The notes beneath the pieces are model-generated. The model worked only from the letters and a program-made list of their open reading frames with translations, made no database searches and was not told the origin of the DNA. A stretch of DNA of 64,000 bases from Chitinophaga horti (GTDB lineage Bacteria > Bacteroidota > Bacteroidia > Chitinophagales > Chitinophagaceae). A program made the position numbers and the translations under genes. This document shows, piece by piece, positions 1-64,000 of the stretch (positions within the stretch are counted from its first letter, which is position 1; the number at the start of each line of letters is the position of its first letter). Location of the stretch: the NCBI RefSeq assembly GCF_022867795.2, contig NZ_CP107006.1:4712001-4776000 (forward strand). The letters run 5' to 3'.

Positions 1-418
1 ATTCAATCTCCCTGGGCGTAAACCGCTTATCACCTCGCACCATTCTCCAGGCACGCTGGTACTCATGGACCAACCGGGCCTCTTTCGCCGATATGTCTTT
101 AATGCGCTTATAATAAGTGATAAGCGATTTGACTTTATGCAGCTCCTGGAAGTATATTTTATACTGGTTACGCTGCTTTTCCGTCCACTCGCTGATTTCG
201 GTGAGCTTAAGCTTGCTCAGGGCGTTTTCCAATACCTTTTGTGCGTTCTGAAGCCAGATCACTTTGTTCTGCTGCCGCTGTACTTGCAGGTCAACTGCCT
301 TAATCACCTTTTTGATGCCGGCTTTAATAATGTCCAGGATCACAATCTGGGCATTGGCCTTTTGCGCCGGAAACCCCACGCAGATCATCAGCATACTTAT
401 AAATAATATTCGTCTCAT
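1..418 (-). CDS. traI: Conjugal transfer protein TraI-like, partial (runs off the left edge)
   Basis: Minus-strand reading frame starting at an ATG at 418 and still open at base 2, so the C-terminus lies outside the window. The first about 24 residues form a signal peptide ending in ANAQ. The rest (139 residues visible) is a charged, helical, coiled-coil-like protein with a motif around KKVIKAVDLQVQR and a Trp-Leu-Gln-Asn-Ala-Gln stretch. I recognise this pattern from proteins annotated TraI in Bacteroidota conjugative elements. These are periplasmic components of the transfer machine, distinct from the F-plasmid TraI relaxase. It is the last visible gene of the minus-strand tra operon, 37 bases after the preceding gene. 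The family name comes from memory of the pattern, and the transfer role is supported by context. Confidence 0.72.
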   Translation of the reverse strand, partial: MRRILFISMLMICVGFPAQKANAQIVILDIIKAGIKKVIKAVDLQVQRQQNKVIWLQNAQKVLENALSKLKLTEISEWTEKQRNQYKIYFQELHKVKSLITYYKRIKDISAKEARLVHEYQRAWRMVRGDKRFTPREIE

Positions 419-455
419 CGCTCTTAACTTTTCAGTCACACATTCTCATTAGTTT

Positions 456-1295
456 TTATAGCCTCCGCCCTTTTACGCGTAAGCTTTTCCGCTCCTGGAG
501 CATTAGTGATCGCAGGTCCGGCGCTTGGGGCAATCCCTGGCCATCAATCCCCACCTGCTTTCTTCTTTCAATTTTACTGGTTAATTCATATTGCACTACA
601 TCAATACCGCCAATGCGCAGGTTTTGATGATTGCGATCCACCCTGAACTGGTAGCTAAGGGTGTCGGTTGCCGGAAACTTCGATGCCGCAATAACAACTA
701 TGGGAAATACATTATCCATCCCTTTTTCAAAAAGGTGCGCATTCTGATACTGAAAAATTTCATCCACGTCAAAGGCTTGCTTGAACCTATTCTGCAGATG
801 GCGAACAACAAAACCGGCATCATTGATCTCTTTCAAGACAAGCTTAAACCGCTCAGGCAGCACTAGCATTTCAGCGTACATTTCTTCGCTCATTTTATTC
901 ACTACCGCTTTTTCCGGCAACTCACCACGCCCGCTATAGTTAAATTCCAGCCTGCTGCGGTCGATTCCGTATTCATCCTTATGACACATGGTCAACTGCC
1001 GAACGAAATACCCTGCCTGATCAAAACCGATCTTCAGCTCAGCAACGTGCTTTTCGCCATTTTTATCGATTGAGGTTACTGATTCAATAATCGTTTCGTC
1101 GAGCGTGTAACCAAAATGTTCGGCCCATCTCATGCAAGTTTCAATGGTCATATATGGCGCTAAATCAGGATCAGGCCTGAACCTGTCACCCACCACAGTG
1201 GCAGAAACGGCGTATCCCCTTTCAACCAGGCGCTGTTGCAGCTCAGCATATTGCTCCTCACGTTTCTCCCGGCTTAATTTAATATCCACTATCAT
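456..1295 (-). CDS. Conserved tra-operon protein of unknown function (279 aa)
   Basis: A 279-residue soluble-looking protein with no signal peptide or obvious membrane segment and a charged N-terminus (VDIKLSREKREEQYAELQQRL). Its ATG overlaps the traG stop by four bases (ATGA at 1292-1295), which suggests translational coupling and a job close to the TraG ATPase. It lies between traG and traI, where Bacteroidota elements often carry poorly described transfer genes. I see no catalytic motif. The C-terminus is basic (LQERKSLRVKGRRL). I do not recognise a named family; membership of the transfer operon is the only functional claim. Confidence 0.75.
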   Translation of the reverse strand: MIVDIKLSREKREEQYAELQQRLVERGYAVSATVVGDRFRPDPDLAPYMTIETCMRWAEHFGYTLDETIIESVTSIDKNGEKHVAELKIGFDQAGYFVRQLTMCHKDEYGIDRSRLEFNYSGRGELPEKAVVNKMSEEMYAEMLVLPERFKLVLKEINDAGFVVRHLQNRFKQAFDVDEIFQYQNAHLFEKGMDNVFPIVVIAASKFPATDTLSYQFRVDRNHQNLRIGGIDVVQYELTSKIERRKQVGIDGQGLPQAPDLRSLMLQERKSLRVKGRRL

Positions 1296-3739
1296 GCCCG
1301 CTTCGCTCTATTTTCCTCCACCATTGCGGCAATGCCGCGTTCCATACCGCCATGCATTGCAGCGAGTTCCAGCACCCTTACGCGCTCTCTGCCCTCTGTC
1401 GTGTAGGCGTAATACTCTTCCGGGCATAATTCGTTCCGGTAGACCATCTGCTGCTGACCACCCAAATCGAAGAATACATCACGATCTTCTTTGTTTACCG
1501 AAAGCAACACGGTCTTCGCCTTTTCCGATAAGCCCAGCGTTTGCTGCAGTTTGTCGAACTTGTTGAGGAACTTGCGCATATCAAAAAGGATTTTGATATC
1601 CGCGTTGTTGATGATTGCATCTTTTATGATCGGGGAATCTACCAGGTCATCCAGCTCCTGGGTAATAACAATAGGAACACCGTTAAATTTGCGGATCGTC
1701 TTAAAGGCATATTTCAGAAATTCTGCCATCCCGCTTTTGGCAATGGCCTTCCAGGCCTCATCAATAATCAGCACCTTGCGTGTGCCTTTTAGCTTGCGCA
1801 TCTTGGAAACAAACTGCTCGACAATGGTCAGTGCGAGGACCGGAAATAATATCGGATGGTCCTTAATGGCGTCCATTTCTATGACGCAAAAGGGTTGATT
1901 TAACACGTCAAGGTTTTCGGTCGCGTTCAGGAGGTAGTCGAACTCTCCACCCCGGTAGTAAGGCCTCAACACATACAGGAAGTTGTCCAGGTCGAAATCC
2001 TTATCTTTTACTTTATGGAACCGGAGTACCTCTGTGTAAGCCCCCTGCAGGTATTCATAAAAAGTATTAAAACATGGAAAAATGTCGGGGTTGGCATCGA
2101 GCTGCTCATAATAACCGCTCAATGCATTGGATAAAGCAACGTATTCGCTCCTGTTATAGTTATCGTTTTCCTGTTTCCACAGCGCTACCAGCAAGGACTT
2201 CAGGCTTTCCCTTTTTTCTGTATCCAGTACAGCTCCATCGCTCAAAAAGAAGGGGTTGAATTTGATGGGATTTTTCTCTTCATAAGTGAAATAATACCCT
2301 CCAACTAGTTCGCAGAGGCCTTTATAACTTCCACCTATATCCACGACGAAACAGTGGGCACCTTGTGCGTACAGGGAATGAGCCAAATGATTAATGGTCA
2401 TGCTTTTGCCGCCTCCGCTAGCCCCGCAGACCAGCATACCCATGTTCGAAGTGACACCTTCCGCACGAGGCTGATCTAATAGGTCCAAATACACTGGGCG
2501 CGAGGATAGGCGGTCACAGAACCGGATGCCCTGATCCGGGCGAACACTCCTGGGCGAACCTTCGCAGTTCAAAAAGCAGGTCGCCTGCTCTAAGAAAGTG
2601 TCGAACGTATCGTTCATCGGAAAATCCGCCGCATTACCCGGAACACCAGCCCAAAAGATTTGTGGCGCACCGATAGTTTCCTCCTTGGCCACCGCGTCCA
2701 TTTGCGCGAAGGCAGTTCCCGCCTGATTGCGGATATCAGTAAGCTGCCCCGCGTCCTCTGACCATACCAGAATATTGAAATGTGCTTTTACCGGCAGGCG
2801 CTGCTGGCCGATCGCCTCATTTAGAAAATCGTTTGTCGCATCCCGACTAATGGCGTTTTCCCGGCTGTATGCTGACAAAGACTGTAAGCGAAGCCTTTTC
2901 CGCTCCAGCTTATGAAGGGTCTTTTGGGCATCTTCAACGAAGATGTACTGATTATAAACGTGGTCGTAGGGAAACAAATGTCCCAGGGGACTGGCAAAGC
3001 CGATGCTGAACTTAGTGCGGTCAGTGCTATACTTTTCGTAATTAATCCGGCTCCCGCAAAGCGAGGGCAGATCGTTAACGTCGCCCAAGGTGTATAACTG
3101 GCAATAACGCTGTCCTATTTTTATCCGGTTACCGAACTCAATGTCGCGTATCATAAGCGGCTCTGCCTGATCAGAAAGCGTCATGTAGCGCTCAATCACG
3201 CCGCGTCCATGCTTATTTCCCGATAAAGACGCATCAGGCAAACGCTCCATCTTCAGATATCCTGACGCAGTCAGGATGCGTTCAAACTGACCGCAGGCAT
3301 CATAAAAATTCTGCAGCAGATCCGGCTTAATGGTTTGCGCAGCAACCAGGTGGCTGCGCAAAAGGTTGCTGAACATTGAGCTCCCTGATTTCCTGTCCTG
3401 GGGCTTCTTGGTAATGAAAATATAGCAGGTATGATCAAGGTAGTTGCGACCTGCGAAATGCCTGGCCGAAGCCTGCTGCAGAAAGGATCCGTCTTTTGAA
3501 GTTTCCGGTTGATACTTCGCCCTCTGAAACCAGTCCTGCTTATGGACCACACACATTTTCGGCAAAACCTTCACCGCCTTTACCCAAGCCTCATGGAGAC
3601 CTTCGTACTGCTCATCTGAAAGGGTAAATATTTCAGGTAACGTTGCCTTAAAACCCACCGTCACATCACCCTGCTTTGACAGGATGCAGTCATGCTCCAC
3701 GTCCATCAATGGAATAATATCTTCCAACCACTTTTCCAT
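1292..3739 (-). CDS. traG: TraG conjugation ATPase (VirB4 family)
   Basis: An 815-residue ATPase that powers the mating apparatus at the inner membrane. The Walker A loop is GASGGGKS at about residues 439-446, and the Walker B is VLIIDEAWKA near residue 650. Residues 10-300 match the N-terminal half of Bacteroidota TraG proteins, including an early D-V-E-H-D-C-I-L-S-K-Q-G-D stretch. The length fits the usual 800-840 residues. The start is the ATG at 3739, about 80 bases after the preceding gene. The 3' end overlaps the next gene by four bases. This is the best-supported marker of the transfer module and, with the relaxase and coupling protein far to the right, shows that the element encodes its own conjugation. 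Confidence 0.95.
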   Translation of the reverse strand: MEKWLEDIIPLMDVEHDCILSKQGDVTVGFKATLPEIFTLSDEQYEGLHEAWVKAVKVLPKMCVVHKQDWFQRAKYQPETSKDGSFLQQASARHFAGRNYLDHTCYIFITKKPQDRKSGSSMFSNLLRSHLVAAQTIKPDLLQNFYDACGQFERILTASGYLKMERLPDASLSGNKHGRGVIERYMTLSDQAEPLMIRDIEFGNRIKIGQRYCQLYTLGDVNDLPSLCGSRINYEKYSTDRTKFSIGFASPLGHLFPYDHVYNQYIFVEDAQKTLHKLERKRLRLQSLSAYSRENAISRDATNDFLNEAIGQQRLPVKAHFNILVWSEDAGQLTDIRNQAGTAFAQMDAVAKEETIGAPQIFWAGVPGNAADFPMNDTFDTFLEQATCFLNCEGSPRSVRPDQGIRFCDRLSSRPVYLDLLDQPRAEGVTSNMGMLVCGASGGGKSMTINHLAHSLYAQGAHCFVVDIGGSYKGLCELVGGYYFTYEEKNPIKFNPFFLSDGAVLDTEKRESLKSLLVALWKQENDNYNRSEYVALSNALSGYYEQLDANPDIFPCFNTFYEYLQGAYTEVLRFHKVKDKDFDLDNFLYVLRPYYRGGEFDYLLNATENLDVLNQPFCVIEMDAIKDHPILFPVLALTIVEQFVSKMRKLKGTRKVLIIDEAWKAIAKSGMAEFLKYAFKTIRKFNGVPIVITQELDDLVDSPIIKDAIINNADIKILFDMRKFLNKFDKLQQTLGLSEKAKTVLLSVNKEDRDVFFDLGGQQQMVYRNELCPEEYYAYTTEGRERVRVLELAAMHGGMERGIAAMVEENRAKRA

Positions 3740-3818
3740 ACTTCACCTTTTTTATTCTAATCAATCGCTCCACTATCTTCCTATCCGCCCTTACCGCCTG
3801 TCACATTCCTAACGATAT

Positions 3819-4607
3819 TCAGGGACGTTTGCCTTTCCGCTTTGTCTTCTCGTATTTCTTCTCCTCCTTCTTGCGTAGAGATTCAAGTTTCGCGGTGATG
3901 TCCATCGGCGGTAGCTTCAACCTCTTGCGGTTTTCATCGATAATCTCCTGCAGCCCGATCTCCTCCCATGGAACCATTCGCGCCACGAATTTTTCCTGTG
4001 GCGGAAGCTGGCGAAAAGCCTCTTTCAAGTCTACATGGTGTTCCCTGCTCCAGCCATAAGGATCAAGTTTCCAGAAAAAGGGGATTTCAATAAGCACTAC
4101 GTCTTTGGGAACATCAATAAGTGTTCTCTCATCGACATACTGGTCCGTAAAGGTTTTGGGATTATAGCAGAACGCGTGCGCCGTGCCGTCGCCGTTTTCC
4201 TGGTTGTCGATATTGTCAAGAGAAATACCCCGAGTGGTAAATACGCCCTTGGGTTCTAAATACCCAGCATTTAAATTGACAAAGAAGTCATGACCTGATA
4301 TGTCCAGAATAGGCTGCGCGCCAAGACGAATCCGCCTTTCGACCAAATCATGGTTTACGATAATATCATAATCGGTCTTAGCCTGAATATCACCAATGGG
4401 AACACCATATTTAGCAGCCATTCCCTCCGGATCTATCCTTACCAAATGAGGTAGATGATGACCATCCACTATATAACCTTCATCGGTATAATCGATTTCG
4501 GAAAACCGCCTTATTTCAGTAGGATTATTTACCTTAATTAGCGCATCCTGCTCGATATCAACATAATATTTATCCGCTCCCAACGTCACTATTTTTCTTT
4601 CCATCAC
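3819..4607 (-). CDS. tra-operon protein, paralogue of 5154-5939 (262 aa)
   Basis: A 262-residue protein without signal peptide or membrane segment, located between traF and traG. Its C-terminal third has hydrophobic strands followed by F-x-W-x-D-P-Y-G-W-S-R and ends in a very basic tail (RKKEEKKYEKTKRKGKRP). The gene on the other side of traF (5154-5939) has the same layout: a V-F-L-P-D-I-R-W-I-D-P-I-G-Y-A-R stretch, an E-x-N-R-K segment and a basic tail. I read the two as diverged paralogues flanking traF. The product probably contacts the mating apparatus or DNA through the basic tail, but that is inference. No catalytic motif is visible. Confidence 0.72.
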   Translation of the reverse strand: MMERKIVTLGADKYYVDIEQDALIKVNNPTEIRRFSEIDYTDEGYIVDGHHLPHLVRIDPEGMAAKYGVPIGDIQAKTDYDIIVNHDLVERRIRLGAQPILDISGHDFFVNLNAGYLEPKGVFTTRGISLDNIDNQENGDGTAHAFCYNPKTFTDQYVDERTLIDVPKDVVLIEIPFFWKLDPYGWSREHHVDLKEAFRQLPPQEKFVARMVPWEEIGLQEIIDENRKRLKLPPMDITAKLESLRKKEEKKYEKTKRKGKRP

Positions 4608-4639
4608 CGCATCCCTTCACTATAAAAAAACCACTAAAA

Positions 4640-4966
4640 TCAACGCCTGGCGGGCGATTCAAAAAGAAACACCTTCCTGCTTTTCACCTTCACCACTTTC
4701 GGCACACCCCGGCGCGCCATTTTTTTCATCAGACCGTGTTCACCATAGGTATTGCTCATCTCGTACAGCTTGTAAGCCAGCCCGGCTCCCAGGCTTAATA
4801 CAATTGCGATGGCCAGCAGGTCATTAAATTTCAAAAAGTACATGATCGCATACAGGATGAGTAAAACAACTATCCCAGCGCCCATAAACCATATGTATTG
4901 TGCCTTCAGGCCTTTAAATTCGATGGATCTGTTGATCCCCTTATTGATTTGATACACACTATTCAT
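4640..4966 (-). CDS. traF: TraF, DUF4133 family conjugation protein
   Basis: A 108-residue inner-membrane protein. The N-terminus (MNSVYQINKGINRSIEFKGL) is the hallmark of DUF4133, followed by two membrane segments at about residues 25-47 and 51-70 and a basic cytoplasmic tail. This family corresponds to the VirB3-like component that pairs with the VirB4 ATPase TraG. I chose the ATG at 4966. A TTG 18 bases upstream would add MIKKGK, but family members start at the MNxxxxINKG motif and an AAGGCAAG ribosome-binding stretch sits just before the ATG. It lies between the two paralogous unknown tra proteins. Confidence 0.88.
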   Translation of the reverse strand: MNSVYQINKGINRSIEFKGLKAQYIWFMGAGIVVLLILYAIMYFLKFNDLLAIAIVLSLGAGLAYKLYEMSNTYGEHGLMKKMARRGVPKVVKVKSRKVFLFESPARR

Positions 4967-5153
4967 CTTGCCTTTTTTTATCAATTGACCATGCTGTTTC
5001 GCTGCGTTATTGACCGGATGCCACGTAGCAACGTGCCGGCGTTAGGTTTTTTATTGAGCGAACGGGTGGAAAGCCCAAATCCAATTACAACAGCCTCAGC
5101 GACCTGACACCCGTCATCCTTCGTTTTACAGGCATGGCCAACATTTTCATCCA

Positions 5154-5939
5154 TCATCTTTTGCGGCTCCGCCTGATAACTTGTTTTTTTGCTGCCTCGA
5201 TCTCTTTTTTGCGGTTAGCTTCAACTACATCTGCAAAGCTCGTCTGGGCAAGCGCCACAGACTTTAGCATCGTCGTGTCCCCTCGCATAGGATACCTCGG
5301 TAAAAGAGCTGTATCCTCCAGACCAGTACTACGCGCATAACCAATCGGATCGATCCACCGGATGTCCGGCAGAAATACCAAAATGATATTGTCCGGCATC
5401 ACACTCGCGCGGAAATCCGGCATAACCGTCTGTCGTGTTGCCAGGTCATAATGAAATGCAGATTTCGCCAGCTCCAGCGGGGATTCACTAAGCCTGCTTT
5501 TTATGGAGATGTCTGCTAACCCCTCTCCGCTGAGCCTCCTATTCTCCCAGTCTACCTGGTATACATTACCCTCTATATTAACCCGTGGCAAGGTACCTTC
5601 CAAGCGTCTTACGATCGCATCATCCACTAGCAATGCGTTTCGGTTTTCTTTATAACTCAGCGCATTTAAAGCATTGAAATCGTCCGCATCCGGCCTGAAA
5701 CTTTTTGATAGAAATTCAGCGGGAAAACGGACAAGGAGCAGCTGGCTTTCCTTATCAACCAGCTCTTTTTTTACCGAGTTGAGTGTTAACGATGCGACTC
5801 CATTTTCAATTTGGATCGCATCAAACGGGATCACCGTATTGGAATCCATAGACCGGATCAGCGTTTCCCGCTCGCGATCGGCGATAAAAAGCGATCCATC
5901 CAGGATAATCCCGTCGTGTTGCAGTTGTTTAGCTTTCAT
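5154..5939 (-). CDS. tra-operon protein, paralogue of 3819-4607 (261 aa)
   Basis: A 261-residue soluble-looking protein located between the lipoprotein gene and traF. The N-terminal half is mixed strand and helix without recognisable motif. The C-terminal third carries I-L-V-F-L-P-D-I-R-W-I-D-P-I-G-Y-A-R, then a linker, then A-D-V-V-E-A-N-R-K-K and a basic tail ending RRSRKR. This architecture matches the 262-residue protein on the other side of traF, so I regard the two as paralogues with little remaining identity. It stops 170 bases before traF begins and starts 14 bases after the lipoprotein gene ends. A structural or accessory role in transfer is likely from context only. Confidence 0.7.
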   Translation of the reverse strand: MKAKQLQHDGIILDGSLFIADRERETLIRSMDSNTVIPFDAIQIENGVASLTLNSVKKELVDKESQLLLVRFPAEFLSKSFRPDADDFNALNALSYKENRNALLVDDAIVRRLEGTLPRVNIEGNVYQVDWENRRLSGEGLADISIKSRLSESPLELAKSAFHYDLATRQTVMPDFRASVMPDNIILVFLPDIRWIDPIGYARSTGLEDTALLPRYPMRGDTTMLKSVALAQTSFADVVEANRKKEIEAAKKQVIRRSRKR

Positions 5940-5952
5940 GGCATCTCCTCAC

Positions 5953-7296
5953 TCAATTACACCACCCCGTATTTGCCGGCGACTTGCCCCTTCGCTCCAC
6001 TACCCCCGGCTGCTGACGCAAATCCTGTCCGAAGCTTCCTGGATTCCTTCCATAACCAACGTACCATTGTCCTGCGCTCCGCGGCAACACCGTCCCCGCA
6101 GCCGCTGCCACATCCAAGGCGTAGTCCGTACAGTTGTAATTCTCCAGATCATAAGTTGGCTTATGCAACAAGGCCTTTAAAATCGCTTCGCTGAATTGCA
6201 CAGGATTCAGCTCGATCGCTAAGCTGACGTTATACTTCCTGCTACTGTCATCGCCGATCGTACTCGGTGCGGTGGTCTTGGTAAAAGGATTGACTTTTTC
6301 ATTGGCAGCAAAGCCCAACGTCCTACGGATCGTTACGCCGTTTAACTGCTGTTCTAACCCTAAAAAAACATGCCCCATAAGCCTGCTCAGGGTAAAGGGA
6401 TTATCGCTCCCAGGTTCCGGTTGATCAACGTAGATGATCAGCCGGCCAGGCTTGGACTGGTTAAAGCAAGACAAGAACTTCAGCAGATCGTTAATCTTAT
6501 TTACCGGTGGCAATAAAATGTCTGATGGTGAAATGTAGCCTGAATGACCGCCACCACCACCGCCACTTCCCGAATTTGCGCCACCAGCTTCTCCTGACCC
6601 CGCACTGCTGTAATCAGAATCATCTGTCCAATACGTGGTTGTCAGGCACTCTGTGTGATGATTTATATTTCCGATACACTCTCCCCTGCCATTTCCGGTG
6701 CAGGAAGTCCATTCATAACAACTGGTCACCGGCAGAAGTAGCGATACACTACTGCCGCTTCCAGCGCCCTTTCCCCCACGGTGCCTAGTCGGCCGGGTTT
6801 GAAATCGCGTTACCCCATCAGCCGGCTGTTTACTGTGAAGCGAATAGTTGAACATCGCAATCAGCTGTGCTGCGCGACCTTTTCCAATCGCGGCATCATT
6901 TTCAGCGTCATCCTGATCTCGAAAAAGTTTAATCCGAAGTACAGAATCCGATTCTACCGCAATAAACCCAGACACCTTTTGTTGATTAGCTTTTGAAAGC
7001 GGAACCAGGCAAATAAGGGTTTCTCCCCTTGTGCCGGTAAGTGCGCTGCCCCACCTGGCTAGTCCCATTGACCGTTCAAGCTGGCACAAATAGGTCTGGC
7101 CGTTATGATCAGCACGGAGGCGTGCAACAGCCTGATTGACCAGCGGGTCATCGTATGAAATTTCATTATCAATGTTTCCTGTGGCAGGGGCTTGTTTTTC
7201 ACAGGAGTGTAACCCTGCGATAAACAAACCGGTTAAAACCATCACTGCTGCCAGCGCGGCGGATTTTCGACATCCGCAAAACTCAAACTTCCTCAT
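5953..7296 (-). CDS. Lipoprotein in the tra operon, possible permuted NlpC/P60-like hydrolase
   Basis: A 447-residue protein with a lipoprotein signal: hydrophobic stretch to residue 29 and lipobox L-H-S-C with the lipid-bearing Cys at 32. A low-complexity Gly/Ser linker (about residues 230-255) separates two domains. The C-terminal domain has G-H-V-F-L-G-L-E (His 309) and about 80 residues later N-C-T-D-Y-A-L-D (Cys 389). A His before an NC(T/S)xY(A/V) motif is what circularly permuted NlpC/P60 or LRAT-like papain-fold hydrolases show, so a cell-wall or amide hydrolase is possible. I chose the ATG at 7296, preceded by GAGGAGAGAGGAT; a TTG 15 bases upstream gives a worse start. The catalytic assignment is tentative; the lipoprotein call is strong. 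Confidence 0.75.
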   Translation of the reverse strand: MRKFEFCGCRKSAALAAVMVLTGLFIAGLHSCEKQAPATGNIDNEISYDDPLVNQAVARLRADHNGQTYLCQLERSMGLARWGSALTGTRGETLICLVPLSKANQQKVSGFIAVESDSVLRIKLFRDQDDAENDAAIGKGRAAQLIAMFNYSLHSKQPADGVTRFQTRPTRHRGGKGAGSGSSVSLLLPVTSCYEWTSCTGNGRGECIGNINHHTECLTTTYWTDDSDYSSAGSGEAGGANSGSGGGGGGHSGYISPSDILLPPVNKINDLLKFLSCFNQSKPGRLIIYVDQPEPGSDNPFTLSRLMGHVFLGLEQQLNGVTIRRTLGFAANEKVNPFTKTTAPSTIGDDSSRKYNVSLAIELNPVQFSEAILKALLHKPTYDLENYNCTDYALDVAAAAGTVLPRSAGQWYVGYGRNPGSFGQDLRQQPGVVERRGKSPANTGWCN

Positions 7297-7440
7297 ATCC
7301 TCTCTCCTCAAAAAATTATGCTATAAAAACTTGTGCATTTCCACCAGCTGTAGAAAAAAAATGGCCCCGCCGCAGGTGTCCCATCTCACCCATCAACCTC
7401 AACCCGCAAGCGGGAACCATTCCTCCTCTCCTACATCTAC

Positions 7441-7764
7441 CTAGCCTGTTATTCCGAAAAATGACCTGATGATGGTTGCCACCACCACTAAAAAAATGCA
7501 ACTTCCAAACCATGCGGCTGCAACCTTACTGGTATCCTGATCGCCGGAGTTCCATTTCTGATAAACCTTTACTGCGCCAATCAATCCCAGAATCGCACCC
7601 ACAGCATACATTAAATTGGTGCCATCGGTAAAGTAACCCCTCACCTGGGTATTGGCTGCCTGAATACCAGCCTTTCCATCCTGTGCATACCCTGCCACCT
7701 TCACTCCCAGCAACACAACCGCGATCGCAGCTGTCCTGCAAACTTTTACCACTCTCTTCCTCAT
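7441..7764 (-). CDS. traE: TraE, DUF4134 family conjugation protein
   Basis: A 107-residue protein with a cleavable signal peptide (about residues 1-27, ending GYAQ), a short soluble stretch containing G-I-Q-A-A-N-T-Q-V-R-G-Y-F, then two membrane segments (about 50-66 and 84-103) around a K-V-Y-Q-K-W-N-S-G-D-Q-D loop. This is the DUF4134 pattern, the VirB2-like small membrane or pilin-like component of Bacteroidota conjugation systems. The length is typical. It is separated from the following lipoprotein gene by about 145 bases and from the upstream 167-residue protein by about 315 bases, so it may have its own promoter. Confidence 0.9.
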   Translation of the reverse strand: MRKRVVKVCRTAAIAVVLLGVKVAGYAQDGKAGIQAANTQVRGYFTDGTNLMYAVGAILGLIGAVKVYQKWNSGDQDTSKVAAAWFGSCIFLVVVATIIRSFFGITG

Positions 7765-8080
7765 TTCCTATCTCACTTAAAGTTTACACTCGCCCTCATC
7801 CAGACTCTGCGTCTCCCTGCCAATGGCAGGGAGCGAGAGTCCCTCCCTCTTGCGCGCACCATCCCATCCATTGCGTCATAGCGCCGTGCCGCGGGGAAAA
7901 TCTGAAGGGGCACTGCCACCAAAACCAATCATACCAAACCAACCCGGCAGTACGCCCTCCATCTATCTTTTTGGCTATCTCTCCAGGTTAGCCTATTATC
8001 TTTTCCAGAAATTGACCGGCACCGGACGCCATCCCTCTCCTCGCATCTCATCCCTACTTCAATCCGGTGCGGTCAATATT

Positions 8081-8584
8081 TTATTTAGTCCACAGCAGAT
8101 CCACTTCTTCCTCGGTCAATCGTACGTTGCCCCTGGATTCGGATTCGCTGACAATAAATTCGTTAATAGCGCCGCGAAACGCCGGACTACCCAGCTGAAA
8201 ATGACTTGAAAAAAGCTGCTGTAAACCCTGTAGCAATTCAGCTTTGGTAACCTGATTAATCTGCCCACGGGTAATTAAGTCTTTCGCCTCGCCCATTAGC
8301 AATTCTGCATCATTGAGATTGCTACCAGCTACCGCGACTTCTGCATGCGTGTAGGCATCGGGGGCAGACTGTATCGAATCAACACCGTGTGGCGGCCATT
8401 TTTTTCGGCCAAACAGGTTCTCAATTTCTTTGGGATAATATCGCAGGGCAACAAATGCGTAATACAGCAGGCCGCCGATTGAAACAATTTTAAGGTAATC
8501 CATCCAGGTGTAAGCAGAAAACATAATCCACAATTTTTTAGGTTCAACAATCCTGTTCAGCTGCATCTCCCGGCGAACTGACAA
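8081..8584 (-). CDS. Small membrane-anchored tra-region protein (167 aa)
   Basis: A protein with one hydrophobic segment (about residues 30-47, around YLKIVSIGGLLYYAFVALRY) followed by an acidic cytoplasmic or periplasmic domain ending in E-E-E-V-D-L-L-W-T-K. Two starts are possible: the ATG at 8584, or an ATG at 8524 (MFSAYTWMDYL) that places the membrane segment right at the N-terminus. I keep the longer form. Its place directly upstream of traE suggests it belongs to the transfer module. I do not recognise the family. The C-terminal domain has no Cys and no catalytic signature. Confidence 0.62.
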   Translation of the reverse strand: MSVRREMQLNRIVEPKKLWIMFSAYTWMDYLKIVSIGGLLYYAFVALRYYPKEIENLFGRKKWPPHGVDSIQSAPDAYTHAEVAVAGSNLNDAELLMGEAKDLITRGQINQVTKAELLQGLQQLFSSHFQLGSPAFRGAINEFIVSESESRGNVRLTEEEVDLLWTK

Positions 8585-8895
8585 TACAAAATTGTTGGAT
8601 TACGAGACCCCGTGAAAGGACAATTGCAGGTACAGAAATGTTGCTCCCCCTTGTTCCTCCTGACAACCAAGGAATTGAAGAAACAAACTGCAATAAAAAA
8701 GTTACTACCAAAGGAAGGAGCAATTGAACCATATTTACGCTGAGAACAAAGGGTCTTCAATTCTAGCTAAGCTTGGCGTAAATAAGTATTGGGGAGCAGT
8801 AATAATGATATGGAATTATTAGTACTTTGGTTGACAAGGGTAATCGCTAGCTGTTGCCGGCTTGTGAATGGCCGAGCAGAGTAAATTACAAAACG
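8585..8895. other. 311-base gap without a supported gene
   Basis: Overlapping minus-strand frames of about 60-67 codons exist here, but they are rich in Cys and Ser, show no family pattern and have no convincing ribosome-binding site. It probably holds the promoter and leader of the tra genes to the left. I found no strong hairpin or promoter match in it. Confidence 0.4.
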
Positions 8896-9852
8896 TTATT
8901 CTTCATCCATATTAATCGTATTTATTAAGTTGTTCATGGCGTCAAAAGCGAAGAACTTTTTGAGACGACCCTGATGATCGTACAGGCCGGCTGCTATTTC
9001 CTCATTAGGGGTAAGGTCTTGAAACTTCAACATGTATAGGTTCTGCTTAAGTACGCGAAACTCGTCTAGGTTACCTTTCTCGGTTGCATGTCTCTTACGA
9101 ATCGGCAATATATAGATCGCAGTATAATTACCCTTCTTCCTACGAACAAGATTTTTTATATCCTGTCTAACTAGTTCTTCAAGACTATTCGCAGGAATAC
9201 AGCTCAGTTTAATTACGTTAGAGGTCGGAAGCATATCTTTTCCACCAATGGACATATCAATAAGGAAAGAATACTTCATCCGATATCTGAAAATAGTATC
9301 CTCCACCTTAACTGATTGATCAAGTGAAGTTTCATGTAGCGTAATGAGGTCATTAATCTGTGTGTGAAATCCTGGATTAAGTGTTTCGATTTGATAACTC
9401 ACTTGCAAGTGGCTCTCTGATTCGCTGATAGCCCTTTTTATGTCTAAAAATGAAGGGGCAAGTAACTGAAAACCATTAACATCCCTTACTGCCAACTTTG
9501 AAAGTTTGGGATATTGGAGAATTAAGGTGACGTTTTCCGCGTCCTTTTGCCCACGGTTAGTTACCTCAATCGGCAGTTCCGATAAATTGACAGATGCATT
9601 ATCCATCTCGCCGCCATAAATTAAATTAACAGTGTCTTTAACATTCACCGGCAGGGCAAACTCACCAATTGATAGTGACAGTAAAGCCCGGTCAAATGCA
9701 CCAGATCGCCTGGCGATATCTTCGTCGGAGTTCCTACCTGCGCGATTATCACGCATAGAGATGAATATAGAAATAAGTGCGATCAGTACGCCAGCGATCG
9801 CGATCCAGTCAGAGCGGTTGAGTCCTTTAAATAGATCGATTAACTTTTTCAT
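8896..9852 (-). CDS. Single-pass membrane protein of unknown function (318 aa)
   Basis: One N-terminal membrane segment (about residues 16-32, IAIAGVLIALISIFISM) followed by a soluble domain of about 280 residues rich in beta strands, with E-V-T-N-R-G-Q-K-D-A-E-N-V-T-L near residue 100. That stretch resembles immunoglobulin-like or CARDB-like folds found in many membrane proteins that sense or bind at the surface. No catalytic motif is seen. The base composition is more AT-rich than the flanking tra genes and there is no overlap with neighbours, so it may be a later insertion (cargo) rather than a transfer gene. Function unknown. Confidence 0.68.
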   Translation of the reverse strand: MKKLIDLFKGLNRSDWIAIAGVLIALISIFISMRDNRAGRNSDEDIARRSGAFDRALLSLSIGEFALPVNVKDTVNLIYGGEMDNASVNLSELPIEVTNRGQKDAENVTLILQYPKLSKLAVRDVNGFQLLAPSFLDIKRAISESESHLQVSYQIETLNPGFHTQINDLITLHETSLDQSVKVEDTIFRYRMKYSFLIDMSIGGKDMLPTSNVIKLSCIPANSLEELVRQDIKNLVRRKKGNYTAIYILPIRKRHATEKGNLDEFRVLKQNLYMLKFQDLTPNEEIAAGLYDHQGRLKKFFAFDAMNNLINTINMDEE

Positions 9853-9942
9853 ACGGAATTGCCAGGGATTACGGGATTTGAAGGCAAATATACCGTTTAT
9901 TATGATCTTGCCTCACTCATGGTTAGCCTTGGCTATTGCGAA

Positions 9943-11136
9943 TCAATATTCCTTCACCTTTTCAATCAATTTTTCCAGCATGCTGATCACCAGCTGTTTG
10001 TCAGGTTCCTCGCCGTCATAAGATTTCGCGCGCATGGCACTCCAGGATGGATCAACCTTATTTGGGGTAGAGAGAAAAGGCACGATCGTTTTAAATACAA
10101 AGCTTAGCGAGCGGCCACTTAAAATATGAAGATCATACAGCCCGCGCAGGATTAATGCTATCTGATCTGATGATAATCCGACCATTATTTTAAACAGTTC
10201 GCCTGTAAACGACACACTTTTCTCGGTTTCTGACAATGGCACGAATCCTTGATTTCGAATGCGAAAATCGATTTCTACAGCCACCCAGTCCCTACAATAG
10301 TCACGCAGACTCGGATAGGCAGGATTGTATATGTAACCCTTTGCTTCCGGCATTTGCCCAAGATTTTTATATTCCCATTGCAGAAACTTCATCACCTCAT
10401 CCTCACTTGGCGATTTTGCTATAATTTCTTCGATTCCATGAGTAAAATACGAAATGGCCGTTTTTGAGTTTAAGTTCCATTTGATCAAAAGTTCATGCAG
10501 CGGCGGACAGGAGGTCATAGGCTTATCCTGTCCGGACAATGCTTCTACATCACGCACTACATACATTACATAATTAAACTCATGCAAGGTAACAGGCTCA
10601 TAGACATCTACTTTCCTGATAAAATCATCCAGCAACTCCCTGACGATATAAATAGGGTCATGTCCATGGCTTCCACCGCTCAGATTATGCACAATCATGT
10701 CCATTTTTGCCACAATCTCATCGCGGGCAGGCGCCAGCCTAGTAATAGGCACCAAGACTTCAGATGGTAAAGAGGTTTTATAATCGGTCTCTAACACCTG
10801 CAGCATGTGGCCTAATTTCAGCGAAACAAATTCGTAAAGATCGGCAACCGTCTCACTTACTGCTACCGTATCCCTGCTATGCCGGTACACTTTCCCCATC
10901 AATCCCACTAACTCATCGTAATGCTTTCTGATAAATTCTTTGTTTTCATCAGCCTCCCGCGCTTTGAAGTAGCGCTCCTTGATTTCACTTAGCGCCCACT
11001 GATTTTTAGCGACCAGCTCTTCTCTCAGTGCCTCTACCTGCGCATCGCCGAGCAATGCCAGATCGGCTTCCTGCGGATTGATTTGGTGATTAATTAACTG
11101 GTCATGCCAGTAGTATAAATAATTGCTCTTTTTCAT
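9943..11136 (-). CDS. Unknown helical protein, weak resemblance to RteC-type ICE regulators
   Basis: A 397-residue, mostly helical soluble protein. The last about 90 residues (G-L-S-S-D-Q-I-A-L-I-L-R-G-L-Y-D, then S-F-V-F-K-T-I-V-P-F-L-S-T, then A-M-R-A-K-S-Y) resemble the C-terminal segment seen in RteC-like and related proteins of Bacteroidota conjugative elements, where a Leu-rich repeat of this kind precedes a basic end. RteC activates excision in CTnDOT. I consider the match suggestive only. The gene starts at an ATG at 11136 with a 300-base upstream gap, which fits an independently regulated gene. Confidence 0.6.
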   Translation of the reverse strand: MKKSNYLYYWHDQLINHQINPQEADLALLGDAQVEALREELVAKNQWALSEIKERYFKAREADENKEFIRKHYDELVGLMGKVYRHSRDTVAVSETVADLYEFVSLKLGHMLQVLETDYKTSLPSEVLVPITRLAPARDEIVAKMDMIVHNLSGGSHGHDPIYIVRELLDDFIRKVDVYEPVTLHEFNYVMYVVRDVEALSGQDKPMTSCPPLHELLIKWNLNSKTAISYFTHGIEEIIAKSPSEDEVMKFLQWEYKNLGQMPEAKGYIYNPAYPSLRDYCRDWVAVEIDFRIRNQGFVPLSETEKSVSFTGELFKIMVGLSSDQIALILRGLYDLHILSGRSLSFVFKTIVPFLSTPNKVDPSWSAMRAKSYDGEEPDKQLVISMLEKLIEKVKEY

Positions 11137-11438
11137 GTAAACAATGGTTAGAACTGGTTAACAGTTAATAAGCATCATAGGAAAGGAAGAGCATTAACGT
11201 TAGATAGAGTAACGAAAAAAAATCCTGATCTGCTTTCAAGCAGGTCTAATATCGAAATAAATTTTTTAATTATTCAAATGCAATTGCGCTACCCTGGCTA
11301 TTTTCAGCCCAATACCCTAAAAATCCGTTTACAGATGTAGGCGAACAAATTTCGCTAACGATAAAAACTATAAGCTAAATCGACGATTCAAAAATACGTG
11401 ATAAACAAAATCCGACGAGCGAACAATTGTTCGTTTTT
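11137..11438. other. Intergenic region of about 300 bases between two minus-strand genes
   Basis: This gap contains the upstream region of the 397-residue gene and the 3' flank of the Crp/Fnr gene. It is AT-rich. The one clear element is the palindrome at 11420-11433, listed separately. No RNA gene or coding frame is supported. Confidence 0.5.
11420..11433. promoter_or_regulatory. 14-base perfect palindrome downstream of the Crp/Fnr gene
   Basis: The sequence CGAACAATTGTTCG is its own reverse complement and sits six bases beyond the stop of the Crp/Fnr-type gene. It is followed on the plus strand by six T. It could be a weak terminator stem or a dimeric regulator site. Its position would be unusual for an autoregulatory operator because the gene's own promoter lies on the other side, near 12030. 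Confidence 0.35.
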
Positions 11439-12020
11439 TCACCTCGCAGCACGCACCTCCCGGAGCGTCTTATCATGGATACCCAGGAAACTGGCTACAT
11501 ATTTCAGCGGCACCTGGCTGAGCAATTCCGGCGCTTGCTCAAGCAACACCTGGTAACGCTGCTGAGCGGTTAGATTGACCAGCTCAAGATGATCGATAAC
11601 CCGCACGTGATAGTTTTCTATCAGCCTTCGGCCAACGTAGTTTACCGATCGAAACTGCTCATAAAGATGTTGCTGGTCGAACTTTTTAAGCATGACCACT
11701 TCAGCTGAAGTGAGCAACTCTACCGTCTCATCGCTCGGCAAACCAGTTATATAACTTTTAGGAGACATTGCCATGTCACCTTTTTGCATAAACCAGGTGG
11801 TTTGCTCCTTCCCAAAACGATACTTGTAGCTGCGGGCGATGCCGCTGTTTAAAAAAAGGATTTGATCACTCACTCGTCCGGCCTTCACCAGTTTGTGTTT
11901 GCGCGGAAATTGAACAATTTCAGCCTTTTGGTAAATCAGGTCGATCACTTCCTGTTCCAGTGGGGGTTGGGCATCCTGGATCAATACCCGGTTCATCGCT
12001 TGAATAAACATTTCGAGCAT
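11439..12020 (-). CDS. Crp/Fnr family transcriptional regulator
   Basis: A 193-residue regulator with a cyclic-nucleotide-binding-type beta barrel (about residues 20-115; V-K-A-G-R-V-S-D-Q-I-L-F-L-N-S-G-I-A-R-S-Y is typical) and a short C-terminal winged helix (about 150-193) containing P-L-K-Y-V-A-S-F-L-G-I-H-D-K-T-L. The length and the W-F-M-Q-K-G-D-M motif match the small Bacteroidota Crp-like proteins that usually do not bind cAMP. There are no Cys residues for an iron-sulfur cluster, so oxygen sensing of the Fnr type is unlikely. It is a single gene, transcribed away from the response regulator at 12311. Confidence 0.85.
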   Translation of the reverse strand: MLEMFIQAMNRVLIQDAQPPLEQEVIDLIYQKAEIVQFPRKHKLVKAGRVSDQILFLNSGIARSYKYRFGKEQTTWFMQKGDMAMSPKSYITGLPSDETVELLTSAEVVMLKKFDQQHLYEQFRSVNYVGRRLIENYHVRVIDHLELVNLTAQQRYQVLLEQAPELLSQVPLKYVASFLGIHDKTLREVRAAR

Positions 12021-12310
12021 AACGATGGAATTTTTTGCGATTAATTAGGAGTTACTATGAGATTGATTATCTCCTACGCTGCATGCTAAATATAAAATTT
12101 TCCGGCGATTATGAATCACCGCGACTACATCGCGGCACCATCGATCGCGGCTACCTGCTTTCGGAAAAACGAGTGTGAAAATGCAGGGCATTTGCGGCCT
12201 GACAAAGGATTGTCGTGATTTTTCCGTATTTTTAGGATACCAATTTGCAAAAGACATAACGTGCAGCCCCGGCAATTAAGTGTAGTCACCCACGATAGCG
12301 CCCAAAATTC

Positions 12311-13018
12311 ATGAGTATATTCAAAGGAAAAATTCTCCTGGCCGAAGATGATATCAAACAGGCGACCCTGCTGGCCGAGACATTGCTTGAACGCGGTTAC
12401 GATACCACCACATATGATAATGGGCTGGAAGCTTTTTCCTGTTTTCAGCGAAATGCGGACAATATTGACCTTTGTCTCTTTGATGTCCGTATGCAGGGAC
12501 TCGACGGACTGACGCTGACCTCCAGGATCAGAATACAAAACGAACGCGTCCCCATCCTTTTGATTTCCGCATTAACTTCAGAAAATGACGTCTGCAAAGG
12601 TCTAATGTGCGGCGCCAATGATTATGTGCGCAAACCACTGAACTTATTGGAAATAGAATTACGCATTGAGCTGTGGCTGCGCCGCACCAAAAAGCTCATC
12701 GCCGACACCCGCGATGTTATTGAACTGGCTGACTGGAAGCTTGATGCCAAACAGATGGCGCTCATCCCGCCAGGAAAAGCCAGGCCCATCTCGCTGAGCG
12801 ACAGAAAGTTTGTACTAATGGAATACTTGGCTAGAAGGCAGAACAAATTCATTTCCCGCTCAGAGTTACTGCTTAGTATATGGGGAGTTGATGACTACTT
12901 CGCCGGAAGAAGCATGGACGTCTTCATTTCACATCTCAGAAAATATTTCAAGAACCAGCGCAAAGTAAATCTGAACTACGATCCCACCGAAGGGTACATG
13001 TTAAAAGTAAAAACCTAA
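12311..13018 (+). CDS. OmpR/PhoB-type response regulator, no adjacent histidine kinase
   Basis: A 235-residue two-domain regulator. The receiver domain (about 7-120) shows the acidic pocket E12-D13-D14, the phospho-acceptor D58 in C-L-F-D-V-R-M, the conserved Ser/Thr position at S86 and the Lys at K108 (V-R-K-P-L). The C-terminal winged helix (about 135-232) has the OmpR_C pattern I-S-L-S-D-R-K-F-V-L-M-E-Y-L and I-S-R-S-E-L-L-L-S-I-W-G. No sensor kinase gene is nearby, so it is an orphan regulator whose partner is probably on the chromosome. It resembles the RprY-type regulators common on Bacteroidota ICEs. Confidence 0.9.
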   Translation: MSIFKGKILLAEDDIKQATLLAETLLERGYDTTTYDNGLEAFSCFQRNADNIDLCLFDVRMQGLDGLTLTSRIRIQNERVPILLISALTSENDVCKGLMCGANDYVRKPLNLLEIELRIELWLRRTKKLIADTRDVIELADWKLDAKQMALIPPGKARPISLSDRKFVLMEYLARRQNKFISRSELLLSIWGVDDYFAGRSMDVFISHLRKYFKNQRKVNLNYDPTEGYMLKVKT

Positions 13019-13131
13019 GCTCGTCAAAATATCCTGAGCACCGGCTTTCCGGATAATATGAGTTAATTTTAAGCGCGTCACAGCGTACATACATGCCCGG
13101 AGAGATTTGTTTAACCTAAATATATTGTGAC

Positions 13132-13710
13132 ATGAGAAAAGTACTTCAATTTGCCCTTTGCGCTTTACTATTTTCCGCCTGCGCAACCACGCCATCCCTG
13201 AAACCCGAAGAGGCCCTGACGCTAATCAACCAAACTTACCATTATCCCGCGAAGTACGGCTACACGCTCTACCTGGATGATCCTGAACTGCACAGGCTGG
13301 TACAGCTGAATGGCCTGGATACTTCCGGCCTACTCAACATCGTACCTGAAGGCGAAGTCATACCCGAAGGCGCTCACCAGGTCAGCCTCACGGAGAAGGG
13401 TCGCTCCTACCTCATGGTAGACAGCAGCCTCCCAGAAGGCCAGCAGCGCGTGCACGCAGTTACCGCCTACATCGCCGAAACCGACCCAGAGAAAGCAATC
13501 GCTATTTTGGATGAGCCGAAGGCCGGCAGCATTGTCGCTCAGTACCAGGTCAGCTACCGCGACCACACTCCCTTCACTGCAATGGCGCCAACCAGGGAAT
13601 TTACAAAGCCAGAAACGAAGAAAGTATATTTTCAATATCAGGGCAACGCCTGGAAACTAATTGAAAAACCGGAACAGGATTTTGGGGGGAACGCGACGCA
13701 TAGAAAATGA
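13132..13710 (+). CDS. Predicted lipoprotein of unknown function (192 aa)
   Basis: The N-terminus MRKVLQFALCALLFSAC carries a lipoprotein signal with the lipid-bearing Cys at residue 17 (F-S-A-C-A-T-T-P). The remaining 175 residues are predicted mixed alpha/beta with no catalytic pattern; a repeated I-V-P-E-G-E-V-I-P-E-G motif lies near residue 70. It follows the response regulator on the same strand after 113 bases, so it could be a target or partner of it, but nothing in the sequence proves that. I do not recognise the family. Confidence 0.75.
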   Translation: MRKVLQFALCALLFSACATTPSLKPEEALTLINQTYHYPAKYGYTLYLDDPELHRLVQLNGLDTSGLLNIVPEGEVIPEGAHQVSLTEKGRSYLMVDSSLPEGQQRVHAVTAYIAETDPEKAIAILDEPKAGSIVAQYQVSYRDHTPFTAMAPTREFTKPETKKVYFQYQGNAWKLIEKPEQDFGGNATHRK

Positions 13711-13798
13711 GCAACAAAGACCAGCTATTTTGTTACCGCCTACTCGGTAAAATCAATGCATTATTTGTAACTTATCTTCAGATTTACATAATTTAACA

Positions 13799-14233
13799 AT
13801 GACTGACGAAGAATCTCGAGAACTTGGAATAATGACTGAACAGGAACAAAAAGAAATGGACCTCCGATTTGAAAGGACTGAAGAGAATGGTATCGCGGAT
13901 ACCCAAAAATACTTTGATCGTATACACGATAAAGTATTTAGCCTTAATAACCTCTTAATTGCGGCCTACTTTGCACTGATAGCAATCCGGAATGATGTTC
14001 CCAGCTGGAGCCTGGTAGTTCCAGCGCTTAATTCCATTTTGTTATTATATGTCGATTATCGAATGTTAAAAAGAGCGCGACTTCAAGCTAACATTACCAA
14101 GTTAACACTGGAAGAAATTAAAGAGTATGGAGCGATTCAGAATAATACAAACCTATTTTCGCTTTTGTCAATTTGGTCTACGGTACTTGTCCTTGTAATC
14201 TTTGGGTGGATTCTACTTTCGACAAGAGGATGA
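13799..14233 (+). CDS. Small integral membrane protein of unknown function (144 aa)
   Basis: An acidic N-terminal cytoplasmic region of about 48 residues is followed by three hydrophobic segments (about 52-66, 70-86 and 122-140) with a charged K-R-A-R-L-Q-A-N-I-T-K loop between the second and third. The pattern is that of a membrane protein with a soluble head. The gene stands alone, 88 bases after the lipoprotein and facing the minus-strand gene at 14281. No family recognised. Confidence 0.65.
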   Translation: MTDEESRELGIMTEQEQKEMDLRFERTEENGIADTQKYFDRIHDKVFSLNNLLIAAYFALIAIRNDVPSWSLVVPALNSILLLYVDYRMLKRARLQANITKLTLEEIKEYGAIQNNTNLFSLLSIWSTVLVLVIFGWILLSTRG

Positions 14234-14280
14234 ATACTAACGCGATCCTACGACCGCCATTCCTGACTTGTCGCCAATTT

Positions 14281-14784
14281 TTATAGCCTGCAATTCGTGA
14301 GTAGCGTATCCAGTGCCTCCATCAATTCAGTCAAGTCCAAGATTTCTCCGCGAAATACAAGGGTATGATCATAAGAATTATAACCTCTGTGTACGTTACT
14401 TTTCCCGTTAAAAAACCTTGGAGCCATTAAAGAAGGGTTCATCGCCCGATCAACATACACCGCACTGACGCTATTCTCGAACCATTCTTCTACCCGTTCA
14501 TCATAGTGTTCAAAATGGTTGCGGAACTTACGACTTGAAAGAGGGTTGTCATCCCCAACGCTAAGCAACTTCCTTAGTTTTTCTCCTCGTTCCTTATACT
14601 TCTGTTTTGTTGGCCAAAGGATTTTGGAGATATTACCGGTAGCCCCAAGGATTGACTGAATGGAGCACCATGTTTCGACAGGATCAGAATGGTCGTGAGT
14701 TGCCAGCAAGCGTTCTGCGGCCCGTTTCGCAATTTTTGTTTGCAGGACAATCTCATCAATCAAAATCATCTCTTGAAGCGTCAT
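14281..14784 (-). CDS. Unknown protein with a HEPN-like R-N-x-F-x-H motif (167 aa)
   Basis: A helical protein with the segment F-R-N-H-F-E-H-Y-D-E-R at residues 87-97. Arg 88 and His 93 are separated by four residues, the spacing (R-x4-6-H) of HEPN-domain ribonucleases, and the family often has N after the Arg as here. The rest of the sequence is helical, as HEPN requires, but no family assignment was possible. It lies 49 bases downstream of a nuclease-like gene on the same strand, so the two may form a unit. This could equally be an ordinary helical protein with a chance motif. Confidence 0.55.
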   Translation of the reverse strand: MTLQEMILIDEIVLQTKIAKRAAERLLATHDHSDPVETWCSIQSILGATGNISKILWPTKQKYKERGEKLRKLLSVGDDNPLSSRKFRNHFEHYDERVEEWFENSVSAVYVDRAMNPSLMAPRFFNGKSNVHRGYNSYDHTLVFRGEILDLTELMEALDTLLTNCRL

Positions 14785-14833
14785 AAACTGGGGGCCTTTA
14801 GTTGGTGAATCATGGCGGAATTAAGCAATTGAA

Positions 14834-15289
14834 CTATATGAATGAATCTAGAAGATACCGTACTCTTTCCATATCCTTTTCAAGGTTTCTTACAATGCGC
14901 TTGGCACCGTTATAACTAAAATCTTTGTACGATATCTCCAATAGCCTGATTCCATTTGCGGGCAAAGATAATCTGCGCCGCTCATCGTATATTTTACGCT
15001 GCTCCGCCCGATTCACACCGCTGTTGGTTAGTCGCCCAGGTTTATCAAAAAAAGCTACAGGTTCGAAATGCTGTCGTTCACGGTACTCAATGACCAGGCC
15101 TAGTTGAGGATAGTATCCATCAACGGGTAGCTTGCGACACCTGCCCTTCTTGTCAGGATCTCCCTTTAAAAATTCAAATTTATTATACTGCCGACAAGCA
15201 GCAAAACCTAGTACCTGATCGCACAAATGCAATACATAGTGCTCATCTTTCTTCGCATTGATTTTAATAGCTATCTGGTTATTGTCCAT
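14834..15289 (-). CDS. Predicted restriction-endonuclease-fold protein (151 aa)
   Basis: The central segment V-D-G-Y-Y-P-Q-L-G-L-V-I-E-Y-R-E-R-Q-H (residues 56-74) has the order expected of Vsr/DUF559-like members of the PD-(D/E)XK superfamily: Asp 57, strand, Glu 68, then Gln 73-His 74 as in the family's terminal G-x-x-H. A later R-x-x-Y-D-E-R-R-R-L-S-L-P-A-N-G-I-R-L-L-E-I segment matches the helix and last strand of that fold. Cys 23 and Cys 32 are present but I see no zinc site. The protein is short, as those nucleases are. The neighbour at 14281 carries a HEPN-like motif. A DNA or RNA nuclease role is an inference from motif order. Confidence 0.6.
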   Translation of the reverse strand: MDNNQIAIKINAKKDEHYVLHLCDQVLGFAACRQYNKFEFLKGDPDKKGRCRKLPVDGYYPQLGLVIEYRERQHFEPVAFFDKPGRLTNSGVNRAEQRKIYDERRRLSLPANGIRLLEISYKDFSYNGAKRIVRNLEKDMERVRYLLDSFI

Positions 15290-15541
15290 AACATGAATTT
15301 ATAATCCCCTGATACACCACGACACGAGTGCCTAAATTAACGAATATTCCTCAGCAAGCGACTCGATCAATTGATTTCTACAGACTATATTCCTAAGAAA
15401 TATACTTCAATATCAGTCTTGGCCTTGTACTGACCATCTCTTACCCCGAGTTACCCATACCCAATGCACTTAAGATTTTAAAAACAGCATCATTTTTCGG
15501 CGATCCGCTGGGTGCGGCCGCGCTCATATCTTCGTTTCATG
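15290..15541. other. About 250-base gap before the IS110-type element
   Basis: This stretch holds the upstream flank of the minus-strand nuclease-like gene and the sequence leading into the repeat pair. I see no coding frame or tRNA. The left end of the insertion sequence may lie in or just after it; the exact boundary cannot be set from one copy. Confidence 0.4.
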
Positions 15542-15734
15542 AAAAAAAGGAGGTAAATCGATTGCGGGCAGTACACGTAATTTCACGATGTTGACGAGAA
15601 AGGCTGATCCTCCTTTTTTGATTTGATGGCAAATGTTTAATTTTTTCAAACATTCAGAAAAAGGAGGCAATTCGAGGCCGGGCAGTACACGTAAATTAAC
15701 GATGTTGATGAGAAAGGCTCAACCTCCTTTTTTT
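15542..15734 (+). repeat. Two near-identical hairpin units upstream of the IS110 transposase
   Basis: Unit 1 (15542-15620) and unit 2 (15656-15734) are each about 79 bases and agree at most positions, with a shared core GGGCAGTACACGTAA and GATGTTGA-GAGAAAGGCT. Each begins with A-rich AAAAAGGAGG and ends with CCTCCTTTTTT, so each can fold into a long hairpin with a roughly 55-base internal region. Between them is a smaller stem (AATGTTT at 15632, AAACATT at 15648). IS110-group elements carry a non-coding bridge RNA in this 5' region, so this may be part of it, or terminator-like stems that block incoming transcription. Confidence 0.7.
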
Positions 15735-15839
15735 GCTTTCTTAAAGTCTGAACAGTACCGAATAACAGGTTCCGTACCTGATTATGTATTGAATGAGCAA
15801 AGACCGCAGGGAGGGCATCTGAAACTAACTTATTATGAA

Positions 15840-16889
15840 ATGAAAAACCTAAAGTACACCATTGGTGCGGACGTGTCAAAAAAAGAGATCGTCTGCTGTT
15901 TATCTACCATCAACGAAGAGCAGGAGGTGCAGGTAAAGGCAACCCACAAGTTCCCCAACTCTACATCGGGCTTTAAAAGCCTGCTTGCCTGGGCCGACAA
16001 ACACATCAAGGAAACACTCCCTGTAAATTATGTGATGGAAGCTACCGGTGTTTATCATGAACAGTTTGCCTGGTTCTTGCATCACAATGATAAAACAGTA
16101 AGTATTCTGCTGCCCAACAAGGCTAAGAGTTGGTTGAAGGCAGCAGGGTTAAAATCGAAAAACGACACCATTGATGCCAAAGGACTCGCGAAGATAGGCG
16201 CGGAACGAAAACTGGAAGTGTGGACGCCGCCCTCCAAAAACCTGTTGGTTTTACGGGACTGTACCAGGAGGCACCAGGCATTAAACGAATTGCATACGAT
16301 CACCAACAACCAGCTTCATGCCATACAACACAGCCAGTTTCAAAGCCCGCTTGTAGTCAAACAACTCAAAGGAACCCTAGCGCTGATTAAAAAGCAGCTC
16401 AAAGAAATGGAGAAGGCAATGACAGATCTTATATCATCAGATCCCATCCTGGATCAGCACCACAAAAACATCACCCGTATCAAAGGACTGAGCACACTTT
16501 CTTTTGCCGTGATTGTAGCAGAAACCAATGGTTTTGCATTGTTCAAAAAGGTAGGTGCCTTGATCAGCTATGCCGGATATGATGTGATAGAGAACCAATC
16601 AGGCGCACATATCGGAAAAACGAAGATTTCTAAAAAGGGTAATTCCAGGATTCGTAGAGTGCTGCACATGCCTGCTCTTTGTGCTGTCCGTGAAGATCAG
16701 CCGCAATTCCGAAACCTATACATCAGGGTTTATGAACGTACCCGGATTAAAATGAAAGGATACGTGGCTGTACAGAAGAAACTATTAAGCATGGTATACT
16801 TTCTTTGGAAGAAGCATTGTGCGTACGATCCGATATTTATGGTTGCAGATTGCTACACGCAGGACAGTCAACGCGTTCAAATAACTTAA
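15840..16889 (+). CDS. IS110-family transposase (DEDD recombinase)
   Basis: A 349-residue transposase with the RuvC-like DEDD domain at the N-terminus (I-G-A-D-V-S-K-K-E, then M-E-A-T-G-V-Y-H, then K-N-D-T-I-D-A-K-G-L-A) and the C-terminal Transposase_20 domain with the catalytic-Ser region G-K-T-K-I-S-K-K-G-N-S-R-I-R-R. Length and motif order are complete, so the gene is probably active. I chose the ATG at 15840, where homology to the DEDD domain begins. An upstream in-frame ATG at 15633 would add about 69 residues translated from the hairpin repeats and is unlikely. Confidence 0.93.
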   Translation: MKNLKYTIGADVSKKEIVCCLSTINEEQEVQVKATHKFPNSTSGFKSLLAWADKHIKETLPVNYVMEATGVYHEQFAWFLHHNDKTVSILLPNKAKSWLKAAGLKSKNDTIDAKGLAKIGAERKLEVWTPPSKNLLVLRDCTRRHQALNELHTITNNQLHAIQHSQFQSPLVVKQLKGTLALIKKQLKEMEKAMTDLISSDPILDQHHKNITRIKGLSTLSFAVIVAETNGFALFKKVGALISYAGYDVIENQSGAHIGKTKISKKGNSRIRRVLHMPALCAVREDQPQFRNLYIRVYERTRIKMKGYVAVQKKLLSMVYFLWKKHCAYDPIFMVADCYTQDSQRVQIT

Positions 16890-16963
16890 AAGGTATTCTG
16901 AGCGTATTTTTCAGAAAAATTTGGATGCCCCAAATCACTATCGCAATATAAGTAACGATTACA

Positions 16964-17190
16964 ATGGGCGCAACCCAGACAACATTATTTACCAAAAAGC
17001 AGAACGATATGGTAACGATGGCTACGCTATAGCCCATCCGCCCGCATTACCATACTGCAATACTTGGTGAAGAAGAAAGCCTGTGTCTGTGGTAATCTGG
17101 CAGAAAAGATGAGATTGCTTCAGGCCACTAAATTCTGCATTGAAGGGAAGTCTTGGGCTACTCAGCGATGATCCTTGTGGAGTCGGGTGG
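16964..17190 (+). pseudogene. Decayed arsR copy downstream of the IS110 transposase
   Basis: Starting at the ATG at 16964 the sequence reads MGATQTTLFTKKQNDM, nearly identical to the start of the intact arsR at 22135 (MGATKTTLFTKEQNDM), and the bases before it (TTTGGATGCCCCAAATCACTATCG) also match. A TAG stop follows after about 22 codons. Further on, a stretch reading CTTGGTGAAGAAGAAAGCC matches the metal-binding helix region, but frameshifts and a deletion of several dozen bases remove the rest. Similarity fades near 17190. It is a dead paralogue from duplication of an IS110-arsR segment. Confidence 0.85.
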
Positions 17191-17310
17191 CTCAAAAAAT
17201 GCAGTTTAGAAGGTAACTTGAACAGGAATGATTGGAAAGCCTAACTGTACATAATCCCGCGGACACTCCTTAAGCTGATTGCCCTACTGAATAGCACGGA
17301 CTAATATCTG

Positions 17311-17342
17311 TTGGCAAATGATTCATGAAATGATTAACTTTG
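17311..17342 (+). promoter_or_regulatory. Bacteroidota-type promoter upstream of the metal operon
   Basis: A TTG at 17311-17313 (-33 box) and TAACTTTG at 17335-17342 (-7 box, consensus TAnnTTTG) are separated by 21 bases, the expected distance for the main sigma factor of Bacteroidota. The predicted transcription start would fall almost on the GTG start codon at 17347. Confidence 0.6.
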
Positions 17343-17346
17343 TGAT

Positions 17347-17676
17347 GTGAGATTTTTTGCACTTATACTTTCCATCATGGTACTGACACTTTCAGTAATG
17401 CCATGCTGTGCAATAGAATCAGCGTTTACAACCGAGCACCAACAAAATCAAGGTGTTTCTGAAAAATCCGGACATCATGAGCAGGGGGACGACTGTTGCG
17501 GTCATTGTTCTCCTTTCTATACTTGTGGGACCTGTGTGGGCTTTGTATTGGCTGCGCCCCTGGTGTATCCTTCCGGTTACCTCGCCTGTGAGCCATCTGA
17601 ACAATTTAGCCTTTATCTTCAGTCTGCACTTCAGGGACTTCCTGCATCAATCTGGCAACCGCCCAGGATAGGTTAA
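17347..17676 (+). CDS. DUF6660-like secreted Cys/His-rich protein (109 aa)
   Basis: A small exported protein with a signal peptide (residues 1-22) and a metal-ligand-rich centre: H-H-E-Q-G-D-D-C-C-G-H-C-S-P-F-Y-T-C-G-T-C. The pattern resembles DUF6660 proteins that precede TonB-dependent receptors and heavy-metal ATPases in Bacteroidota, and such a pair follows here. A periplasmic metal-binding or buffering role is inferred from the Cys and His clusters. The start is GTG at 17347; the ATG two bases upstream is out of frame. A start this close to the predicted promoter would make the mRNA nearly leaderless. Confidence 0.75.
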   Translation: MRFFALILSIMVLTLSVMPCCAIESAFTTEHQQNQGVSEKSGHHEQGDDCCGHCSPFYTCGTCVGFVLAAPLVYPSGYLACEPSEQFSLYLQSALQGLPASIWQPPRIG

Positions 17677-17714
17677 ACACTTTACGGCCATACGTGGCCT
17701 ATTTTATGTTTAAC
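17672..17714 (+). promoter_or_regulatory. Inverted repeat between the DUF6660-like gene and the TonB receptor gene
   Basis: GTTAAACA (17672-17679) is repeated inverted as TGTTTAAC (17707-17714), and a second inner pair GGCCA/TGGCC lies between them (17686-17690 and 17695-17699). The nested stems overlap the stop codon at 17676 and end 17 bases before the receptor start. They could form an mRNA structure that sets relative expression, or a regulator site. There is no T-run right after it, so it is not a standard terminator. Confidence 0.55.
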
Positions 17715-17731
17715 TTAAATTAATCTTTATA

Positions 17732-19912
17732 ATGAAAAAATTGACTGTGCTGCTGGCAGCACTGCTTTATACTGCTATTGCATATTCCCAGAACAATACT
17801 TTTAAGGCCACCATTAAAGATGGCAAAACAAACAGCCCTTTACCCGGCGCTTCAGTTCAGGTATTGGGAACGGCCATCGGGGCCTCTGCTGATACTACCG
17901 GAACTGTTGTCCTCAATAATATACCATCCGGGAAACAGGTCATCGAATTCCGTTTTATGGGTTATGCCAGTCGCAGGGATACCCTCGTTTTTCCACTTAG
18001 CCTAGTAAGCCCGCTAGCGGTTACTCTTGAAGCCGAAGAGGATGAGGACCTGGAGGAAGTGGTTATTTCTTCCACCCGAAGCAGCCGAACCATTGCCAAT
18101 ATTCCAACTCGTGTGGAAGTAATCGCCGGTGAAGAACTTGACGAGAAGGGCAACATGAAGCCGGGGGACATCCGCATGATGCTCGCTGAAAGTACGGGCA
18201 TCCAGACCCAGCAGACCTCTGCCACCAGCGGAAACTCTGCTATCCGTATCCAGGGCCTTGACGGTAAATACACCCAGGTGATCCGGGACGGCTTCCCCTT
18301 ATATTCCGGTTTCTCCGGTGGGTTGGGCCTTTTACAAATCGCTCCATTGGACTTACAGCAGGTGGAGGTAATCAAAGGTTCTTCTTCCACCCTCTATGGT
18401 GGTGGAGCCATCGCTGGCCTGGTGAATCTGGTATCTAAAAAACCTACTGAGCAGCGTCAGCTAAACTTCCTGCTCAATGGTACTTCTGCTTTGGGACTGG
18501 ACGCCAGCGGCTTCTATGCCCAGAAATTTAAAAGGGTAGGAACCACCGTCTATGCTGCCTACAATCACGGTACTGCCTACGATCCGGCAGACATTGGCCT
18601 GACCGCTATTCCTAAGTTTGACCGTTTCACGCTGAACCCTAAGCTGTTCCTGTATTTCAATGACAACACCACACTGATCGCCGGTATCAACGCAACCGTA
18701 GAAAAACGTATCGGGGGTGACCTGGAATACATCAAAGGCAACGGAAGCTCAGATCATTCTTATTTTGAGGAAAACAAAACTGGCCGTTACAGTAGCCAGC
18801 TAGACCTAGAGCACAAGCTCGGTGATCAGTCAAAACTGGTGTTTAAGAATAGTGTCAGCTATTATGACCGTACCATCGCCCTGCCTTCCTATCAGTTTGC
18901 AGGTAAGCAGGTATCCACTTACACCGAAGCCAACTACTCCCGCAACGGAGAAAAGGCCGACTGGGTAATTGGTGCCAATTTGCTGACCGATAAATTTACA
19001 GAGGACAAGTTAACGGGTACTGCTGCACGGGATTACAATTACACGACTGTCGGTGCCTTTGCATTAAGCACCTGGAATGCCACAGAGAAAATCAGCATTG
19101 AATCGGGCATCAGGGGAGATTACCACAATGAGTTCGGGTTCTTCTTTCTGCCCAGGATCTCTGCCTTATGGAAGATCAACCAGCATTTTTCTACCCGCCT
19201 GGGTGGCGGCCTGGGTTATAAAGCACCTACTGTATTTACCGAAGATGCTGAACGTATTCAGTTCCGTGGTGTGTTGCCACTGGATGTAGCAGGTACCAGG
19301 GCAGAACGGTCTTATGGTGCAAATTATGACATCAATTACCGCACCTCCCTGTTTGACGATAAGGTTGGCTTTAGTATCAACCATATGTTCTTTTATACCC
19401 GGATCAACAATCCGGTACTGCTTACTCAGGCTCCGGGTGGCAATTACCAATACCTCCAGCCAAATGGGAATTTCGACACTAAAGGGATGGAAACCAATGT
19501 CAAGCTGACCTATGGTGATTTCAAGTTGTTTGTGGGTTATACCTATGCGGATGTTAACCAGCATACCGGCAGTACGACAACGACTTATCCGCTAGTGTCC
19601 AAACACAGGCTCAACAATGTGCTTATGTATGAGATCGAAGAACAATGGAAAGTGGGTGCCGAAGCCTATTATTTCAGCCCTCAGCAACTCAACGATGGCA
19701 GCACCGGTAAAAGCTATTGGACAGCTGGTTTGATGGCAGAGCGCATATGGGAAAGGTTCTCTGTTTTCGTCAACTTTGAAAACTATACCAATACCCGTCA
19801 GACCAAATTCAGCCCGATCTATTCGGGACCCATTACCAGCCCCGTATTTAGGGATATTTATGCCCCTGTGGATGGTTTTGTAGTGAATGGCGGAATCAAG
19901 CTAAAGTTTTAA
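17732..19912 (+). CDS. TonB-dependent outer-membrane receptor, metal-linked
   Basis: A 726-residue receptor. Signal peptide about 1-19, then a CarboxypepD_reg-like domain (about 22-105, with L-P-G-A-S-V-Q-V-L-G-T), a plug domain (about 115-235, with I-R-I-Q-G-L-D-G-K-Y-T-Q-V and V-E-V-I-K-G-S-S-S-T-L-Y-G-G-G-A), and a beta barrel ending in G-G-I-K-L-K-F with the usual terminal Phe. It imports or exchanges a ligand across the outer membrane using TonB energy. Position 15 bases before the P1B ATPase and downstream of a Cys/His-rich protein points to a metal or metal complex as ligand. The exact ligand cannot be read from the sequence. Confidence 0.93.
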   Translation: MKKLTVLLAALLYTAIAYSQNNTFKATIKDGKTNSPLPGASVQVLGTAIGASADTTGTVVLNNIPSGKQVIEFRFMGYASRRDTLVFPLSLVSPLAVTLEAEEDEDLEEVVISSTRSSRTIANIPTRVEVIAGEELDEKGNMKPGDIRMMLAESTGIQTQQTSATSGNSAIRIQGLDGKYTQVIRDGFPLYSGFSGGLGLLQIAPLDLQQVEVIKGSSSTLYGGGAIAGLVNLVSKKPTEQRQLNFLLNGTSALGLDASGFYAQKFKRVGTTVYAAYNHGTAYDPADIGLTAIPKFDRFTLNPKLFLYFNDNTTLIAGINATVEKRIGGDLEYIKGNGSSDHSYFEENKTGRYSSQLDLEHKLGDQSKLVFKNSVSYYDRTIALPSYQFAGKQVSTYTEANYSRNGEKADWVIGANLLTDKFTEDKLTGTAARDYNYTTVGAFALSTWNATEKISIESGIRGDYHNEFGFFFLPRISALWKINQHFSTRLGGGLGYKAPTVFTEDAERIQFRGVLPLDVAGTRAERSYGANYDINYRTSLFDDKVGFSINHMFFYTRINNPVLLTQAPGGNYQYLQPNGNFDTKGMETNVKLTYGDFKLFVGYTYADVNQHTGSTTTTYPLVSKHRLNNVLMYEIEEQWKVGAEAYYFSPQQLNDGSTGKSYWTAGLMAERIWERFSVFVNFENYTNTRQTKFSPIYSGPITSPVFRDIYAPVDGFVVNGGIKLKF

Positions 19913-19927
19913 CCTTTTAAACTGTAA

Positions 19928-21874
19928 ATGATGAGTGAGGCATGTTGCGGTCCAGACAGCGGAAACAAAGTTCCTGCTGCCCCGCAGAAAGATAAGCAAG
20001 AGGATCAGGATAACAATGAAGGCTGGCTCAGTCATTGGCCGCTGCTTTCAGCATTGCTGATCTTACTTGGAATGCTGGTACTTGAATTTGGTTTCAGTTA
20101 CCAGCCGCCATTCCCATTTAACCTGACAATTTATGCCATTGCCTATCTGCTGGCCGGATACAATGTGCTCGCTATGGCCTTTCGCAAAGCAATGCGGCTG
20201 GATTTCTTCAATGAATTCTTCCTAATGAGCGTAGCTACTATTGGTGCTTTTTGTATCGGCTCCTACAGCGAAGGCGTGGCGGTAATGGTCTTCTATTCAA
20301 TAGGCGAATGGTTCCAGGATGCAGCGGTAAACAGGGCCAAACGAAGTATCAAGGCACTGCTGGACATCAGGCCGGACGAGGTGACCATATTACGGGAAGG
20401 CGTTACACAGGTGATCGATCCAAGGCAGGCCGCCATCGGTGATGTAATTCGGTTAAAGGCCGGGGAGAAAGTGGCCCTCGATGGGAAGTTGCTGTCCGAA
20501 ACCTCGGTATTCAATACTGCCGCGCTTACCGGGGAAAGCAAGCCGGATACCAAAAGAAAAGGTGAAATTGTATTGGCCGGCATGATCAACCTGGATCACG
20601 TGTCGGAAATAGAGGTGAGATCATTGTTTACCGACAGTAAGCTGAGTAAAATACTGGAAATGGTACAGGATGCGACCGCACGTAAATCCCAGACACAGCT
20701 TTTCATCAGCCGATTTGCGAAAGTCTATACCCCGATTGTCTTTGCTCTTGCTGTACTGGTCTGCTTCGCTCCCTATTTCTTTACAGTGGATTATAACTTT
20801 CAGCAATGGTTCTACCGTGCCCTGGTCTTTCTGGTGATCAGTTGCCCCTGCGCCCTGGTGGTGTCTATTCCCTTGGGTTATTTTGGCGGCATTGGTTTGG
20901 CTTCCCGAAATGGCATCCTGTTTAAAGGTTCCAATTTTCTGGACGTGATGACTGGCATCGATACGGTGGTAATGGACAAAACAGGCACCTTAACAAAGGG
21001 CGTTTTTAAGGTGCAGCAGATTGTGACCGCTGGTTTAGAGCAGCGGGAACTGATCAGGTTTGCAGCAGCAATGGAAACAAATTCCAGCCATCCCATCGCC
21101 AAAGCAATAGTAGCATACGCCGGGGATCAGGCTCAGGAACTGAAAGCAACCGATGTGCAGGAAATTGCAGGTAATGGGCTAAAAGGGACCGTAGAAGGCA
21201 AAACAATGCTGGCAGGAAATGTAAAGCTGCTGAATAAGTTCGGTATCACCTATCCCGCTGAAATTGATGAGCTGGTGGATACCGTTGTGCTGATCGCTAT
21301 ACAAGGCAAATATGCCGGATATATCACGATTGCCGATGAGCTTAAGGAAGATGCGAAACAGGCAATACAGCAACTGCATCAGCAGCACATTCAGACCGTC
21401 ATGCTTTCCGGCGATAAAAGTGCTGTAGTGAATAAAGTAGCAGGGCTGTTGGGCATCGATAAAGCCTTCGGTGATTTGTTGCCTGAAGGCAAGGTAGAAC
21501 AGGTGCAAAAGCTGAAAGATGAAGGCCGCCGTATCGCCTTTGTTGGTGATGGTGTAAATGATGCCCCAGTGATTGCGCTGGCCGATGTCGGTATCGCAAT
21601 GGGTGGACTGGGAAGTGATGCGACCATTGAAACGGCTGAAGTGGTCATTCAGAATGACCAGCCCTCTAAGATCACAACAGCTATACGGGTGGGCAGGATT
21701 ACCAAACAGATAGTCTGGCAGAACATCATACTGGCAATGGTCGTAAAGGTAATTGTACTTTCCCTTGGTGCTGGTGGTATTGCCAACCTTTGGGAAGCGG
21801 TGATTGCAGACGTGGGTGTTGCACTACTGGCAATACTCAATGCGGTGCGCATACAAAGAATGAAATGGAGTTAA
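19928..21874 (+). CDS. P1B-type heavy-metal ATPase, Zn/Cd/Pb class
   Basis: A 648-residue cation pump. The membrane metal site is C306-P-C308 (S-C-P-C-A-L-V-V-S-I-P), the phosphorylation motif is D350-K-T-G-T-L-T, and the hinge is G-D-G-V-N-D-A-P. The last membrane segment has A-D-V-G-V-A-L-L-A-I-L-N-A, whose Asp is typical of ZntA/CadA-type Zn2+/Cd2+/Pb2+ exporters. There is no full HMA domain; the N-terminus instead has E-A-C-C-G-P-D-S, a short Cys pair that may bind metal. Two adjacent ATGs (19928, 19931) are possible. It sits 15 bases after the TonB receptor and ends at a strong terminator, so the three-gene unit is one operon. Confidence 0.94.
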   Translation: MMSEACCGPDSGNKVPAAPQKDKQEDQDNNEGWLSHWPLLSALLILLGMLVLEFGFSYQPPFPFNLTIYAIAYLLAGYNVLAMAFRKAMRLDFFNEFFLMSVATIGAFCIGSYSEGVAVMVFYSIGEWFQDAAVNRAKRSIKALLDIRPDEVTILREGVTQVIDPRQAAIGDVIRLKAGEKVALDGKLLSETSVFNTAALTGESKPDTKRKGEIVLAGMINLDHVSEIEVRSLFTDSKLSKILEMVQDATARKSQTQLFISRFAKVYTPIVFALAVLVCFAPYFFTVDYNFQQWFYRALVFLVISCPCALVVSIPLGYFGGIGLASRNGILFKGSNFLDVMTGIDTVVMDKTGTLTKGVFKVQQIVTAGLEQRELIRFAAAMETNSSHPIAKAIVAYAGDQAQELKATDVQEIAGNGLKGTVEGKTMLAGNVKLLNKFGITYPAEIDELVDTVVLIAIQGKYAGYITIADELKEDAKQAIQQLHQQHIQTVMLSGDKSAVVNKVAGLLGIDKAFGDLLPEGKVEQVQKLKDEGRRIAFVGDGVNDAPVIALADVGIAMGGLGSDATIETAEVVIQNDQPSKITTAIRVGRITKQIVWQNIILAMVVKVIVLSLGAGGIANLWEAVIADVGVALLAILNAVRIQRMKWS

Positions 21875-21881
21875 TACGGGA

Positions 21882-21907
21882 GCCGGGTTTTATGCCCGGC
21901 TTTTTTT
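21882..21907 (+). terminator. Rho-independent terminator after the P1B ATPase
   Basis: GCCGGG (21882-21887) pairs with CCCGGC (21895-21900) around a 7-base loop and is followed by seven T. It closes the receptor-ATPase operon and isolates the ars operon to the right. Confidence 0.88.
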
Positions 21908-21936
21908 ACATCATGGCGTGTTCCGGCTGGACCGCC

Positions 21937-22060
21937 TATTGGTGCAGACGTTTCAAAAAAAGAGATCGTCTGCTGTTTATCTACCAAGCAATGCCTGTAT
22001 GATCCGGCTTTCTTGTTACCGGATTGCTATACACAAGCCCATGATCGCCTTAAGGCCGTT
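21937..22060 (+). pseudogene. IS110 transposase remnant with the centre deleted
   Basis: Bases 21937-21986 (ATTGGTGCAGACGTTTCAAA and onward) match the 5' end of the transposase at about 15861-15909. Bases from about 21987 (AGCAATGCCTGTATGATCCG) match its 3' end (about 16813-16870), including a readable D-C-Y-T-Q stretch. The roughly 900 bases in between are missing. What follows (TTTGGATACCCCAAATCA) is shared with the flank of the intact element before its decayed arsR. So this is the partner of that copy, reduced to its ends by internal deletion. Confidence 0.85.
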
Positions 22061-22101
22061 CCATTTGCTTTTTTCTCAAAAATTTGGATACCCCAAATCA
22101 T

Positions 22102-22119
22102 TATCGTAATATTGCGATA
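22102..22119 (+). promoter_or_regulatory. Candidate ArsR operator upstream of arsR
   Basis: TATCGTAATATTGCGATA is an 18-base near-perfect palindrome 15 bases before the arsR start. A related half (AATCGCAATATTGC) recurs before arsM and a decayed version (TATCGCAATATAAG) lies before the arsR pseudogene. The recurrence at ars genes supports a binding site for the ArsR repressor. Confidence 0.6.
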
Positions 22120-22134
22120 TAAATAACAGCAACG

Positions 22135-22467
22135 ATGGGCGCAACCAAGACTACATTATTTACCAAAGAACAGAACGATATGGCAGCGATGGCTAAAGCA
22201 ATAGCGCATCCAGCACGTATCGCCATCCTGCAATATTTGGTGAAGAAGAACGCCTGTGTCTGTGGTGATCTGGTAGAAGAGCTGGGATTGGCTCAGGCCA
22301 CTACCTCACAACACTTAAAGGAACTAAAGAATGCAGGCATCATTCAGGGTAACATTGAAGGGGTGAGTGTATGTTACTGCATTGATCCTAAAGTCTGGAA
22401 CCAATACCACAGCCTGTTCAGCAGCTTCTTTAAAGAAGTAGACCTGGAAGGGGCTAAATGCTGCTGA
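22135..22467 (+). CDS. arsR: ArsR-family metalloregulator
   Basis: A 110-residue winged-helix repressor (helix-turn-helix about 52-75: L-A-Q-A-T-T-S-Q-H-L-K-E-L). The As(III)-binding motif at the start of helix 3 is C41-V-C43-G-D-L-V-E, as in classical ArsR with the CVCDL pattern but with an inserted Gly. Further Cys occur at 80, 82, 109 and 110, so additional thiol ligands are available. It derepresses the operon when arsenite binds. It is the first gene of arsR-arsM-acr3-phosphoesterase-gcvH, and a palindromic candidate operator precedes it. A dead paralogue is at 16964. Confidence 0.93.
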   Translation: MGATKTTLFTKEQNDMAAMAKAIAHPARIAILQYLVKKNACVCGDLVEELGLAQATTSQHLKELKNAGIIQGNIEGVSVCYCIDPKVWNQYHSLFSSFFKEVDLEGAKCC

Positions 22468-22488
22468 TCTATTTTTTTGCCATAATCA

Positions 22489-22503
22489 ATCGCAATATTG
22501 CAA
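22489..22503 (+). promoter_or_regulatory. Second ars operator-like palindrome before arsM
   Basis: ATCGCAATATTGCAA contains the perfect palindrome GCAATATTGC (22492-22501) and shares the TCG-x-AATATTGC core with the site before arsR. It lies 25 bases before the arsM start, so arsM may have its own ArsR-controlled promoter. Confidence 0.5.
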
Positions 22504-22527
22504 AAGTACGATAAAACAACAAACGTT

Positions 22528-23367
22528 ATGCAAACCGAAGAACAACTCAAAGAACTGGTAAAACAGAAGTACAGCGAGATCGCTTTACAGGACAAGGATA
22601 CCAATGCGGCCTCTTGTTGTGGCGCTGGTGGATGTTCCACCGAAGTATATAACATCATGAGTGATGATTATACAAAGATGGAAGGTTACAACGCAGATGC
22701 TGATTTAGGCTTAGGTTGCGGCCTGCCTACTCAATTTGCGGCTATCAAAAAAGGCGATGTAGTGATTGACCTGGGCAGCGGTGCCGGTAATGATGCCTTT
22801 ATTGCCCGCGCAGAAACCGGGGAAACGGGTAAGGTGATCGGTATTGACTTTACTCCGGCCATGATCGAGAAAGCCCGTATGAATGCGGAAAAGCTGGCTT
22901 TTCACAATGTAGAGTTTCGCCAGGGAGATATTGAACACATGCCCGTTACCGCGAATGTGGCCGATGTGATCGTTAGCAATTGTGTATTGAACCTGGTGCC
23001 CAATAAGGATGCGGTCATTAAAGAAATATTCCGTGTATTGAAGCCCGGCGGTCATTTCAGTATTTCTGATGTGGTATTGGTTGGCGAATTGCCGGAGGCG
23101 CTGCGTTCAGCCGCTGAAATGTATGCCGGTTGCGTAGCTGGTGCGATTCAGAAAGACGAGTACCTGCGCCTGATCGAAGCCAATGGTTTTAATGGGATGA
23201 TGGTACAGAAGGAAAAAGCCATCATCATACCTGACGATATTTTAAAGAACTATTTGAATGAGCAGGGTATTGCTGATTTCAAAACTGGAAGTACGGGTAT
23301 ATTCAGCGTGACAGTTTATGCTGAAAAGCCTGCGGAGTCTTGTTGCCCTCCGGGATGTTGCAGTTAA
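22528..23367 (+). CDS. arsM: Arsenite S-adenosylmethionine methyltransferase ArsM
   Basis: A 279-residue enzyme that methylates As(III) with SAM to methylarsenicals. The SAM-binding motif is D-L-G-S-G-A-G (81-87). Three Cys needed for arsenite binding and methyl transfer are placed as expected: C64 (L-G-C-G-L-P), C152 (S-N-C-V-L-N-L) and C202 (Y-A-G-C-V-A-G). Extra Cys lie at 30, 31 and 36 (S-C-C-G-A-G-G-C), and the C-terminus is [10 protein letters not shown], typical metalloid-binding tails. I chose the ATG at 22528; an in-frame TTG 30 bases upstream is not needed. It follows arsR by 60 bases. Confidence 0.95.
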
Positions 23368-23389
23368 TCCTCATTTACAGAAAGAATAT

Positions 23390-24469
23390 ATGTCAGCAAA
23401 CAACTGCGCTCCGGCGCACGAGCGAAAAAAGCTCAGCTTTTTAGACCGTTACCTCACCCTATGGATCTTCCTGGCGATGGCTATCGGGGTCGGTATCGGT
23501 TATTTCGTCCCTTCATCCGCTGGTTTTATCAATAGTTTTTCCAGCGGCACGACCAACGTGCCACTAGCAGTCGGTCTGATCCTGATGATGTACCCACCAC
23601 TGGCGAAAGTCAGGTATGAGAAAATGGGCGAGGTATTCCGCAACACAAAAGTGTTGGGTACTTCATTGTTTTTAAACTGGATTGTTGGCCCGATACTGAT
23701 GTTTGCCCTGGCCATCATTTTCATGAAGGGCTATCCTGAATACATGGTGGGCCTGATCCTTATTGGCCTTGCGCGCTGTATTGCAATGGTGGTCGTATGG
23801 AACGAACTGGCAGAAGGCAACCGGGAGTATGCAGCCGGGCTGATCGCCCTGAACAGCATTTTTCAGGTATTGCTGTATAGTGTCTACGCTTACGTTTTCA
23901 TCACCGTGCTGCCGCCGCTCTTTGGCGTACAGGGACTGGATGTAAATATCACCATCGGGGAGATCGCCAAAAGTGTCGGCATCTACCTGGGCATTCCCTT
24001 CGCTGCCGGCGTGATTAGCCGCTACGCACTGACCCGCATTATGGGTGAAGATTGGTTCCAGCAGAAGTACGTTCCCTTTATTTCTCCCATTACCCTGATT
24101 GCTTTGTTATTCACCATCGTGGTCATGTTCAGCCTGAAGGGTGAACTGATCGTGCAAATACCTTTGGACGTGCTGCGCATTGCACTGCCGCTGGTCATCT
24201 ACTTTGCCATCATGTTCCTGGTCAGCTTCTTTGCTGGTAAGCGCATGGGAGCCGATTATTCCAAAAGCGCATCCATTGCCTTTACAGCTGCCGGAAACAA
24301 CTTTGAGCTGGCCATTGCAGTTGCCATAGGCGTGTTTGGTATCAACTCCGGGCAGGCATTCGTTGGAGTGATCGGGCCACTTGTAGAAGTACCTGCACTT
24401 ATCGCCCTGGTCAACCTTGCTTTCTGGCTCCGTAAAAAATATTATCCTACAACCATAGCACAATCTTAA
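23390..24469 (+). CDS. acr3: Arsenite efflux permease of the ACR3 family
   Basis: A 359-residue, ten-segment membrane transporter that expels arsenite using the proton gradient. The motif [12 protein letters not shown] contains the Cys conserved in Acr3 transporters, and S-F-F-A-G-K-R-M-G and [11 protein letters not shown] match the later membrane segments of the family. A charged N-terminal tail ([13 protein letters not shown]) precedes the first segment. I chose the ATG at 23390, preceded by AGAAAG, 22 bases after the arsM stop; an upstream in-frame start at 23318 would lie inside arsM. Fourth position in the operon is missing an ArsC reductase, so As(V) reduction must come from elsewhere. 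Confidence 0.95.
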
Positions 24470-24471
24470 AC

Positions 24472-25245
24472 ATGAAAATTGCATTATTCTCTGACATTCA
24501 CGCCAACCTCCCGGCCCTGGAAGCTTTCTTTGCCGATGTAGATGCACGTAAGCCCGACATGATCTATTGCCTGGGCGACCTGGTGGGTTACAACAGCTGG
24601 CCCAACGAGGTGATTGATGAAGTCCGCAGGCGTAACATTCCAACCATTGCAGGTAACTATGATTTTGGCATTGGCCGCATGAGCGATGAATGCGGTTGCG
24701 CTTACAAGACCGATACCGAGAAGGACATGGGCAAAATATCCATCTCCTATACCAACAGTTTGATGAAACCGGAGCAGCGCGCTTACCTGCGTACCCTGCC
24801 TGCGCACATTAAGGTGGAGTTCCAGCTGAACGAGGACAAGCTGAACCTGCTGCTGGTGCATGGAAGCCCGCGCAAGATCAACGAGTACCTGTTTGAAGAC
24901 CGGGAGGAAAAGAGCATGATCCGTATCATGGAGCAGGCAGATGCCGACATCATGTGCTTTGGTCATACCCATAAACCTTATCATCGGGTGCTTAATTCCG
25001 GTGTAGATGGTCAGGATCATTACCGTCATGCCATCAATATCGGCTCTGTCGGTAAGCCCAAAGACGGCAATCCGCAGGGTGGTTATGTCATGCTCAGCAT
25101 TAATGACAATAGCAGCATCACCGATCAAAGTAGCATTCAGGTTGAGTTCATTCGCTTTGAGTATGATGTGGAACGTGCTGCCAAAGGTGTTGAAGATAGC
25201 CCGCTTCCTAATGAGTATGCCGATATGTTACGTCGTGGTTTCTAA
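24472..25245 (+). CDS. Calcineurin-like metallophosphoesterase in the ars operon
   Basis: A 257-residue phosphoesterase with the five metallophosphoesterase motifs: D7-x-H9 (F-S-D-I-H), G-D-L-V-G-Y, G-N-Y-D (Tyr replaces the usual His of GNHD), L-L-V-H-G-S-P and F-G-H-T-H. It is probably a di-metal hydrolase of phosphodiesters or phosphomonoesters. It begins two bases after the acr3 stop, so it is translated as part of the ars operon. A Cys pair (E-C-G-C-A-Y) sits near residue 81. The substrate is unknown; the ars link suggests an organoarsenical or arsenate ester, but that is speculation. GNYD is an accepted variant of the motif. Confidence 0.9.
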   Translation: MKIALFSDIHANLPALEAFFADVDARKPDMIYCLGDLVGYNSWPNEVIDEVRRRNIPTIAGNYDFGIGRMSDECGCAYKTDTEKDMGKISISYTNSLMKPEQRAYLRTLPAHIKVEFQLNEDKLNLLLVHGSPRKINEYLFEDREEKSMIRIMEQADADIMCFGHTHKPYHRVLNSGVDGQDHYRHAINIGSVGKPKDGNPQGGYVMLSINDNSSITDQSSIQVEFIRFEYDVERAAKGVEDSPLPNEYADMLRRGF

Positions 25246-25257
25246 AATTCCATTGTT

Positions 25258-25632
25258 ATGAACTTTCCAGATCATCTGAAATATTCCGCTGAACACACCT
25301 GGCTTTCTGTAGCCGTTAATATAGGTATCGTTGGCATAACCGACTTTGCACAAAATGAATTAGGTGAGATTGTTTTTGTTGACCTGCCCGCTGTTGGCGA
25401 GACATTCGATGCAGATGAGGTATTCGGATCTGTGGAGGCCATTAAGACCGTAAGCGATCTTTTCATGCCTGTAGCCGTTACTGTAACAGAGATCAATCCT
25501 GCATTGAAGGATAACCCTGGGCTGCTCAATGATGATCCCTTCGGTGAGGGCTGGCTCATTAAAGTACAGATAACTGGTAATACGGACTCTCTTCTTTCCT
25601 CTGGTGAATACCAAGTAAGAACAGGTTCATAA
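25258..25632 (+). CDS. gcvH: Lipoyl carrier protein, GcvH family, in the ars operon
   Basis: A 124-residue GcvH-like protein. The lipoylation motif is E-A-I-K-T-V-S-D with the modified Lys near residue 62, and the W-L-I-K-V at the end of the domain is also typical. The start at 25258 follows the phosphoesterase stop by 12 bases, so it is the last gene of the ars operon before a terminator. No other glycine cleavage genes (gcvT, gcvP) are near, so it is a stand-alone lipoyl domain. Reduced lipoate is a dithiol that binds arsenite tightly, so a scavenging or sacrificial role is conceivable. Alternatively it replaces host GcvH damaged by arsenite. Confidence 0.92.
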   Translation: MNFPDHLKYSAEHTWLSVAVNIGIVGITDFAQNELGEIVFVDLPAVGETFDADEVFGSVEAIKTVSDLFMPVAVTVTEINPALKDNPGLLNDDPFGEGWLIKVQITGNTDSLLSSGEYQVRTGS

Positions 25633-25654
25633 AAATACATACCCTTAGATAATC

Positions 25655-25686
25655 AAAGCCATGCGATCAGCGTGGCTTTTTTTATT
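25655..25686 (+). terminator. Rho-independent terminator after gcvH
   Basis: AAAGCCATGC (25655-25664) pairs with GCGTGGCTTT (25670-25679) over a 5-base loop and runs into a T-rich tail. It ends the ars operon. Confidence 0.85.
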
Positions 25687-26204
25687 TTATGGCGTGTGCC
25701 CTATGGCACCGCGCTTTCCATTCCAAGTCCTCGTTCCTGTGGGCTTTCCATTGCAATCGCTCACGCAGCGGGCATTTCAGCTTCTCGGCTCTTTATCGGG
25801 TTCCAGCAACTCCAATACATCGCTGCAAAAAAAGTGTAAAAATTCCTTGCATTTCAAGACAGTACCTTTCCGCTGTATCTCTCTGCGGCAGAGAGGATGC
25901 CGCTGCAATCGCTATCGCAATTAGTTAAGAGCAGTTTTTTTTCAGCCGTGTCGGGGCTTCTATACCGGTAGGGAAAAGAACACTCGAATGTACTGCACGG
26001 GCAGGACAGATGGCTCCTTAATGGCTTCTTCATTTTTGATTTTTTTTGGCGAAGCCCCCTAAAGGGACTTACCGCCACTAGTCCTGCTTCCCTGCAGTTT
26101 TCATTGAATGTCTTTTCTACCCACCAGCATACAATCCTTCCGAAAGCGGCTGATGAAGAAAAAAAGGAAAAAAATGAAACGTAAACAATTAAAACAAAAA
26201 AATC
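25687..26204. other. 518-base gap upstream of ssb
   Basis: The left part (about 25690-25790) contains GGCACCGCGCTTTCCATTCC and TCGTTCCTGTGGGCTTTCCA, short repeats around GGCTTTCCATT that I recall in intergenic regions near ICE housekeeping genes of Bacteroidota. The right part leads to ssb through an A-rich leader. No protein, RNA gene or clear promoter could be supported. Confidence 0.4.
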
Positions 26205-26600
26205 ATGGACACAAGAATTGGAAGAGTAACCGCAGATGCTAAAGTAAAGCACTTCGAAAGCGGCAAAGCAGTAGTAAACTTTAGCCTCGCCGTAGATACC
26301 TCATACAGCGACAAAGAGGGCAAACAGATTAAGCGCACGCAGTTCGTAGAATGCGCCCTATGGCAACGCGAAATCATGGCGCAGTACCTCACCAAAGGCA
26401 AGCTGATTTTCATTGAAGGAGACCTGGATGTACGTGCCTACATTAAAAACGGTGAAGCCATCGGCGTAAACACCATGAACGTAACCGGAAGAATCAAATT
26501 CCTTTCCGGTTCATCTACCAGCGCATCCGACCAGCAAGACGCAGCCCCGGCAGCCGTAGCGTCCGAACCAGTACCGGCAGACGATGACCTGCCCTTTTAA
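26205..26600 (+). CDS. ssb: Single-stranded DNA-binding protein
   Basis: A 131-residue SSB with the OB-fold domain (about 1-105; L-T/V-x-D-A-K-V-K-H-F-E-S-G-K-A-V-V-N-F-S-L-A-V and V-E-C-A-L-W at its core) and a flexible Ala/Ser/Pro-rich linker ending in D-D-D-L-P-F, the acidic tip that recruits replication proteins. Conjugative elements often carry their own ssb to protect the incoming single strand. It is the first of a set of ICE housekeeping genes (ssb, DUF932, small membrane protein). Confidence 0.96.
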   Translation: MDTRIGRVTADAKVKHFESGKAVVNFSLAVDTSYSDKEGKQIKRTQFVECALWQREIMAQYLTKGKLIFIEGDLDVRAYIKNGEAIGVNTMNVTGRIKFLSGSSTSASDQQDAAPAAVASEPVPADDDLPF

Positions 26601-26669
26601 CTCTCATCAGGGGGCATCCAGCCTCTTGATCTTCTAAATCCCCATCACTCACCCTAAAATTTAAATATC

Positions 26670-27728
26670 ATGGATCAGATCAATTTTAATGAAGCGACAC
26701 AAACACACAGCTTCTTTTCTGTAAAACAGCCCGCATGGCACAAAAAAGGCCAAATCATCATGGACAATCCCACCAGCCGCGAGGCCATGCGGCTGGCAAA
26801 CCTCGACTTTACCGTTGAAAAATTCCCCCTACTTACGCAGATACCCGCCGGGATTAATACAGATGGCGTATTTACGCAGGAACAAGTAATTAAGGTACCC
26901 GATCGCTTCGCCACCGTCCGCACCGATACATATCAGGCATTGGGCGTAGTGGGAAAAGATTACAACGTCTTTCAAAACCGCGAAGCCTTCGATTTTATGG
27001 ATAGCCTTATTGCCGATGGAAGCGTAAGCTATGAAACGGCCGGCGCACTTGGAAACGGTGAACGCATTTTTGCCACCGCAACCATTCCCGGGGAAATCGT
27101 TGTTGGAAAAGATGATGAAATCAAGCTCTACCTGTTCTTAAGTACCAGCCATGACGGAAGCGGGGCAATCACCATCGGTTACACGCCGGTACGGATCGTG
27201 TGTGCCAATACCCTAAACGCGGCCATGCAGCAATCCCGCAACATCATCAAAATACAGCACTTCCCGTCGGCCAAAGCAAAACTATCCCAAGCACATCAAA
27301 TCCTTAACCTGACCTCCAAACTAACGCCCCTGTATGCTGATCATTTTAACGCGATGGCTAAAGCCATCATTTGGGATGATCAGCTTAAACAGCTCATCCG
27401 GCTGGCGATGGCTCCAAGCAAAGAAACTTACCAAGCCGTCAGCCAAGGCATGCTAGACGTATGTTCTACGAACTTCCTGAATACCTGCGATGAGGTATTT
27501 GAATACGCCATGTCTGACCCTACCCAACAGACCAACACCACGCGAGGAACTGTTTTTGGTGCCTACAATGCTATCACGGGTTACTATCAGAACGTCAGGA
27601 AATTTAGAGACGAAGATGCCAAAATTAAAAACATCCTCATGGGCGGCACCGCACAACTAAGGTCACAAACAGCCTTCGACCTCTGTACCCACTTCATCAA
27701 AACCGGCCATCTGAACGCATCCAACTAA
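26670..27728 (+). CDS. DUF932 family protein (ICE/phage housekeeping)
   Basis: A 352-residue protein matching the DUF932 pattern (phage/plasmid-like TIGR03299): H-S-F-F-S-V-K-Q-P-A-W-H-K-K-G near residue 13, R-F-A-T-V-R-T-D-T near 79, a V-G-K-D-Y-N-V-F-Q-N-R-E-A-F-D-F stretch, and I-V-C-A-N-T-L-N-A-A. Family members occur on plasmids, phages and ICEs next to ssb or recombination genes; the molecular role is unknown. It follows ssb by about 70 bases on the same strand. Length is normal. Confidence 0.88.
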   Translation: MDQINFNEATQTHSFFSVKQPAWHKKGQIIMDNPTSREAMRLANLDFTVEKFPLLTQIPAGINTDGVFTQEQVIKVPDRFATVRTDTYQALGVVGKDYNVFQNREAFDFMDSLIADGSVSYETAGALGNGERIFATATIPGEIVVGKDDEIKLYLFLSTSHDGSGAITIGYTPVRIVCANTLNAAMQQSRNIIKIQHFPSAKAKLSQAHQILNLTSKLTPLYADHFNAMAKAIIWDDQLKQLIRLAMAPSKETYQAVSQGMLDVCSTNFLNTCDEVFEYAMSDPTQQTNTTRGTVFGAYNAITGYYQNVRKFRDEDAKIKNILMGGTAQLRSQTAFDLCTHFIKTGHLNASN

Positions 27729-27750
27729 TTCATCCTACAATTTAACTACC

Positions 27751-28071
27751 ATGCACACCAAAGATTTACCCCGAATACGCGGCAGCCCGGCAGCGATCGC
27801 CCGTCTAGAAAGCAACTATCAGTATTTAACTCAATTCAGAATCATGACAGCGCACATTCTTCTCCTATCAGGAATAGCCCTCCGCCTGCTGATCGCCCGG
27901 CGCGAGTTCAACCGGCGAGGCCCTGCCGGCCTGCAGCATCATAAAAACTTTTGGATCGCCCTTTTGACCGTTATCATCGAAACCGTTCTAAAAATTGGCG
28001 CGAACCTATCGATCATTCTTGGGTTGCTGCTCGAATCGCTTAACTACATCAATCACCTTTTAACCCGGTAA
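27751..28071 (+). CDS. Small two-pass membrane protein of Bacteroidota ICEs
   Basis: The motif R-R-E-F-N-R-R-G-P-A-G-L-Q-H is the hallmark of a short ICE membrane protein often misnamed a molybdenum ABC transporter permease. Two hydrophobic segments flank it (about residues 34-46 and 69-99 in the longer form). The gene begins 22 bases after the DUF932 stop. An internal ATG at 27844 gives a 75-residue form that agrees better with the usual length of the family; the first 31 residues may not be translated. Function unknown; the misnomer should not be taken as function. Confidence 0.7.
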   Translation: MHTKDLPRIRGSPAAIARLESNYQYLTQFRIMTAHILLLSGIALRLLIARREFNRRGPAGLQHHKNFWIALLTVIIETVLKIGANLSIILGLLLESLNYINHLLTR

Positions 28072-29009
28072 TATGAAAACGACACTTTTTCGGTAGTCCG
28101 CTGAAAAGAACCTGGAGCTTCAGACGACTGGGTTGGCCTGTTTAAAAAATCGGCGGGCTTCGCCCGCTGATGGCAACTGATCAGGGCGTGATTCTTGCAA
28201 AAACAAGTAAAAAAGGTTTCCAAATCTGTACGGAATAGCCATCATTTCGCACTAAAAAATAGTAATTAATCATCCATGCGCTACAAATGCAAAAACCCAT
28301 TAAAACCTTTACCATGGCTTTATTACCATCCACGAAAAAACGTGCGTAAGCGCGAATTGGTTCAGTTAACAACTCATTAACCTCTTAAAAAACAGCCTTG
28401 TTTTAATTTTACTCCATCAGCAATAACAACTGATACCTAGTTTAAAAATCAATCGATAAAATAATCCTGATCTATGCGCTAGAAGCGGGCACAGATCACA
28501 ATTAAGAGGATCAAAATTTGTTTAAGAAAACAGTCCCAGGGACAGATGTTCGTGTCAGGTCCGGTCAATCACCGCTTTCTTAAAACAAGCTCCCCGTCCA
28601 CGTAACCTTGCAACTTCCGGCACTAAACCCGGTAATCCCCTGCGCTGGCAGAAAGGATACAAATTCAATAACCACATTATACCAACGGTAAGCTTTTTTG
28701 TCTTAAGCTAAATTGGAGAAAAGTCAGGAGCCTGATGGTCGTGTCGGGCTCCCTAATTTTTCACGCGCTTAAGCATGCTCACCGCTCTGCAAACTTTCTT
28801 GGCAGGAACTGCAATTATCGTCCGCCTGCCAAAAATTCGGTTTACAATATGACCGTTCAACTCTCACAGAACGGCGTGTTTCGATATACATCCGCCCTGA
28901 TGGTCTCACCGGAGCGTTCATTTTCTCGAAACAGTTATTGCCGGACATCCGGCACAGAGATTTTTTTGTTCAACCAGTCCTGCTCCAATGGACTACATGC
29001 GCTAAGACC
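28072..29009. other. 938-base gap without a supported gene, with hairpins
   Basis: No reading frame here shows a family pattern. A G/C stem (GCGGGC/GCCCGC, 28153-28167) lies near the left. Two related hairpin-like elements share GATG-TCGTGTC and are bounded by complementary ends: 28540-28562 (GGAC...GTCC) and 28728-28752 (GGAGCC...GGCTCC). They could be regulatory RNA structures or small transposed repeats. The region is otherwise AT-rich. Confidence 0.45.
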
Positions 29010-29600
29010 ATGAGAAAAATAAGCCTAATATTCATTTTCATAACCTGCCAACTGGGCTGCAGCGATGATCCCATCTGGCCGTGCGGAGACTCCGGCACGC
29101 AAAAGCCTTACATGAAGGGCGGCTATGACTTAATCGGTTATTGGCAGTTCCTTCATGAACGGCAGCAAACGCTGAACAAAATCCGCACCGGCTCCAGCCT
29201 TCTATTCAACCGGGTGCGGGTGCTCGACTCACTGATCGACCAGGAGCTCGAGAAAGAGGCCGAGCTGCTTGCCCTTACGCCGGATTCGGTCGTATATAAC
29301 GAAAGTGCCAAAGTAATTGGAACCGATTGTTTTGCCTACGTGACGCCGCAATACGATGCGCACAGCCGAAGAATCATGTCCCACTGGAATGTCCAGGGTG
29401 CGGTTAATTACAGCTCCAATGGACTCACTGAGCCCATGCACTGCAAGCTGCAAAAATCTTCGCATGCGTACGTCATTTATGTCCGTATGATGGTACCGTA
29501 TAAAAGCGGTAACCGCAATGAACACCTGGTAATCTATGGCAATATGGGCCACAAGCAGCTAACCTGCCATGCCATGGTATACATTGACATCGACGCCTGA
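29010..29600 (+). CDS. Predicted lipoprotein of unknown function (196 aa)
   Basis: The N-terminus (MRKISLIFIFITCQLGCSDD) is a lipoprotein signal with lipobox Q-L-G-C and the lipid-bearing Cys at residue 17. The mature part contains four further Cys (residues about 25, 105, 144 and 186) that could form disulfides. I chose the ATG at 29010; upstream in-frame starts from 28938 add a non-signal sequence. It stands alone and is closed by a terminator. No family recognised. Confidence 0.75.
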   Translation: MRKISLIFIFITCQLGCSDDPIWPCGDSGTQKPYMKGGYDLIGYWQFLHERQQTLNKIRTGSSLLFNRVRVLDSLIDQELEKEAELLALTPDSVVYNESAKVIGTDCFAYVTPQYDAHSRRIMSHWNVQGAVNYSSNGLTEPMHCKLQKSSHAYVIYVRMMVPYKSGNRNEHLVIYGNMGHKQLTCHAMVYIDIDA

Positions 29601-29631
29601 ACATTTTCCCAAATCAATACCAACCATCACC

Positions 29632-29660
29632 TCCCGCTGCATGCCCGCAGCGGGATTTTT
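29632..29660 (+). terminator. Rho-independent terminator after the 29010 lipoprotein gene
   Basis: TCCCGCTGC (29632-29640) pairs with GCAGCGGGA (29647-29655), followed by five T. Confidence 0.88.
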
Positions 29661-29680
29661 CCTGAGTCAAATAACCAATT

Positions 29681-29707
29681 AAAAAGCCCCGCTTTGTCAG
29701 GCGGGGC
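29681..29707 (-). terminator. Rho-independent terminator for the minus-strand gene at 29715
   Basis: GCCCCGC (29686-29692) pairs with GCGGGGC (29701-29707). Read on the minus strand the stem is followed by five T (29685-29681), immediately downstream of the stop at 29715. Confidence 0.88.
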
Positions 29708-29714
29708 AAACATT

Positions 29715-29990
29715 TCATTTACTAAACGCTTTAAGCTTTTCATTCAGGTCCAGCAAGTCAACCTTCTCCAGCATTTCTCTTTTCGCCTGTTGAAGCTCTT
29801 CGATATCTTCGGCACTTAGCAGATCCAGTACCGGATCGGCAGAACCGCCTGGCGCAAGCCCTCGCTCAATCAGTCTTGATATCACAAACACGAGCTTAAC
29901 GCTTTTCTTCATCTCAAACTTCACCGGTGCTTTCATTGCCGGTAACGAAAACATCATCTCAACAAATTTTCCAATCTCACTTCCCGCCAT
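29715..29990 (-). CDS. Small helical protein of unknown function (91 aa)
   Basis: Starting at the ATG at 29990, with a strong ribosome-binding site (AGGAGGAAGT) directly before it, the frame encodes 91 residues (M-A-G-S-E-I-G-K-F-V-E-M-M-F). A longer in-frame form exists but starts within poor context. The product is helical with acidic and basic repeats and resembles small DNA-binding or antitoxin-like proteins, but I see no defined motif. It is closed by its own terminator. Confidence 0.68.
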   Translation of the reverse strand: MAGSEIGKFVEMMFSLPAMKAPVKFEMKKSVKLVFVISRLIERGLAPGGSADPVLDLLSAEDIEELQQAKREMLEKVDLLDLNEKLKAFSK

Positions 29991-30151
29991 ACTTCCTCCT
30001 TTGTTTTTACAATGCAAACCTAAGGAGAATTGGCACCTCAAACCTCATTAAAATATGCGGAGAAATGTCCTATTTAAATGCCGATCATTTCTGAATAGCA
30101 GAACGTCCTCAGCTACACAGCCCTGTTGCAGCTGAACCAAAATATCATCTA

Positions 30152-30874
30152 CTAATTATTCCTGTAAAGAGAAGTTCCATGAAGCCCCAAACCGAGTATG
30201 CCTAAAAGATAAATCTTAAACTGCGCATCAGAAAAGTGAAGCATTTCCAACAAAGATCTAAATGTCTCATGCTCATAGTTCAGGAATATCTGAGAATGAT
30301 TGCGTACTGATGATTTTGGCAAATTCGAAAACTTTCCGACTTGGATATCTACCTTGTGCTCTTCTCTTATCCTAGAAATGTGTCTCTGTAGCTTTTCTGG
30401 CAAAGATGTCACATCCATCTTCATATCAGCTAGCGCTTCAGGAGGAACCCTATTTATATCCAGCAATGCAATATTATAGTCAGGGAGAATTTGCTGAAGG
30501 ACACCATGTAGGTTCGGCCTGCCTTCACCATCCCTAAACGTCACAATACTCGCCTGATTTTGAAACAAGAAGTAACCCTTACTAGCAAGAAATTGGACGA
30601 CTATGGTTTGATAATCTGTCAAGGAACCAGCATTATAGTAAACAATAAATTTTAGAGACAGCCCCTTCATTACAAATAGTATGTCTAGCAATCTCGTTTG
30701 TTTACCCTGATAGGGCATTATTGTGTACTGGCAACATAAGGAGATCAATTCGGACTTGGAGTAAAAGTCTAGATACGTTGCCTTCATTGACGCACTATTG
30801 TTATCATAAAACTGAAGGTAATAGTGAAGGTACTTGACTACTTGCGCTATCAGTTCTTGATTCCGTGAATCCAA
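30152..30874 (-). CDS. Partner protein of the phosphoesterase-HSP90 fusion (240 aa)
   Basis: A soluble-looking 240-residue protein whose start overlaps the end of the fusion gene by 25 bases, so the two are almost certainly co-translated. The N-terminal half is helical and the middle region has hydrophobic strands (S-L-K-F-I-V-Y-Y, then T-I-V-V-Q-F-L-A-S-K-G-Y-F-L-F). I found no catalytic signature. As the small, unrecognised member of a two-gene operon with an ATPase, it could be a substrate, an adaptor or an effector. This is a candidate for a new family. Confidence 0.72.
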   Translation of the reverse strand: MDSRNQELIAQVVKYLHYYLQFYDNNSASMKATYLDFYSKSELISLCCQYTIMPYQGKQTRLLDILFVMKGLSLKFIVYYNAGSLTDYQTIVVQFLASKGYFLFQNQASIVTFRDGEGRPNLHGVLQQILPDYNIALLDINRVPPEALADMKMDVTSLPEKLQRHISRIREEHKVDIQVGKFSNLPKSSVRNHSQIFLNYEHETFRSLLEMLHFSDAQFKIYLLGILGLGLHGTSLYRNN

Positions 30875-32838
30875 GGCATCTCCAAAAGCTTCTTCACTGA
30901 AACCGAAATCTCCCTTCGGAATGCTTCCGCTTTTTGCGTTGGCATAATTTTCGTTCTGGACATGTCGAAGTCAATACCTTTAGGCAAAAAGTTAACCTCT
31001 CCGCCAATGATGCTAGGAAACTTCGCTGGTAGGAGCTCCAACAGATCGGCCCCTATCAGAAAGCCACTGTTTGATGCAATAAAAGTTGTTTGCTCTTTGC
31101 CGATTCCAACTTTATAAACATACTTAACGGACTTATGCTCAAAAACAAACATTGCATTTTCAATATTCCAGCTACTAGGAACGGACATACTCTTGGAATC
31201 CAAATTGAGTTGAAGCCTCTCAATATGCCTGAGATATACCATTGCTTTATCAAATGCCTCGCGCGCTGAATAGCTGGGCTTCATGTAGACTTTAATCATT
31301 GTACCACGCAAAGTTCGGTGAAATCCATTAGTTGGATCAATGTAGTTGAAACCCTTAAATACATCATCAACCTCAAATCTCACCTGCTCATCTTCATCAT
31401 TCTTTGTATCTATTATCACCTTTTCAGCCACGATATAGGTGCTCATGAAACCGATCCCAAACCTTGAAATAAGATCGAAATCTCCTGTGCTATCGTTAAA
31501 CTCCTGACTGATACTTTTCCCAATCACTGAAAAGTGATGTTTAATGGTACTTTTAGTCATTCCATCCCCTTCATCAATTACCTCTAAGTAGTTTTCCGTT
31601 GTGTTGACATTAATAATAATTTTGGGCCGGCTTTGAGGGTACTTTTCAACAACACGCCTGCAAGCATCAACCGAATTTTGAATGAGCTCGCGCACGAACA
31701 TATATGATTCAGGATAAAGAGATTTGCCAATAAGCAGACCTACAATTCTTTTCACATCAGCTGAATAGCTGGAAGGTAATGCATCATCGTTTTTATGCGA
31801 CTGTCCGGGTTTTGCAAGTGGGGCATATGGCAAAGCGCTGGGAAGGTATCCAGATTCAGTACCTCCTTTAATCGATTCTACGTCATGATCAAAGCGGTAG
31901 CCTAAAGCCATAAACTTTCTGGCATGCAGTAGATACTCCCGCGTTGACAAATTTATATCCAAAATATTGTATCCGCCCTGGTATTTGACATTTGTTTCAT
32001 TTGCATTATTGAATGCAGTTCGGGCATTTATCGAAAAGTACCCTCCAACGGATGATGAAAGAGACTTTGCAGCATGTCTATGGCTGTGGCCAAAGAAAAC
32101 TATGTTGAAATTCTGAGAAGTAAGGATATTCTCAATTTCTTCTCTCTCACTTTCGTTGAACGCCATTAACGGATGATGAAAAGCCACAACATTTATTACC
32201 GTTTGATGATCTTCAAAATTCCTATGAATATTCCAAAGCTGATTGTATCCAATGTAATGGTTTTCCGGTTTCAAAGTTGATGAACAACGCCAGGAATCGT
32301 TGATTAGTCCAAATCCGACCTTCTTTTCATTCTCATAGGCAATATGTATTGACTCATTGTTGGAATAAACGTAGTTTTCATTGCTGCCATGGTACCGCCG
32401 TTCGAAATTCTTAAATGCCTGTATCCTTTCATTGACGTTTCTGAAACTTGACTTATTCTGTAGCAACTCTACCAAGATGCCCTCCTTTTCCAAAGTCGAA
32501 AGATAATTTTCAGAATATTTATCGACCTTTCCTCTTTCTATGTCATGATTACCAGGGATCATTAACACTTGATCTGACCTTATAGTAAGCGCTTCACAAA
32601 TTGGCTGAATGAACTCACGCTCAAATATCTCATAGCAATTATCAGATGTTTCCTCAGGCATTTTTAATAGCGACTCTCCTCCTTTATCCACTAGATCACC
32701 GGTAAGAAGAATAATATCGATCGGGACCTTCTCGTGATATTCCTTTAAATCTTTAATTAAGGCGCTCCTGTAAAAATTTCGAAAATCGGTAATATTTGCT
32801 GCTGACAAGTGAATGTCGGAAAGCTGTACAATTCTCAT
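30850..32838 (-). CDS. Fusion of calcineurin-like phosphoesterase and HSP90-type ATPase
   Basis: A 662-residue two-domain protein. Residues 1-260 are a metallophosphoesterase: D8-x-H10 (S-D-I-H), G-D-L-V-D (47-51), G-N-H-D (96-99), H221-H222 and G-H-S-H (250-253). Residues about 355-660 are a GHKL ATPase of the HSP90 type: E384-x-x-x-N388 in F-V-R-E-L-I-Q-N-S-V-D-A, D-E-G-D-G-M-T (422-428, as in HSP90 DxGxGM), an I-G-K-S segment, and S-R-F-G-I-G-F (459-465). Downstream N-F-L-P-K-G-I-D-F-D-M-S-R resembles the middle-domain region of HtpG. All catalytic residues of both domains are present. The architecture is unusual and suggests nucleotide-gated control of the phosphoesterase, as in conflict systems. 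Its 3' end overlaps a small partner gene. Confidence 0.9.
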   Translation of the reverse strand: MRIVQLSDIHLSAANITDFRNFYRSALIKDLKEYHEKVPIDIILLTGDLVDKGGESLLKMPEETSDNCYEIFEREFIQPICEALTIRSDQVLMIPGNHDIERGKVDKYSENYLSTLEKEGILVELLQNKSSFRNVNERIQAFKNFERRYHGSNENYVYSNNESIHIAYENEKKVGFGLINDSWRCSSTLKPENHYIGYNQLWNIHRNFEDHQTVINVVAFHHPLMAFNESEREEIENILTSQNFNIVFFGHSHRHAAKSLSSSVGGYFSINARTAFNNANETNVKYQGGYNILDINLSTREYLLHARKFMALGYRFDHDVESIKGGTESGYLPSALPYAPLAKPGQSHKNDDALPSSYSADVKRIVGLLIGKSLYPESYMFVRELIQNSVDACRRVVEKYPQSRPKIIINVNTTENYLEVIDEGDGMTKSTIKHHFSVIGKSISQEFNDSTGDFDLISRFGIGFMSTYIVAEKVIIDTKNDEDEQVRFEVDDVFKGFNYIDPTNGFHRTLRGTMIKVYMKPSYSAREAFDKAMVYLRHIERLQLNLDSKSMSVPSSWNIENAMFVFEHKSVKYVYKVGIGKEQTTFIASNSGFLIGADLLELLPAKFPSIIGGEVNFLPKGIDFDMSRTKIMPTQKAEAFRREISVSVKKLLEMPWIHGIKN

Positions 32839-32945
32839 GCGTAATTTTGTTTGTTAGTTAGGCTCCTTTTAAACCTGCGAAAACCGAAAATAATCAAAAA
32901 ATACTTCCTTACAAAGGCGCTGCTTCAACGTATAATTTAAGGACG

Positions 32946-32978
32946 TTTGCATTTGCACTCCTGGTCACTTTACATTTG
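32946..32978 (+). promoter_or_regulatory. Bacteroidota-type promoter upstream of the primase-like gene
   Basis: TTTG at 32946-32949 (-33 box) and TACATTTG at 32971-32978 (-7 box, TAnnTTTG) are 21 bases apart. They lie about 30 bases before the start of the primase-like gene and diverge from the fusion gene to the left. Confidence 0.62.
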
Positions 32979-33005
32979 TAAAGATTGTAAAAGCGAAACG
33001 TGTGT

Positions 33006-33911
33006 ATGGAAGAGAAATCAGTACCTGAGATACTTCAGGAAATTAAGGAGATGGACATCGTGGCTTATCTATCGGCCTGCGGTATTCAGCCCACAAACAT
33101 AAGGGGCAAAGTATACATGTACATTTCTCCGATCAGGGATCGAGAAAACACCCCATCTTTCAAAGTCGATGCCGCAGAAAATGCCTGGTATGATCACGGA
33201 ACCAAGGCTGGCGGCAACCTGGTCGACTTGATGTTGCAATTACACCAGTGGACAATAGCCGACGTACTCCGATGGTACCGTAACAATAAGCACATCGCTA
33301 CACTACCCAAACGGGCGGACATTTCTCCCCGCCAGCAAGAGACCAAAGTAAAGATCATTAGGGATGAGGCAATCGTCCATCCGGCGCTGCTAAACTACCT
33401 CACTCAGCGCGCCATCGACCACGATATTGCAAAGCGGTACTGCCGCCAGGTACACTATGAAATTTATGGCAAATCTTACTTCGGAATCGGTCTCAAAAAC
33501 AACTCGGGACAATGGGCCATCCGTAACGAATTTATGAAGAGCGCCAGCAGTCCGGCAGACTTTACCTCCATTGATAACGGCTCCAATACCGTACACATTT
33601 TTGAAGGAATGTTTGACTTCCTTTCCTTCGTTACCTTTCACTGGAACATGCCCGTTCTGAAGGACAACTTCTGCATCTTAAACACCACGGGGATGTTTGA
33701 AAAAGCCCGTCAGTTTATGGACAAGCATTCCTGTAAATTACTCTACCTGGACAACGGCACCGGCGGACGAAATGTCACTACAAACGCACTTAAACTGAAC
33801 CTGGGGTATCAGGATAAAAGTATAATATATAAGAACCACGACGATTTAAACGATTGGCACCGTAGCCTCGCAAAACGCTATCCTCCACCAAAAAAGGGAT
33901 TACGGCAGTAA
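33006..33911 (+). CDS. Toprim-domain primase-like protein of the mobilization module
   Basis: A 301-residue protein. The N-terminal part (about 1-90) resembles the CHC2-like zinc region of DnaG primases, with S-P-x-R-D-R-E-N-T-P-S-F-K-V and W-Y-D-H-G-T-K-A-G-G-N-L-V-D-L, but the zinc ligands are largely absent. The C-terminal part is a toprim-like domain with F-E-G-M-F-D-F-L-S-F and L-L-Y-L-D-N-G-T-G-G providing the acidic residues. Such proteins accompany the mobilization genes of Bacteroidota elements and may prime the complementary strand in the recipient. I chose the ATG at 33006; a GTG at 33000 is two codons upstream. Confidence 0.85.
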   Translation: MEEKSVPEILQEIKEMDIVAYLSACGIQPTNIRGKVYMYISPIRDRENTPSFKVDAAENAWYDHGTKAGGNLVDLMLQLHQWTIADVLRWYRNNKHIATLPKRADISPRQQETKVKIIRDEAIVHPALLNYLTQRAIDHDIAKRYCRQVHYEIYGKSYFGIGLKNNSGQWAIRNEFMKSASSPADFTSIDNGSNTVHIFEGMFDFLSFVTFHWNMPVLKDNFCILNTTGMFEKARQFMDKHSCKLLYLDNGTGGRNVTTNALKLNLGYQDKSIIYKNHDDLNDWHRSLAKRYPPPKKGLRQ

Positions 33912-34020
33912 CCTCGCCTTCTCTCCTCATCAGCCGAACATTGGTCTACTTTATTACACCTCCCCTTCCCGCTCAGGGCAGAAACTCCCTTTGATGCTAA
34001 GAATGCCTGTGCCGTGCATT

Positions 34021-34061
34021 CGGCAAGATGTGTCGGGAGGGCCCTCCCGACGATCTTGCCG
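34021..34061. other. Candidate origin of transfer (oriT): 41-base imperfect palindrome
   Basis: CGGCAAGAT (34021-34029) and GTCGGGAGGG (34032-34041) pair with CCCTCCCGAC (34042-34051) and ATCTTGCCG (34053-34061), with a single interruption. Such a palindrome 74 bases upstream of the mobilization and relaxase genes fits an oriT hairpin. The nick site cannot be read directly. Confidence 0.55.
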
Positions 34062-34134
34062 CCTGTTCACTCCGAAGTCGTGGGCGGAAATGCAGTCCAT
34101 AAATGGCCTTTTGAAATGGCTAAACTGATACGTG

Positions 34135-34521
34135 ATGAAAGAAAATGTGAAGAGAAACCAGTGCCTAAAAATCAGGCTCACCTCAGCAGAATCAGAAGTG
34201 ATTACCAAACTATGGAAAGCGAGTACCCAGGAGAACAGGGCTAGCTATGCCCGCGAAGTACTCCTCCAAAAACCCATTACCGTCAGCTACCGCAACCGCT
34301 CGCTAGATGACACCATGGCAGAACTAATCGCCCTTAGAAAGGAACTGAATAATATCGGAAACAACTTCAACCAGGCCGTCCACAAGCTGCATATGGTGGA
34401 CAACATCCCACAGCTTAAAACCTGGCTGCAGGCTTATGATCAGCAGCGCCAGATCGTCGCGCAGAAGATCAGCGAAATCCGTCAATACATCGATAAACTG
34501 GGAGACTTATGGTTACAATAA
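34135..34521 (+). CDS. MobC-like relaxosome accessory protein
   Basis: A 128-residue helical protein with the pattern of Bacteroidota mobilization accessory proteins: an N-terminal ribbon-helix-helix-like stretch (C-L-K-I-R-L-T-S-A-E-S-E-V-I-T-K-L-W) and the conserved L-R-K-E-L-N-N-I-G-N-N-F-N-Q-A-V motif typical of MobC. It probably binds oriT and helps the relaxase. I chose the ATG at 34135 over a GTG three bases upstream. Its end overlaps the relaxase start by 13 bases. Confidence 0.85.
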   Translation: MKENVKRNQCLKIRLTSAESEVITKLWKASTQENRASYAREVLLQKPITVSYRNRSLDDTMAELIALRKELNNIGNNFNQAVHKLHMVDNIPQLKTWLQAYDQQRQIVAQKISEIRQYIDKLGDLWLQ

Positions 34522-35798
34522 TTGACAGCTCCACCCGCATCAAAGCCATCCTGAATTACAACGAAAAAAAAGTGGAAAAAGGTGTGGCGGTTTGCCTTGG
34601 AGCGATGGGCTATCCTAAGGACCTTCCCGACCTCTCCTTTACGCAGAAAATCAACCGCCTGCTTAACCAGGCAGCGCTCCGACCGTCGGTCAAAAAACCA
34701 GGTGTTCACATCAGCATAAACTTCGACCCTTCGGAAAAGTTACCCGGGGAGAAACTGTTACAGATAGCCGCCGATTACATGCAAGGCATAGGCTTTGCCG
34801 ATCAGCCTTACCTGATCTACCAACACCACGATTCCGGACACCCTCACCTGCATATCGTGACCATTAATATTGACCGTAACGGGAAGCCCCTCCAAACCTC
34901 CAACATCGGCCGCGGAAAATCCGAAAAAACGCGTCTTGCCCTGGAGGAAAAGTACGGATTAGTGCGGGCGCAGGACGCAGACAAAAAACGTATCCACCAA
35001 CCGAAGTCGGTCGATGTTCGGCAAGCAATTTATGGTCAAACCGACAGCCGGACAGCCATTGCTAAAGTGTTGAATGCAGTCATCAACACCTACAACTACA
35101 CCTCCCTGGCTGAACTCAATGCACTGCTCCGGCAATACAATGTTTCTGCCGAACGCGGTGGTGAAGATTCACGTGTTTTTAAAACCGGCGGCCTCCTGTA
35201 TCACATTATCGACCAGCAAGGAAACAAGGTTGGGAAACCCATTAAAGCCAGTCGTTTTTTTAACAACCCTACCTTAACCAGGCTCCAGGAAATATTCACT
35301 CAAAACGAACGATACAGGAAGCACCACCGTGCTGAAAAAACTAAACTCGCAAATACCCTGGGCTTATTACTACTCGACACAAAATGCAACACGCTGGAAA
35401 AACTGATTTCCTCGCTAAAAGCCGAAGGTATCGATACGGTAATCCGTCAGAATTTAGAGGGCAGGATATACGGCATAACCTTCATCGATAACCGTACCCG
35501 GCACGTCTTTAACGGCAGTCAGGTCGGCCAGGCTTATAGCGCTTCGGCGATCTTAAAACATTTTGACCAGTGCTCCTCCGCTCAGCCGAGCAACCATGTT
35601 CGTAATCTCCCCTTCCCCGATCCTCCGCTCAATTTGGTACCACCTACACCACCCGTCTCTCAGAAATCCGATCTACCGGCCCTGAACATCCTCGAAACTC
35701 TCCTCCAACCTGAATACAACGACCTGCAGCTGCCATGGCACCTCCGGATCGGCAAGAAAAAGAAAAAGCGTGGTCGCAGAGGCCAGACAAAGATTTAA
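34509..35798 (+). CDS. Relaxase (mobilization nuclease) with HUH motif
   Basis: A 429-residue relaxase. The three-His motif is visible at residues 106-115 (H-H-D-S-G-H-P-H-L-H), the metal-binding HUH core being H113-L-H115, and Tyr 17 (A-I-L-N-Y-N-E-K-K) is the probable nucleophile that nicks and covalently holds the transferred strand. F-D-P-S-E-K and L-A-L-E-E-K-Y-G-L are further family landmarks. The C-terminal part is a Pro-rich linker ending in a basic tail (K-K-K-K-R-G-R-R). It follows the MobC-like protein with a 13-base overlap and precedes the coupling protein by 12 bases. Confidence 0.94.
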   Translation: MVTIIDSSTRIKAILNYNEKKVEKGVAVCLGAMGYPKDLPDLSFTQKINRLLNQAALRPSVKKPGVHISINFDPSEKLPGEKLLQIAADYMQGIGFADQPYLIYQHHDSGHPHLHIVTINIDRNGKPLQTSNIGRGKSEKTRLALEEKYGLVRAQDADKKRIHQPKSVDVRQAIYGQTDSRTAIAKVLNAVINTYNYTSLAELNALLRQYNVSAERGGEDSRVFKTGGLLYHIIDQQGNKVGKPIKASRFFNNPTLTRLQEIFTQNERYRKHHRAEKTKLANTLGLLLLDTKCNTLEKLISSLKAEGIDTVIRQNLEGRIYGITFIDNRTRHVFNGSQVGQAYSASAILKHFDQCSSAQPSNHVRNLPFPDPPLNLVPPTPPVSQKSDLPALNILETLLQPEYNDLQLPWHLRIGKKKKKRGRRGQTKI

Positions 35799-35810
35799 AA
35801 CGAAGAGACA

Positions 35811-37814
35811 ATGGCACATCAAACTGGAGAAAATGAACAGGCAATGCGAAAGATCATTGACCTGACGAGGTTTATTGCGGTAACAATTTTAGCTATCCAT
35901 TTTTATTACTTCCTCTACACTGCGTTTCGGGACTGGGGGTATACCATGGAGCTTACAGATCGTCTGCTAGGAAATATTTACAAGACGGGCCTGCTGGACA
36001 GCTTCCAGCTTTCCAAAGTATACGCACTGCTGTTCCTGTTGATCTCACTGCTTGGCACAAAGGGTAAGAAAAACGAGAAACAGAATTACAGAACTGCGTT
36101 GGCCTATCTGATTAGCGGCCTGCTGGGCTACTGGATCAGCTATCTGTTATTCTATGCGGGGCTACCGGAATCTATTACCGCGATCGCCTACATGGCCCTT
36201 ACCGGCACTGGTTTCCTGCTGATCCTCACAGGCGGCACCCTTCTCAGCAGAATCCTGAAAAGTCGCTTCAATAATAAAGACATTTTCAACCAGGAGAACG
36301 AAACGTTCCCGCAGGAAGAGCGGCTGCTGATCAATGAAAATTCGATTAACCTGCCCATGACCTACCAGCTTAAAAACAAGATGCGCCAGGGTTACCTGAA
36401 CATCATCGCCCCTTACCGCTCCGTACTGGTATCCGGATCAGCTGGAGCCGGTAAGACAGCGTTTGTGCTTAGACGTTTCATTGAACAGGGGCTTGCTAAG
36501 CCTGAGCCTTATACCATGCTGGTTTTTGATTTCAAGTTCCCGGACCTCTCCCTGATTGCGTACAATAATTTCCTAAAGAACAAACATAGGTACCCCGGAA
36601 AACCGGAATGCCTGTTTGTCAATTTCGAAGACCCCAGCCGTTCCCATCGTGGTAATCCACTGGAGCCTGAGAGCATGACCGACATCACCGATGCAACGGA
36701 AGCTTCGCGTACGATTCTCCTTAATCTTAATAAGGAGTGGCAGCGTAAAATCGGGGATTTCTTTGTCGAATCAAGTTGCAACTTCTTTACTGCGATCATC
36801 TGGTTTCTAAGAAAATACCGGAACGGCATTTATTGTACGCTCCCGCATGCCATTGAACTGATCCAGTTGGACTATGATAGCCTATTCACGCTCTTGCAAA
36901 GCGATTGGGCCAAAGAATGTACGGTGCTGGTTAACCCCTTCATCTCAGCCTATAAGGCGGATGTAATGGAACAATTGGAAGGGCAGATCGCCAGTGCCAA
37001 AATTGCCTTGGCCAGACTCTCCTCCCCTCAATTGTATTACGCCCTTACAGGTAACGATTTCAGCCTGGACATTAATAATCCTGAAAAGCCAAAAGTACTG
37101 TGCCTGGGCAGCAATCCGCAGAAACAGCAGGTATACGGGGCCGTACTTTCCCTCTATGCAACCCGCCTGTTAAAAGTCATTAATAAAAAAGGGAAACTAA
37201 AGTCCATGTTATTACTGGACGAATACCCGCAGTTCACCGGCGTAGACTTGGTACCGACCATCAGTACTGGAAGGTCCAACCGCATCGCTGTGGTCATGGG
37301 CGTGCAAAGCATCAACCAGCTCCGTAAAGAATACGGCAAGGAACAGGCGGATGTAATCATGTCCATTGCCGGTAATATCATCGCCGGCCAGGAAACCGGC
37401 GATAGCGCGAAACAACTGTCGGAACAGATCGGCAAGATCATGCAGGAACGCGAATCTTTGTCTATCAGTGACAGCGGCACCACCATCAGCCGAAGCAAAC
37501 AATACGAGCTCGCCGTCACACCCTCCAAAATTGCCAAGCTCTCCTCCGGTCACTTCGTAGGGCTATTATCCGATGTTCCAGATCAATCGATGGAGCTAAA
37601 AGCGTTTGACTGCCAGATTCAAAATGATTTTAAATCCATCGAGCGCGAAGAAGCTGCATACAAGCCGATTCCCATCATCCGAAAAGTAGACCAGGCCATG
37701 ATCGATCGAAACTATGACCAGGTACGCCAGGACATACAAAACATTGTGTCTTCAGAAATGGAAAGGCTGCTGTCCGATCCTTCCAAACGGCATTTAATCA
37801 TTCGTAAACGATAA
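35811..37814 (+). CDS. Type IV coupling protein (VirD4/TraG-like)
   Basis: A 667-residue coupling ATPase that passes the relaxase-DNA complex to the mating channel. Membrane segments lie at about 20-38, 69-82, 96-116 and 122-145, then a cytoplasmic ATPase domain with Walker A G-S-A-G-A-G-K-T (209-216) and Walker B L-L-L-D-E-Y-P-Q-F (near 465-472). It follows the relaxase by 12 bases, as expected for mob operons. A second possible start is the ATG at 35844 (MRKIID), 33 bases downstream. In Bacteroidota it is commonly named MobC or TraG; I avoid a symbol because the tra operon already has a different TraG. Confidence 0.93.
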   Translation: MAHQTGENEQAMRKIIDLTRFIAVTILAIHFYYFLYTAFRDWGYTMELTDRLLGNIYKTGLLDSFQLSKVYALLFLLISLLGTKGKKNEKQNYRTALAYLISGLLGYWISYLLFYAGLPESITAIAYMALTGTGFLLILTGGTLLSRILKSRFNNKDIFNQENETFPQEERLLINENSINLPMTYQLKNKMRQGYLNIIAPYRSVLVSGSAGAGKTAFVLRRFIEQGLAKPEPYTMLVFDFKFPDLSLIAYNNFLKNKHRYPGKPECLFVNFEDPSRSHRGNPLEPESMTDITDATEASRTILLNLNKEWQRKIGDFFVESSCNFFTAIIWFLRKYRNGIYCTLPHAIELIQLDYDSLFTLLQSDWAKECTVLVNPFISAYKADVMEQLEGQIASAKIALARLSSPQLYYALTGNDFSLDINNPEKPKVLCLGSNPQKQQVYGAVLSLYATRLLKVINKKGKLKSMLLLDEYPQFTGVDLVPTISTGRSNRIAVVMGVQSINQLRKEYGKEQADVIMSIAGNIIAGQETGDSAKQLSEQIGKIMQERESLSISDSGTTISRSKQYELAVTPSKIAKLSSGHFVGLLSDVPDQSMELKAFDCQIQNDFKSIEREEAAYKPIPIIRKVDQAMIDRNYDQVRQDIQNIVSSEMERLLSDPSKRHLIIRKR

Positions 37815-37824
37815 AGCAAAAAAC

Positions 37825-38103
37825 ATGAATACAGAGATCATTAACACCCGAACGCCAAGCCGGCTAGACTGGGACATCGCAATCGAGGCGACCAATACCA
37901 TCCTAAACGAAATTATTGCCTGGAGCAGCCGCGAAAAGGTACTGGAATTACAAAAACCTAACCCCGACAAACGCAGGCTCAGTAAGCTGGAAACCCGGTG
38001 GTTGCAGGCCCAGCGAGACAACCATCCCGGAAACTTCAAAGAGTTGCCCCTGATGATTGCCATCATCGAAAAATACAGTGCAGTAATCAATCAAAATTTT
38101 TAA
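37825..38103 (+). CDS. Small helical protein, possible antitoxin to the zeta-type toxin (92 aa)
   Basis: A 92-residue helical protein between the coupling protein (10 bases) and the zeta-toxin gene (4 bases). Its length and helical nature match the epsilon antitoxin of epsilon/zeta systems, which is about 90 residues and three-helical. No sequence motif secures this; the position directly before a zeta toxin is the main argument. If true, the pair stabilises the element by post-segregational killing. Confidence 0.6.
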   Translation: MNTEIINTRTPSRLDWDIAIEATNTILNEIIAWSSREKVLELQKPNPDKRRLSKLETRWLQAQRDNHPGNFKELPLMIAIIEKYSAVINQNF

Positions 38104-38107
38104 ACCC

Positions 38108-39010
38108 ATGCGCAGAGAGTTGATAGTAGAAGCGTTAGAGCGCCATTATAAAATCGATGAGAAAATTTCCGATGCGATCCTCCAGCAGATCATTGCCGAC
38201 CGCACCACGGGAAAAACGGCGGTCGATCAGCCGGTCATGACCATGATTGGCGGACAACCCGGCGCGGGAAAAACAACCCTGCAAAAGCAGGTTGAGGCAG
38301 AGCGAAACGGTAACGTGGTGGTGTGCAGTGCCGATGAAATAAGGTCTTATCATCCCCATGCGCGCGCAATCCTGATGGAACATGAAAATTACTATGCAGA
38401 AATCACATCCGGGCAGGCGCGCGATTGGAATGCCCGGCTGGCAAGCCATTGTCACCACAATAAACTAAACTATGTAATCGAAGTCACCTATCGAGATCCA
38501 AACCTGATCAACAACCGCCTTAAATTGTGTAAAGAAACAGGTTTTCATTCCGACTTGCGTATCCTGGCCGTAAGTCCAACCCTGAGCCTGCTAGGCATTC
38601 ATCTACGTTACGAAATGTCAAAATTATTCACCGGCTCAGGAAGGTATGTTTCACGGGCCTTTCATGACGATTGCTATAACCGTCTTCCTTCATCACTTAA
38701 AGCCATTACCCAGCAAGCCCAATACGATCAGCTTGGTCTATACGCTCGTACGGCCGTGCTGGACGTAGCCACCCTCGAAGAAGGTGCGACGTTGGTTGCC
38801 CGCAACCCACTCGATGCGCTCAAGGTCTACCAGGAAGAGGTTAACCGGGATTGGCCCGACCGCCTGAAAGCTTTCGTACTGGAAAAAGCAACTACCGTCC
38901 TGCATCTGATGCAAAAAAGACAGGCACACCGATCAGAAATAAAGGCCTTCTGCCAAAATGTGGGCCTTGAAAGCCCTAATCATCTAACCAAGAGGAAGCT
39001 AGGGTTATGA
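38108..39010 (+). CDS. Zeta-toxin family P-loop kinase
   Basis: A 300-residue kinase with the Walker A motif G-G-Q-P-G-A-G-K-T-T (48-57). Later landmarks are V-C-S-A-D-E-I-R-S-Y-H-P (the acidic/sugar-binding region of zeta toxins) and V-I-E-V-T-Y-R-D. Zeta toxins phosphorylate UDP-N-acetylglucosamine and block cell-wall synthesis. The gene is four bases after the small helical protein. A decayed 3' fragment of a related gene lies at 40680-40951, so the element has carried more than one copy. Confidence 0.85.
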   Translation: MRRELIVEALERHYKIDEKISDAILQQIIADRTTGKTAVDQPVMTMIGGQPGAGKTTLQKQVEAERNGNVVVCSADEIRSYHPHARAILMEHENYYAEITSGQARDWNARLASHCHHNKLNYVIEVTYRDPNLINNRLKLCKETGFHSDLRILAVSPTLSLLGIHLRYEMSKLFTGSGRYVSRAFHDDCYNRLPSSLKAITQQAQYDQLGLYARTAVLDVATLEEGATLVARNPLDALKVYQEEVNRDWPDRLKAFVLEKATTVLHLMQKRQAHRSEIKAFCQNVGLESPNHLTKRKLGL

Positions 39011-39057
39011 TCGTGATGCTGACTGCCTGTTCGATCATCAAGTCAATCAGACGTTAA

Positions 39058-39405
39058 TCATTTACAGTTTTCAAATGCCTTCTTTATAAACTCATCCGGT
39101 ACGGGCATCTTAGAATTAGGATCACGCGGATCGGTAAGCCAGACTTGATTCACATCATCAAAAGTCTCCGCGCTCTTGCGAGTTTCAGCCATCCTGCGGG
39201 CGTCACCATTAAGTGCATAAGTCTTTTCCCCAGACCGGAAGTATATCTCACTTTTTGCAAGTCCAGCACAATAAACCTCAATCTTCTCTACAGAAAAGGG
39301 CCATTTATTACCGTAATCTTCCTTTTTAAAAACCACGCCCTCATTGACAGATGAGCAGGCGGAAAAAGATGCAGCTACGGACAGCGAGATCAGTAATCTT
39401 TTCAT
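39058..39405 (-). CDS. DUF2511-like lipoprotein, copy 1 (115 aa)
   Basis: A secreted lipoprotein (M-K-R-L-L-I-S-L-S-V-A-A-S-F-S-A-C, lipid Cys at 17) whose mature part carries Y-G-x-K-W-P-F-S-V-E-x-I-E-V-Y-C-A-G and T-Y-A-L-N-G-D-A-R, the pattern of the DUF2511/YebY family. The two remaining Cys (C45 in E-V-Y-C-A-G and a C-terminal Cys) may form a disulfide. A copy about 90 percent identical in the mature part lies at 44231. Function unknown. It faces the zeta-toxin gene tail to tail. Confidence 0.82.
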   Translation of the reverse strand: MKRLLISLSVAASFSACSSVNEGVVFKKEDYGNKWPFSVEKIEVYCAGLAKSEIYFRSGEKTYALNGDARRMAETRKSAETFDDVNQVWLTDPRDPNSKMPVPDEFIKKAFENCK

Positions 39406-39705
39406 AGTTATAGTTTAAACTTTTAAGGTATAGTCAGATTGTATTTTGATGCGGGGCCTAATATACGCAAGGAGCCCTTTAGTCGTTCTCGTTTCAACCT
39501 GGCGAAGTTTACGGAACAAGACACCTTAATCCATAGTAGAGATGATACTCTTCGCTACCTGTTTGAGATCAGATGGAATATCTTTAATCTCACAGGCATC
39601 GTTATCCATCGGTCCAAGGTTCCTGAATGTGGCCGATGCCCTCCTGTACGTAAAATGCACTAAGAGATTTCCAAAATTAGGGATCTATGACTCAGATCCC
39701 GAAAA
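39406..39705. other. 300-base gap between two minus-strand genes
   Basis: Contains the promoter side of the DUF2511-like gene and the 3' flank of the 173-residue gene. Short plus-strand frames here show no family pattern. No hairpin or promoter match was clear. Confidence 0.4.
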
Positions 39706-40227
39706 TCACTTAAGTGCTCTTTCTCTTAATACTTTGTCCAAGGCACGCTCATCCGCCGGTGGCATCTTGGATGTCTCGCCCAAATATGATCGTACAATCT
39801 CAAACTGGTTTAAACGGATCTTTCCATCGGCATCCACCAATTGTATGTGCTCGATATCCTTTAGCACATCAAGCTCCAGATGACGGTCAATAAATCCTGG
39901 CTTCATCCGGAAAAAGCCATGGGAAAATGGAAGTACTGTAAACTCGCCATAGTGAATACCGCGTACTTCCATTTCCTGTTCGATAGTCGCCATCGCTGAT
40001 TCAAGATCGAGAGCAACAATGACTGGAAAAAAAACAGCAAATTTCTCCAACATCGAAGCGAACGCGGGGTGTTCCGATCCCTGTGGCAGCACATCATAGT
40101 ATGGTTTGAAAAACTCCTTCACCTGTTCAATTTTCTGATAGACCATAGGGCCGCAGGAGTTGTCATTTTCCATACAGACCAGGAAGTCGCCCCCGTTGAT
40201 GCGTGAGGCTATCGCATAAACTTTCAT
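39706..40227 (-). CDS. Unknown soluble protein (173 aa)
   Basis: A 173-residue protein without signal peptide or membrane segment. The N-terminus (K-V-Y-A-I-A-S-R-I-N-G-G-D-F-L-V-C) looks like a beta-strand start of an alpha/beta domain, and residues 70-100 are hydrophobic strands. No catalytic or binding motif is visible. It lies alone between the DUF2511-like gene and a region of pseudogenes. No family recognised. Confidence 0.6.
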   Translation of the reverse strand: MKVYAIASRINGGDFLVCMENDNSCGPMVYQKIEQVKEFFKPYYDVLPQGSEHPAFASMLEKFAVFFPVIVALDLESAMATIEQEMEVRGIHYGEFTVLPFSHGFFRMKPGFIDRHLELDVLKDIEHIQLVDADGKIRLNQFEIVRSYLGETSKMPPADERALDKVLRERALK

Positions 40228-40433
40228 AGCGTAAAATTTTAGTTGTAAGGATGTCTATCGCTAAATCTTACCGAGAGCTGGGAGAGAGTAACGGCTACCT
40301 CCTAGTCTTAGCCAAAAATACCCAATATTTTTGATTATTAATTGCAGTCAGATTTCAGTGTAAGGCTGTAGTTTAGTAAAAAAAAGGATAACCTTAGTTG
40401 TTCCTAGAAGGCTTTAACCCAAAATCGCAAGCT

Positions 40434-40680
40434 ATGATACCACTATCTAACGATGACGTCCGCACCATCGATCGCATTCTTCAACACATCGTTGATAATG
40501 TTCCCAATCGGCTCAAAGTAGACCACCTAGTAGCAATGTCCGGCATGAGTAGAACACGCCTGACCCGCGGCTTCAAGTTTCTGTTCCAGCTGACTATCCA
40601 TCAGTATTGGTTAGAGGTTTCCATGGACTATGCGTTGCAGAAGATGCAGCAGGCCGATGTTTCCGATGAACGTAGCATCA
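40434..40680 (+). pseudogene. Truncated AraC-type HTH gene fused to zeta-toxin debris
   Basis: From the ATG at 40434 the frame reads M-I-P-L-S-N-D-D-V-R-T-I-D and then S-R-T-R-L-T-R-G-F-K-F-L-F, closely matching the short AraC-type regulator at 46693 (S-R-T-K-L-T-R-G-F-N-F-L-F). Similarity stops about residue 75, where the second HTH of the AraC pair should follow. Instead the sequence runs into R-T-A-I-L-N and a stop, derived from a zeta-toxin 3' end. It is a truncated fusion and probably not functional. Confidence 0.75.
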
Positions 40681-40951
40681 ATGTGCGTACTGCCATCCTG
40701 AATTTGTTACCCTGAAGCAGGGAACCACGATCGTTGCGCGTAATCCGCTCGATCCCGTCCAAATCTACCGTGACGAAGTGCGTCGCAAATGGCCGGAAAG
40801 GGTGAAGAACTTTGTCAACGAGAAAGCGGCCACGGTCCTGCGCCTAATGGAAAAAGAAATGCCACTTGCTGAGGAGATGAGAGCCGTTACCCAACAGTTC
40901 GGAGTAGAGAAACTTTTACAGCGGCAAAAAATTCGAAACTTAAAATTGTAA
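40680..40951 (+). pseudogene. 3' remnant of a zeta-toxin gene
   Basis: After a one-base frame change near 40710 the translation V-A-R-N-P-L-D-P-V-Q-I-Y-R-D-E-V and K-A-A-T-V-L-R-L-M-E-K matches the C-terminus of the intact zeta toxin at 38108 (V-A-R-N-P-L-D-A-L-K-V-Y-Q-E-E-V, K-A-T-T-V-L-H-L-M-Q-K). The remnant ends at TAA 40949-40951. The sequence is diverged from, not identical to, the intact copy, so it comes from a related toxin gene. Its 5' half is missing. Confidence 0.85.
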
Positions 40952-41047
40952 CGGTGATAGACAACACAAAAATAGGGTCGGTTCATCCCGCCTATGAACA
41001 AGTGTTATATCGGGACATATTCGTATCTTGATTGCTAAAAATTACAT

Positions 41048-42184
41048 ATGACGTTTGATTTTGTGGCCGACAATCAATTTCGCGAGCTGCTTCAGCGTGA
41101 TTATAAAGAATTGAAAGCATGTCAGAGCGTCGGCGCAGCAAAATCTGTTTTAGTTCTTGCCGGCAGCATTGTGGAGGCACTGATCATCGAATACTTTTTA
41201 CAGTTTTTGCCGGAAGGATTTTCCGCTGCCAGAATCAACAGACTATCCTTCGAGGATCTTTTGAATCTGGCGGAAACGCAGAACTTATTAACTAAAAGGC
41301 AGAAGAACCTTGCATGGGTAATAAAAGACTATCGTAACCTAGTGCATCCCGGTAAAGAAGTTCGGAAAGCTGAAAAATTTTCGATGGAAGATGCTGAAAT
41401 ATCTATTTCTCTGGTCGGGATTGTGACAAACGCCATAGAAGATAAATATAGCGCTACTTATGGTTACAAAGCGAATGAGATTCTGAATAAGCTGAGAATG
41501 GACTGGCAATATCGCTCTGTATTTTCAAAGGTGGCGATGAAAATGAACCAAACGGAACGTATAAAGTTGTTGGATAAATTAGTGTTGGAGGATGATTACC
41601 AGAAGTCATTCTGGGACCCCTTCTTGCCCGAAGGCTATATTCCCCAAAAGGATACCGTGAGAATAGAAGCCTCAAAAGAATTTGTGCAGGTGGTTAAACG
41701 CTTGGTTCCCAATGAGACTGTAATGCAGCACCTCCGACAGATGCTTCACGAAATCGAAGCTGGTGAGCAGGTGAAGGCGTTCGTTCGCTTCAATCTTTTT
41801 CATGAAGAACTCAACTACCTTCATCCCGATGAAATCGAAATTGTCGTAGTCTATATTTTCTCACTTTTCAAAAATCTTTTACTTGATGTAAACGTTTTAG
41901 CTGAAGAGCAAACTTACGCGACAATAGGTAAATATGTGGGGTCTGAGCAGACGAAATCTGTACTGTTTGACTTCGTTACTTTTTGTATTGTTAGTTTTGG
42001 TGGAGTGAATTTTAAGTTCGAAATGGAGTTATTTGATCAGGTTTATTACGCACTACCCCAGGATGTTAGAGAATACATTAACCAAGAGATACACACGTCT
42101 CTGAGCCCTTTTGATACACTTCCTCCAAAGATTCGAGACGGAATATTCAAGGAGTTTTTAAGCCGGGGAATTGTAGCTGAATGA
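41048..42184 (+). CDS. HEPN-like protein of unknown function (378 aa)
   Basis: The N-terminal helical domain (about 1-150) has I-K-D-Y-R-N-L-V-H-P-G (R96-N97-x-x-H100), the arrangement of HEPN-type domains related to DUF4145, with the preceding L-A-G-S-I-V-E-A-L-I helix typical of these. The C-terminal region is helical and unrecognised. It converges on the Septu-like genes. HEPN proteins are often RNases in defence and toxin systems, so an associated effector is possible. The Arg-His spacing is shorter (x3) than the canonical x4-6, so RNase activity is uncertain. Confidence 0.68.
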   Translation: MTFDFVADNQFRELLQRDYKELKACQSVGAAKSVLVLAGSIVEALIIEYFLQFLPEGFSAARINRLSFEDLLNLAETQNLLTKRQKNLAWVIKDYRNLVHPGKEVRKAEKFSMEDAEISISLVGIVTNAIEDKYSATYGYKANEILNKLRMDWQYRSVFSKVAMKMNQTERIKLLDKLVLEDDYQKSFWDPFLPEGYIPQKDTVRIEASKEFVQVVKRLVPNETVMQHLRQMLHEIEAGEQVKAFVRFNLFHEELNYLHPDEIEIVVVYIFSLFKNLLLDVNVLAEEQTYATIGKYVGSEQTKSVLFDFVTFCIVSFGGVNFKFEMELFDQVYYALPQDVREYINQEIHTSLSPFDTLPPKIRDGIFKEFLSRGIVAE

Positions 42185-42233
42185 TTACTGACAACAGATT
42201 TCGATACTCCTCGGAAGGCCTATCGCTTGTATT

Positions 42234-42947
42234 TTAAAGCGTATCAAACTTGACCGCAGAAAGAGCATTTTCCAGATCCATGAAACTTTGGTCCCAAAGC
42301 CCGTCTTTCTGGAGCCCATCCTTTAATTCTCGATAATCGACGCACTCCATAATTATAGTTGACATGAAGGCTGAATATTCCGATTGTGGCAAAGCAAGTT
42401 CCATAATCGCTTTAAGCTGCCTCAGAATTCTATTGCGGGCTTGTGTTCGTTTTATAACCACAGCCTGAAAAGACTTAAATTCCTCCAGCAAATCCTCCAG
42501 TCTCGTATGTATACTGTATCCGATTTCAAACCGGGGAACACCTAACCGTACTTGATCATTTAAATTCAGGACGCTAATTGTCATTTCTCCAATTTCCGTC
42601 CTCGGTTTCAGGCGATAGTCTTTATAAAAAAAGTGTTCGCGGGGATCATCAACAGTAGGATTGACTATCGGCTCAACAACGGTATCGTGATCCGACTTAC
42701 TGGTATTGCATCGTTTACAAGCCGGCAAAAGATTGCTCCACTCAATTACTTCATCTTGATACTTTTTCTTATGATGAAAATGCTCAACTTCCATGTATTT
42801 ACTCTCCTCTTTCACATACACCTCACAAAAGCAGCATTTATCTGACGACATATCCAGTAAGGCCTTCTTAATAAAATCAACGTTCCATACTGATGTTCCC
42901 TTTGACTTAAATTCGTCAGTTTTATCTTTTTGGTATTGAAGAGTCAA
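42234..42947 (-). CDS. ptuB: HNH endonuclease, PtuB-like (Septu-type defence)
   Basis: A 237-residue HNH nuclease. Residues 36-88 show C-x-F-C (39-41), M-E-V-E-H-F-H-H (the metal/catalytic His, 54-59), W-S-N-L-L-P-A-C-K-R-C-N (70-81). It begins 27 bases after the stop of an AAA ATPase gene. An ATPase followed by an HNH nuclease is the layout of Septu (PtuA-PtuB), where the ATPase senses or gates and the nuclease degrades DNA. The HNH motif is clear; the Septu label is from pairing and motif, without a database match. Confidence 0.8.
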   Translation of the reverse strand: MTLQYQKDKTDEFKSKGTSVWNVDFIKKALLDMSSDKCCFCEVYVKEESKYMEVEHFHHKKKYQDEVIEWSNLLPACKRCNTSKSDHDTVVEPIVNPTVDDPREHFFYKDYRLKPRTEIGEMTISVLNLNDQVRLGVPRFEIGYSIHTRLEDLLEEFKSFQAVVIKRTQARNRILRQLKAIMELALPQSEYSAFMSTIIMECVDYRELKDGLQKDGLWDQSFMDLENALSAVKFDTL

Positions 42948-42974
42948 CTCTACGGGCTTGGGAGTTCGTGTATT

Positions 42975-44153
42975 CTAATCATTTTCTGGAGTTAAACCTG
43001 CCAATTGAATTTCCAGTAGTTTTCTAAGCACGTTGTTTGGGTGAAGCATTTCCTCCAAAAGTTTAAACGCATTTAAGGCTGCCTCATATCGCTCCTGCTC
43101 CATAGCATTGTTAAACGCCAAGAGCGTATCCGCGTAAATGTCTGCCCTGGTATCCTTCAGCCCCATTACATCCTCCAAAATTTCCTCGACCGTCCAGCCC
43201 TGACATCCCCACTTTTGATTCAATAAAGGGTTTAGCCTAACCTGCCCATCTCGGTCTGCCGTAAGTGCGATAATTTCCTGGGACTTAGCTGCCTGAACCA
43301 TATGGGGGCTGTGCGTTGTACAGAAAAATTGAGTCCTTGGAAATACTTCTTTCAGGACTGTGTAGATTTTCGCTTGCCATGTAGGATGCAGATGTAGGTC
43401 CAACTCATCAATCATGATCACACCTTCAAAATCTCCGGCGTAAATGGGTTTGCTTTGGCTGCGCCCCTCAATCTCTTTAATAATGCCCAAGAGTATTGCT
43501 AAAGTTGATTTAAATCCAGCAGACAAGTACTCAAAGTATATGACGCCTTTTGGAGAGTTCAGGAAAATTTCATAAGTCGGCTTTACAGTATAAAACGTGA
43601 TCGAATCATCCAGCTTTGAAAAACATGATTTTGCCAACTCTAGATTTCGCTTCTGATATTCTCCAAGGCCTTCGTTCAAGGCCGAAAAAAGAGAACTTCG
43701 TATAAACCAGCTTTTTATTTCCCCGGGCACGATTCCTGTGTAGACTCGATGGGCGAAGGCACTTTGATCATAATGTGCCTCTCCTTCGAGATGTTTAAGT
43801 TTTTTATAAGGGATGTCACGAAGCAGTTTAATGTTAATGAAACTATTACTCCCTATGCTATTTTGACCTGAAATTGAAAAATCGCTCTGGCCAGCATCGA
43901 AACTCCGATTATCTATTTTAATGATTCGCTGCACACCGTCCTGATCATATTTTAACGTCCCAGAACCAGATTCGACGTTTGCTGATCTCTTGAGGAGTAA
44001 ATTATGAGAAAAAAATTGTCCGATAAAATCCAATATTGTCGTTTTCCCAACTCCATTTTTACCGCAAATCATATTGAACGTCGAATCTACTTTCAGTGAC
44101 AAATTACTGATCGGGCCTATATTTTCGATGCTAACTTCTAGTATCCTAAGCAT
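42975..44153 (-). CDS. ptuA: AAA/ABC-type ATPase, PtuA-like (Septu-type defence)
   Basis: A 392-residue SMC/OLD-related ATPase. Walker A G-K-N-G-V-G-K-T-T (31-39), Walker B V-I-M-I-D-E-L-D-L-H-L-H-P (about 245-257) and a downstream T-T-H-S-P-H motif, the switch His of RecF/OLD-like ATPases. The signature-like Y-L-S-A-G-F-K-S-T segment precedes Walker B. It is shorter than many PtuA proteins. The next gene (27 bases downstream) is an HNH nuclease, making a Septu-like pair. No reverse transcriptase gene is near, so it is not a retron module as far as visible. Confidence 0.82.
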   Translation of the reverse strand: MLRILEVSIENIGPISNLSLKVDSTFNMICGKNGVGKTTILDFIGQFFSHNLLLKRSANVESGSGTLKYDQDGVQRIIKIDNRSFDAGQSDFSISGQNSIGSNSFINIKLLRDIPYKKLKHLEGEAHYDQSAFAHRVYTGIVPGEIKSWFIRSSLFSALNEGLGEYQKRNLELAKSCFSKLDDSITFYTVKPTYEIFLNSPKGVIYFEYLSAGFKSTLAILLGIIKEIEGRSQSKPIYAGDFEGVIMIDELDLHLHPTWQAKIYTVLKEVFPRTQFFCTTHSPHMVQAAKSQEIIALTADRDGQVRLNPLLNQKWGCQGWTVEEILEDVMGLKDTRADIYADTLLAFNNAMEQERYEAALNAFKLLEEMLHPNNVLRKLLEIQLAGLTPEND

Positions 44154-44230
44154 GCATTATTTGTTTTGACATTAAGCCTAATTATTCTAATATAAGATGG
44201 ATATCCAACCCTAAACCGCTCATACGTTAA

Positions 44231-44578
44231 TCATTTGCAGTTTTCAAATGCCTTCTTTATAAGCTCATCTGGCACGGGCATCTTAGAATTGGGATCACGC
44301 AGATCGGTGAGCAACACTTCACTCACATCATCAAAAGTTTCTGCGCTTTTGCGGGTTTCAGCCATCCTGCGGGCGTCGCCATTAAGTGCGTAAGTCTTTT
44401 CGCCAGACCGGAAGTAAATCTCACTTTTTGCTAGTCCAGCACAATAAACCTCGATTTCCTCTACCGAAAATGGCCACTTGGCACCATAATCCTCCTTTTT
44501 AAAAACAACTCCCTGAGAATCTTCCGAACATGCAGCAAATGTTATCACGGCTAAAATTGGGAATACTGCTTTTTTCAT
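44231..44578 (-). CDS. DUF2511-like lipoprotein, copy 2 (115 aa)
   Basis: Paralogue of the gene at 39058: the mature parts are nearly identical (K-W-P-F-S-V-E-E-I-E-V-Y-C-A-G and T-Y-A-L-N-G-D-A-R), while the signal peptides (lipid Cys at 17, F-A-A-C) differ. The DNA match extends just beyond the stop codon (ACGTTAATCATTT occurs at both). Divergence is concentrated at the 5' end. The two copies bracket the pseudogenes, the HEPN-like gene and the Septu-like pair, pointing to duplication of a small unit. Function unknown. Confidence 0.82.
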   Translation of the reverse strand: MKKAVFPILAVITFAACSEDSQGVVFKKEDYGAKWPFSVEEIEVYCAGLAKSEIYFRSGEKTYALNGDARRMAETRKSAETFDDVSEVLLTDLRDPNSKMPVPDELIKKAFENCK

Positions 44579-44645
44579 AGCTATAGATTATAAACGTTTA
44601 GGGTAATAAGGTTTATTAAATTTTTGAACATGATGAAATGTCCGA

Positions 44646-45755
44646 CTAGGACACATCTTCAGCGCCATCCTCTGTTTTTCCAGGTTCATTTGGGTAGTTT
44701 ATACGCTGGTCTTCTTTGGAAATGACGATCTTAGCGATCTGCGTTGGATCAAACGGAATGTCCTTCAGTTCTCCAGTTGCCGGGTCGATAACTACAAGAT
44801 TCTTCAGCCTTTCCGGGTTGATTGTAAAACCCAATCCCGAAGCCTCCTGCATCGTGTCGGCACCTGACATGTCCCGCACTCGCCAGGGTATGTTAACGTC
44901 CTCCGCGTGATCGCCATCGAAATGCCCGGGGGGTAAGTACAACGCGCCAAACTCAGAAGAATAATTTTCAGTGTCGTTCTTCTGAAAAGGCATCGCTAGC
45001 TGAATCATTGTGTCTCCTGTAAAAACGTGAAGGGCATGAAGGGGAAATAATCCCGGCTGGATGCGGCGGTACAAGATTGCAAATGTATCGTGCTTACGCG
45101 GCAGTGCCGCAAATGCTACATTGAATATAGGATGTCCTACACACTTGACATCCTTTTTATGCGACAACATTAACTCCTCAATACATCTTCTATATCCGAG
45201 GAGATCATCATTATTCATCATGCAGAATCCGATATGCGCGAGTGCCTTAAAAACAGATATAGGCCTGTACCCCGGTTGCCGGAAAGATAGCTTATGCTCA
45301 CCCGTTTCCATATTCACTGAAAGATTCTTCCCAACTTCTATCTCCACAACATCCTCTAACCCAAGAATGTCTTTCACCGAAGCTTTAACTTCATTACCTG
45401 GAGCATCGAATGTCGGATAGCCTTTCTTTCCCTTAACTTTATTAAGCGTTCGATTTATGCCTAGAAAATTGGCAAGCTGCGCCTCGTACTTTCCAAAAAT
45501 CTTATTGCAGCTGTCGCATTCGAAATCAGATACAAGAGATTCATTTCCCAGTTGGTGGGGTATGATGTGAGCCTCATTTTTGAAAGTTGCCGCCGGGGTT
45601 CGTTTTCCACAAAAGCGGCAAACGCGTTCTTCGACCGGCCTTAATTCCCCTCCATCCACTACCGAGGAGATGATTTTCACGGGGGAATAATGGTCGAAAA
45701 AGATATCGGCCTCTCCATTCAGCTTACTATCATAAAGCGTATATGCTACTTGCAT
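44646..45755 (-). CDS. HNH endonuclease-domain protein (369 aa)
   Basis: An HNH-type nuclease with a zinc-ribbon-like frame: C46-x-x-C49 (V-C-R-F-C-G-K), E-A-H-I-I-P-H (H63 and H67) and C80-D-S-C83-N (E-C-D-S-C-N-K-I-F-G). This matches the HNH_5 style. The remaining 270 residues are unrecognised alpha/beta sequence. It is the last gene of a three-gene minus-strand operon with a 142-residue protein and a 73-residue membrane protein upstream. Such a nuclease with membrane and unknown partners is a plausible defence module. Confidence 0.78.
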   Translation of the reverse strand: MQVAYTLYDSKLNGEADIFFDHYSPVKIISSVVDGGELRPVEERVCRFCGKRTPAATFKNEAHIIPHQLGNESLVSDFECDSCNKIFGKYEAQLANFLGINRTLNKVKGKKGYPTFDAPGNEVKASVKDILGLEDVVEIEVGKNLSVNMETGEHKLSFRQPGYRPISVFKALAHIGFCMMNNDDLLGYRRCIEELMLSHKKDVKCVGHPIFNVAFAALPRKHDTFAILYRRIQPGLFPLHALHVFTGDTMIQLAMPFQKNDTENYSSEFGALYLPPGHFDGDHAEDVNIPWRVRDMSGADTMQEASGLGFTINPERLKNLVVIDPATGELKDIPFDPTQIAKIVISKEDQRINYPNEPGKTEDGAEDVS

Positions 45756-45797
45756 TAGGAATAATTCGAGTGTTATAAATTAATAGTCAATGGAAGT

Positions 45798-46226
45798 CTA
45801 TTTACCTTTCTTTCGCTTCTTGGATTCCTCTATTGCTTCTTTTAACTGTAACTTTTCGAGTTCTGCATGAAATTTATGTCCCAATTCCGATGTTCTGTAG
45901 ACAATTTCACGTATGTGTGGAAGGTGCTGATTGGGCGTTTCTGTAGCAGTAATAAGCCCATAGCCGAGCAATTTGGGAGATAATATACTGTATCCATAGG
46001 CACCGTCTTGCCGGTCTTCTCCGTCCAAGCCAGCATTGTACCTCGTATAATATATCTGGAACAAATCCAGCAAACATTCACTAGGTGGCTGTTGTCCACT
46101 CAATTCCATTCCTTTGGTTGTAAAAAGAAGATTTTGGGAAATCATTTGATTGTATAGTTTCCTAAAAGTGAAATTCCCCATCGGTTGATCCCAAAACGGC
46201 TCCTTCCTTTTTACAAACAACTTCAT
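45798..46226 (-). CDS. Unknown protein in the HNH operon (142 aa)
   Basis: A 142-residue soluble-looking protein with a basic C-terminus (E-E-S-K-K-R-K-K-G-K). A central helix-rich region includes S-P-K-L-L-G-Y-G-L-I-T-A-T-E, which resembles the recognition part of winged-helix proteins. It lies 42 bases upstream of the HNH gene and 9 bases after the small membrane protein, so the three are co-transcribed. Function unknown; DNA binding is possible. Confidence 0.62.
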   Translation of the reverse strand: MKLFVKRKEPFWDQPMGNFTFRKLYNQMISQNLLFTTKGMELSGQQPPSECLLDLFQIYYTRYNAGLDGEDRQDGAYGYSILSPKLLGYGLITATETPNQHLPHIREIVYRTSELGHKFHAELEKLQLKEAIEESKKRKKGK

Positions 46227-46235
46227 GACTTTTCA

Positions 46236-46457
46236 TTAAGAAGAAAAGGCGAAAGCCAGATAATAAGAGGTAGGGGGTACAGGAAAGGTTAGAAGTCTTA
46301 AAACAAACCCATAAATATCTCCCCAGCTTTGTTGGGTTATTTTTGCCCAAGCAAAAATAACTGCTGTAATAATACCCGTGGAAATCAACTTGCTCCAAAC
46401 TGGATCTCGCCACACATTTTGCATCCCGGGCCATACTTTCTCTTTGAAGAAGGCCAT
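46236..46457 (-). CDS. Small membrane protein with a D-P-V-W-S-K motif (73 aa)
   Basis: A 73-residue protein with one strong hydrophobic segment (about 25-40, I-S-T-G-I-I-T-A-V-I-F-A-W-A) and a second weaker one (about 47-70). The R-D-P-V-W-S-K-L-I-S-T-G-I stretch resembles the membrane anchor that precedes effector domains in several bacterial conflict proteins. It is the first gene of the HNH operon. An anchor or effector function is inference from motif and position. Confidence 0.6.
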   Translation of the reverse strand: MAFFKEKVWPGMQNVWRDPVWSKLISTGIITAVIFAWAKITQQSWGDIYGFVLRLLTFPVPPTSYYLAFAFSS

Positions 46458-46692
46458 AGCGAAAATTTGACTTCAAATATAAGGTTTATACTGTATAAAG
46501 CAGGTCACTAAATAAATGGCAACAGGCCTCTAACCCCGGAGAACTTCCGAGACTATTCGTTTAGCCAGATGGTATACTGCAATCGTTTCGCACAAATAAT
46601 CAATAAATTCAAGTTGCGATTTTTAAAGTTTTCATTTTTATGGAGAAGCCTCGCATCCGCGGGGCTTATTCATAGCCTTAAATCTACCGTAT

Positions 46693-47037
46693 ATGCATTT
46701 AAGCAATGAAGATGTACGCATCATCAACGAAGTCCGTTCCTACCTGGACAAAAACATTCCTGCCCGATTAAAAATAGCTGAGCTTGTCAACCTGTCCCGA
46801 CTTTCGCGAACGAAACTCACCCGGGGGTTTAACTTCTTATTTCAAACTCCTATTCATCAATACTGGCTGGATTTAGCGATGAGCTACGCAAAGCAACAGC
46901 TTGAACGAGGCACAACAAAAAAAGCCGTCGCCCAGTCACTTGGCTATGCGAACGTAAAAGTCTTCTCCCGTGCATACGCGCTTCACCACGGTATTACCCC
47001 AGCGCAAGAAGCGATAAGCGATATGAAGTGTGCCTAG
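46693..47037 (+). CDS. Short AraC-type HTH regulator (114 aa)
   Basis: A stand-alone AraC DNA-binding domain without sensor domain: first helix-turn-helix with I-A-E-L-V-N-L-S-R-L-S-R-T-K-L-T-R-G-F and second with K-K-A-V-A-Q-S-L-G-Y-A-N-V-K-V-F-S-R-A-Y. A truncated relative is at 40434 and a third at 47201. No ligand-binding domain is present. Its target may be local accessory genes. Confidence 0.85.
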   Translation: MHLSNEDVRIINEVRSYLDKNIPARLKIAELVNLSRLSRTKLTRGFNFLFQTPIHQYWLDLAMSYAKQQLERGTTKKAVAQSLGYANVKVFSRAYALHHGITPAQEAISDMKCA

Positions 47038-47200
47038 CTTAGTCACCCACTATATGCTAAAAATTCAAATTGATGACCCGTTCATGATTCACACTGGAAA
47101 TCATATTTCAGTACCTGATCTTAATTTGAAGTGTAAATCGTGTAAAGAATTTTCAAACAAAGGCAGGCAGCCGCTTCGCCCGCCAGTAGAATATTAAACA

Positions 47201-47542
47201 ATGAACCTTAGCTCCGAGGATATCTCACGCATTCAGCAAGTCTATGATCTCATTAAAGCGCAGCCTGAACGAAAGCATGACCAGAACACGCTTTCCAGGC
47301 TAGCAGGCATGGGACACACGAAGCTTCACGAGAGCTTTAAGTTTCTATATCAAATCTCAATCGCGAGATTCAAACTGGAACATAGCATGCGAAAAGCGAA
47401 GGCTATGTTAGCGGATGGACGTATGATTAAAGAAGTATCAGTTGCCCTTGGATACAATACTGTAGCGAATTTCAGTCGCGCATTTTTCAAATGTTTTGGC
47501 GAGCGACCAGCTGATTATCGCGCGCGAAAATATCGCGGTTAA
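47201..47542 (+). CDS. Short AraC-type HTH regulator (113 aa)
   Basis: A second stand-alone AraC DNA-binding domain: L-S-R-L-A-G-M-G-H-T-K-L-H-E-S-F-K-F-L-Y in the first HTH and I-K-E-V-S-V-A-L-G-Y-N-T-V-A-N-F-S-R-A-F-F-K in the second, ending in the typical R-P-A-D-Y-R-A-R. It follows the first after 163 bases on the same strand. The two differ considerably, so they are old paralogues. It is the last gene before the secreted-peptide region. Confidence 0.85.
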   Translation: MNLSSEDISRIQQVYDLIKAQPERKHDQNTLSRLAGMGHTKLHESFKFLYQISIARFKLEHSMRKAKAMLADGRMIKEVSVALGYNTVANFSRAFFKCFGERPADYRARKYRG

Positions 47543-48074
47543 AAACGTACAAAATGACAACAGAAAAATTTGTTGAATAACGAAGATGATTTTAAATTGC
47601 ATGAAGAAAGTAACAATAAACCTTAACCCTTAGCCAAGAGAGTATGAGGCCACGTTTATAAATACACTTTAATCTTGTATTGCCCGGAACCTTGATTTTT
47701 AGAATAGCTTAAGAACAATTGTTAATCTCTGGAGTAATACCAAAAATTATCAAGATTTAGTGTTTGATGAAACCCTCTTCATGCCGCAGGCATTGCGGGA
47801 GGGTACCTACTCAACCCATGCCTTCTTTTTCATAATAACAGCAGTTAGAAGAGCCGAACTGGAGAAAGTGTGCACAGGCTGCGCGCGCCTGCTACATATT
47901 TTATATTGAGAGTACGAAGCGTTCCTTTGCTGTGTATCTGATAAAAATTACCGGTACGAAACCAAATGTTTTCAGCTTTGGCGCTGGCTAACTATCGTGT
48001 ATTTCTGTGTTTTTATTATGCAACCGCCGCTATTGGTTTCGCGACTAACACGTTCACCAGAAACATTCAATTCT
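47543..48074. other. 532-base gap upstream of the MauE-like gene
   Basis: Between the second AraC regulator and the MauE-like gene. A short hairpin occurs at about 47790-47805 (GCCGCAGGCATTGCGG). The right part must hold the promoter of the peptide operon, but I could not identify a clear TTG/TAnnTTTG pair. Confidence 0.4.
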
Positions 48075-48530
48075 ATGAGCTTTCTAGCAGTAAACAGACA
48101 AGTGAAAACAAACGGAAAATACGCTAGTCTTTTCGTCTACTTGATCGTATTTATTCTATCCGTACTATTCTTATATACGGCTTTAGATAAATTTCAGACA
48201 ATTCAAAAATTTACTGATATCATGGGCCGAATTTACCTGCCAGCTTTTTTGGTACCAATCGTGGCATGGGGAATACCAATTGTGGAAGTGATAATCGTGA
48301 CTGCATTACTACTACCAAAATTCAGACATTGGGGTTTACTCGCCTCTGCGATACTGCTAGCCATCTTCACCATATATATTACAGTTCTAAAGTTAACCGG
48401 ATTAAAACTACCCTGTAACTGCGGCGGAATAATTAGTTCGCTCTCATGGTGGAACCATATAATACTTAACACCGTACTCCTGATTGCAGCATCAATCGCA
48501 TATAAGATTGAAGCAAAAAGGGGATACTAA
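48075..48530 (+). CDS. MauE/DoxX-like redox-associated membrane protein
   Basis: A 151-residue protein with four membrane segments (about 18-36, 57-80, 87-105, 127-145) and the conserved L-K-L-P-C-N-C-G-G-I-I-S-S-L-S-W sequence with Cys 114 and Cys 116 between segments three and four. MauE/DoxX-like proteins pass reducing or oxidizing power across the membrane for thiol chemistry. I chose the ATG at 48075; an upstream in-frame start from 47997 is possible but adds a non-membrane tail. It precedes the array of secreted two-Cys proteins by 12 bases, so its likely substrates are those proteins or TlpA. Confidence 0.82.
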   Translation: MSFLAVNRQVKTNGKYASLFVYLIVFILSVLFLYTALDKFQTIQKFTDIMGRIYLPAFLVPIVAWGIPIVEVIIVTALLLPKFRHWGLLASAILLAIFTIYITVLKLTGLKLPCNCGGIISSLSWWNHIILNTVLLIAASIAYKIEAKRGY

Positions 48531-48542
48531 AAGATATCAAAA

Positions 48543-48848
48543 ATGAAAAACAAAATATTAGCGTTTTTCGTAGTCGTTCTTGCAACAGGTCTACAATTTG
48601 TAAAAGCCGATCAAAAAAAATCATCTGGACCGGGGACCGTGTATGCACAAACGAGTCCTGGAGTATATGAAGCCTTATTTTGGCCTTATTATCCAGAATT
48701 ATTTTGTACGGAATCGTACCCTTTTCCCTGCGCATTTACGCAGCCATCAGGTGACTACTCGATATATCCAAATACAATTACCTACGCGACAGCGGTTAGC
48801 AACTTTTTCTATGCTTCCGAATACAATGGATTGTATTATGGCGAATAG
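48543..48848 (+). CDS. Secreted two-cysteine peptide, array member 1 (101 aa)
   Basis: Signal peptide about 1-22 (F-V-K-A-D). The mature part follows the family plan: Y-x-Q-T-S-P-G-V-Y-E-A, P-Y-Y-P-E-L-F-C, seven residues, C-A-F, then G-D-x-x-x-Y and a final G-L-Y. The Cys pair is C-x7-C here, one residue longer than in the others. It starts 12 bases after the MauE-like gene and is the most diverged member after member 2. I see no lipobox. The family resembles small secreted Bacteroidota proteins of the DUF6520 type, but I am not certain. Confidence 0.75.
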   Translation: MKNKILAFFVVVLATGLQFVKADQKKSSGPGTVYAQTSPGVYEALFWPYYPELFCTESYPFPCAFTQPSGDYSIYPNTITYATAVSNFFYASEYNGLYYGE

Positions 48849-48905
48849 TTCGCATACTAGGAAGCTATAATGCATTCGCAACAGACATCGTTTAAAGTTT
48901 TAAAC

Positions 48906-49193
48906 ATGAGTAACGCATTTTTGGTTACAGCCGTGCTTTTTGCAACATTCGTTGTAACTAGAGCTACAAAACTTAAAAAAGTATCTGAAAGAATATATGT
49001 CCATGTTAGTCCGGGTGTCTACCAAAGGTTGATTCAACTTTACGCACCATCAATCCGTTGTTTCGAAGACAGTAACCCATGCGCATATATACAGCCATCT
49101 GACGATCATAAAATCTACCATGCGGTTTCACAGGATTTCGCGGAAAGAAATGGATGGATTAAGGAACATAATGGGATTTATGAGTTTGATTGA
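48906..49193 (+). CDS. Secreted two-cysteine peptide, array member 2 (95 aa)
   Basis: Starts at the ATG at 48906 with a signal peptide of about 20 residues (V-V-T-R-A-T). Core: V-S-P-G-V-Y-Q-R-L-I-Q, Y-A-P-S-I-R-C, six residues, N-P-C-A-Y, then D-D-H-K-I-Y and a final G-I-Y. It is the most diverged member. Upstream in-frame extension to 48870 is unlikely. Spacing of 57 bases from member 1. Confidence 0.72.
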   Translation: MSNAFLVTAVLFATFVVTRATKLKKVSERIYVHVSPGVYQRLIQLYAPSIRCFEDSNPCAYIQPSDDHKIYHAVSQDFAERNGWIKEHNGIYEFD

Positions 49194-49284
49194 TAAAGGA
49201 TATCCATTATCAGCGCCACGAAAAAGTCGATCTATGTAATTGCATACAAAAATGCACTACTCACTGACGCTAAATTAGCCTTAC

Positions 49285-49584
49285 ATGAAAGAGGGTATAT
49301 TAACATTAACAGCAATATCATTAGCCATGGGAGCATCGGCAGTATTAAACCGGATTTACGTTGCCCCGGGGGACAGGTATATTCAAGTTAGTATGGGTAC
49401 GTACGAACTACTAACTGCACCATACTATCCGTCTCTTTATTGCGACTATGGACAGAACCCATGCTCTTTTATTGTGCCACCCGGAGATAATAATGCATAT
49501 GGATCACAAATTTCCCTGCAAACGGCCTTGGATAACGACTTTATACCAAGTGATGAGGGAATTTATGAACCTCCGGGTGATTGA
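49285..49584 (+). CDS. Secreted two-cysteine peptide, array member 3 (99 aa)
   Basis: Signal peptide about 1-19 (M-G-A-S-A), then A-P-G-D-R-Y-I-Q-V-S-M-G-T-Y-E-L-L, P-Y-Y-P-S-L-Y-C, six residues, N-P-C-S-F-I-V-P-P-G-D-N-N-A-Y-G and a final G-I-Y. It belongs to the closely related subgroup with members 4, 5 and 6. The Cys pair is C-x6-C. An A-P-G-D tetrapeptide at the mature N-terminus is shared. Confidence 0.78.
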   Translation: MKEGILTLTAISLAMGASAVLNRIYVAPGDRYIQVSMGTYELLTAPYYPSLYCDYGQNPCSFIVPPGDNNAYGSQISLQTALDNDFIPSDEGIYEPPGD

Positions 49585-49624
49585 GGAACGACCTCGTATT
49601 TCAATAATATTCAAGCTCTAAAAA

Positions 49625-49917
49625 ATGAAAAACATATTACTTGCATTATCTGTGTTTTGCAGTGCATTGACGGCTAAATCAATAACTAAACCTGTAGCAA
49701 CTGTCCCTGGAAACGTTTATACTTAGATAGAGGCTGGAATTTACGGAAGAAGTATTGGGCCATATGATCCCTCACTATGCGAAGAGGGTCCAAATCCCTG
49801 CAGCTTCACTGTTCCCGCAGGAGACCACACAGTATATCCAAAATAGGCTTTCATTAAGCCAAGCTATTCTGTCGGGGCTAATCCCAGGTGATTTAGGCAT
49901 ATGTAGAAATATGTAAA
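49625..49917 (+). pseudogene. Decayed array copy between members 3 and 4
   Basis: Starts with ATG AAA AAC ATA (M-K-N-I-L-L-A-L) and keeps the Y-D-P-S-L-C and N-P-C-S-F-T-V-P-A-G-D core, but an in-frame TAG stops translation at the position of the conserved Gln before S/T-P-G-V-Y, and a second stop follows. The rest has drifted. A single CAG-to-TAG change could have killed it. Confidence 0.8.
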
Positions 49918-49947
49918 CTTCAACTATTGACTAAAAATTTTGATACA

Positions 49948-50241
49948 ATGAAAAATTTATTTCTCGTTTTAGCTGTGGCGTGCACCGCTTTTACAGCTAC
50001 TGCAATATCCAAATCGTATATGACTCCTGGTGACCTCTATGTGCAAACTAGTCCAGGAGTGTATACACTCTTTACAGGCCCATACCAGCCATCTCTTTAC
50101 TGTCGTGAGGACTTAAATCCTTGTTCATTTACGGTTCCTCCTGGAGACAATACAACCTATGGCTCCATGATAACGATGCAAACTGCTATAAGTAATCACT
50201 TAATCCCATCTGAAGGAGAAGGTCTCTACGAAGCACCTTGA
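49948..50241 (+). CDS. Secreted two-cysteine peptide, array member 4 (97 aa)
   Basis: Starts at the ATG at 49948, not at the in-frame TTG at 49927. Signal peptide about 1-18 (T-A-T-A), then P-G-D-L-Y-V-Q-T-S-P-G-V-Y-T-L-F-T-G-P-Y-Q-P-S-L-Y-C, six residues, N-P-C-S-F-T-V-P-P-G-D-N-T-T-Y-G, I-T-M-Q-T-A-I-S-N and a final G-L-Y. Nearly the consensus of the family. C-x6-C. Confidence 0.8.
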   Translation: MKNLFLVLAVACTAFTATAISKSYMTPGDLYVQTSPGVYTLFTGPYQPSLYCREDLNPCSFTVPPGDNTTYGSMITMQTAISNHLIPSEGEGLYEAP

Positions 50242-50326
50242 TCTATAAAACGCTTTTATTAAGCTAACAAAATCCAGACGCAAAATCTACAAAAGCAAAC
50301 CATTCAATTCAAATTAAAAATAGCAT

Positions 50327-50617
50327 ATGAAAAATATAATTCTGGTGATGGCTGTGATTTGCACAAGTTTCGCTGCTACCGCAATAACTAAATCAATCGT
50401 AGCTCCTGGTGACCGTTATGTGCAGACTAGTCCAAGTGTCTACACACTGCTTACAATACCATATTCTCCTTCTATGTACTGTGATGAAGGCGAAAACCCG
50501 TGCTCGTATAAAGTACCTAATGGTGACAATACTATCTACGGCTCCACAATATCGATTCAGACAGCTATCAATAATGCCTTTATACCAGATGCGGATGGCA
50601 TTTATGTCATGAACTAA
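50327..50617 (+). CDS. Secreted two-cysteine peptide, array member 5 (96 aa)
   Basis: Signal peptide about 1-18 (A-A-T-A), then A-P-G-D-R-Y-V-Q-T-S-P-S-V-Y-T-L-L-T, P-Y-S-P-S-M-Y-C, six residues, N-P-C-S-Y-K-V-P-N-G-D-N-T-I-Y-G, I-S-I-Q-T-A-I-N-N and a final G-I-Y. C-x6-C. Close to members 4 and 6. The 85-base spacer to member 4 could carry an independent ribosome-binding site. Confidence 0.8.
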   Translation: MKNIILVMAVICTSFAATAITKSIVAPGDRYVQTSPSVYTLLTIPYSPSMYCDEGENPCSYKVPNGDNTIYGSTISIQTAINNAFIPDADGIYVMN

Positions 50618-50732
50618 TTGCATCATATCATCATAAACATTTAAATAAGAGATCTTCACACGTGCGATGACAGGCTAAAAGCTATGTCCCTTAAAAATCT
50701 AGCGATTATTCTTAAACTAAAAAAGATGCAAA

Positions 50733-50973
50733 ATGAAAAACGTACTTTTTTCATTAGCTGGCCCCTGGTGACCGTTATATTCAGGTTAGCCAGTTGAATA
50801 TAACCCAGCTGACCGGACCTTATGAGCAATCACTTTACTGTAATAATCAGCAAATCCATGTTATTATGCAGCGCCCGTTGGTGACAATATAGCATATGGA
50901 AATTAAGTTACCCTACACAGCCCAGAGCAGGTGCTTCATTGCCCATGCAGAAGGAATTTACGATTTGCCTTAA
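50733..50973 (+). pseudogene. Decayed array copy between members 5 and 6
   Basis: Opens ATG AAA AAC GTA (M-K-N-V-L-F-S-L-A) like member 6, then loses the end of the signal peptide by a deletion and stops at TGA. Further fragments such as CTGACCGGACCTTATGAG and CGTTGGTGACAATATAGCAT correspond to the T-G-P-Y and G-D-N-T-Y parts in shifted frames. It ends at TAA 50971-50973 where the family normally ends. Confidence 0.8.
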
Positions 50974-51081
50974 TCTTCGATTTACCACGAAGTCAAAATA
51001 ATTCACATGTGTAATAACAGGTTAAAAGCCGCGTCCTGCGAAAATGTGGCGACTATTTCTAAAAAACAAAAAAAGCAAAAA

Positions 51082-51372
51082 ATGAAAAACGTATTATTTG
51101 CTCTGGCTGTAGTTTGCACTGGTGTTGCTGCTACCGCAATGACTAAATCAAATGTCGCTCCCGGTGACCGTTATGTTCAGACTAGCCCAGGTGTATATAC
51201 CCTGCTGACTGGACCTTATCAGCCATCTCTCTACTGCAATGAGCAGGAAAATCCTTGTTCGTTTGTAGTTCCTGCTGGCGATAACACTGTTTATGGCAAT
51301 CAAATTTCTATTCAGACTGCCACAACCAAAAATTTCATCCCAGCTGATGAAGGTCTTTATATACAGCCTTAA
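51082..51372 (+). CDS. Secreted two-cysteine peptide, array member 6 (96 aa)
   Basis: Starts at the ATG at 51082, preceded by an A-rich leader with AAAGCAAAAA. Signal peptide about 1-19 (A-A-T-A), then A-P-G-D-R-Y-V-Q-T-S-P-G-V-Y-T-L-L-T-G-P-Y, S-L-Y-C52, six residues, C59-S-F, G-D-N-T-V-Y-G, I-S-I-Q-T-A and a final G-L-Y. The upstream in-frame extension to 51007 is not part of the family. It ends 10 bases before a bidirectional terminator shared with the convergent tlpA-type gene. Confidence 0.82.
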   Translation: MKNVLFALAVVCTGVAATAMTKSNVAPGDRYVQTSPGVYTLLTGPYQPSLYCNEQENPCSFVVPAGDNTVYGNQISIQTATTKNFIPADEGLYIQP

Positions 51373-51382
51373 TCAGAAATTG

Positions 51383-51413
51383 AAAAAAAGGGCTGCTATG
51401 GCAGCCCTTTTTT
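51383..51413. terminator. Perfect bidirectional terminator between peptide array and TlpA operon
   Basis: AAAAAAAGGGCTGC (51383-51396) and GCAGCCCTTTTTT (51401-51413) form a perfect stem with a 4-base loop, and both strands carry a T-run after it. It ends the peptide array on the plus strand and the sigma/FecR/SusCD/TlpA operon on the minus strand. Confidence 0.93.
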
Positions 51414-52910
51414 CATCATTTCATTTATTGCCTGATCAATGACAGCATTAAGTTTCATCAAATCGAACAAAGGAGGTGCAGATTCATACATTTGACCTTC
51501 CTTAACGATCATAACGGTTGGAAATGAAGTGATTCCATATGCATTGATTAGCGGATGGCGGCCATTCTCGCCAGTCGCCTGAGGACTCGCTAAGAGATTT
51601 AAGGATTTAGCCGTTGTATATAAACCAGACTTGATACTTTTCAACCACTTCTGCTTATCCCGATCGATAGATACGGTCACAAAAACGACATTTGAGTCTT
51701 TTTCATACCTTTTGTGAAATGGTTCAAGATATTTCTTCAAAGAGGCGCAATTCGAGCAGCCAGTATACCAGAAATCAATAAACAATACTTTCTTTCGAAG
51801 ATTATCAAGAGTAACAATATTTCCCTTATCATCCTCCAGACTGAATGGAAAAAATGGCTGTCCACGATTCAATTTGAAAATTGCCTTCTCGATTAAGTCT
51901 CTGTACGAAGCATTTTGAATCAATTGTCTAGATTCTTTTGCATAAGACAAAACACCCGGAACCTGAGAGTAATTTAACACAAAAAGTGCAAATAGCTTAT
52001 CTCTAATTAACCCGTTGTAATTTAACTTGATATCATTAAATATGGGTTGCAGATACGCTCCAACATTCAAATCCCCCATTGCATTCCGTAACGATATCAT
52101 TCGGAATAGAAAATCCGTATAGATAGGTGCACCGACTAATATGCTTTCATCAAACTTCGGTAAACTATACTCTAGATTTCTAAAAACTGTCCTCTGAACA
52201 AATGCTTGAATCGCATCCGTGGGATAAATTGTAGTAATCATCGATCTAAACTGTAGAAAATACCTTGAACCATAACAGTTTGCAACCAGTGTGTCTGCGA
52301 ACATTCGGCCAATTACTTTAACATACTTTTTTACGACTAGGAGCCGCAAATTCAAAATAGAATCCTCCTTTTCATCTCTGAACTCAAATAAACTATCCCA
52401 TTTTCCTTCAGAAGCCAACTTTGTAAGCTTATCATTATCGTCGGTCGTGTTGTACTCAATCCTGTGCACGTCATCTTGGCACTGTAGCCGATGAAATTGT
52501 GATCCTGAAAATACTATTTTATTTTCAAATATTTTCATATCTATAACTGTGCGACCATCAACTTGAACAATATACACTTTATCAATGAAAGTCCAGACCT
52601 TATTTGCCGCGTCAGCGGTACAACCATAGGTTAGATAGACAATTCCCTTCTTATGCGGTATTACAACCTCAAAATCTTCATTGTATTTGAGTTCTACTGT
52701 ATATTTCGGAGGATTCGCAGTGAGTCGGTTTGCCGCTAGACTTGAAACATAAAAACGCAATTCAAATTTTTGATTTGGATTATTCGCCAACGATGGTTCT
52801 ACAACTTTTCCTTTAAGTATAAGTTCCGCTTGCGAAGTATCGAGATTGCTCAGTTTTCCATAGGCTAGTAGCTGGCTTAAAACCAACAACAGCATTATAA
52901 TTAATCTCAT
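51396..52910 (-). CDS. TlpA-type thioredoxin-fold protein, last gene of the SusCD operon
   Basis: A 504-residue exported protein. Signal peptide about 1-18 (L-L-A-Y-G), a long unrecognised region (about 20-355), then a thioredoxin-like domain (about 358-500) with F-W-Y-T-G-C-S-N-C-A-S (Cys 385 and Cys 388) and the cis-Pro at S-F-P-T (Pro 464). It is a periplasmic or surface thiol oxidoreductase of the TlpA/ResA type. It starts two bases after the SusD stop, so it belongs to the SusCD operon, and its substrates may be the secreted two-Cys proteins that converge on it. Confidence 0.88.
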   Translation of the reverse strand: MRLIIMLLLVLSQLLAYGKLSNLDTSQAELILKGKVVEPSLANNPNQKFELRFYVSSLAANRLTANPPKYTVELKYNEDFEVVIPHKKGIVYLTYGCTADAANKVWTFIDKVYIVQVDGRTVIDMKIFENKIVFSGSQFHRLQCQDDVHRIEYNTTDDNDKLTKLASEGKWDSLFEFRDEKEDSILNLRLLVVKKYVKVIGRMFADTLVANCYGSRYFLQFRSMITTIYPTDAIQAFVQRTVFRNLEYSLPKFDESILVGAPIYTDFLFRMISLRNAMGDLNVGAYLQPIFNDIKLNYNGLIRDKLFALFVLNYSQVPGVLSYAKESRQLIQNASYRDLIEKAIFKLNRGQPFFPFSLEDDKGNIVTLDNLRKKVLFIDFWYTGCSNCASLKKYLEPFHKRYEKDSNVVFVTVSIDRDKQKWLKSIKSGLYTTAKSLNLLASPQATGENGRHPLINAYGITSFPTVMIVKEGQMYESAPPLFDLMKLNAVIDQAINEMMKKGLP

Positions 52911-52912
52911 AT

Positions 52913-54307
52913 CTACCGGATATTTTGGTTGATCTTACTTAAAACGATTTCGTTGTCTGGAATTGGAAAAACAAACTTAGGATCGTTAGCATCGAGTATA
53001 TAAGTCTTTCCATCAATAATTCTTTTGAGTGACATGATCCCTCCTGCGCTATTTAAACGCTTTACATCCTGCCACCTCGCTCCTCGCCAGACAAGTTCCT
53101 TTCGCCTCTCCAAAAGAATCATATTCAAAGCTTCATCTCTCGTCTGAGCTGACATGTCAATATACGGGGCTGCTGGATTTGTTGCACCAGGATTCCAGCG
53201 GTTAATGAGCAGCTGGTTCAAATAAGACATTGCGGTGGAAATATTTCCGTTTCGTGCCGCGCTTTCGGCTTTTATAAGATATACTTCATCCATCGCTAAT
53301 CCAGTGAAGGGTACTAGCCCTGGTCCGCCATACCCCCTTTTGAAATCATAGGTTCCATCACTTTGTCGTAAGAAAAATATGTTCAACCGAAGATCATTGG
53401 GACCATATAATGCGATTAATTCTGGACTGACTTTAATGTTCGCATTGTTACTGGAAGTAGAATACGTCCCGTTTCCAACCGCCTGGCTATGATAGATCTG
53501 CTCGCCATGATTTAAAGCAAACGGAGCATTAGAGGTCTTTGAAAGACTGTTGTAGTTGAGCAACCTGTTATTTAGTTGCAAACAACTATCTGCGTATAGC
53601 TCTGCAAGTTTATAATGCTCCATTGTTAAATAAACTTTCGCCAATAACGCGTATGCAGCGTACTTCGAAGGTCGTGTTTTAGTTGCTGCTACTTCGACGT
53701 TCAGCGACGGGATTGCCGCATTCAAATCATTTATGATTTGACTATAAGTTTGTTCAACCGATGATCGTGGAAGCACTTCGTCTATCGACGGCTTAACGCG
53801 CAAAGGAATACCCAAATCCGAAGCTGCTGTTGATTTTGAATAGGATTTAGAGAAGTTCGACACGAGATCAAAATAGGCATAAGCTCGAACAAATAGCGCC
53901 CATCCGTTGGTATACTTCCAGTTCAATTCACTCTGAGGAGTTGTGACGATTGTTTGAAGACCGGCCAGTACATTGTTCGCATAAAATATAGCGGTGTATG
54001 GGAGGTTCCAATTATCTGAGTTTTCCCCTTCGAACAGATCAGCTGCCCAAATGTAGGAGTTTCTTGAAACAGTTGGAGCGGCTTTCCAAGTATCATTATT
54101 TGAAAACTCGTACTCATCGCCTCCAAGAATACCTAATCCCGAAGTAGCATTGATTGCCGAATTATTATCCAGCAATTTCTGAAATTCGTCCAAAGTTCTG
54201 GGTTGTACAATTTCAGAACTTGGTTTTTCCTCCAAAAAGTCCTTCCCACATCCCGTGAGCATAATACAGCTAAAAACGCAGGCTAAAACTATATGTATCT
54301 TTTTCAT
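52913..54307 (-). CDS. SusD/RagB-family outer-membrane lipoprotein
   Basis: A 464-residue surface lipoprotein: signal peptide with lipobox L-T-G-C (lipid Cys about 20), then the SusD helical TPR-like frame with F-L-E-E-K-P-S-S at the start and the R-R-K-E-L-V-W-R-G-A-R-W-Q-D-V-K-R stretch near the C-terminus, the clearest SusD signature. It captures the ligand and closes the SusC barrel. I chose the ATG at 54307; an upstream frame to 54346 lies in SusC. It starts 10 bases after the SusC stop. Its length is at the short end of the family. Confidence 0.93.
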   Translation of the reverse strand: MKKIHIVLACVFSCIMLTGCGKDFLEEKPSSEIVQPRTLDEFQKLLDNNSAINATSGLGILGGDEYEFSNNDTWKAAPTVSRNSYIWAADLFEGENSDNWNLPYTAIFYANNVLAGLQTIVTTPQSELNWKYTNGWALFVRAYAYFDLVSNFSKSYSKSTAASDLGIPLRVKPSIDEVLPRSSVEQTYSQIINDLNAAIPSLNVEVAATKTRPSKYAAYALLAKVYLTMEHYKLAELYADSCLQLNNRLLNYNSLSKTSNAPFALNHGEQIYHSQAVGNGTYSTSSNNANIKVSPELIALYGPNDLRLNIFFLRQSDGTYDFKRGYGGPGLVPFTGLAMDEVYLIKAESAARNGNISTAMSYLNQLLINRWNPGATNPAAPYIDMSAQTRDEALNMILLERRKELVWRGARWQDVKRLNSAGGIMSLKRIIDGKTYILDANDPKFVFPIPDNEIVLSKINQNIR

Positions 54308-54317
54308 GTTTTCTGAA

Positions 54318-57300
54318 TTAAAATGTTGCTTTGAAACCGACTGCAAACGTAGTTGGCATTGGATATCCGGTCTGCACTTCAGGATCTAAAATATCATTGC
54401 TCTTCCTCCAAATAACTCCTACGTTGCTTACATATCCGTAAACATTAATATCTCGAACAAGAAGCTTAGGAAATTGATTCTTAGAGATAGTATAGTTAGC
54501 TTGTATGTCTTGTATACGGACATGGTCGCCACGTTCAATCAAATGATCTGAATAGGTGTAAAAGTTAGTTCTTCCGATATTATTTGGATAAATTAATGCA
54601 GGTACATTCGTCGTCAATTCATCTCCAGGCTTTTGCCATCTGTTTTCATAGTCGGGTTGCTTGAACACGATTGTAGAGCCATAGATAGAACCATTATTTA
54701 AAGAGTTACGACGAAAATAATAATTCATTTTATAGATCAAGTTCACCGATACCTCCAATCCCTTAAAAGAAAAGGTATTTCTTAAGCTCCCGAATGTTAT
54801 GGGAGTTCCTGAACCAACGAAATTCAAATCAGAGCGATTACTCGAGTTCCGAATCGCTGTATAATCCTTGACGATTGCATTGGCAAGATACCCTTGTGGA
54901 CTTCCGGTCCCATCCAAGCCCGCCCAGCGGTAGCCGAAAAGGGCATTAATTGGATATCCCTTAAGTGGTGTTAATGAACCGAGCGTGCTTGTAACAACGG
55001 TATTATTTGTACCCGTTTCTACTTTATAATCGGTGATTTCATCTTTAACTTGATTGAAAATGAAAGTAGTTGACCACCTTATTGCGCGATCTATATTTAA
55101 AGATGTCAATTGAACATCAATGCCGCGAGTTCTTGTGTCAGCTGTATTACCTATAAATTGAGACACGCCAGTCTGCGGGGCAATAGGACTGGTACCTATC
55201 AAATCAGTGCCATCCTTGGCGAAAAACTCAATGCTTCCGGAAATAACGTCATTCTTTGTAGAGAAGTTTAAACCCACATTTTTATTTTTCACTCTCTCCC
55301 ACCGCAAAAAATCATTAGGAGGATTAATAATGTTGTAATACAATGTATTGGTATAAGGGTTAATAAGGGAGGGAGCAGCCGTCAAATATGCCGAAACGGA
55401 ATTATTGATGTTTCCATTATAGCCGTAGGTTGCCCTTAACTTTAATAAATTTAACCACGGCAGACTCACGAATTTTTCATTTAGTACACTCCAGGACAGA
55501 CCAATTGACCAAAGCGGCACCCCTTTTTGGTTCGCCTTAACGCCAAAAAGGTTCGACTCGTCTTTTCTGAAGCTTCCAGATATTGTATACCGGCGGTCAT
55601 AAGTGTACAATCCGTTGGCATAATAAGATATGTATTTGTCCGTGGTCTTGTACTGCCTATTTCCGGAAGGAATTTGAGCTACTGCTCCATTGTAGTAATT
55701 CGGAAATAAAGTTACGTAGTCAACTGGCACATTCGTCTCAGTCGAGAAATTGTATCCATACAGAGTATTCGTCCTAACTTCTTTATAAGAATCATCCCTT
55801 GCTTCATATCCGGCAAGAAAATTAATCATATGGATGCGATCAAACTCCTCATTGAAATTCAATTGAACCCTCCCATAATTTGATTCACGTAATGAAGATG
55901 ACGGTACAACAATACCACCTAAAGGCACAGGACGAACTATAGCACTCCCTCCTATTGAAGTGTATGAATTTATGAGGTTCCTTACGTAAAAAGAATTTTC
56001 GCTATAACTATCCTGAGCGGTACGGCTAGCATTATAATATTGATAGTTTGCACTCAGGTTTAACGACTTTATGATCTGGTAATTTGCACCGACATTTATA
56101 CGATAGTCAACTAAAGTGGCGTTTGACTGAGCATATTTATTTGTAAAATCATCCAGCGGCCGATAGTTCCAATCCAGAAGCCGCCCTCTTCCGGCTGTAT
56201 CGGTATACGAAGATCTCAAACCACCTGCAATTACAATGGACCGATGCCCACCGTCAGAATTAGTGAGTTCTTCATAGGGTAAGTTGCCAATTCGGCTGTT
56301 TAAATCGTTGTTTGTAAAATTTGACTTTGAAAATGTTATGTCAGGATTAATAGTTATTTTTTTGCTGAGCAAATAATGACTACTGTTAGCCTTAAGGGTG
56401 ATTCTTTCGTCTGACTGAGCAACAAGATTAGGCCTGTTACGATCATAGCCCGCAGAGAAGTAATAAGATTGATTGGCGCCTCCCCCGGTAATGTCGAAAA
56501 TGTAATGTTCCCTCACTGACTTTCGATAATAATAATCTGACTGGTCATCCCGGTAATCGACTGCTCTAAGACGATCAATTTCACGCATCCCTTGATCTTT
56601 ATAAGAAGGTTCTGTTTTAATCCTCTGCAAAATTGAAACGACTGGAGAAAGAGCTCCGTACTCATTGTCGATCGTACTAGTGTAAGCACCGTTGTTGAAG
56701 AGGTATGTTTCAACATCTATAAATTCGCTGGACGACAATTGTGGTTCGTACCACAGGTCTGGCTTTCCTGCGATTGTCAGATCGCTCTTTATGGAAACCG
56801 TTGGTTTCAAGTTTAGTTTCCCCTTTTTGGTTGTTATGACGATCACGCCATTGCCGGCTCTAACACCCCAGATGGCTGCGGCGCCAGCATCTTTTAGTAC
56901 AGTAACACTTTCAATCATATCGGGATTGATCGTATTTAAATCACCTTCGAAGGGGAAATTATCTACGACGATCAACGGCTTCGTACTTGAAAAAATTGTA
57001 CTCCTTCCGCGAACGCTGATGCCTAAACTGTTACCTGTTTGATTGCTGACAAGCAGGCCATTTGTCACGCCATTTAAGCGCGATAAAATATCTGCGGATA
57101 CAGTCCTATTCAGTAATTTATTATCAACCAACGTTACGGACCCCGTAGCTCGTTCTGGGGACAAATTCTGGTAACCCGTTGAAATTTCGACGCCTTTAAT
57201 TTCTATGACAGATGGCTTGATGATGGCATTGTAAGTGGTGGTATTGGATGCATCGAGAATATAGGTTTCATAACCTACTGAAGAAATCGAGATTTTAACA

Positions 57301-57863
57301 TTTTTTGATGGGATGTTCAATTCATAGATACCCTGGGCGTTCGTATAAGTCCCAATCTTCGTACCAATGACACGTACGGACGCACCATCCACTGGCTTAC
57401 CGTCGAGGTCTTCTACTTTTCCCCTGATCTTTATAGGTGAGGTATCCAGCATCACGGGTGCAAGTGGTTTAGCTGCTTTATATTCGCTGATCACGACATA
57501 CTTATCATTTACCTGATAAGTCAGTGGTAATCCTTTCAGGCCGTTGGATAAGGCGGTTTGTATGGTTACATCAACTAAATTGACGCTCGTTCTGAAGCTC
57601 CTTCCAATATCGCTTTTGTAACTAAAGACATATCCGGTCTGTCGCTCGATATCTTCAAACAATTTTTCCAGGGTAACATTATTGGCCTTCAGCGTGATCC
57701 GCTGGGCGTTTGCATTTCCAAATGCATGGATGCAGATCATAAACATAAGTAAAGAGAATACCTGTAATCGCATAATGATCTTGGTTATTTGCCGATTTTT
57801 AAAAAAATACAGCTTCGTCTCTTTCCTTGCAGGACAAAGGAAAGTACATGTAAAAATTTTCAT
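54318..57863 (-). CDS. SusC/RagA-family TonB-linked outer-membrane protein with STN domain
   Basis: A 1181-residue SusC homologue. Signal region up to about residue 53 (N-A-N-A-Q), STN domain (about 55-125, with L-E-K-L-F-E-D-I-E-R-Q-T-G-Y-V-F-S-Y) that contacts FecR, CarboxypepD_reg-like domain (about 145-225, with V-D-G-A-S-V-R-V-I-G-T), plug with S-V-R-G-R-S-T-I and I-E-S-V-T-V-L-K-D-A-G-A-A-A-I-W-G-V-R-A, and a long barrel. The STN domain links it to the FecR/sigma pair upstream, so it senses its ligand and signals its own expression. It could start at 57773 (M-R-L-Q), but many STN-type SusC proteins have a long charged leader, so I keep 57863. Confidence 0.93.
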   Translation of the reverse strand: MKIFTCTFLCPARKETKLYFFKNRQITKIIMRLQVFSLLMFMICIHAFGNANAQRITLKANNVTLEKLFEDIERQTGYVFSYKSDIGRSFRTSVNLVDVTIQTALSNGLKGLPLTYQVNDKYVVISEYKAAKPLAPVMLDTSPIKIRGKVEDLDGKPVDGASVRVIGTKIGTYTNAQGIYELNIPSKNVKISISSVGYETYILDASNTTTYNAIIKPSVIEIKGVEISTGYQNLSPERATGSVTLVDNKLLNRTVSADILSRLNGVTNGLLVSNQTGNSLGISVRGRSTIFSSTKPLIVVDNFPFEGDLNTINPDMIESVTVLKDAGAAAIWGVRAGNGVIVITTKKGKLNLKPTVSIKSDLTIAGKPDLWYEPQLSSSEFIDVETYLFNNGAYTSTIDNEYGALSPVVSILQRIKTEPSYKDQGMREIDRLRAVDYRDDQSDYYYRKSVREHYIFDITGGGANQSYYFSAGYDRNRPNLVAQSDERITLKANSSHYLLSKKITINPDITFSKSNFTNNDLNSRIGNLPYEELTNSDGGHRSIVIAGGLRSSYTDTAGRGRLLDWNYRPLDDFTNKYAQSNATLVDYRINVGANYQIIKSLNLSANYQYYNASRTAQDSYSENSFYVRNLINSYTSIGGSAIVRPVPLGGIVVPSSSLRESNYGRVQLNFNEEFDRIHMINFLAGYEARDDSYKEVRTNTLYGYNFSTETNVPVDYVTLFPNYYNGAVAQIPSGNRQYKTTDKYISYYANGLYTYDRRYTISGSFRKDESNLFGVKANQKGVPLWSIGLSWSVLNEKFVSLPWLNLLKLRATYGYNGNINNSVSAYLTAAPSLINPYTNTLYYNIINPPNDFLRWERVKNKNVGLNFSTKNDVISGSIEFFAKDGTDLIGTSPIAPQTGVSQFIGNTADTRTRGIDVQLTSLNIDRAIRWSTTFIFNQVKDEITDYKVETGTNNTVVTSTLGSLTPLKGYPINALFGYRWAGLDGTGSPQGYLANAIVKDYTAIRNSSNRSDLNFVGSGTPITFGSLRNTFSFKGLEVSVNLIYKMNYYFRRNSLNNGSIYGSTIVFKQPDYENRWQKPGDELTTNVPALIYPNNIGRTNFYTYSDHLIERGDHVRIQDIQANYTISKNQFPKLLVRDINVYGYVSNVGVIWRKSNDILDPEVQTGYPMPTTFAVGFKATF

Positions 57864-57935
57864 ACTTTTACGTCAGTTTGGTTGTTTTAAATTAGGTTCC
57901 TTGCTGGGACATTTTTTAAAGGCCAAATGCATTAT

Positions 57936-57965
57936 GCCGAAGAGCGGGTGAGATCGCTTTTCGGC
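57936..57965. promoter_or_regulatory. Hairpin in the fecR-susC intergenic region
   Basis: GCCGAAGAGCG (57936-57946) pairs with CGCTTTTCGGC (57955-57965), an 11-base stem with one wobble pair and an 8-base loop. It lies in the 195-base spacer between fecR and susC, within the likely leader of susC. No T-run follows it on the operon strand, so it is a candidate mRNA structure, not a terminator of the operon. Confidence 0.5.
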
Positions 57966-58058
57966 TTTTATATTCAGCCTGGTCGTGTTTCAATGACAAT
58001 CTGTTTCTGTTTTCGAACTCCTTTCTTCTTAGTATATGGTCGTGTTTTATCTATGTAT

Positions 58059-59189
58059 TTACTGATAGCCGATAACTGTTAAAGTCTTTTCTCCATTATT
58101 TTTTTCGGTAAGCTTAAAATCTATATCTAAGTCACCTAATGCTTTCAAAAATTGAGTCAATGGTACCGAGCGGGGGATCGCAAACGTGATCTGCCTGCTA
58201 CTGATGCTTCCACTATAAACTACGTCCAGATCGTACCAACGCCCGGCTTCTCTCAATATCTCCTTTAGCTGAGCATCTTTGAATCTGATGATGCCCTTCC
58301 TCCAGGAGGCGGAATGGGTCGGAGCTTCGCCGATGGTAAACTCTTCGGCAGATAGAAAGGCCTGCTGTCCAGGTTTTAGCAATTGCTTCGCACGGCCATT
58401 CCCAATTCTTACGCTCCCTTCCAATAGCACGGTCTTTATACCAGGTTCATCGGAATAAGCATTAACATTGAACTTAGTGCCAAGCACTTCGATCACCTGG
58501 CCAGCTGATTTTACAATAAAAGGTTTATGCGACATCCGGGTCACTTCAAAATAACATTCTCCGGTGGTAGTAACTTCTCGTATCCCTGAATTGAATTTTA
58601 CAGGGAATGAGATAGATGATGCAGCATTCAGCCACACTTTAGTGCCATCAGATAATGTGACTTGATAGCTTCCTCCCCGCGGCGTTTCCACGGTGTTTAT
58701 AGTGCGCGTATTGGCACTGGCAGACTCAACATCAGCCATATCGTAAACAAGCGTACCTGATGAATCCTTGTAGATTTTAACACCGGCTTCGGTGGCAATT
58801 TTGCTTCCGTTAGTCGTATCCAAGTATACCTTTTTCCCATTCGATAAAACGAGAAAAGCCTGGTTTTTTCCAGGAGCAACATTTGTGATAATGATTGGTT
58901 CTGTAGGTGAAATTCGATGGTTGGATTTAAAGACAAATACTGCAAAAACTAAAACTGCAGCAGCCGATGAATAGTACGCAATGCGGCGAACGCGTCTTAA
59001 CATCGTTTGCTTCCGAATCGCCGCATTTAGAACTGTCCACACTTCCGTTTCGGCATACGCTTCACCTTCGGTTTGAGCTTTGGGATTTCCATCAGGGCCA
59101 AACAAGGTCATTTCGACAAACTCGACTTGATCGGGAGTGCATTCACCCCGAGCGTATAGTTCCAGTAATTTTCTTATCTCTTTATCCAT
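58059..59189 (-). CDS. FecR-family anti-sigma regulator
   Basis: A 376-residue anti-sigma factor. N-terminal cytoplasmic region (about 1-85), one membrane segment (about 88-105, I-A-Y-Y-S-S-A-A-A-V-L-V-F-A), then the periplasmic FecR domain (about 165-270, with V-E-T-P-R-G-G-S-Y-Q-V-T-L-S-D-G-T-K-V-W-L-N-A-A-S) and a C-terminal DUF4974 domain (from about 305, I-I-R-F-K-D-A-Q-L-K-E-I-L-R). It holds the sigma factor until the STN domain of SusC signals substrate. It is 176 bases after the sigma gene and 195 bases before susC. Standard length. Confidence 0.94.
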   Translation of the reverse strand: MDKEIRKLLELYARGECTPDQVEFVEMTLFGPDGNPKAQTEGEAYAETEVWTVLNAAIRKQTMLRRVRRIAYYSSAAAVLVFAVFVFKSNHRISPTEPIIITNVAPGKNQAFLVLSNGKKVYLDTTNGSKIATEAGVKIYKDSSGTLVYDMADVESASANTRTINTVETPRGGSYQVTLSDGTKVWLNAASSISFPVKFNSGIREVTTTGECYFEVTRMSHKPFIVKSAGQVIEVLGTKFNVNAYSDEPGIKTVLLEGSVRIGNGRAKQLLKPGQQAFLSAEEFTIGEAPTHSASWRKGIIRFKDAQLKEILREAGRWYDLDVVYSGSISSRQITFAIPRSVPLTQFLKALGDLDIDFKLTEKNNGEKTLTVIGYQ

Positions 59190-59365
59190 GTAGGTTCAAT
59201 TGCAACAGCCCTATATTATATTATACATCTGAGGAGACGTTGGGATGTAAAAAAATTAAAAAAATAACGTTGACGAATAAACGACGCAACGCCGAAAAGC
59301 AGACCAGTCGGCCTGCGTGATTTATATGTGATGTCTAAGCTTTCGTGGAATTGTTTTGAGCTAGA

Positions 59366-59935
59366 TTAGAAAAAGCAACGTAATCCTACTCCCATTATTT
59401 TTAAACGTTGAAGTGCTTTTCTTATATTATCTCTCACGGTATTGTAGGGTATATTGTTTTCTTGACTAATAACCGAATGGGACTTGTCTTCAAAACGGCT
59501 TTGAATAAAAACGTCCCTAACTTTAGGTTTCATTTTCTGAAGCGCACTCGCAATTGATTCCTCCAGCTCCTGAAGTAATATCCTATTCTCCGTATCATTA
59601 TGTCCTTCAGAAAATGTGGCTTTCAGATGATCAAAATAATTATGATCATTGCTCGTCTTTAATGTGATCCGTGTCGATTTATGAAATATCAACCTGTACA
59701 GATAAGCCAACAACTTACCATCATGTATATCGATGGTCTTCCGCTTTTCCCATAAGTGCATGTATACGTCCTGAGTCAAATCCCTAGCATGCTCTTCATC
59801 ACTGGTAAGTCTCAATGCACGTCGATATAAAAGCACGTTGTGGCGATTATACAATTCGGCATAAGCCTGCTGATCAGCATTTTCTTTCAAAAGCTGAAAT
59901 AATTGCGAATCAGTAAGTTTATCAATTGAACTCAT
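59366..59935 (-). CDS. ECF RNA polymerase sigma factor
   Basis: A 189-residue sigma factor with region 2 (about 24-90; A-R-D-L-T-Q-D-V-Y-M-H-L-W-E-K-R) and region 4 (about 130-182; M-K-P-K-V-R-D-V-F, V-I-S-Q-E-N-N-I-P-Y-N-T-V-R-D-N-I-R-K-A-L), the FecI-like arrangement. It directs transcription of the fecR/SusCD/TlpA operon downstream. It is the first gene of the operon and has its own promoter. The C-terminus ends with R-C-F-F. Confidence 0.94.
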   Translation of the reverse strand: MSSIDKLTDSQLFQLLKENADQQAYAELYNRHNVLLYRRALRLTSDEEHARDLTQDVYMHLWEKRKTIDIHDGKLLAYLYRLIFHKSTRITLKTSNDHNYFDHLKATFSEGHNDTENRILLQELEESIASALQKMKPKVRDVFIQSRFEDKSHSVISQENNIPYNTVRDNIRKALQRLKIMGVGLRCFF

Positions 59936-59979
59936 ACACGCTATCCTGAAGGCGCATTCACACGATTAATTAAACATAT

Positions 59980-60010
59980 CAAATATATGTTTAATGTAAA
60001 ACATTTGCAA
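59980..60010 (-). promoter_or_regulatory. Bacteroidota-type promoter for the sigma factor gene
   Basis: On the minus strand TTG (60010-60008) and TATATTTG (59987-59980, consensus TAnnTTTG) are separated by 20 bases, about 45 bases before the start codon at 59935. Confidence 0.65.
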
Positions 60011-60454
60011 GGATAAGTGTCACATAGTAAATCGGAGATCGGGGGCAAACCAGGTTGAAATAGTTGGTTGTTGGTACTATTACTAATATACAAAGAGCAA
60101 TAATACCGCAGGCCGAAAGATATTAACTGTTAAATTGACATCAAAACAAACAGCAAATTTTTAGATTATTTTTAAATATATCATAGTCTGCTGGCGACTC
60201 GCATGAGGATTTCTCAGTCAAGTCAACCGAAATTTAACATTTGTCAAATTTCAATCTACTGCGATACGATCGCGCTTTCATAGGTGTTTTACTAAAATTA
60301 CGCCCGAAAAGATTGTTAGCAGGCTGTTAATCCATCACAAGTAGCACATCAGTATCGATCCAGAAGAATGTCGAAAAGCATTACATTGCGGTAATAACTG
60401 TTACAAAAAACATCCCAGCAATCGATAAGATTCTTCTCACTAAAATTTCACCCA
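60011..60454. other. 444-base gap between the sigma gene and the SH3 gene
   Basis: AT-rich intergenic sequence between divergent genes. It must hold the promoter of the SH3 gene. I found no coding frame, RNA gene or clear inverted repeat. Confidence 0.45.
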
Positions 60455-60949
60455 ATGAAATCCATATTGCTATTAGTTTCCTGGATATTTTTATTTAAGG
60501 TTGATGGTGCTCGCGCTGTTGACGAATGTTGCGGCAAATGCACCGGCTCCGCTTATTGCACAGCCTGCAGAAATTGCAGCCGATGCGCGCATTGTAACAG
60601 TGGCGGCAGTTGCGGCGTTTGCAGTAACGATCTGCCTACCTACAAACCGTCGCGCAGCGTCCGCTATCCATCCTCATCACCATCTTCTACCATTAAACCC
60701 TCACGCCCCTCGTCATTAAAATTAACTACCGTACAATATTATGTAAACACTTCCCTGTTAAACGTCCGATCCGGCCCGGGAACCAGCTTTCCAGTTATTA
60801 CCAAGGTTTCAGTAAGTACAAACGTTAAAATAGAAAATGAGTTTAACAACGGATGGTGCGAAATATCATTTATAAACACAAACTACCTACAGGTAAAAGG
60901 CTACGTAGTGAAAAAGTACCTGGCTTATTATACCAAGGCGATTGATTAA
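60455..60949 (+). CDS. Secreted SH3-domain protein with a Cys-rich head (164 aa)
   Basis: Signal peptide about 1-19. The N-terminal mature part is Cys-rich (E-C-C-G-K-C-T-G-S-A-Y-C-T-A-C and C-S-R-C-A-H-C, ten or more Cys up to about residue 57). A Ser/Pro-rich linker (about 60-88) leads to a bacterial SH3b domain (about 95-155) with S-L-L-N-V-R-S-G-P-G-T-S-F-P-V-I, the typical cell-wall-binding motif. It may bind metal through the Cys cluster and the envelope through SH3. It stands alone next to the KAP NTPase. Confidence 0.85.
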   Translation: MKSILLLVSWIFLFKVDGARAVDECCGKCTGSAYCTACRNCSRCAHCNSGGSCGVCSNDLPTYKPSRSVRYPSSSPSSTIKPSRPSSLKLTTVQYYVNTSLLNVRSGPGTSFPVITKVSVSTNVKIENEFNNGWCEISFINTNYLQVKGYVVKKYLAYYTKAID

Positions 60950-61051
60950 CCCTTCAAACATTGAAATCCGAAAGGGTTTACTCCGGAGCCCATTCAAGCA
61001 CTTCCAAAATTCCTGATATTTTCTCCCATGAAATAATAACTTTAGCTAAAA

Positions 61052-62509
61052 ATGATCGACGATCCTTTATATTTTCAAGTCATCACCGAATATCCCGTAC
61101 CTGCATTCCAGAAGCATATCGATGATGAACGGAATCAACATATATTCTTTTCAGGAAAATACGGCTCGGGGAAGTCAACTTTCCTGGAGGATTTTTTTCG
61201 ACAGCGGACGGATAAGTATAATGTTTTCAAGGTTTCTCCTATCAACTACTCGATTTCCACGAACGAAGACATCATCCGATATATAAAGTACGACCTCCTT
61301 TTATGTTTACTCGAAATAGGCGCGCTTGATGACAGCGGCCGCAAAACACCAACATTTACAGAGACCAGTATAAAATTTGCGAAACGAGAATTTAAACCAT
61401 TTGTTAAGCAATTAGTAAAAATGATACCGGAAGTTGGCAAGAGTTTGGTTGACGCATATGAATACATTGAAGATTTCGATAAAAGATTCTACTCGCTATA
61501 TGACGAATTATCCATAAGTAAGTTTGAAAAGTTGGAATCGTTTATGGGTGATGTCGAAAGCGCAGGAAGATTATATGAAAATGACATCATCACAACAATG
61601 ATCAATTCATTGACAGGTAAGCAGAATCCCGACGCAGAGCAAAGAAGCGTATTAATTATTGATGATCTTGACCGGCTTGACCCTGACCATACTTTTAGAA
61701 TACTAAACGTTTTCGCAAGCCAACTACACTCAAAGAGAATTGACAGAGGCACTCAACTATTATTTGACAAAGTTATAGTGGTTGCAGACATTGAAAATAT
61801 TCGAAATATGTATGAGCACCGCTATGGATCGAAAACAGATTTTACGGGCTTCATTGATAAATTCTACAGTTCTGATGTGTTTCATTTCGATAATGGCCCT
61901 GCGTTTAAAAAAGAAGTTCTTAAGCTATTAGACACCTTCACGGTTCCTGGTAGTGATCGCGGGTTGAACAGGCTTTATCTATCTGATCCACTAATAGTCG
62001 ATATTATTGTTTTCTTAGTCGAGAAACGACAATTAACGCTAAGAGCGCTTAAGAATGTGGCCGGCAAGCAAATTGACTATCATAATGAAGATGTGGATAT
62101 GGGATTTGAAAATGTAGTTAAGGCCATACATCTCCCGCTAGTAGCAAAACTGAAATTTCTTGTAACGGTTATAGGGGGAGCCTTTGAACTAGAAAGGCAT
62201 ATCGATAAGTTTAAATATAACAAGGTTAAGTTTTCAAATATGCTGATTGGGGACTTGATGTATCTTTTACATTTCGAAAGAAAATTTGCAGGGCAAGAAA
62301 AAGTGACTTTGCAAATAGGCACCGATAAATATGTATTGCAATCTTCAGTGGATGGGGGTGGAAGAGATAACCTCTATAGCTATTCAACAGTAAAACAGCC
62401 CACACAGCCTGGCGAAGACCCTCAGAATTTTACTGGTTCCCCATCTGAGTATTGGGAGAAATTTGGCGAGGTTTTTTCGATGTTGCGACAACATGGATAT
62501 ATAAAGTAA
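61052..62509 (+). CDS. KAP-family P-loop NTPase (485 aa)
   Basis: Walker A G-K-Y-G-S-G-K-S-T (35-43) and Walker B V-L-I-I-D-D-L-D-R-L-D (200-210) place it in the KAP group of STAND-like P-loop NTPases. No membrane segments are evident, unlike many KAP proteins. KAP NTPases are frequent in mobile elements and phage-defence loci. It lies between the SH3 gene and the integrase, converging on the latter. The C-terminal part has no recognisable effector domain. Confidence 0.88.
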   Translation: MIDDPLYFQVITEYPVPAFQKHIDDERNQHIFFSGKYGSGKSTFLEDFFRQRTDKYNVFKVSPINYSISTNEDIIRYIKYDLLLCLLEIGALDDSGRKTPTFTETSIKFAKREFKPFVKQLVKMIPEVGKSLVDAYEYIEDFDKRFYSLYDELSISKFEKLESFMGDVESAGRLYENDIITTMINSLTGKQNPDAEQRSVLIIDDLDRLDPDHTFRILNVFASQLHSKRIDRGTQLLFDKVIVVADIENIRNMYEHRYGSKTDFTGFIDKFYSSDVFHFDNGPAFKKEVLKLLDTFTVPGSDRGLNRLYLSDPLIVDIIVFLVEKRQLTLRALKNVAGKQIDYHNEDVDMGFENVVKAIHLPLVAKLKFLVTVIGGAFELERHIDKFKYNKVKFSNMLIGDLMYLLHFERKFAGQEKVTLQIGTDKYVLQSSVDGGGRDNLYSYSTVKQPTQPGEDPQNFTGSPSEYWEKFGEVFSMLRQHGYIK

Positions 62510-62533
62510 GGAGGCAGTATTCCCGCCTCCTTT
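62510..62533. terminator. Short stem between the KAP gene and the integrase gene
   Basis: GGAGGC (62510-62515) pairs with GCCTCC (62525-62530) and is followed by three T on the plus strand. It sits between two convergent genes and is probably a weak shared terminator. Confidence 0.6.
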
Positions 62534-62546
62534 ATGGAAGAAAGGA

Positions 62547-63803
62547 TTATGCAGTGTAGACCGGCTGCCGTTCAGGATTATTCTCTAGCTTTCTTTTCAA
62601 TAAATTCATCTCTTCGGCAATCCTGCCCCCCACGATCTTACCATAATGCTGCGTTTGCGCTAAACGTTTATGACCCAGCATCGCAGACACGCTTTCTAAA
62701 CTCAGTCCGTTCGCTAACGTTACGGTAGTCGCAAACGTATGGCGGGCAATATGGAACGTCAAGTGCTTTGTAATTTTAGTAAGGTCCGCTATCTCCTTTA
62801 AGTAAGCATTCAACTTCTGGTTACTCATCCTTGGCAAAACGCCTTTCCGACTTCGGTAATGCAACTGGCATCCGTATTTATAAATGATTCCCCTTGCCGT
62901 TGGCAACAGCGGAATCCGACTCAGCGTAGTGGTTTTCTTTCTCGCTATAATGATCCAACGATCGCCGGACGGCATGCGTGAGATATGCTCCCAGGCCAAA
63001 CGGCTAATGTCCGCGTAAGCCAGGCCGGTATAACACGAGAAGATGAACAGGTCCCTTACAACGTTCAGCCGTTCGCAGGAGAACTGCTTATTCTGTATAC
63101 GCGAGAGTTCCATTTCGTTTAGTGGAACAACATCTATCTCCTTCTTCCGCAGCTTAAACTCTGAAAAAGGATCAGAAGCAATCCATTTACGCTTGACCGC
63201 ATCGATGACTACAGACTTAAACGTCTGAAAATACTTTACTGTCGTATTGTTCGAAAGTCCTCTTATTGCCTTCAGCCAGGTAGTCAAGTCCTTAGCAAAG
63301 GCAAAGTCCAGTGAGGATAGCGGGATGTCATTTTTTCCGTATTTGTATAGTATGAAATCCCCTATACATCTTCTTATTCTATCCAGCCGCTGCCAGGTCA
63401 CTACTGCATAATCTTCACCGATTAAGGATTTCACGACCTCCAGATAATCAGCATACACCTCCATCAACATGTAAACTTTTCTCTTCGAAATGTTGCCCTT
63501 CAGAAAATCAATAAGAAGAGGTGCTGTCAATACCTTTCCCTGTTCTAATAAATCAAGTTTGGCTCTTGTGACTTGACTGGTAAGTGCATCCAGGTACGCA
63601 TTCAAGGTTCGGGCATTTTCTTTGCTCCCCTCTGCCCTACCAAAATTTTGATTCCATCGATCAACATTCCACGTTCGCTTGGTTGAAAATTCCTTCGAAA
63701 CACCATCTACAGTAACCCTTAAGTAGATGTACTTTACAGGGCCCTTCTTTTTCCTTTTTGACTGCTTTAAAAAAAACAGCACACCGACACTTTGTTCTAA
63801 CAT
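62547..63803 (-). CDS. int: Tyrosine recombinase/integrase of Bacteroidota ICEs
   Basis: A 418-residue site-specific recombinase with an N-terminal Arm-binding region, SAM-like core-binding domain (about 110-220) and catalytic domain (about 230-400). Catalytic residues: H351-x-x-R354 (H-I-A-R-H-T), H378 (L-G-H-K-R), and the nucleophile Y387 (T-Q-H-Y-G). The first Arg position reads T-G-L-A-Y-A-D-I with Ala 262 instead of Arg, a substitution known in IntDOT-like integrases, which lack this Arg. It excises and integrates the element. Its position at the right end suggests that the attachment site lies just beyond it, near 63900 or further right. Confidence 0.93.
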   Translation of the reverse strand: MLEQSVGVLFFLKQSKRKKKGPVKYIYLRVTVDGVSKEFSTKRTWNVDRWNQNFGRAEGSKENARTLNAYLDALTSQVTRAKLDLLEQGKVLTAPLLIDFLKGNISKRKVYMLMEVYADYLEVVKSLIGEDYAVVTWQRLDRIRRCIGDFILYKYGKNDIPLSSLDFAFAKDLTTWLKAIRGLSNNTTVKYFQTFKSVVIDAVKRKWIASDPFSEFKLRKKEIDVVPLNEMELSRIQNKQFSCERLNVVRDLFIFSCYTGLAYADISRLAWEHISRMPSGDRWIIIARKKTTTLSRIPLLPTARGIIYKYGCQLHYRSRKGVLPRMSNQKLNAYLKEIADLTKITKHLTFHIARHTFATTVTLANGLSLESVSAMLGHKRLAQTQHYGKIVGGRIAEEMNLLKRKLENNPERQPVYTA

Positions 63804-63904
63804 AACAATCTGTTTTTAAGTGAATAAAAATCAGATTGATGCGATAAGAAATCAAGATGTTTAAGACTTGAACAAGTTGATTTACAATCATTTAAATGCA
63901 AATT

Positions 63905-63939
63905 CGTGGCACTTTTTTCGCGCTTTAAAAAGTGCCACG
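63905..63939. repeat. Perfect inverted repeat beyond the integrase gene
   Basis: CGTGGCACTTTTT (63905-63917) and AAAAAGTGCCACG (63927-63939) form a perfect 13-base inverted repeat around a 9-base centre, about 100 bases upstream of the integrase start and near the probable element end. It may be a recombination accessory site (arm or Xis binding) or a terminator from the flanking DNA. No tRNA gene is visible in the last 200 bases. Confidence 0.65.
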
Positions 63940-64000
63940 ATTTACGCACATTAATTTCATGCGAATCCGTAAATTTTACTTGTTCTAAGTCAGCGCAAAA

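Follow-up and report, generated by a model that had tools for sequence, protein, structure and literature searches.

The window, a 64,000-nucleotide stretch of the Chitinophaga horti genome (NZ_CP107006.1, positions 4,712,001 to 4,776,000), carries two convergent gene sets. On the forward strand, a short MauE-family membrane protein with a P-C-N-C-G-G motif (48075..48530) leads a tandem array of small predicted-exported two-cysteine proteins, comprising a DUF6520-like C-x7-C protein (copy 1, 48543..48848) and five C-x6-C proteins (copy 2, 48906..49193, with an alternative upstream ATG at 48870; copy 3, 49285..49584; copy 4, 49948..50241; copy 5, 50327..50617; copy 6, 51082..51372). Two dead copies are interspersed, one with two in-frame TAG codons (about 49625..49917, forward strand) and one decayed (about 50733..50975, forward strand), both with approximate limits. 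A bidirectional intrinsic terminator (51383..51413, both strands; hairpin, −23.3 kcal/mol; z, −5.1) lies where the two sets meet. The reverse strand encodes a TlpA-like protein with a thioredoxin domain containing CSNC (51396..52910; Thioredoxin_8), a SusD lipoprotein (52913..54307; SusD-like_3, 103.6 bits), a SusC TonB-dependent transporter with an STN-like N terminus (54318..57863; Plug, 51.2 bits), a FecR anti-sigma regulator (58059..59189; FecR, 65.1 bits), and an ECF sigma factor (59366..59935; Sigma70_r2, 41.8 bits). Two HTH-only AraC-type regulator genes (46693..47037, Pfam HTH_18, 46.4 bits; 47201..47542, 60.3 bits; both forward strand), absent from the list in the initial annotation, sit upstream of MauE. 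That annotation had described a tandem run of eight genes (six intact, two dead) for proteins of 95 to 101 residues, led by MauE and converging through a bidirectional terminator on an ECF sigma-FecR-SusC-SusD-TlpA gene set; profile search and alignment agreed on the copies, the hairpin reads both ways, and each facing gene was matched by a Pfam domain.

The window MauE passed the PF07291 cut-off (101.1 versus 27 bits; scanned over 48093-48527, with the ATG at 48075), and its P-C-x-C-G-G motif was invariant across 12 aligned MauEs. The TlpA-like protein likewise exceeded the Thioredoxin_8 cut-off (47.4 versus 27 bits) and had thiol-disulfide oxidoreductases as PDB relatives; its CSNC motif and signal peptide were identified by eye. 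Both a SusD domain and a TonB plug, used as the criteria for a SusCD pair, were present, and the SusC N terminus scored 26.4 bits against Pfam STN (cut-off, 28.4).

All six intact array proteins are 95 to 101 amino acids long (copy 2 is 107 amino acids from ATG 48870), and their alignment contained 15 invariant columns, both cysteines included. Across the closed 6.3-Mb genome, a profile of the array returned nine matches at E values of up to 1, corresponding to the six intact copies and three pieces of the two broken copies with in-frame stops. Against PF20130 (DUF6520, a family of unknown function), three copies scored 20.7, 19.6, and 13.6 bits (cut-off, 25.4) and the other three gave no match; judged by these profile scores, the array proteins are relatives of DUF6520 below its threshold. 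Among 59 relatives, the array profile found a single weak match outside its own genome (G008, E 0.007), located in a MauE/SusCD locus (L089), and the exact array subfamily is therefore nearly private. A structure prediction of the array peptide from six sequences was set aside (pLDDT, 47.7), and a PDB profile search gave five matches that were not meaningful (best E, 0.38). By eye, no conserved load-binding residues besides the cysteines were seen in the small proteins. A possible link to NVEALA was dropped, with a weak match in 2 of 148 Bacteroidota genomes and none over the cut-off.

A census of short-MauE loci in the genus of the window, other than the window locus, yielded at least 102 among the matches listed. 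A core small protein (small, predicted exported, C-x6-8-C) followed the short MauE in 81/102 of the loci listed, a convergent SusD gene lay within 8 kb in 69/102, and both were found together in 63/102. In the remaining 33 loci listed, a few of them close to a contig end, the 8-kb span held no convergent SusD; 18 of these loci kept the small protein all the same, so MauE and the small protein can occur without SusCD next to them. At control loci, convergent SusD turned up in 0/40 strand readings for 20 long-MauE loci and in 1/40 for 20 arbitrary loci, compared with 45/63 short-MauE loci, and the core small protein in 0/40 and 1/120 control readings. Of 86 small proteins from outside the window, 73 had the spacing C-x6/7-C, whereas 200 shuffles gave a mean of 18.3 and a maximum of 30. 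The initial annotation had staked its reading on co-occurrence beyond chance, and MauE, a small two-cysteine protein, and convergent SusCD do occur together far above controls. Among SusD matches from other species, a short MauE lay beside 28 of the 44 most similar to the window SusD and beside 1 of the 94 ranked below them. The division at rank 44 was made once the ranking had been viewed, and the loci are relatives of one another, which makes the Fisher value (7e-17) descriptive only. The window SusD belongs with this MauE-linked SusD subgroup. The array copy number is unusual while the module itself is common, and we propose that the window array is an expanded instance of the module with birth and death of copies.

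Small proteins of the module share with DUF6520 a similar length, a signal peptide at the start, and a position behind MauE. The PF20130 cut-off was passed by five of nine module small proteins scanned outside the window (L022, L136, L141, L146, and L152) and missed by those of L023, L132, L138, and L147; the family was over its cut-off in 18/296 Bacteroidota genomes. Because many module small proteins score below the cut-off, PF20130 is a poor probe for the module.

The enzyme next to the importer varies. Of 28 named loci, 26 had a TlpA-, S9-, or M16-type gene, which sometimes lay outside the convergent SusCD operon, and by the models used neither TlpA nor S9/M16 was detected in 29/69 convergent SusCD loci. 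In Flavobacteriales loci, an S9 peptidase occupies the place of the window TlpA; the window locus showed no S9 gene, and an M16 peptidase was seen in L156 only. The S9 enzyme of L136 scored 64.7 bits against the AtxE2 model NF033523 (cut-off, 400), below its own Dpp5 score of 74. The window genome itself has 102 SusD-like matches, 25 of which are followed within 5 kb by a Thioredoxin_8 match; thioredoxin-type genes are thus common beside SusCD anyway, which counts against the reading favored below.

Coupling between the small proteins and their neighbors was compared over 61 loci. Rank Mantel correlations were 0.087 for peptide-SusC, 0.053 for peptide-SusD, 0.188 for peptide-MauE, 0.036 for SusC-MauE, and 0.839 for SusC-SusD; an earlier 40-locus run gave similar values, and the distances saturate. 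Nearest SusC neighbors shared peptide types (mean percentile, 0.157 versus 0.5 expected), and for 21 loci with a distant nearest SusC the mean peptide percentile was 0.284 by SusC and 0.433 by MauE, a pattern that leans towards coupling, subject to the saturation of the distances. Tested directly, SusC-only and MauE-only neighbors did not differ in peptide similarity (p 0.14, 0.88, and 0.20). For the mature parts, 14 pairs picked by hand gave 11 finite dN/dS values, from 0.04 to 0.49, and dS was saturated in the remaining three; among array copies 3 to 6, values were 0.11 to 0.20 in three of six pairs, with the other three saturated. The small proteins are under overall purifying selection in the pairs tested, as whole-region averages that selection at single sites may escape. 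A hypervariable or arms-race reading was unsupported, because every finite mature dN/dS value (11 of 14 pairs) was below 1.

We tentatively favor, at somewhat less than even odds, a module with two sides, one making a disulfide-locked mini-protein of the cell's own and the other its SusCD receiver. On the making side, small proteins with a C-x6/7-C pair would be exported by Sec, and a dedicated MauE would set or keep their disulfide at the inner membrane. On the receiving side, SusCD would bind or import the mini-protein, alone or loaded, its occupancy might be reported via STN-FecR-sigma, and an opening enzyme of the receiving operon (TlpA in the window, an S9 or M16 peptidase in relatives) would unlock or digest it in the periplasm. 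Action of MauE and TlpA on the peptide thiols, in whichever direction, would fit the MauE/MauD precedent. The initial annotation had read the small proteins as thiol-enzyme substrates and as possible ligands, signals, or cargo of the SusCD pair. Co-occurrence and the placing of the window SusD among MauE-linked SusDs did not refute that reading, but peptide similarity follows SusC no better than MauE, so that a ligand, signal, or cargo role is at most a candidate. Control of the array by the sigma/FecR operon finds no support: the array is read from the opposite strand, a terminator separates the two, and its upstream neighbors are the AraC-type genes.

Several known systems offer parallels. 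The mau cluster (MauE/MauD/MauA) shares a MauE-family membrane protein, a thioredoxin-like protein, and a small cysteine protein; unlike it, the window has a SusCD importer, and its TlpA sits in the opposite operon. Passages of PMC7794033 speculate that the beta subunit of methylamine dehydrogenase gets its disulfides from MauE, and they place MauE beside Cys-rich precursors in Streptomyces. Isopeptidase lasso clusters of the astexin type, as parts of PMC9266682 describe them, set a regulator and precursor beside an operon that encodes the opening enzyme, a TonB transporter, and a sigma/anti-sigma pair, with a siderophore-like idea of function; the module precursor differs in its Sec-type signal and cysteine basis, and the window enzyme has a thioredoxin fold. 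Methanobactin operons (MbnA/MbnT/MbnR/MbnI) likewise join a small Cys peptide to its own TonB transporter, with a FecI/FecR-like pair in Methylosinus (sections of PMC3621798), whereas the module has a SusD partner and longer proteins of folded size. More speculatively, the module may represent a widespread Bacteroidota class in which self-made disulfide-locked mini-proteins are secreted, retrieved by their own SusCD with or without a load, and, once in the periplasm, opened by their dedicated reductase or peptidase, with MauE (propeller-fused in some lineages) as maturation enzyme. Such a class would be to disulfides what the lasso/isopeptidase and methanobactin cycles are to their own kinds of peptide. 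The FusA/FusC system reportedly brings in a protein through a TonB transporter and then uses an M16 protease; the imported protein there comes from a plant, whereas it would be self-made in the proposed module.

A rather doubtful but serious alternative is that the small protein is a fixed SusCD accessory (a periplasmic or surface subunit or a chaperone), merely folded by MauE/TlpA, while what SusCD really takes up is a nutrient from outside, for example a peptide. Where S9 or M16 peptidases are present, the SusCD operons do look nutritional, and purifying selection would suit a fixed part; six divergent copies are odd for such a subunit, however, the array lies on a separate strand with its AraC-type genes, and the SusD-less loci with MauE and small protein argue the same way. 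That the secreted mini-protein is a self-signal, sensed by STN-SusC-FecR-sigma, appears unlikely: a sigma or FecR gene was in the fetched flank of 51/69 convergent-SusD loci and the MbnIRT model of methanobactin follows similar logic (part of PMC3621798), but an STN-like N terminus was found in at least 37/66 convergent SusCs (a lower bound from a single query), the peptide follows SusC no better than MauE, and whole mature parts carry no sign of diversifying selection.

Related loci also hold a predicted membrane-anchored beta-propeller, which follows in 37/102 short-MauE loci listed and is fused to MauE in 10/28 named loci. The mau cluster likewise combines a propeller subunit and a small subunit with disulfides, and an exported redox or binding complex resembling methylamine dehydrogenase, with propeller and small protein matured by MauE, would account for this gene, whose AF2 model reached a pLDDT of 83.6. 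We consider it quite unlikely, since the window locus showed no propeller gene, the nearest solved folds among the matches listed were DUF4221 and NHL propellers, and, by eye, no Trp pair that might yield a quinone cofactor was conserved; the absence of the methylamine dehydrogenase heavy chain from the 50 propeller fold matches listed excludes nothing, and a PDB profile search with the propeller gave no match up to E 10. Very improbable is a bacteriocin-like or defensive role, with the remaining genes serving immunity or recycling: the proteins are small, carry signal peptides, and are multi-copy with dead copies, yet no exporter or immunity pattern was noticed in passing, no toxin-family match was found in Pfam or NCBIfam, and selection is purifying.

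No description of the module was found in the open literature searched, subscription papers and preprints being outside its scope, and that search returned no literature on DUF6520 or NVEALA. Matches for MauE, SusC, and Bacteroidetes were off topic by title among those listed, PMC6793856 on protease-associated import makes no mention of Bacteroidetes, SusD, lasso, or disulfide, and a MauE/DoxX/TlpA search matched work on legume symbiosis redox. The arrangement, recurring in many relatives, hints at a system not yet described, in which the cell's own disulfide-locked protein acts together with an importer of its own, and it would turn a DUF6520-like family of unknown function into a testable system of thiol enzyme, importer subgroup, and opening enzyme. 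To our knowledge, most SusD-type importers are without a known substrate. A SusCD subgroup with a possible partner in the neighboring genes would offer an uncommon way into substrate assignment and, equally, into protein import through SusCD.

The + strand of the window (G000:C1:4712001-4776000, within a closed 6.3-Mb genome) carries a short MauE gene (48075-48530) with two HTH-only AraC-type genes upstream of it, and eight genes for a small signal-peptide protein, six intact and two dead. The − strand carries a sigma factor, FecR, SusC, SusD, and a TlpA-like protein, and a terminator hairpin is the common end point of both gene runs. Gene and domain reading confirmed the MauE-led array and the facing operon described in the initial annotation and added the AraC-type genes. 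A Cys-rich protein with an SH3_3 domain (60455-60946) adjoins a KAP NTPase (61052-62506).

The same genome holds two further MauE loci of the same plan, plus four more MauE matches in other settings. At the first (L022), SusC-SusD-TlpA lies opposite MauE and two small Cys proteins, one of which narrowly exceeds the DUF6520 cut-off; at the second (L023), it lies opposite MauE, a two-Cys protein of 85 residues, and an HTH-only gene. The L023 MauE (6881-7300) apparently lacks the first transmembrane part, its profile match crossing an upstream TGA, and a TlpA-like protein at L022 (4399-5820) has a C-terminal DUF3738 domain. SusD-like matches number 102 in this genome; one (G000:C1:1671360-1672679; 41% identity to the window's) has a Thioredoxin_8 gene downstream and no listed MauE near.

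The genus is probably Chitinophaga: L132 and L135, both from named Chitinophaga, align at kilobase scale (65 to 80%) to loci of four same-genus genomes (G007, G010, G026, and G028). MauE matches were listed from 30 genomes of the genus, own genome included; among these matches, a typical genome has one long MauE frame (∼365 amino acids), the others being short. The census (n = 102) comprised the 100 listed short MauEs outside the own genome plus L022 and L023, the window being counted apart, with contigs ending early at some loci (room of 420 bases at L162 and 4541 at L163). A small open reading frame that begins like a signal peptide and encodes two or more Cys, no spacing being demanded, was found within 1.8 kb after MauE at 84/102 loci. 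Among the matches listed, a C-x6-8-C core was present in 81/102, compared with 0/40 readings at long-MauE loci and 1/120 at arbitrary positions. Convergent SusD lay within 8 kb of the short MauE in 69/102, core and SusD occurred together in 63 and neither in 15; 39 had TlpA together with SusD, and 39 had a same-strand AraC-family gene upstream (HTH-only in 9), again among the matches listed. Over the window, L022, L023, and L030 to L089, convergent SusD was read at 45/63 loci, versus 0/40 strand readings at 20 long-MauE loci and 1/40 at 20 arbitrary same-genus loci; the pairing recurs well beyond the window. Seven loci (L030, L031, L033, L034, L060, L075, and L079) carry MauE with small-protein families, six of them without convergent SusD within 8 kb; the L031 SusD is 6.5 kb off, beyond other genes. 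Within a 4-kb reach, the same finder counted at most four core small proteins at any of the 102 loci and six in the window, which makes the window array the largest of 103.

Array copies 1, 5, and 6 scored 20.7, 19.6, and 13.6 against Pfam DUF6520, all below the cut-off (25.4); the Pfam scan gave no DUF6520 match for the other three intact copies. Outside the window, cysteine spacing was examined in 86 small proteins whose mature part has at least two Cys (17 from named loci, chosen by eye, the rest from census loci other than the last 40). C-x6/7-C occurred in 73/86 (200 shuffles: mean, 18.3; maximum, 30), and spacing was 6 or 7 in 32 of the 37 with exactly two Cys. Mature parts look constrained at the sequence level, because dN/dS took a finite value in 11 of 14 hand-picked pairs and was 0.04 to 0.49 in these. 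The best array match among the 86 scored was the small protein of L089, and inspection by eye shows a similar plan in the small proteins of the loci closest by SusD (L158, L159, L160, and L089).

A blind genus search with the window SusD, own genome left out, placed a listed short MauE within 8 kb of 28 of the best 44 matches versus 1 of the other 94 taken from the list; by sequence, the window SusD is of a MauE-partner type. The window MauE is nearest to those of L086, L046, and L068, loci other than SusD's closest. Distances correlated for SusC-SusD (r = 0.84), negligibly for MauE-SusC (0.04), and weakly for peptide-MauE (0.19), with peptide-SusC lower (0.09). The parts travel together at close range, and the two halves seem to have re-paired at long range. 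The earlier proposal that the peptides are handled by the thiol-redox proteins and may be a SusCD ligand is supported in part: the pairing of MauE, small protein, and SusD is above controls, and the distances neither prove nor exclude ligand-receptor matching.

Scanning with a single MauE found 28 named loci, which belong to Chitinophaga, Deminuibacter, Flavobacterium, Pedobacter, Chryseobacterium, Epilithonimonas, Aequorivita, Sinomicrobium, and metagenome bins (one, labelled Williamsia, probably mislabelled). By reading, 27/28 encode, downstream of MauE, a small multi-Cys protein that begins like a signal peptide (L145 has one upstream), and 23/28 have a convergent SusD; the SusCD operon is not convergent in L142 and L145, and L131 has TlpA beside FecR with no SusD found. 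Enzyme genes were S9 (16), TlpA (9; upstream of SusC in L149, L150, and L157), M16 (1), or none (2). The L136 S9 enzyme scored 74 bits for Dpp5 and 64.7 for the AtxE2 model of lasso isopeptidases, in each case well short of the cut-off. Three Flavobacterium records (L138, L139, and L140) have near-identical small proteins and MauE fusions of equal length, suggesting recent spread or close strains.

MauE continues into a C-terminal domain of ∼350 residues in 10/28 named loci. A separate gene for this domain occurs at 37/102 genus loci among the matches listed, with no match in 40 control loci. Alignment A5 brings together L132:10415-11443, L136:10436-11464, and 18 more. For the separate form, AF2 predicts a membrane-anchored beta-propeller (pLDDT, 83.6), its top solved match being DUF4221 BVU_1028 (3s9j; Z, 18.7; 283 residues; 3.6 Å) and NHL propellers effectively equal (18.6 versus 18.7). 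Four separate copies scanned (three in Pfam) gave nothing near cut-off in Pfam or NCBIfam.

MauD is thioredoxin-like. According to PMC7794033, MauE and MauD are required for methylamine dehydrogenase, MauE is speculated to form beta-subunit disulfides, and Streptomyces MauE genes next to precursors carrying 8 or more Cys were singled out as possible peptide-modifying enzymes. Isopeptidase lasso clusters, as portrayed in PMC9266682 and PMC11006600, have an almost invariant layout in which regulator and precursor adjoin isopeptidase, TonB transporter, and sigma/anti-sigma, with a siderophore-like bind-and-release role proposed; some methanobactin operons (MbnT/R/I) follow similar logic (PMC3621798). 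No description of the module (MauE and small two-Cys protein facing SusCD with an opener) was found in the literature searched. It shares the outline of the lasso clusters, with a putative disulfide in place of the isopeptide bond and with a reductase-like protein or S9/M16 peptidase. A MauE-handled disulfide would lock the small protein, that reductase-like protein or peptidase would act as opener, and import, load, and signalling would be further steps. Such a lasso- or methanobactin-like module with disulfide lock and opener is the most likely reading, tentatively held at somewhat under even odds. The size of the array is an oddity of this locus; the module itself occurs widely.
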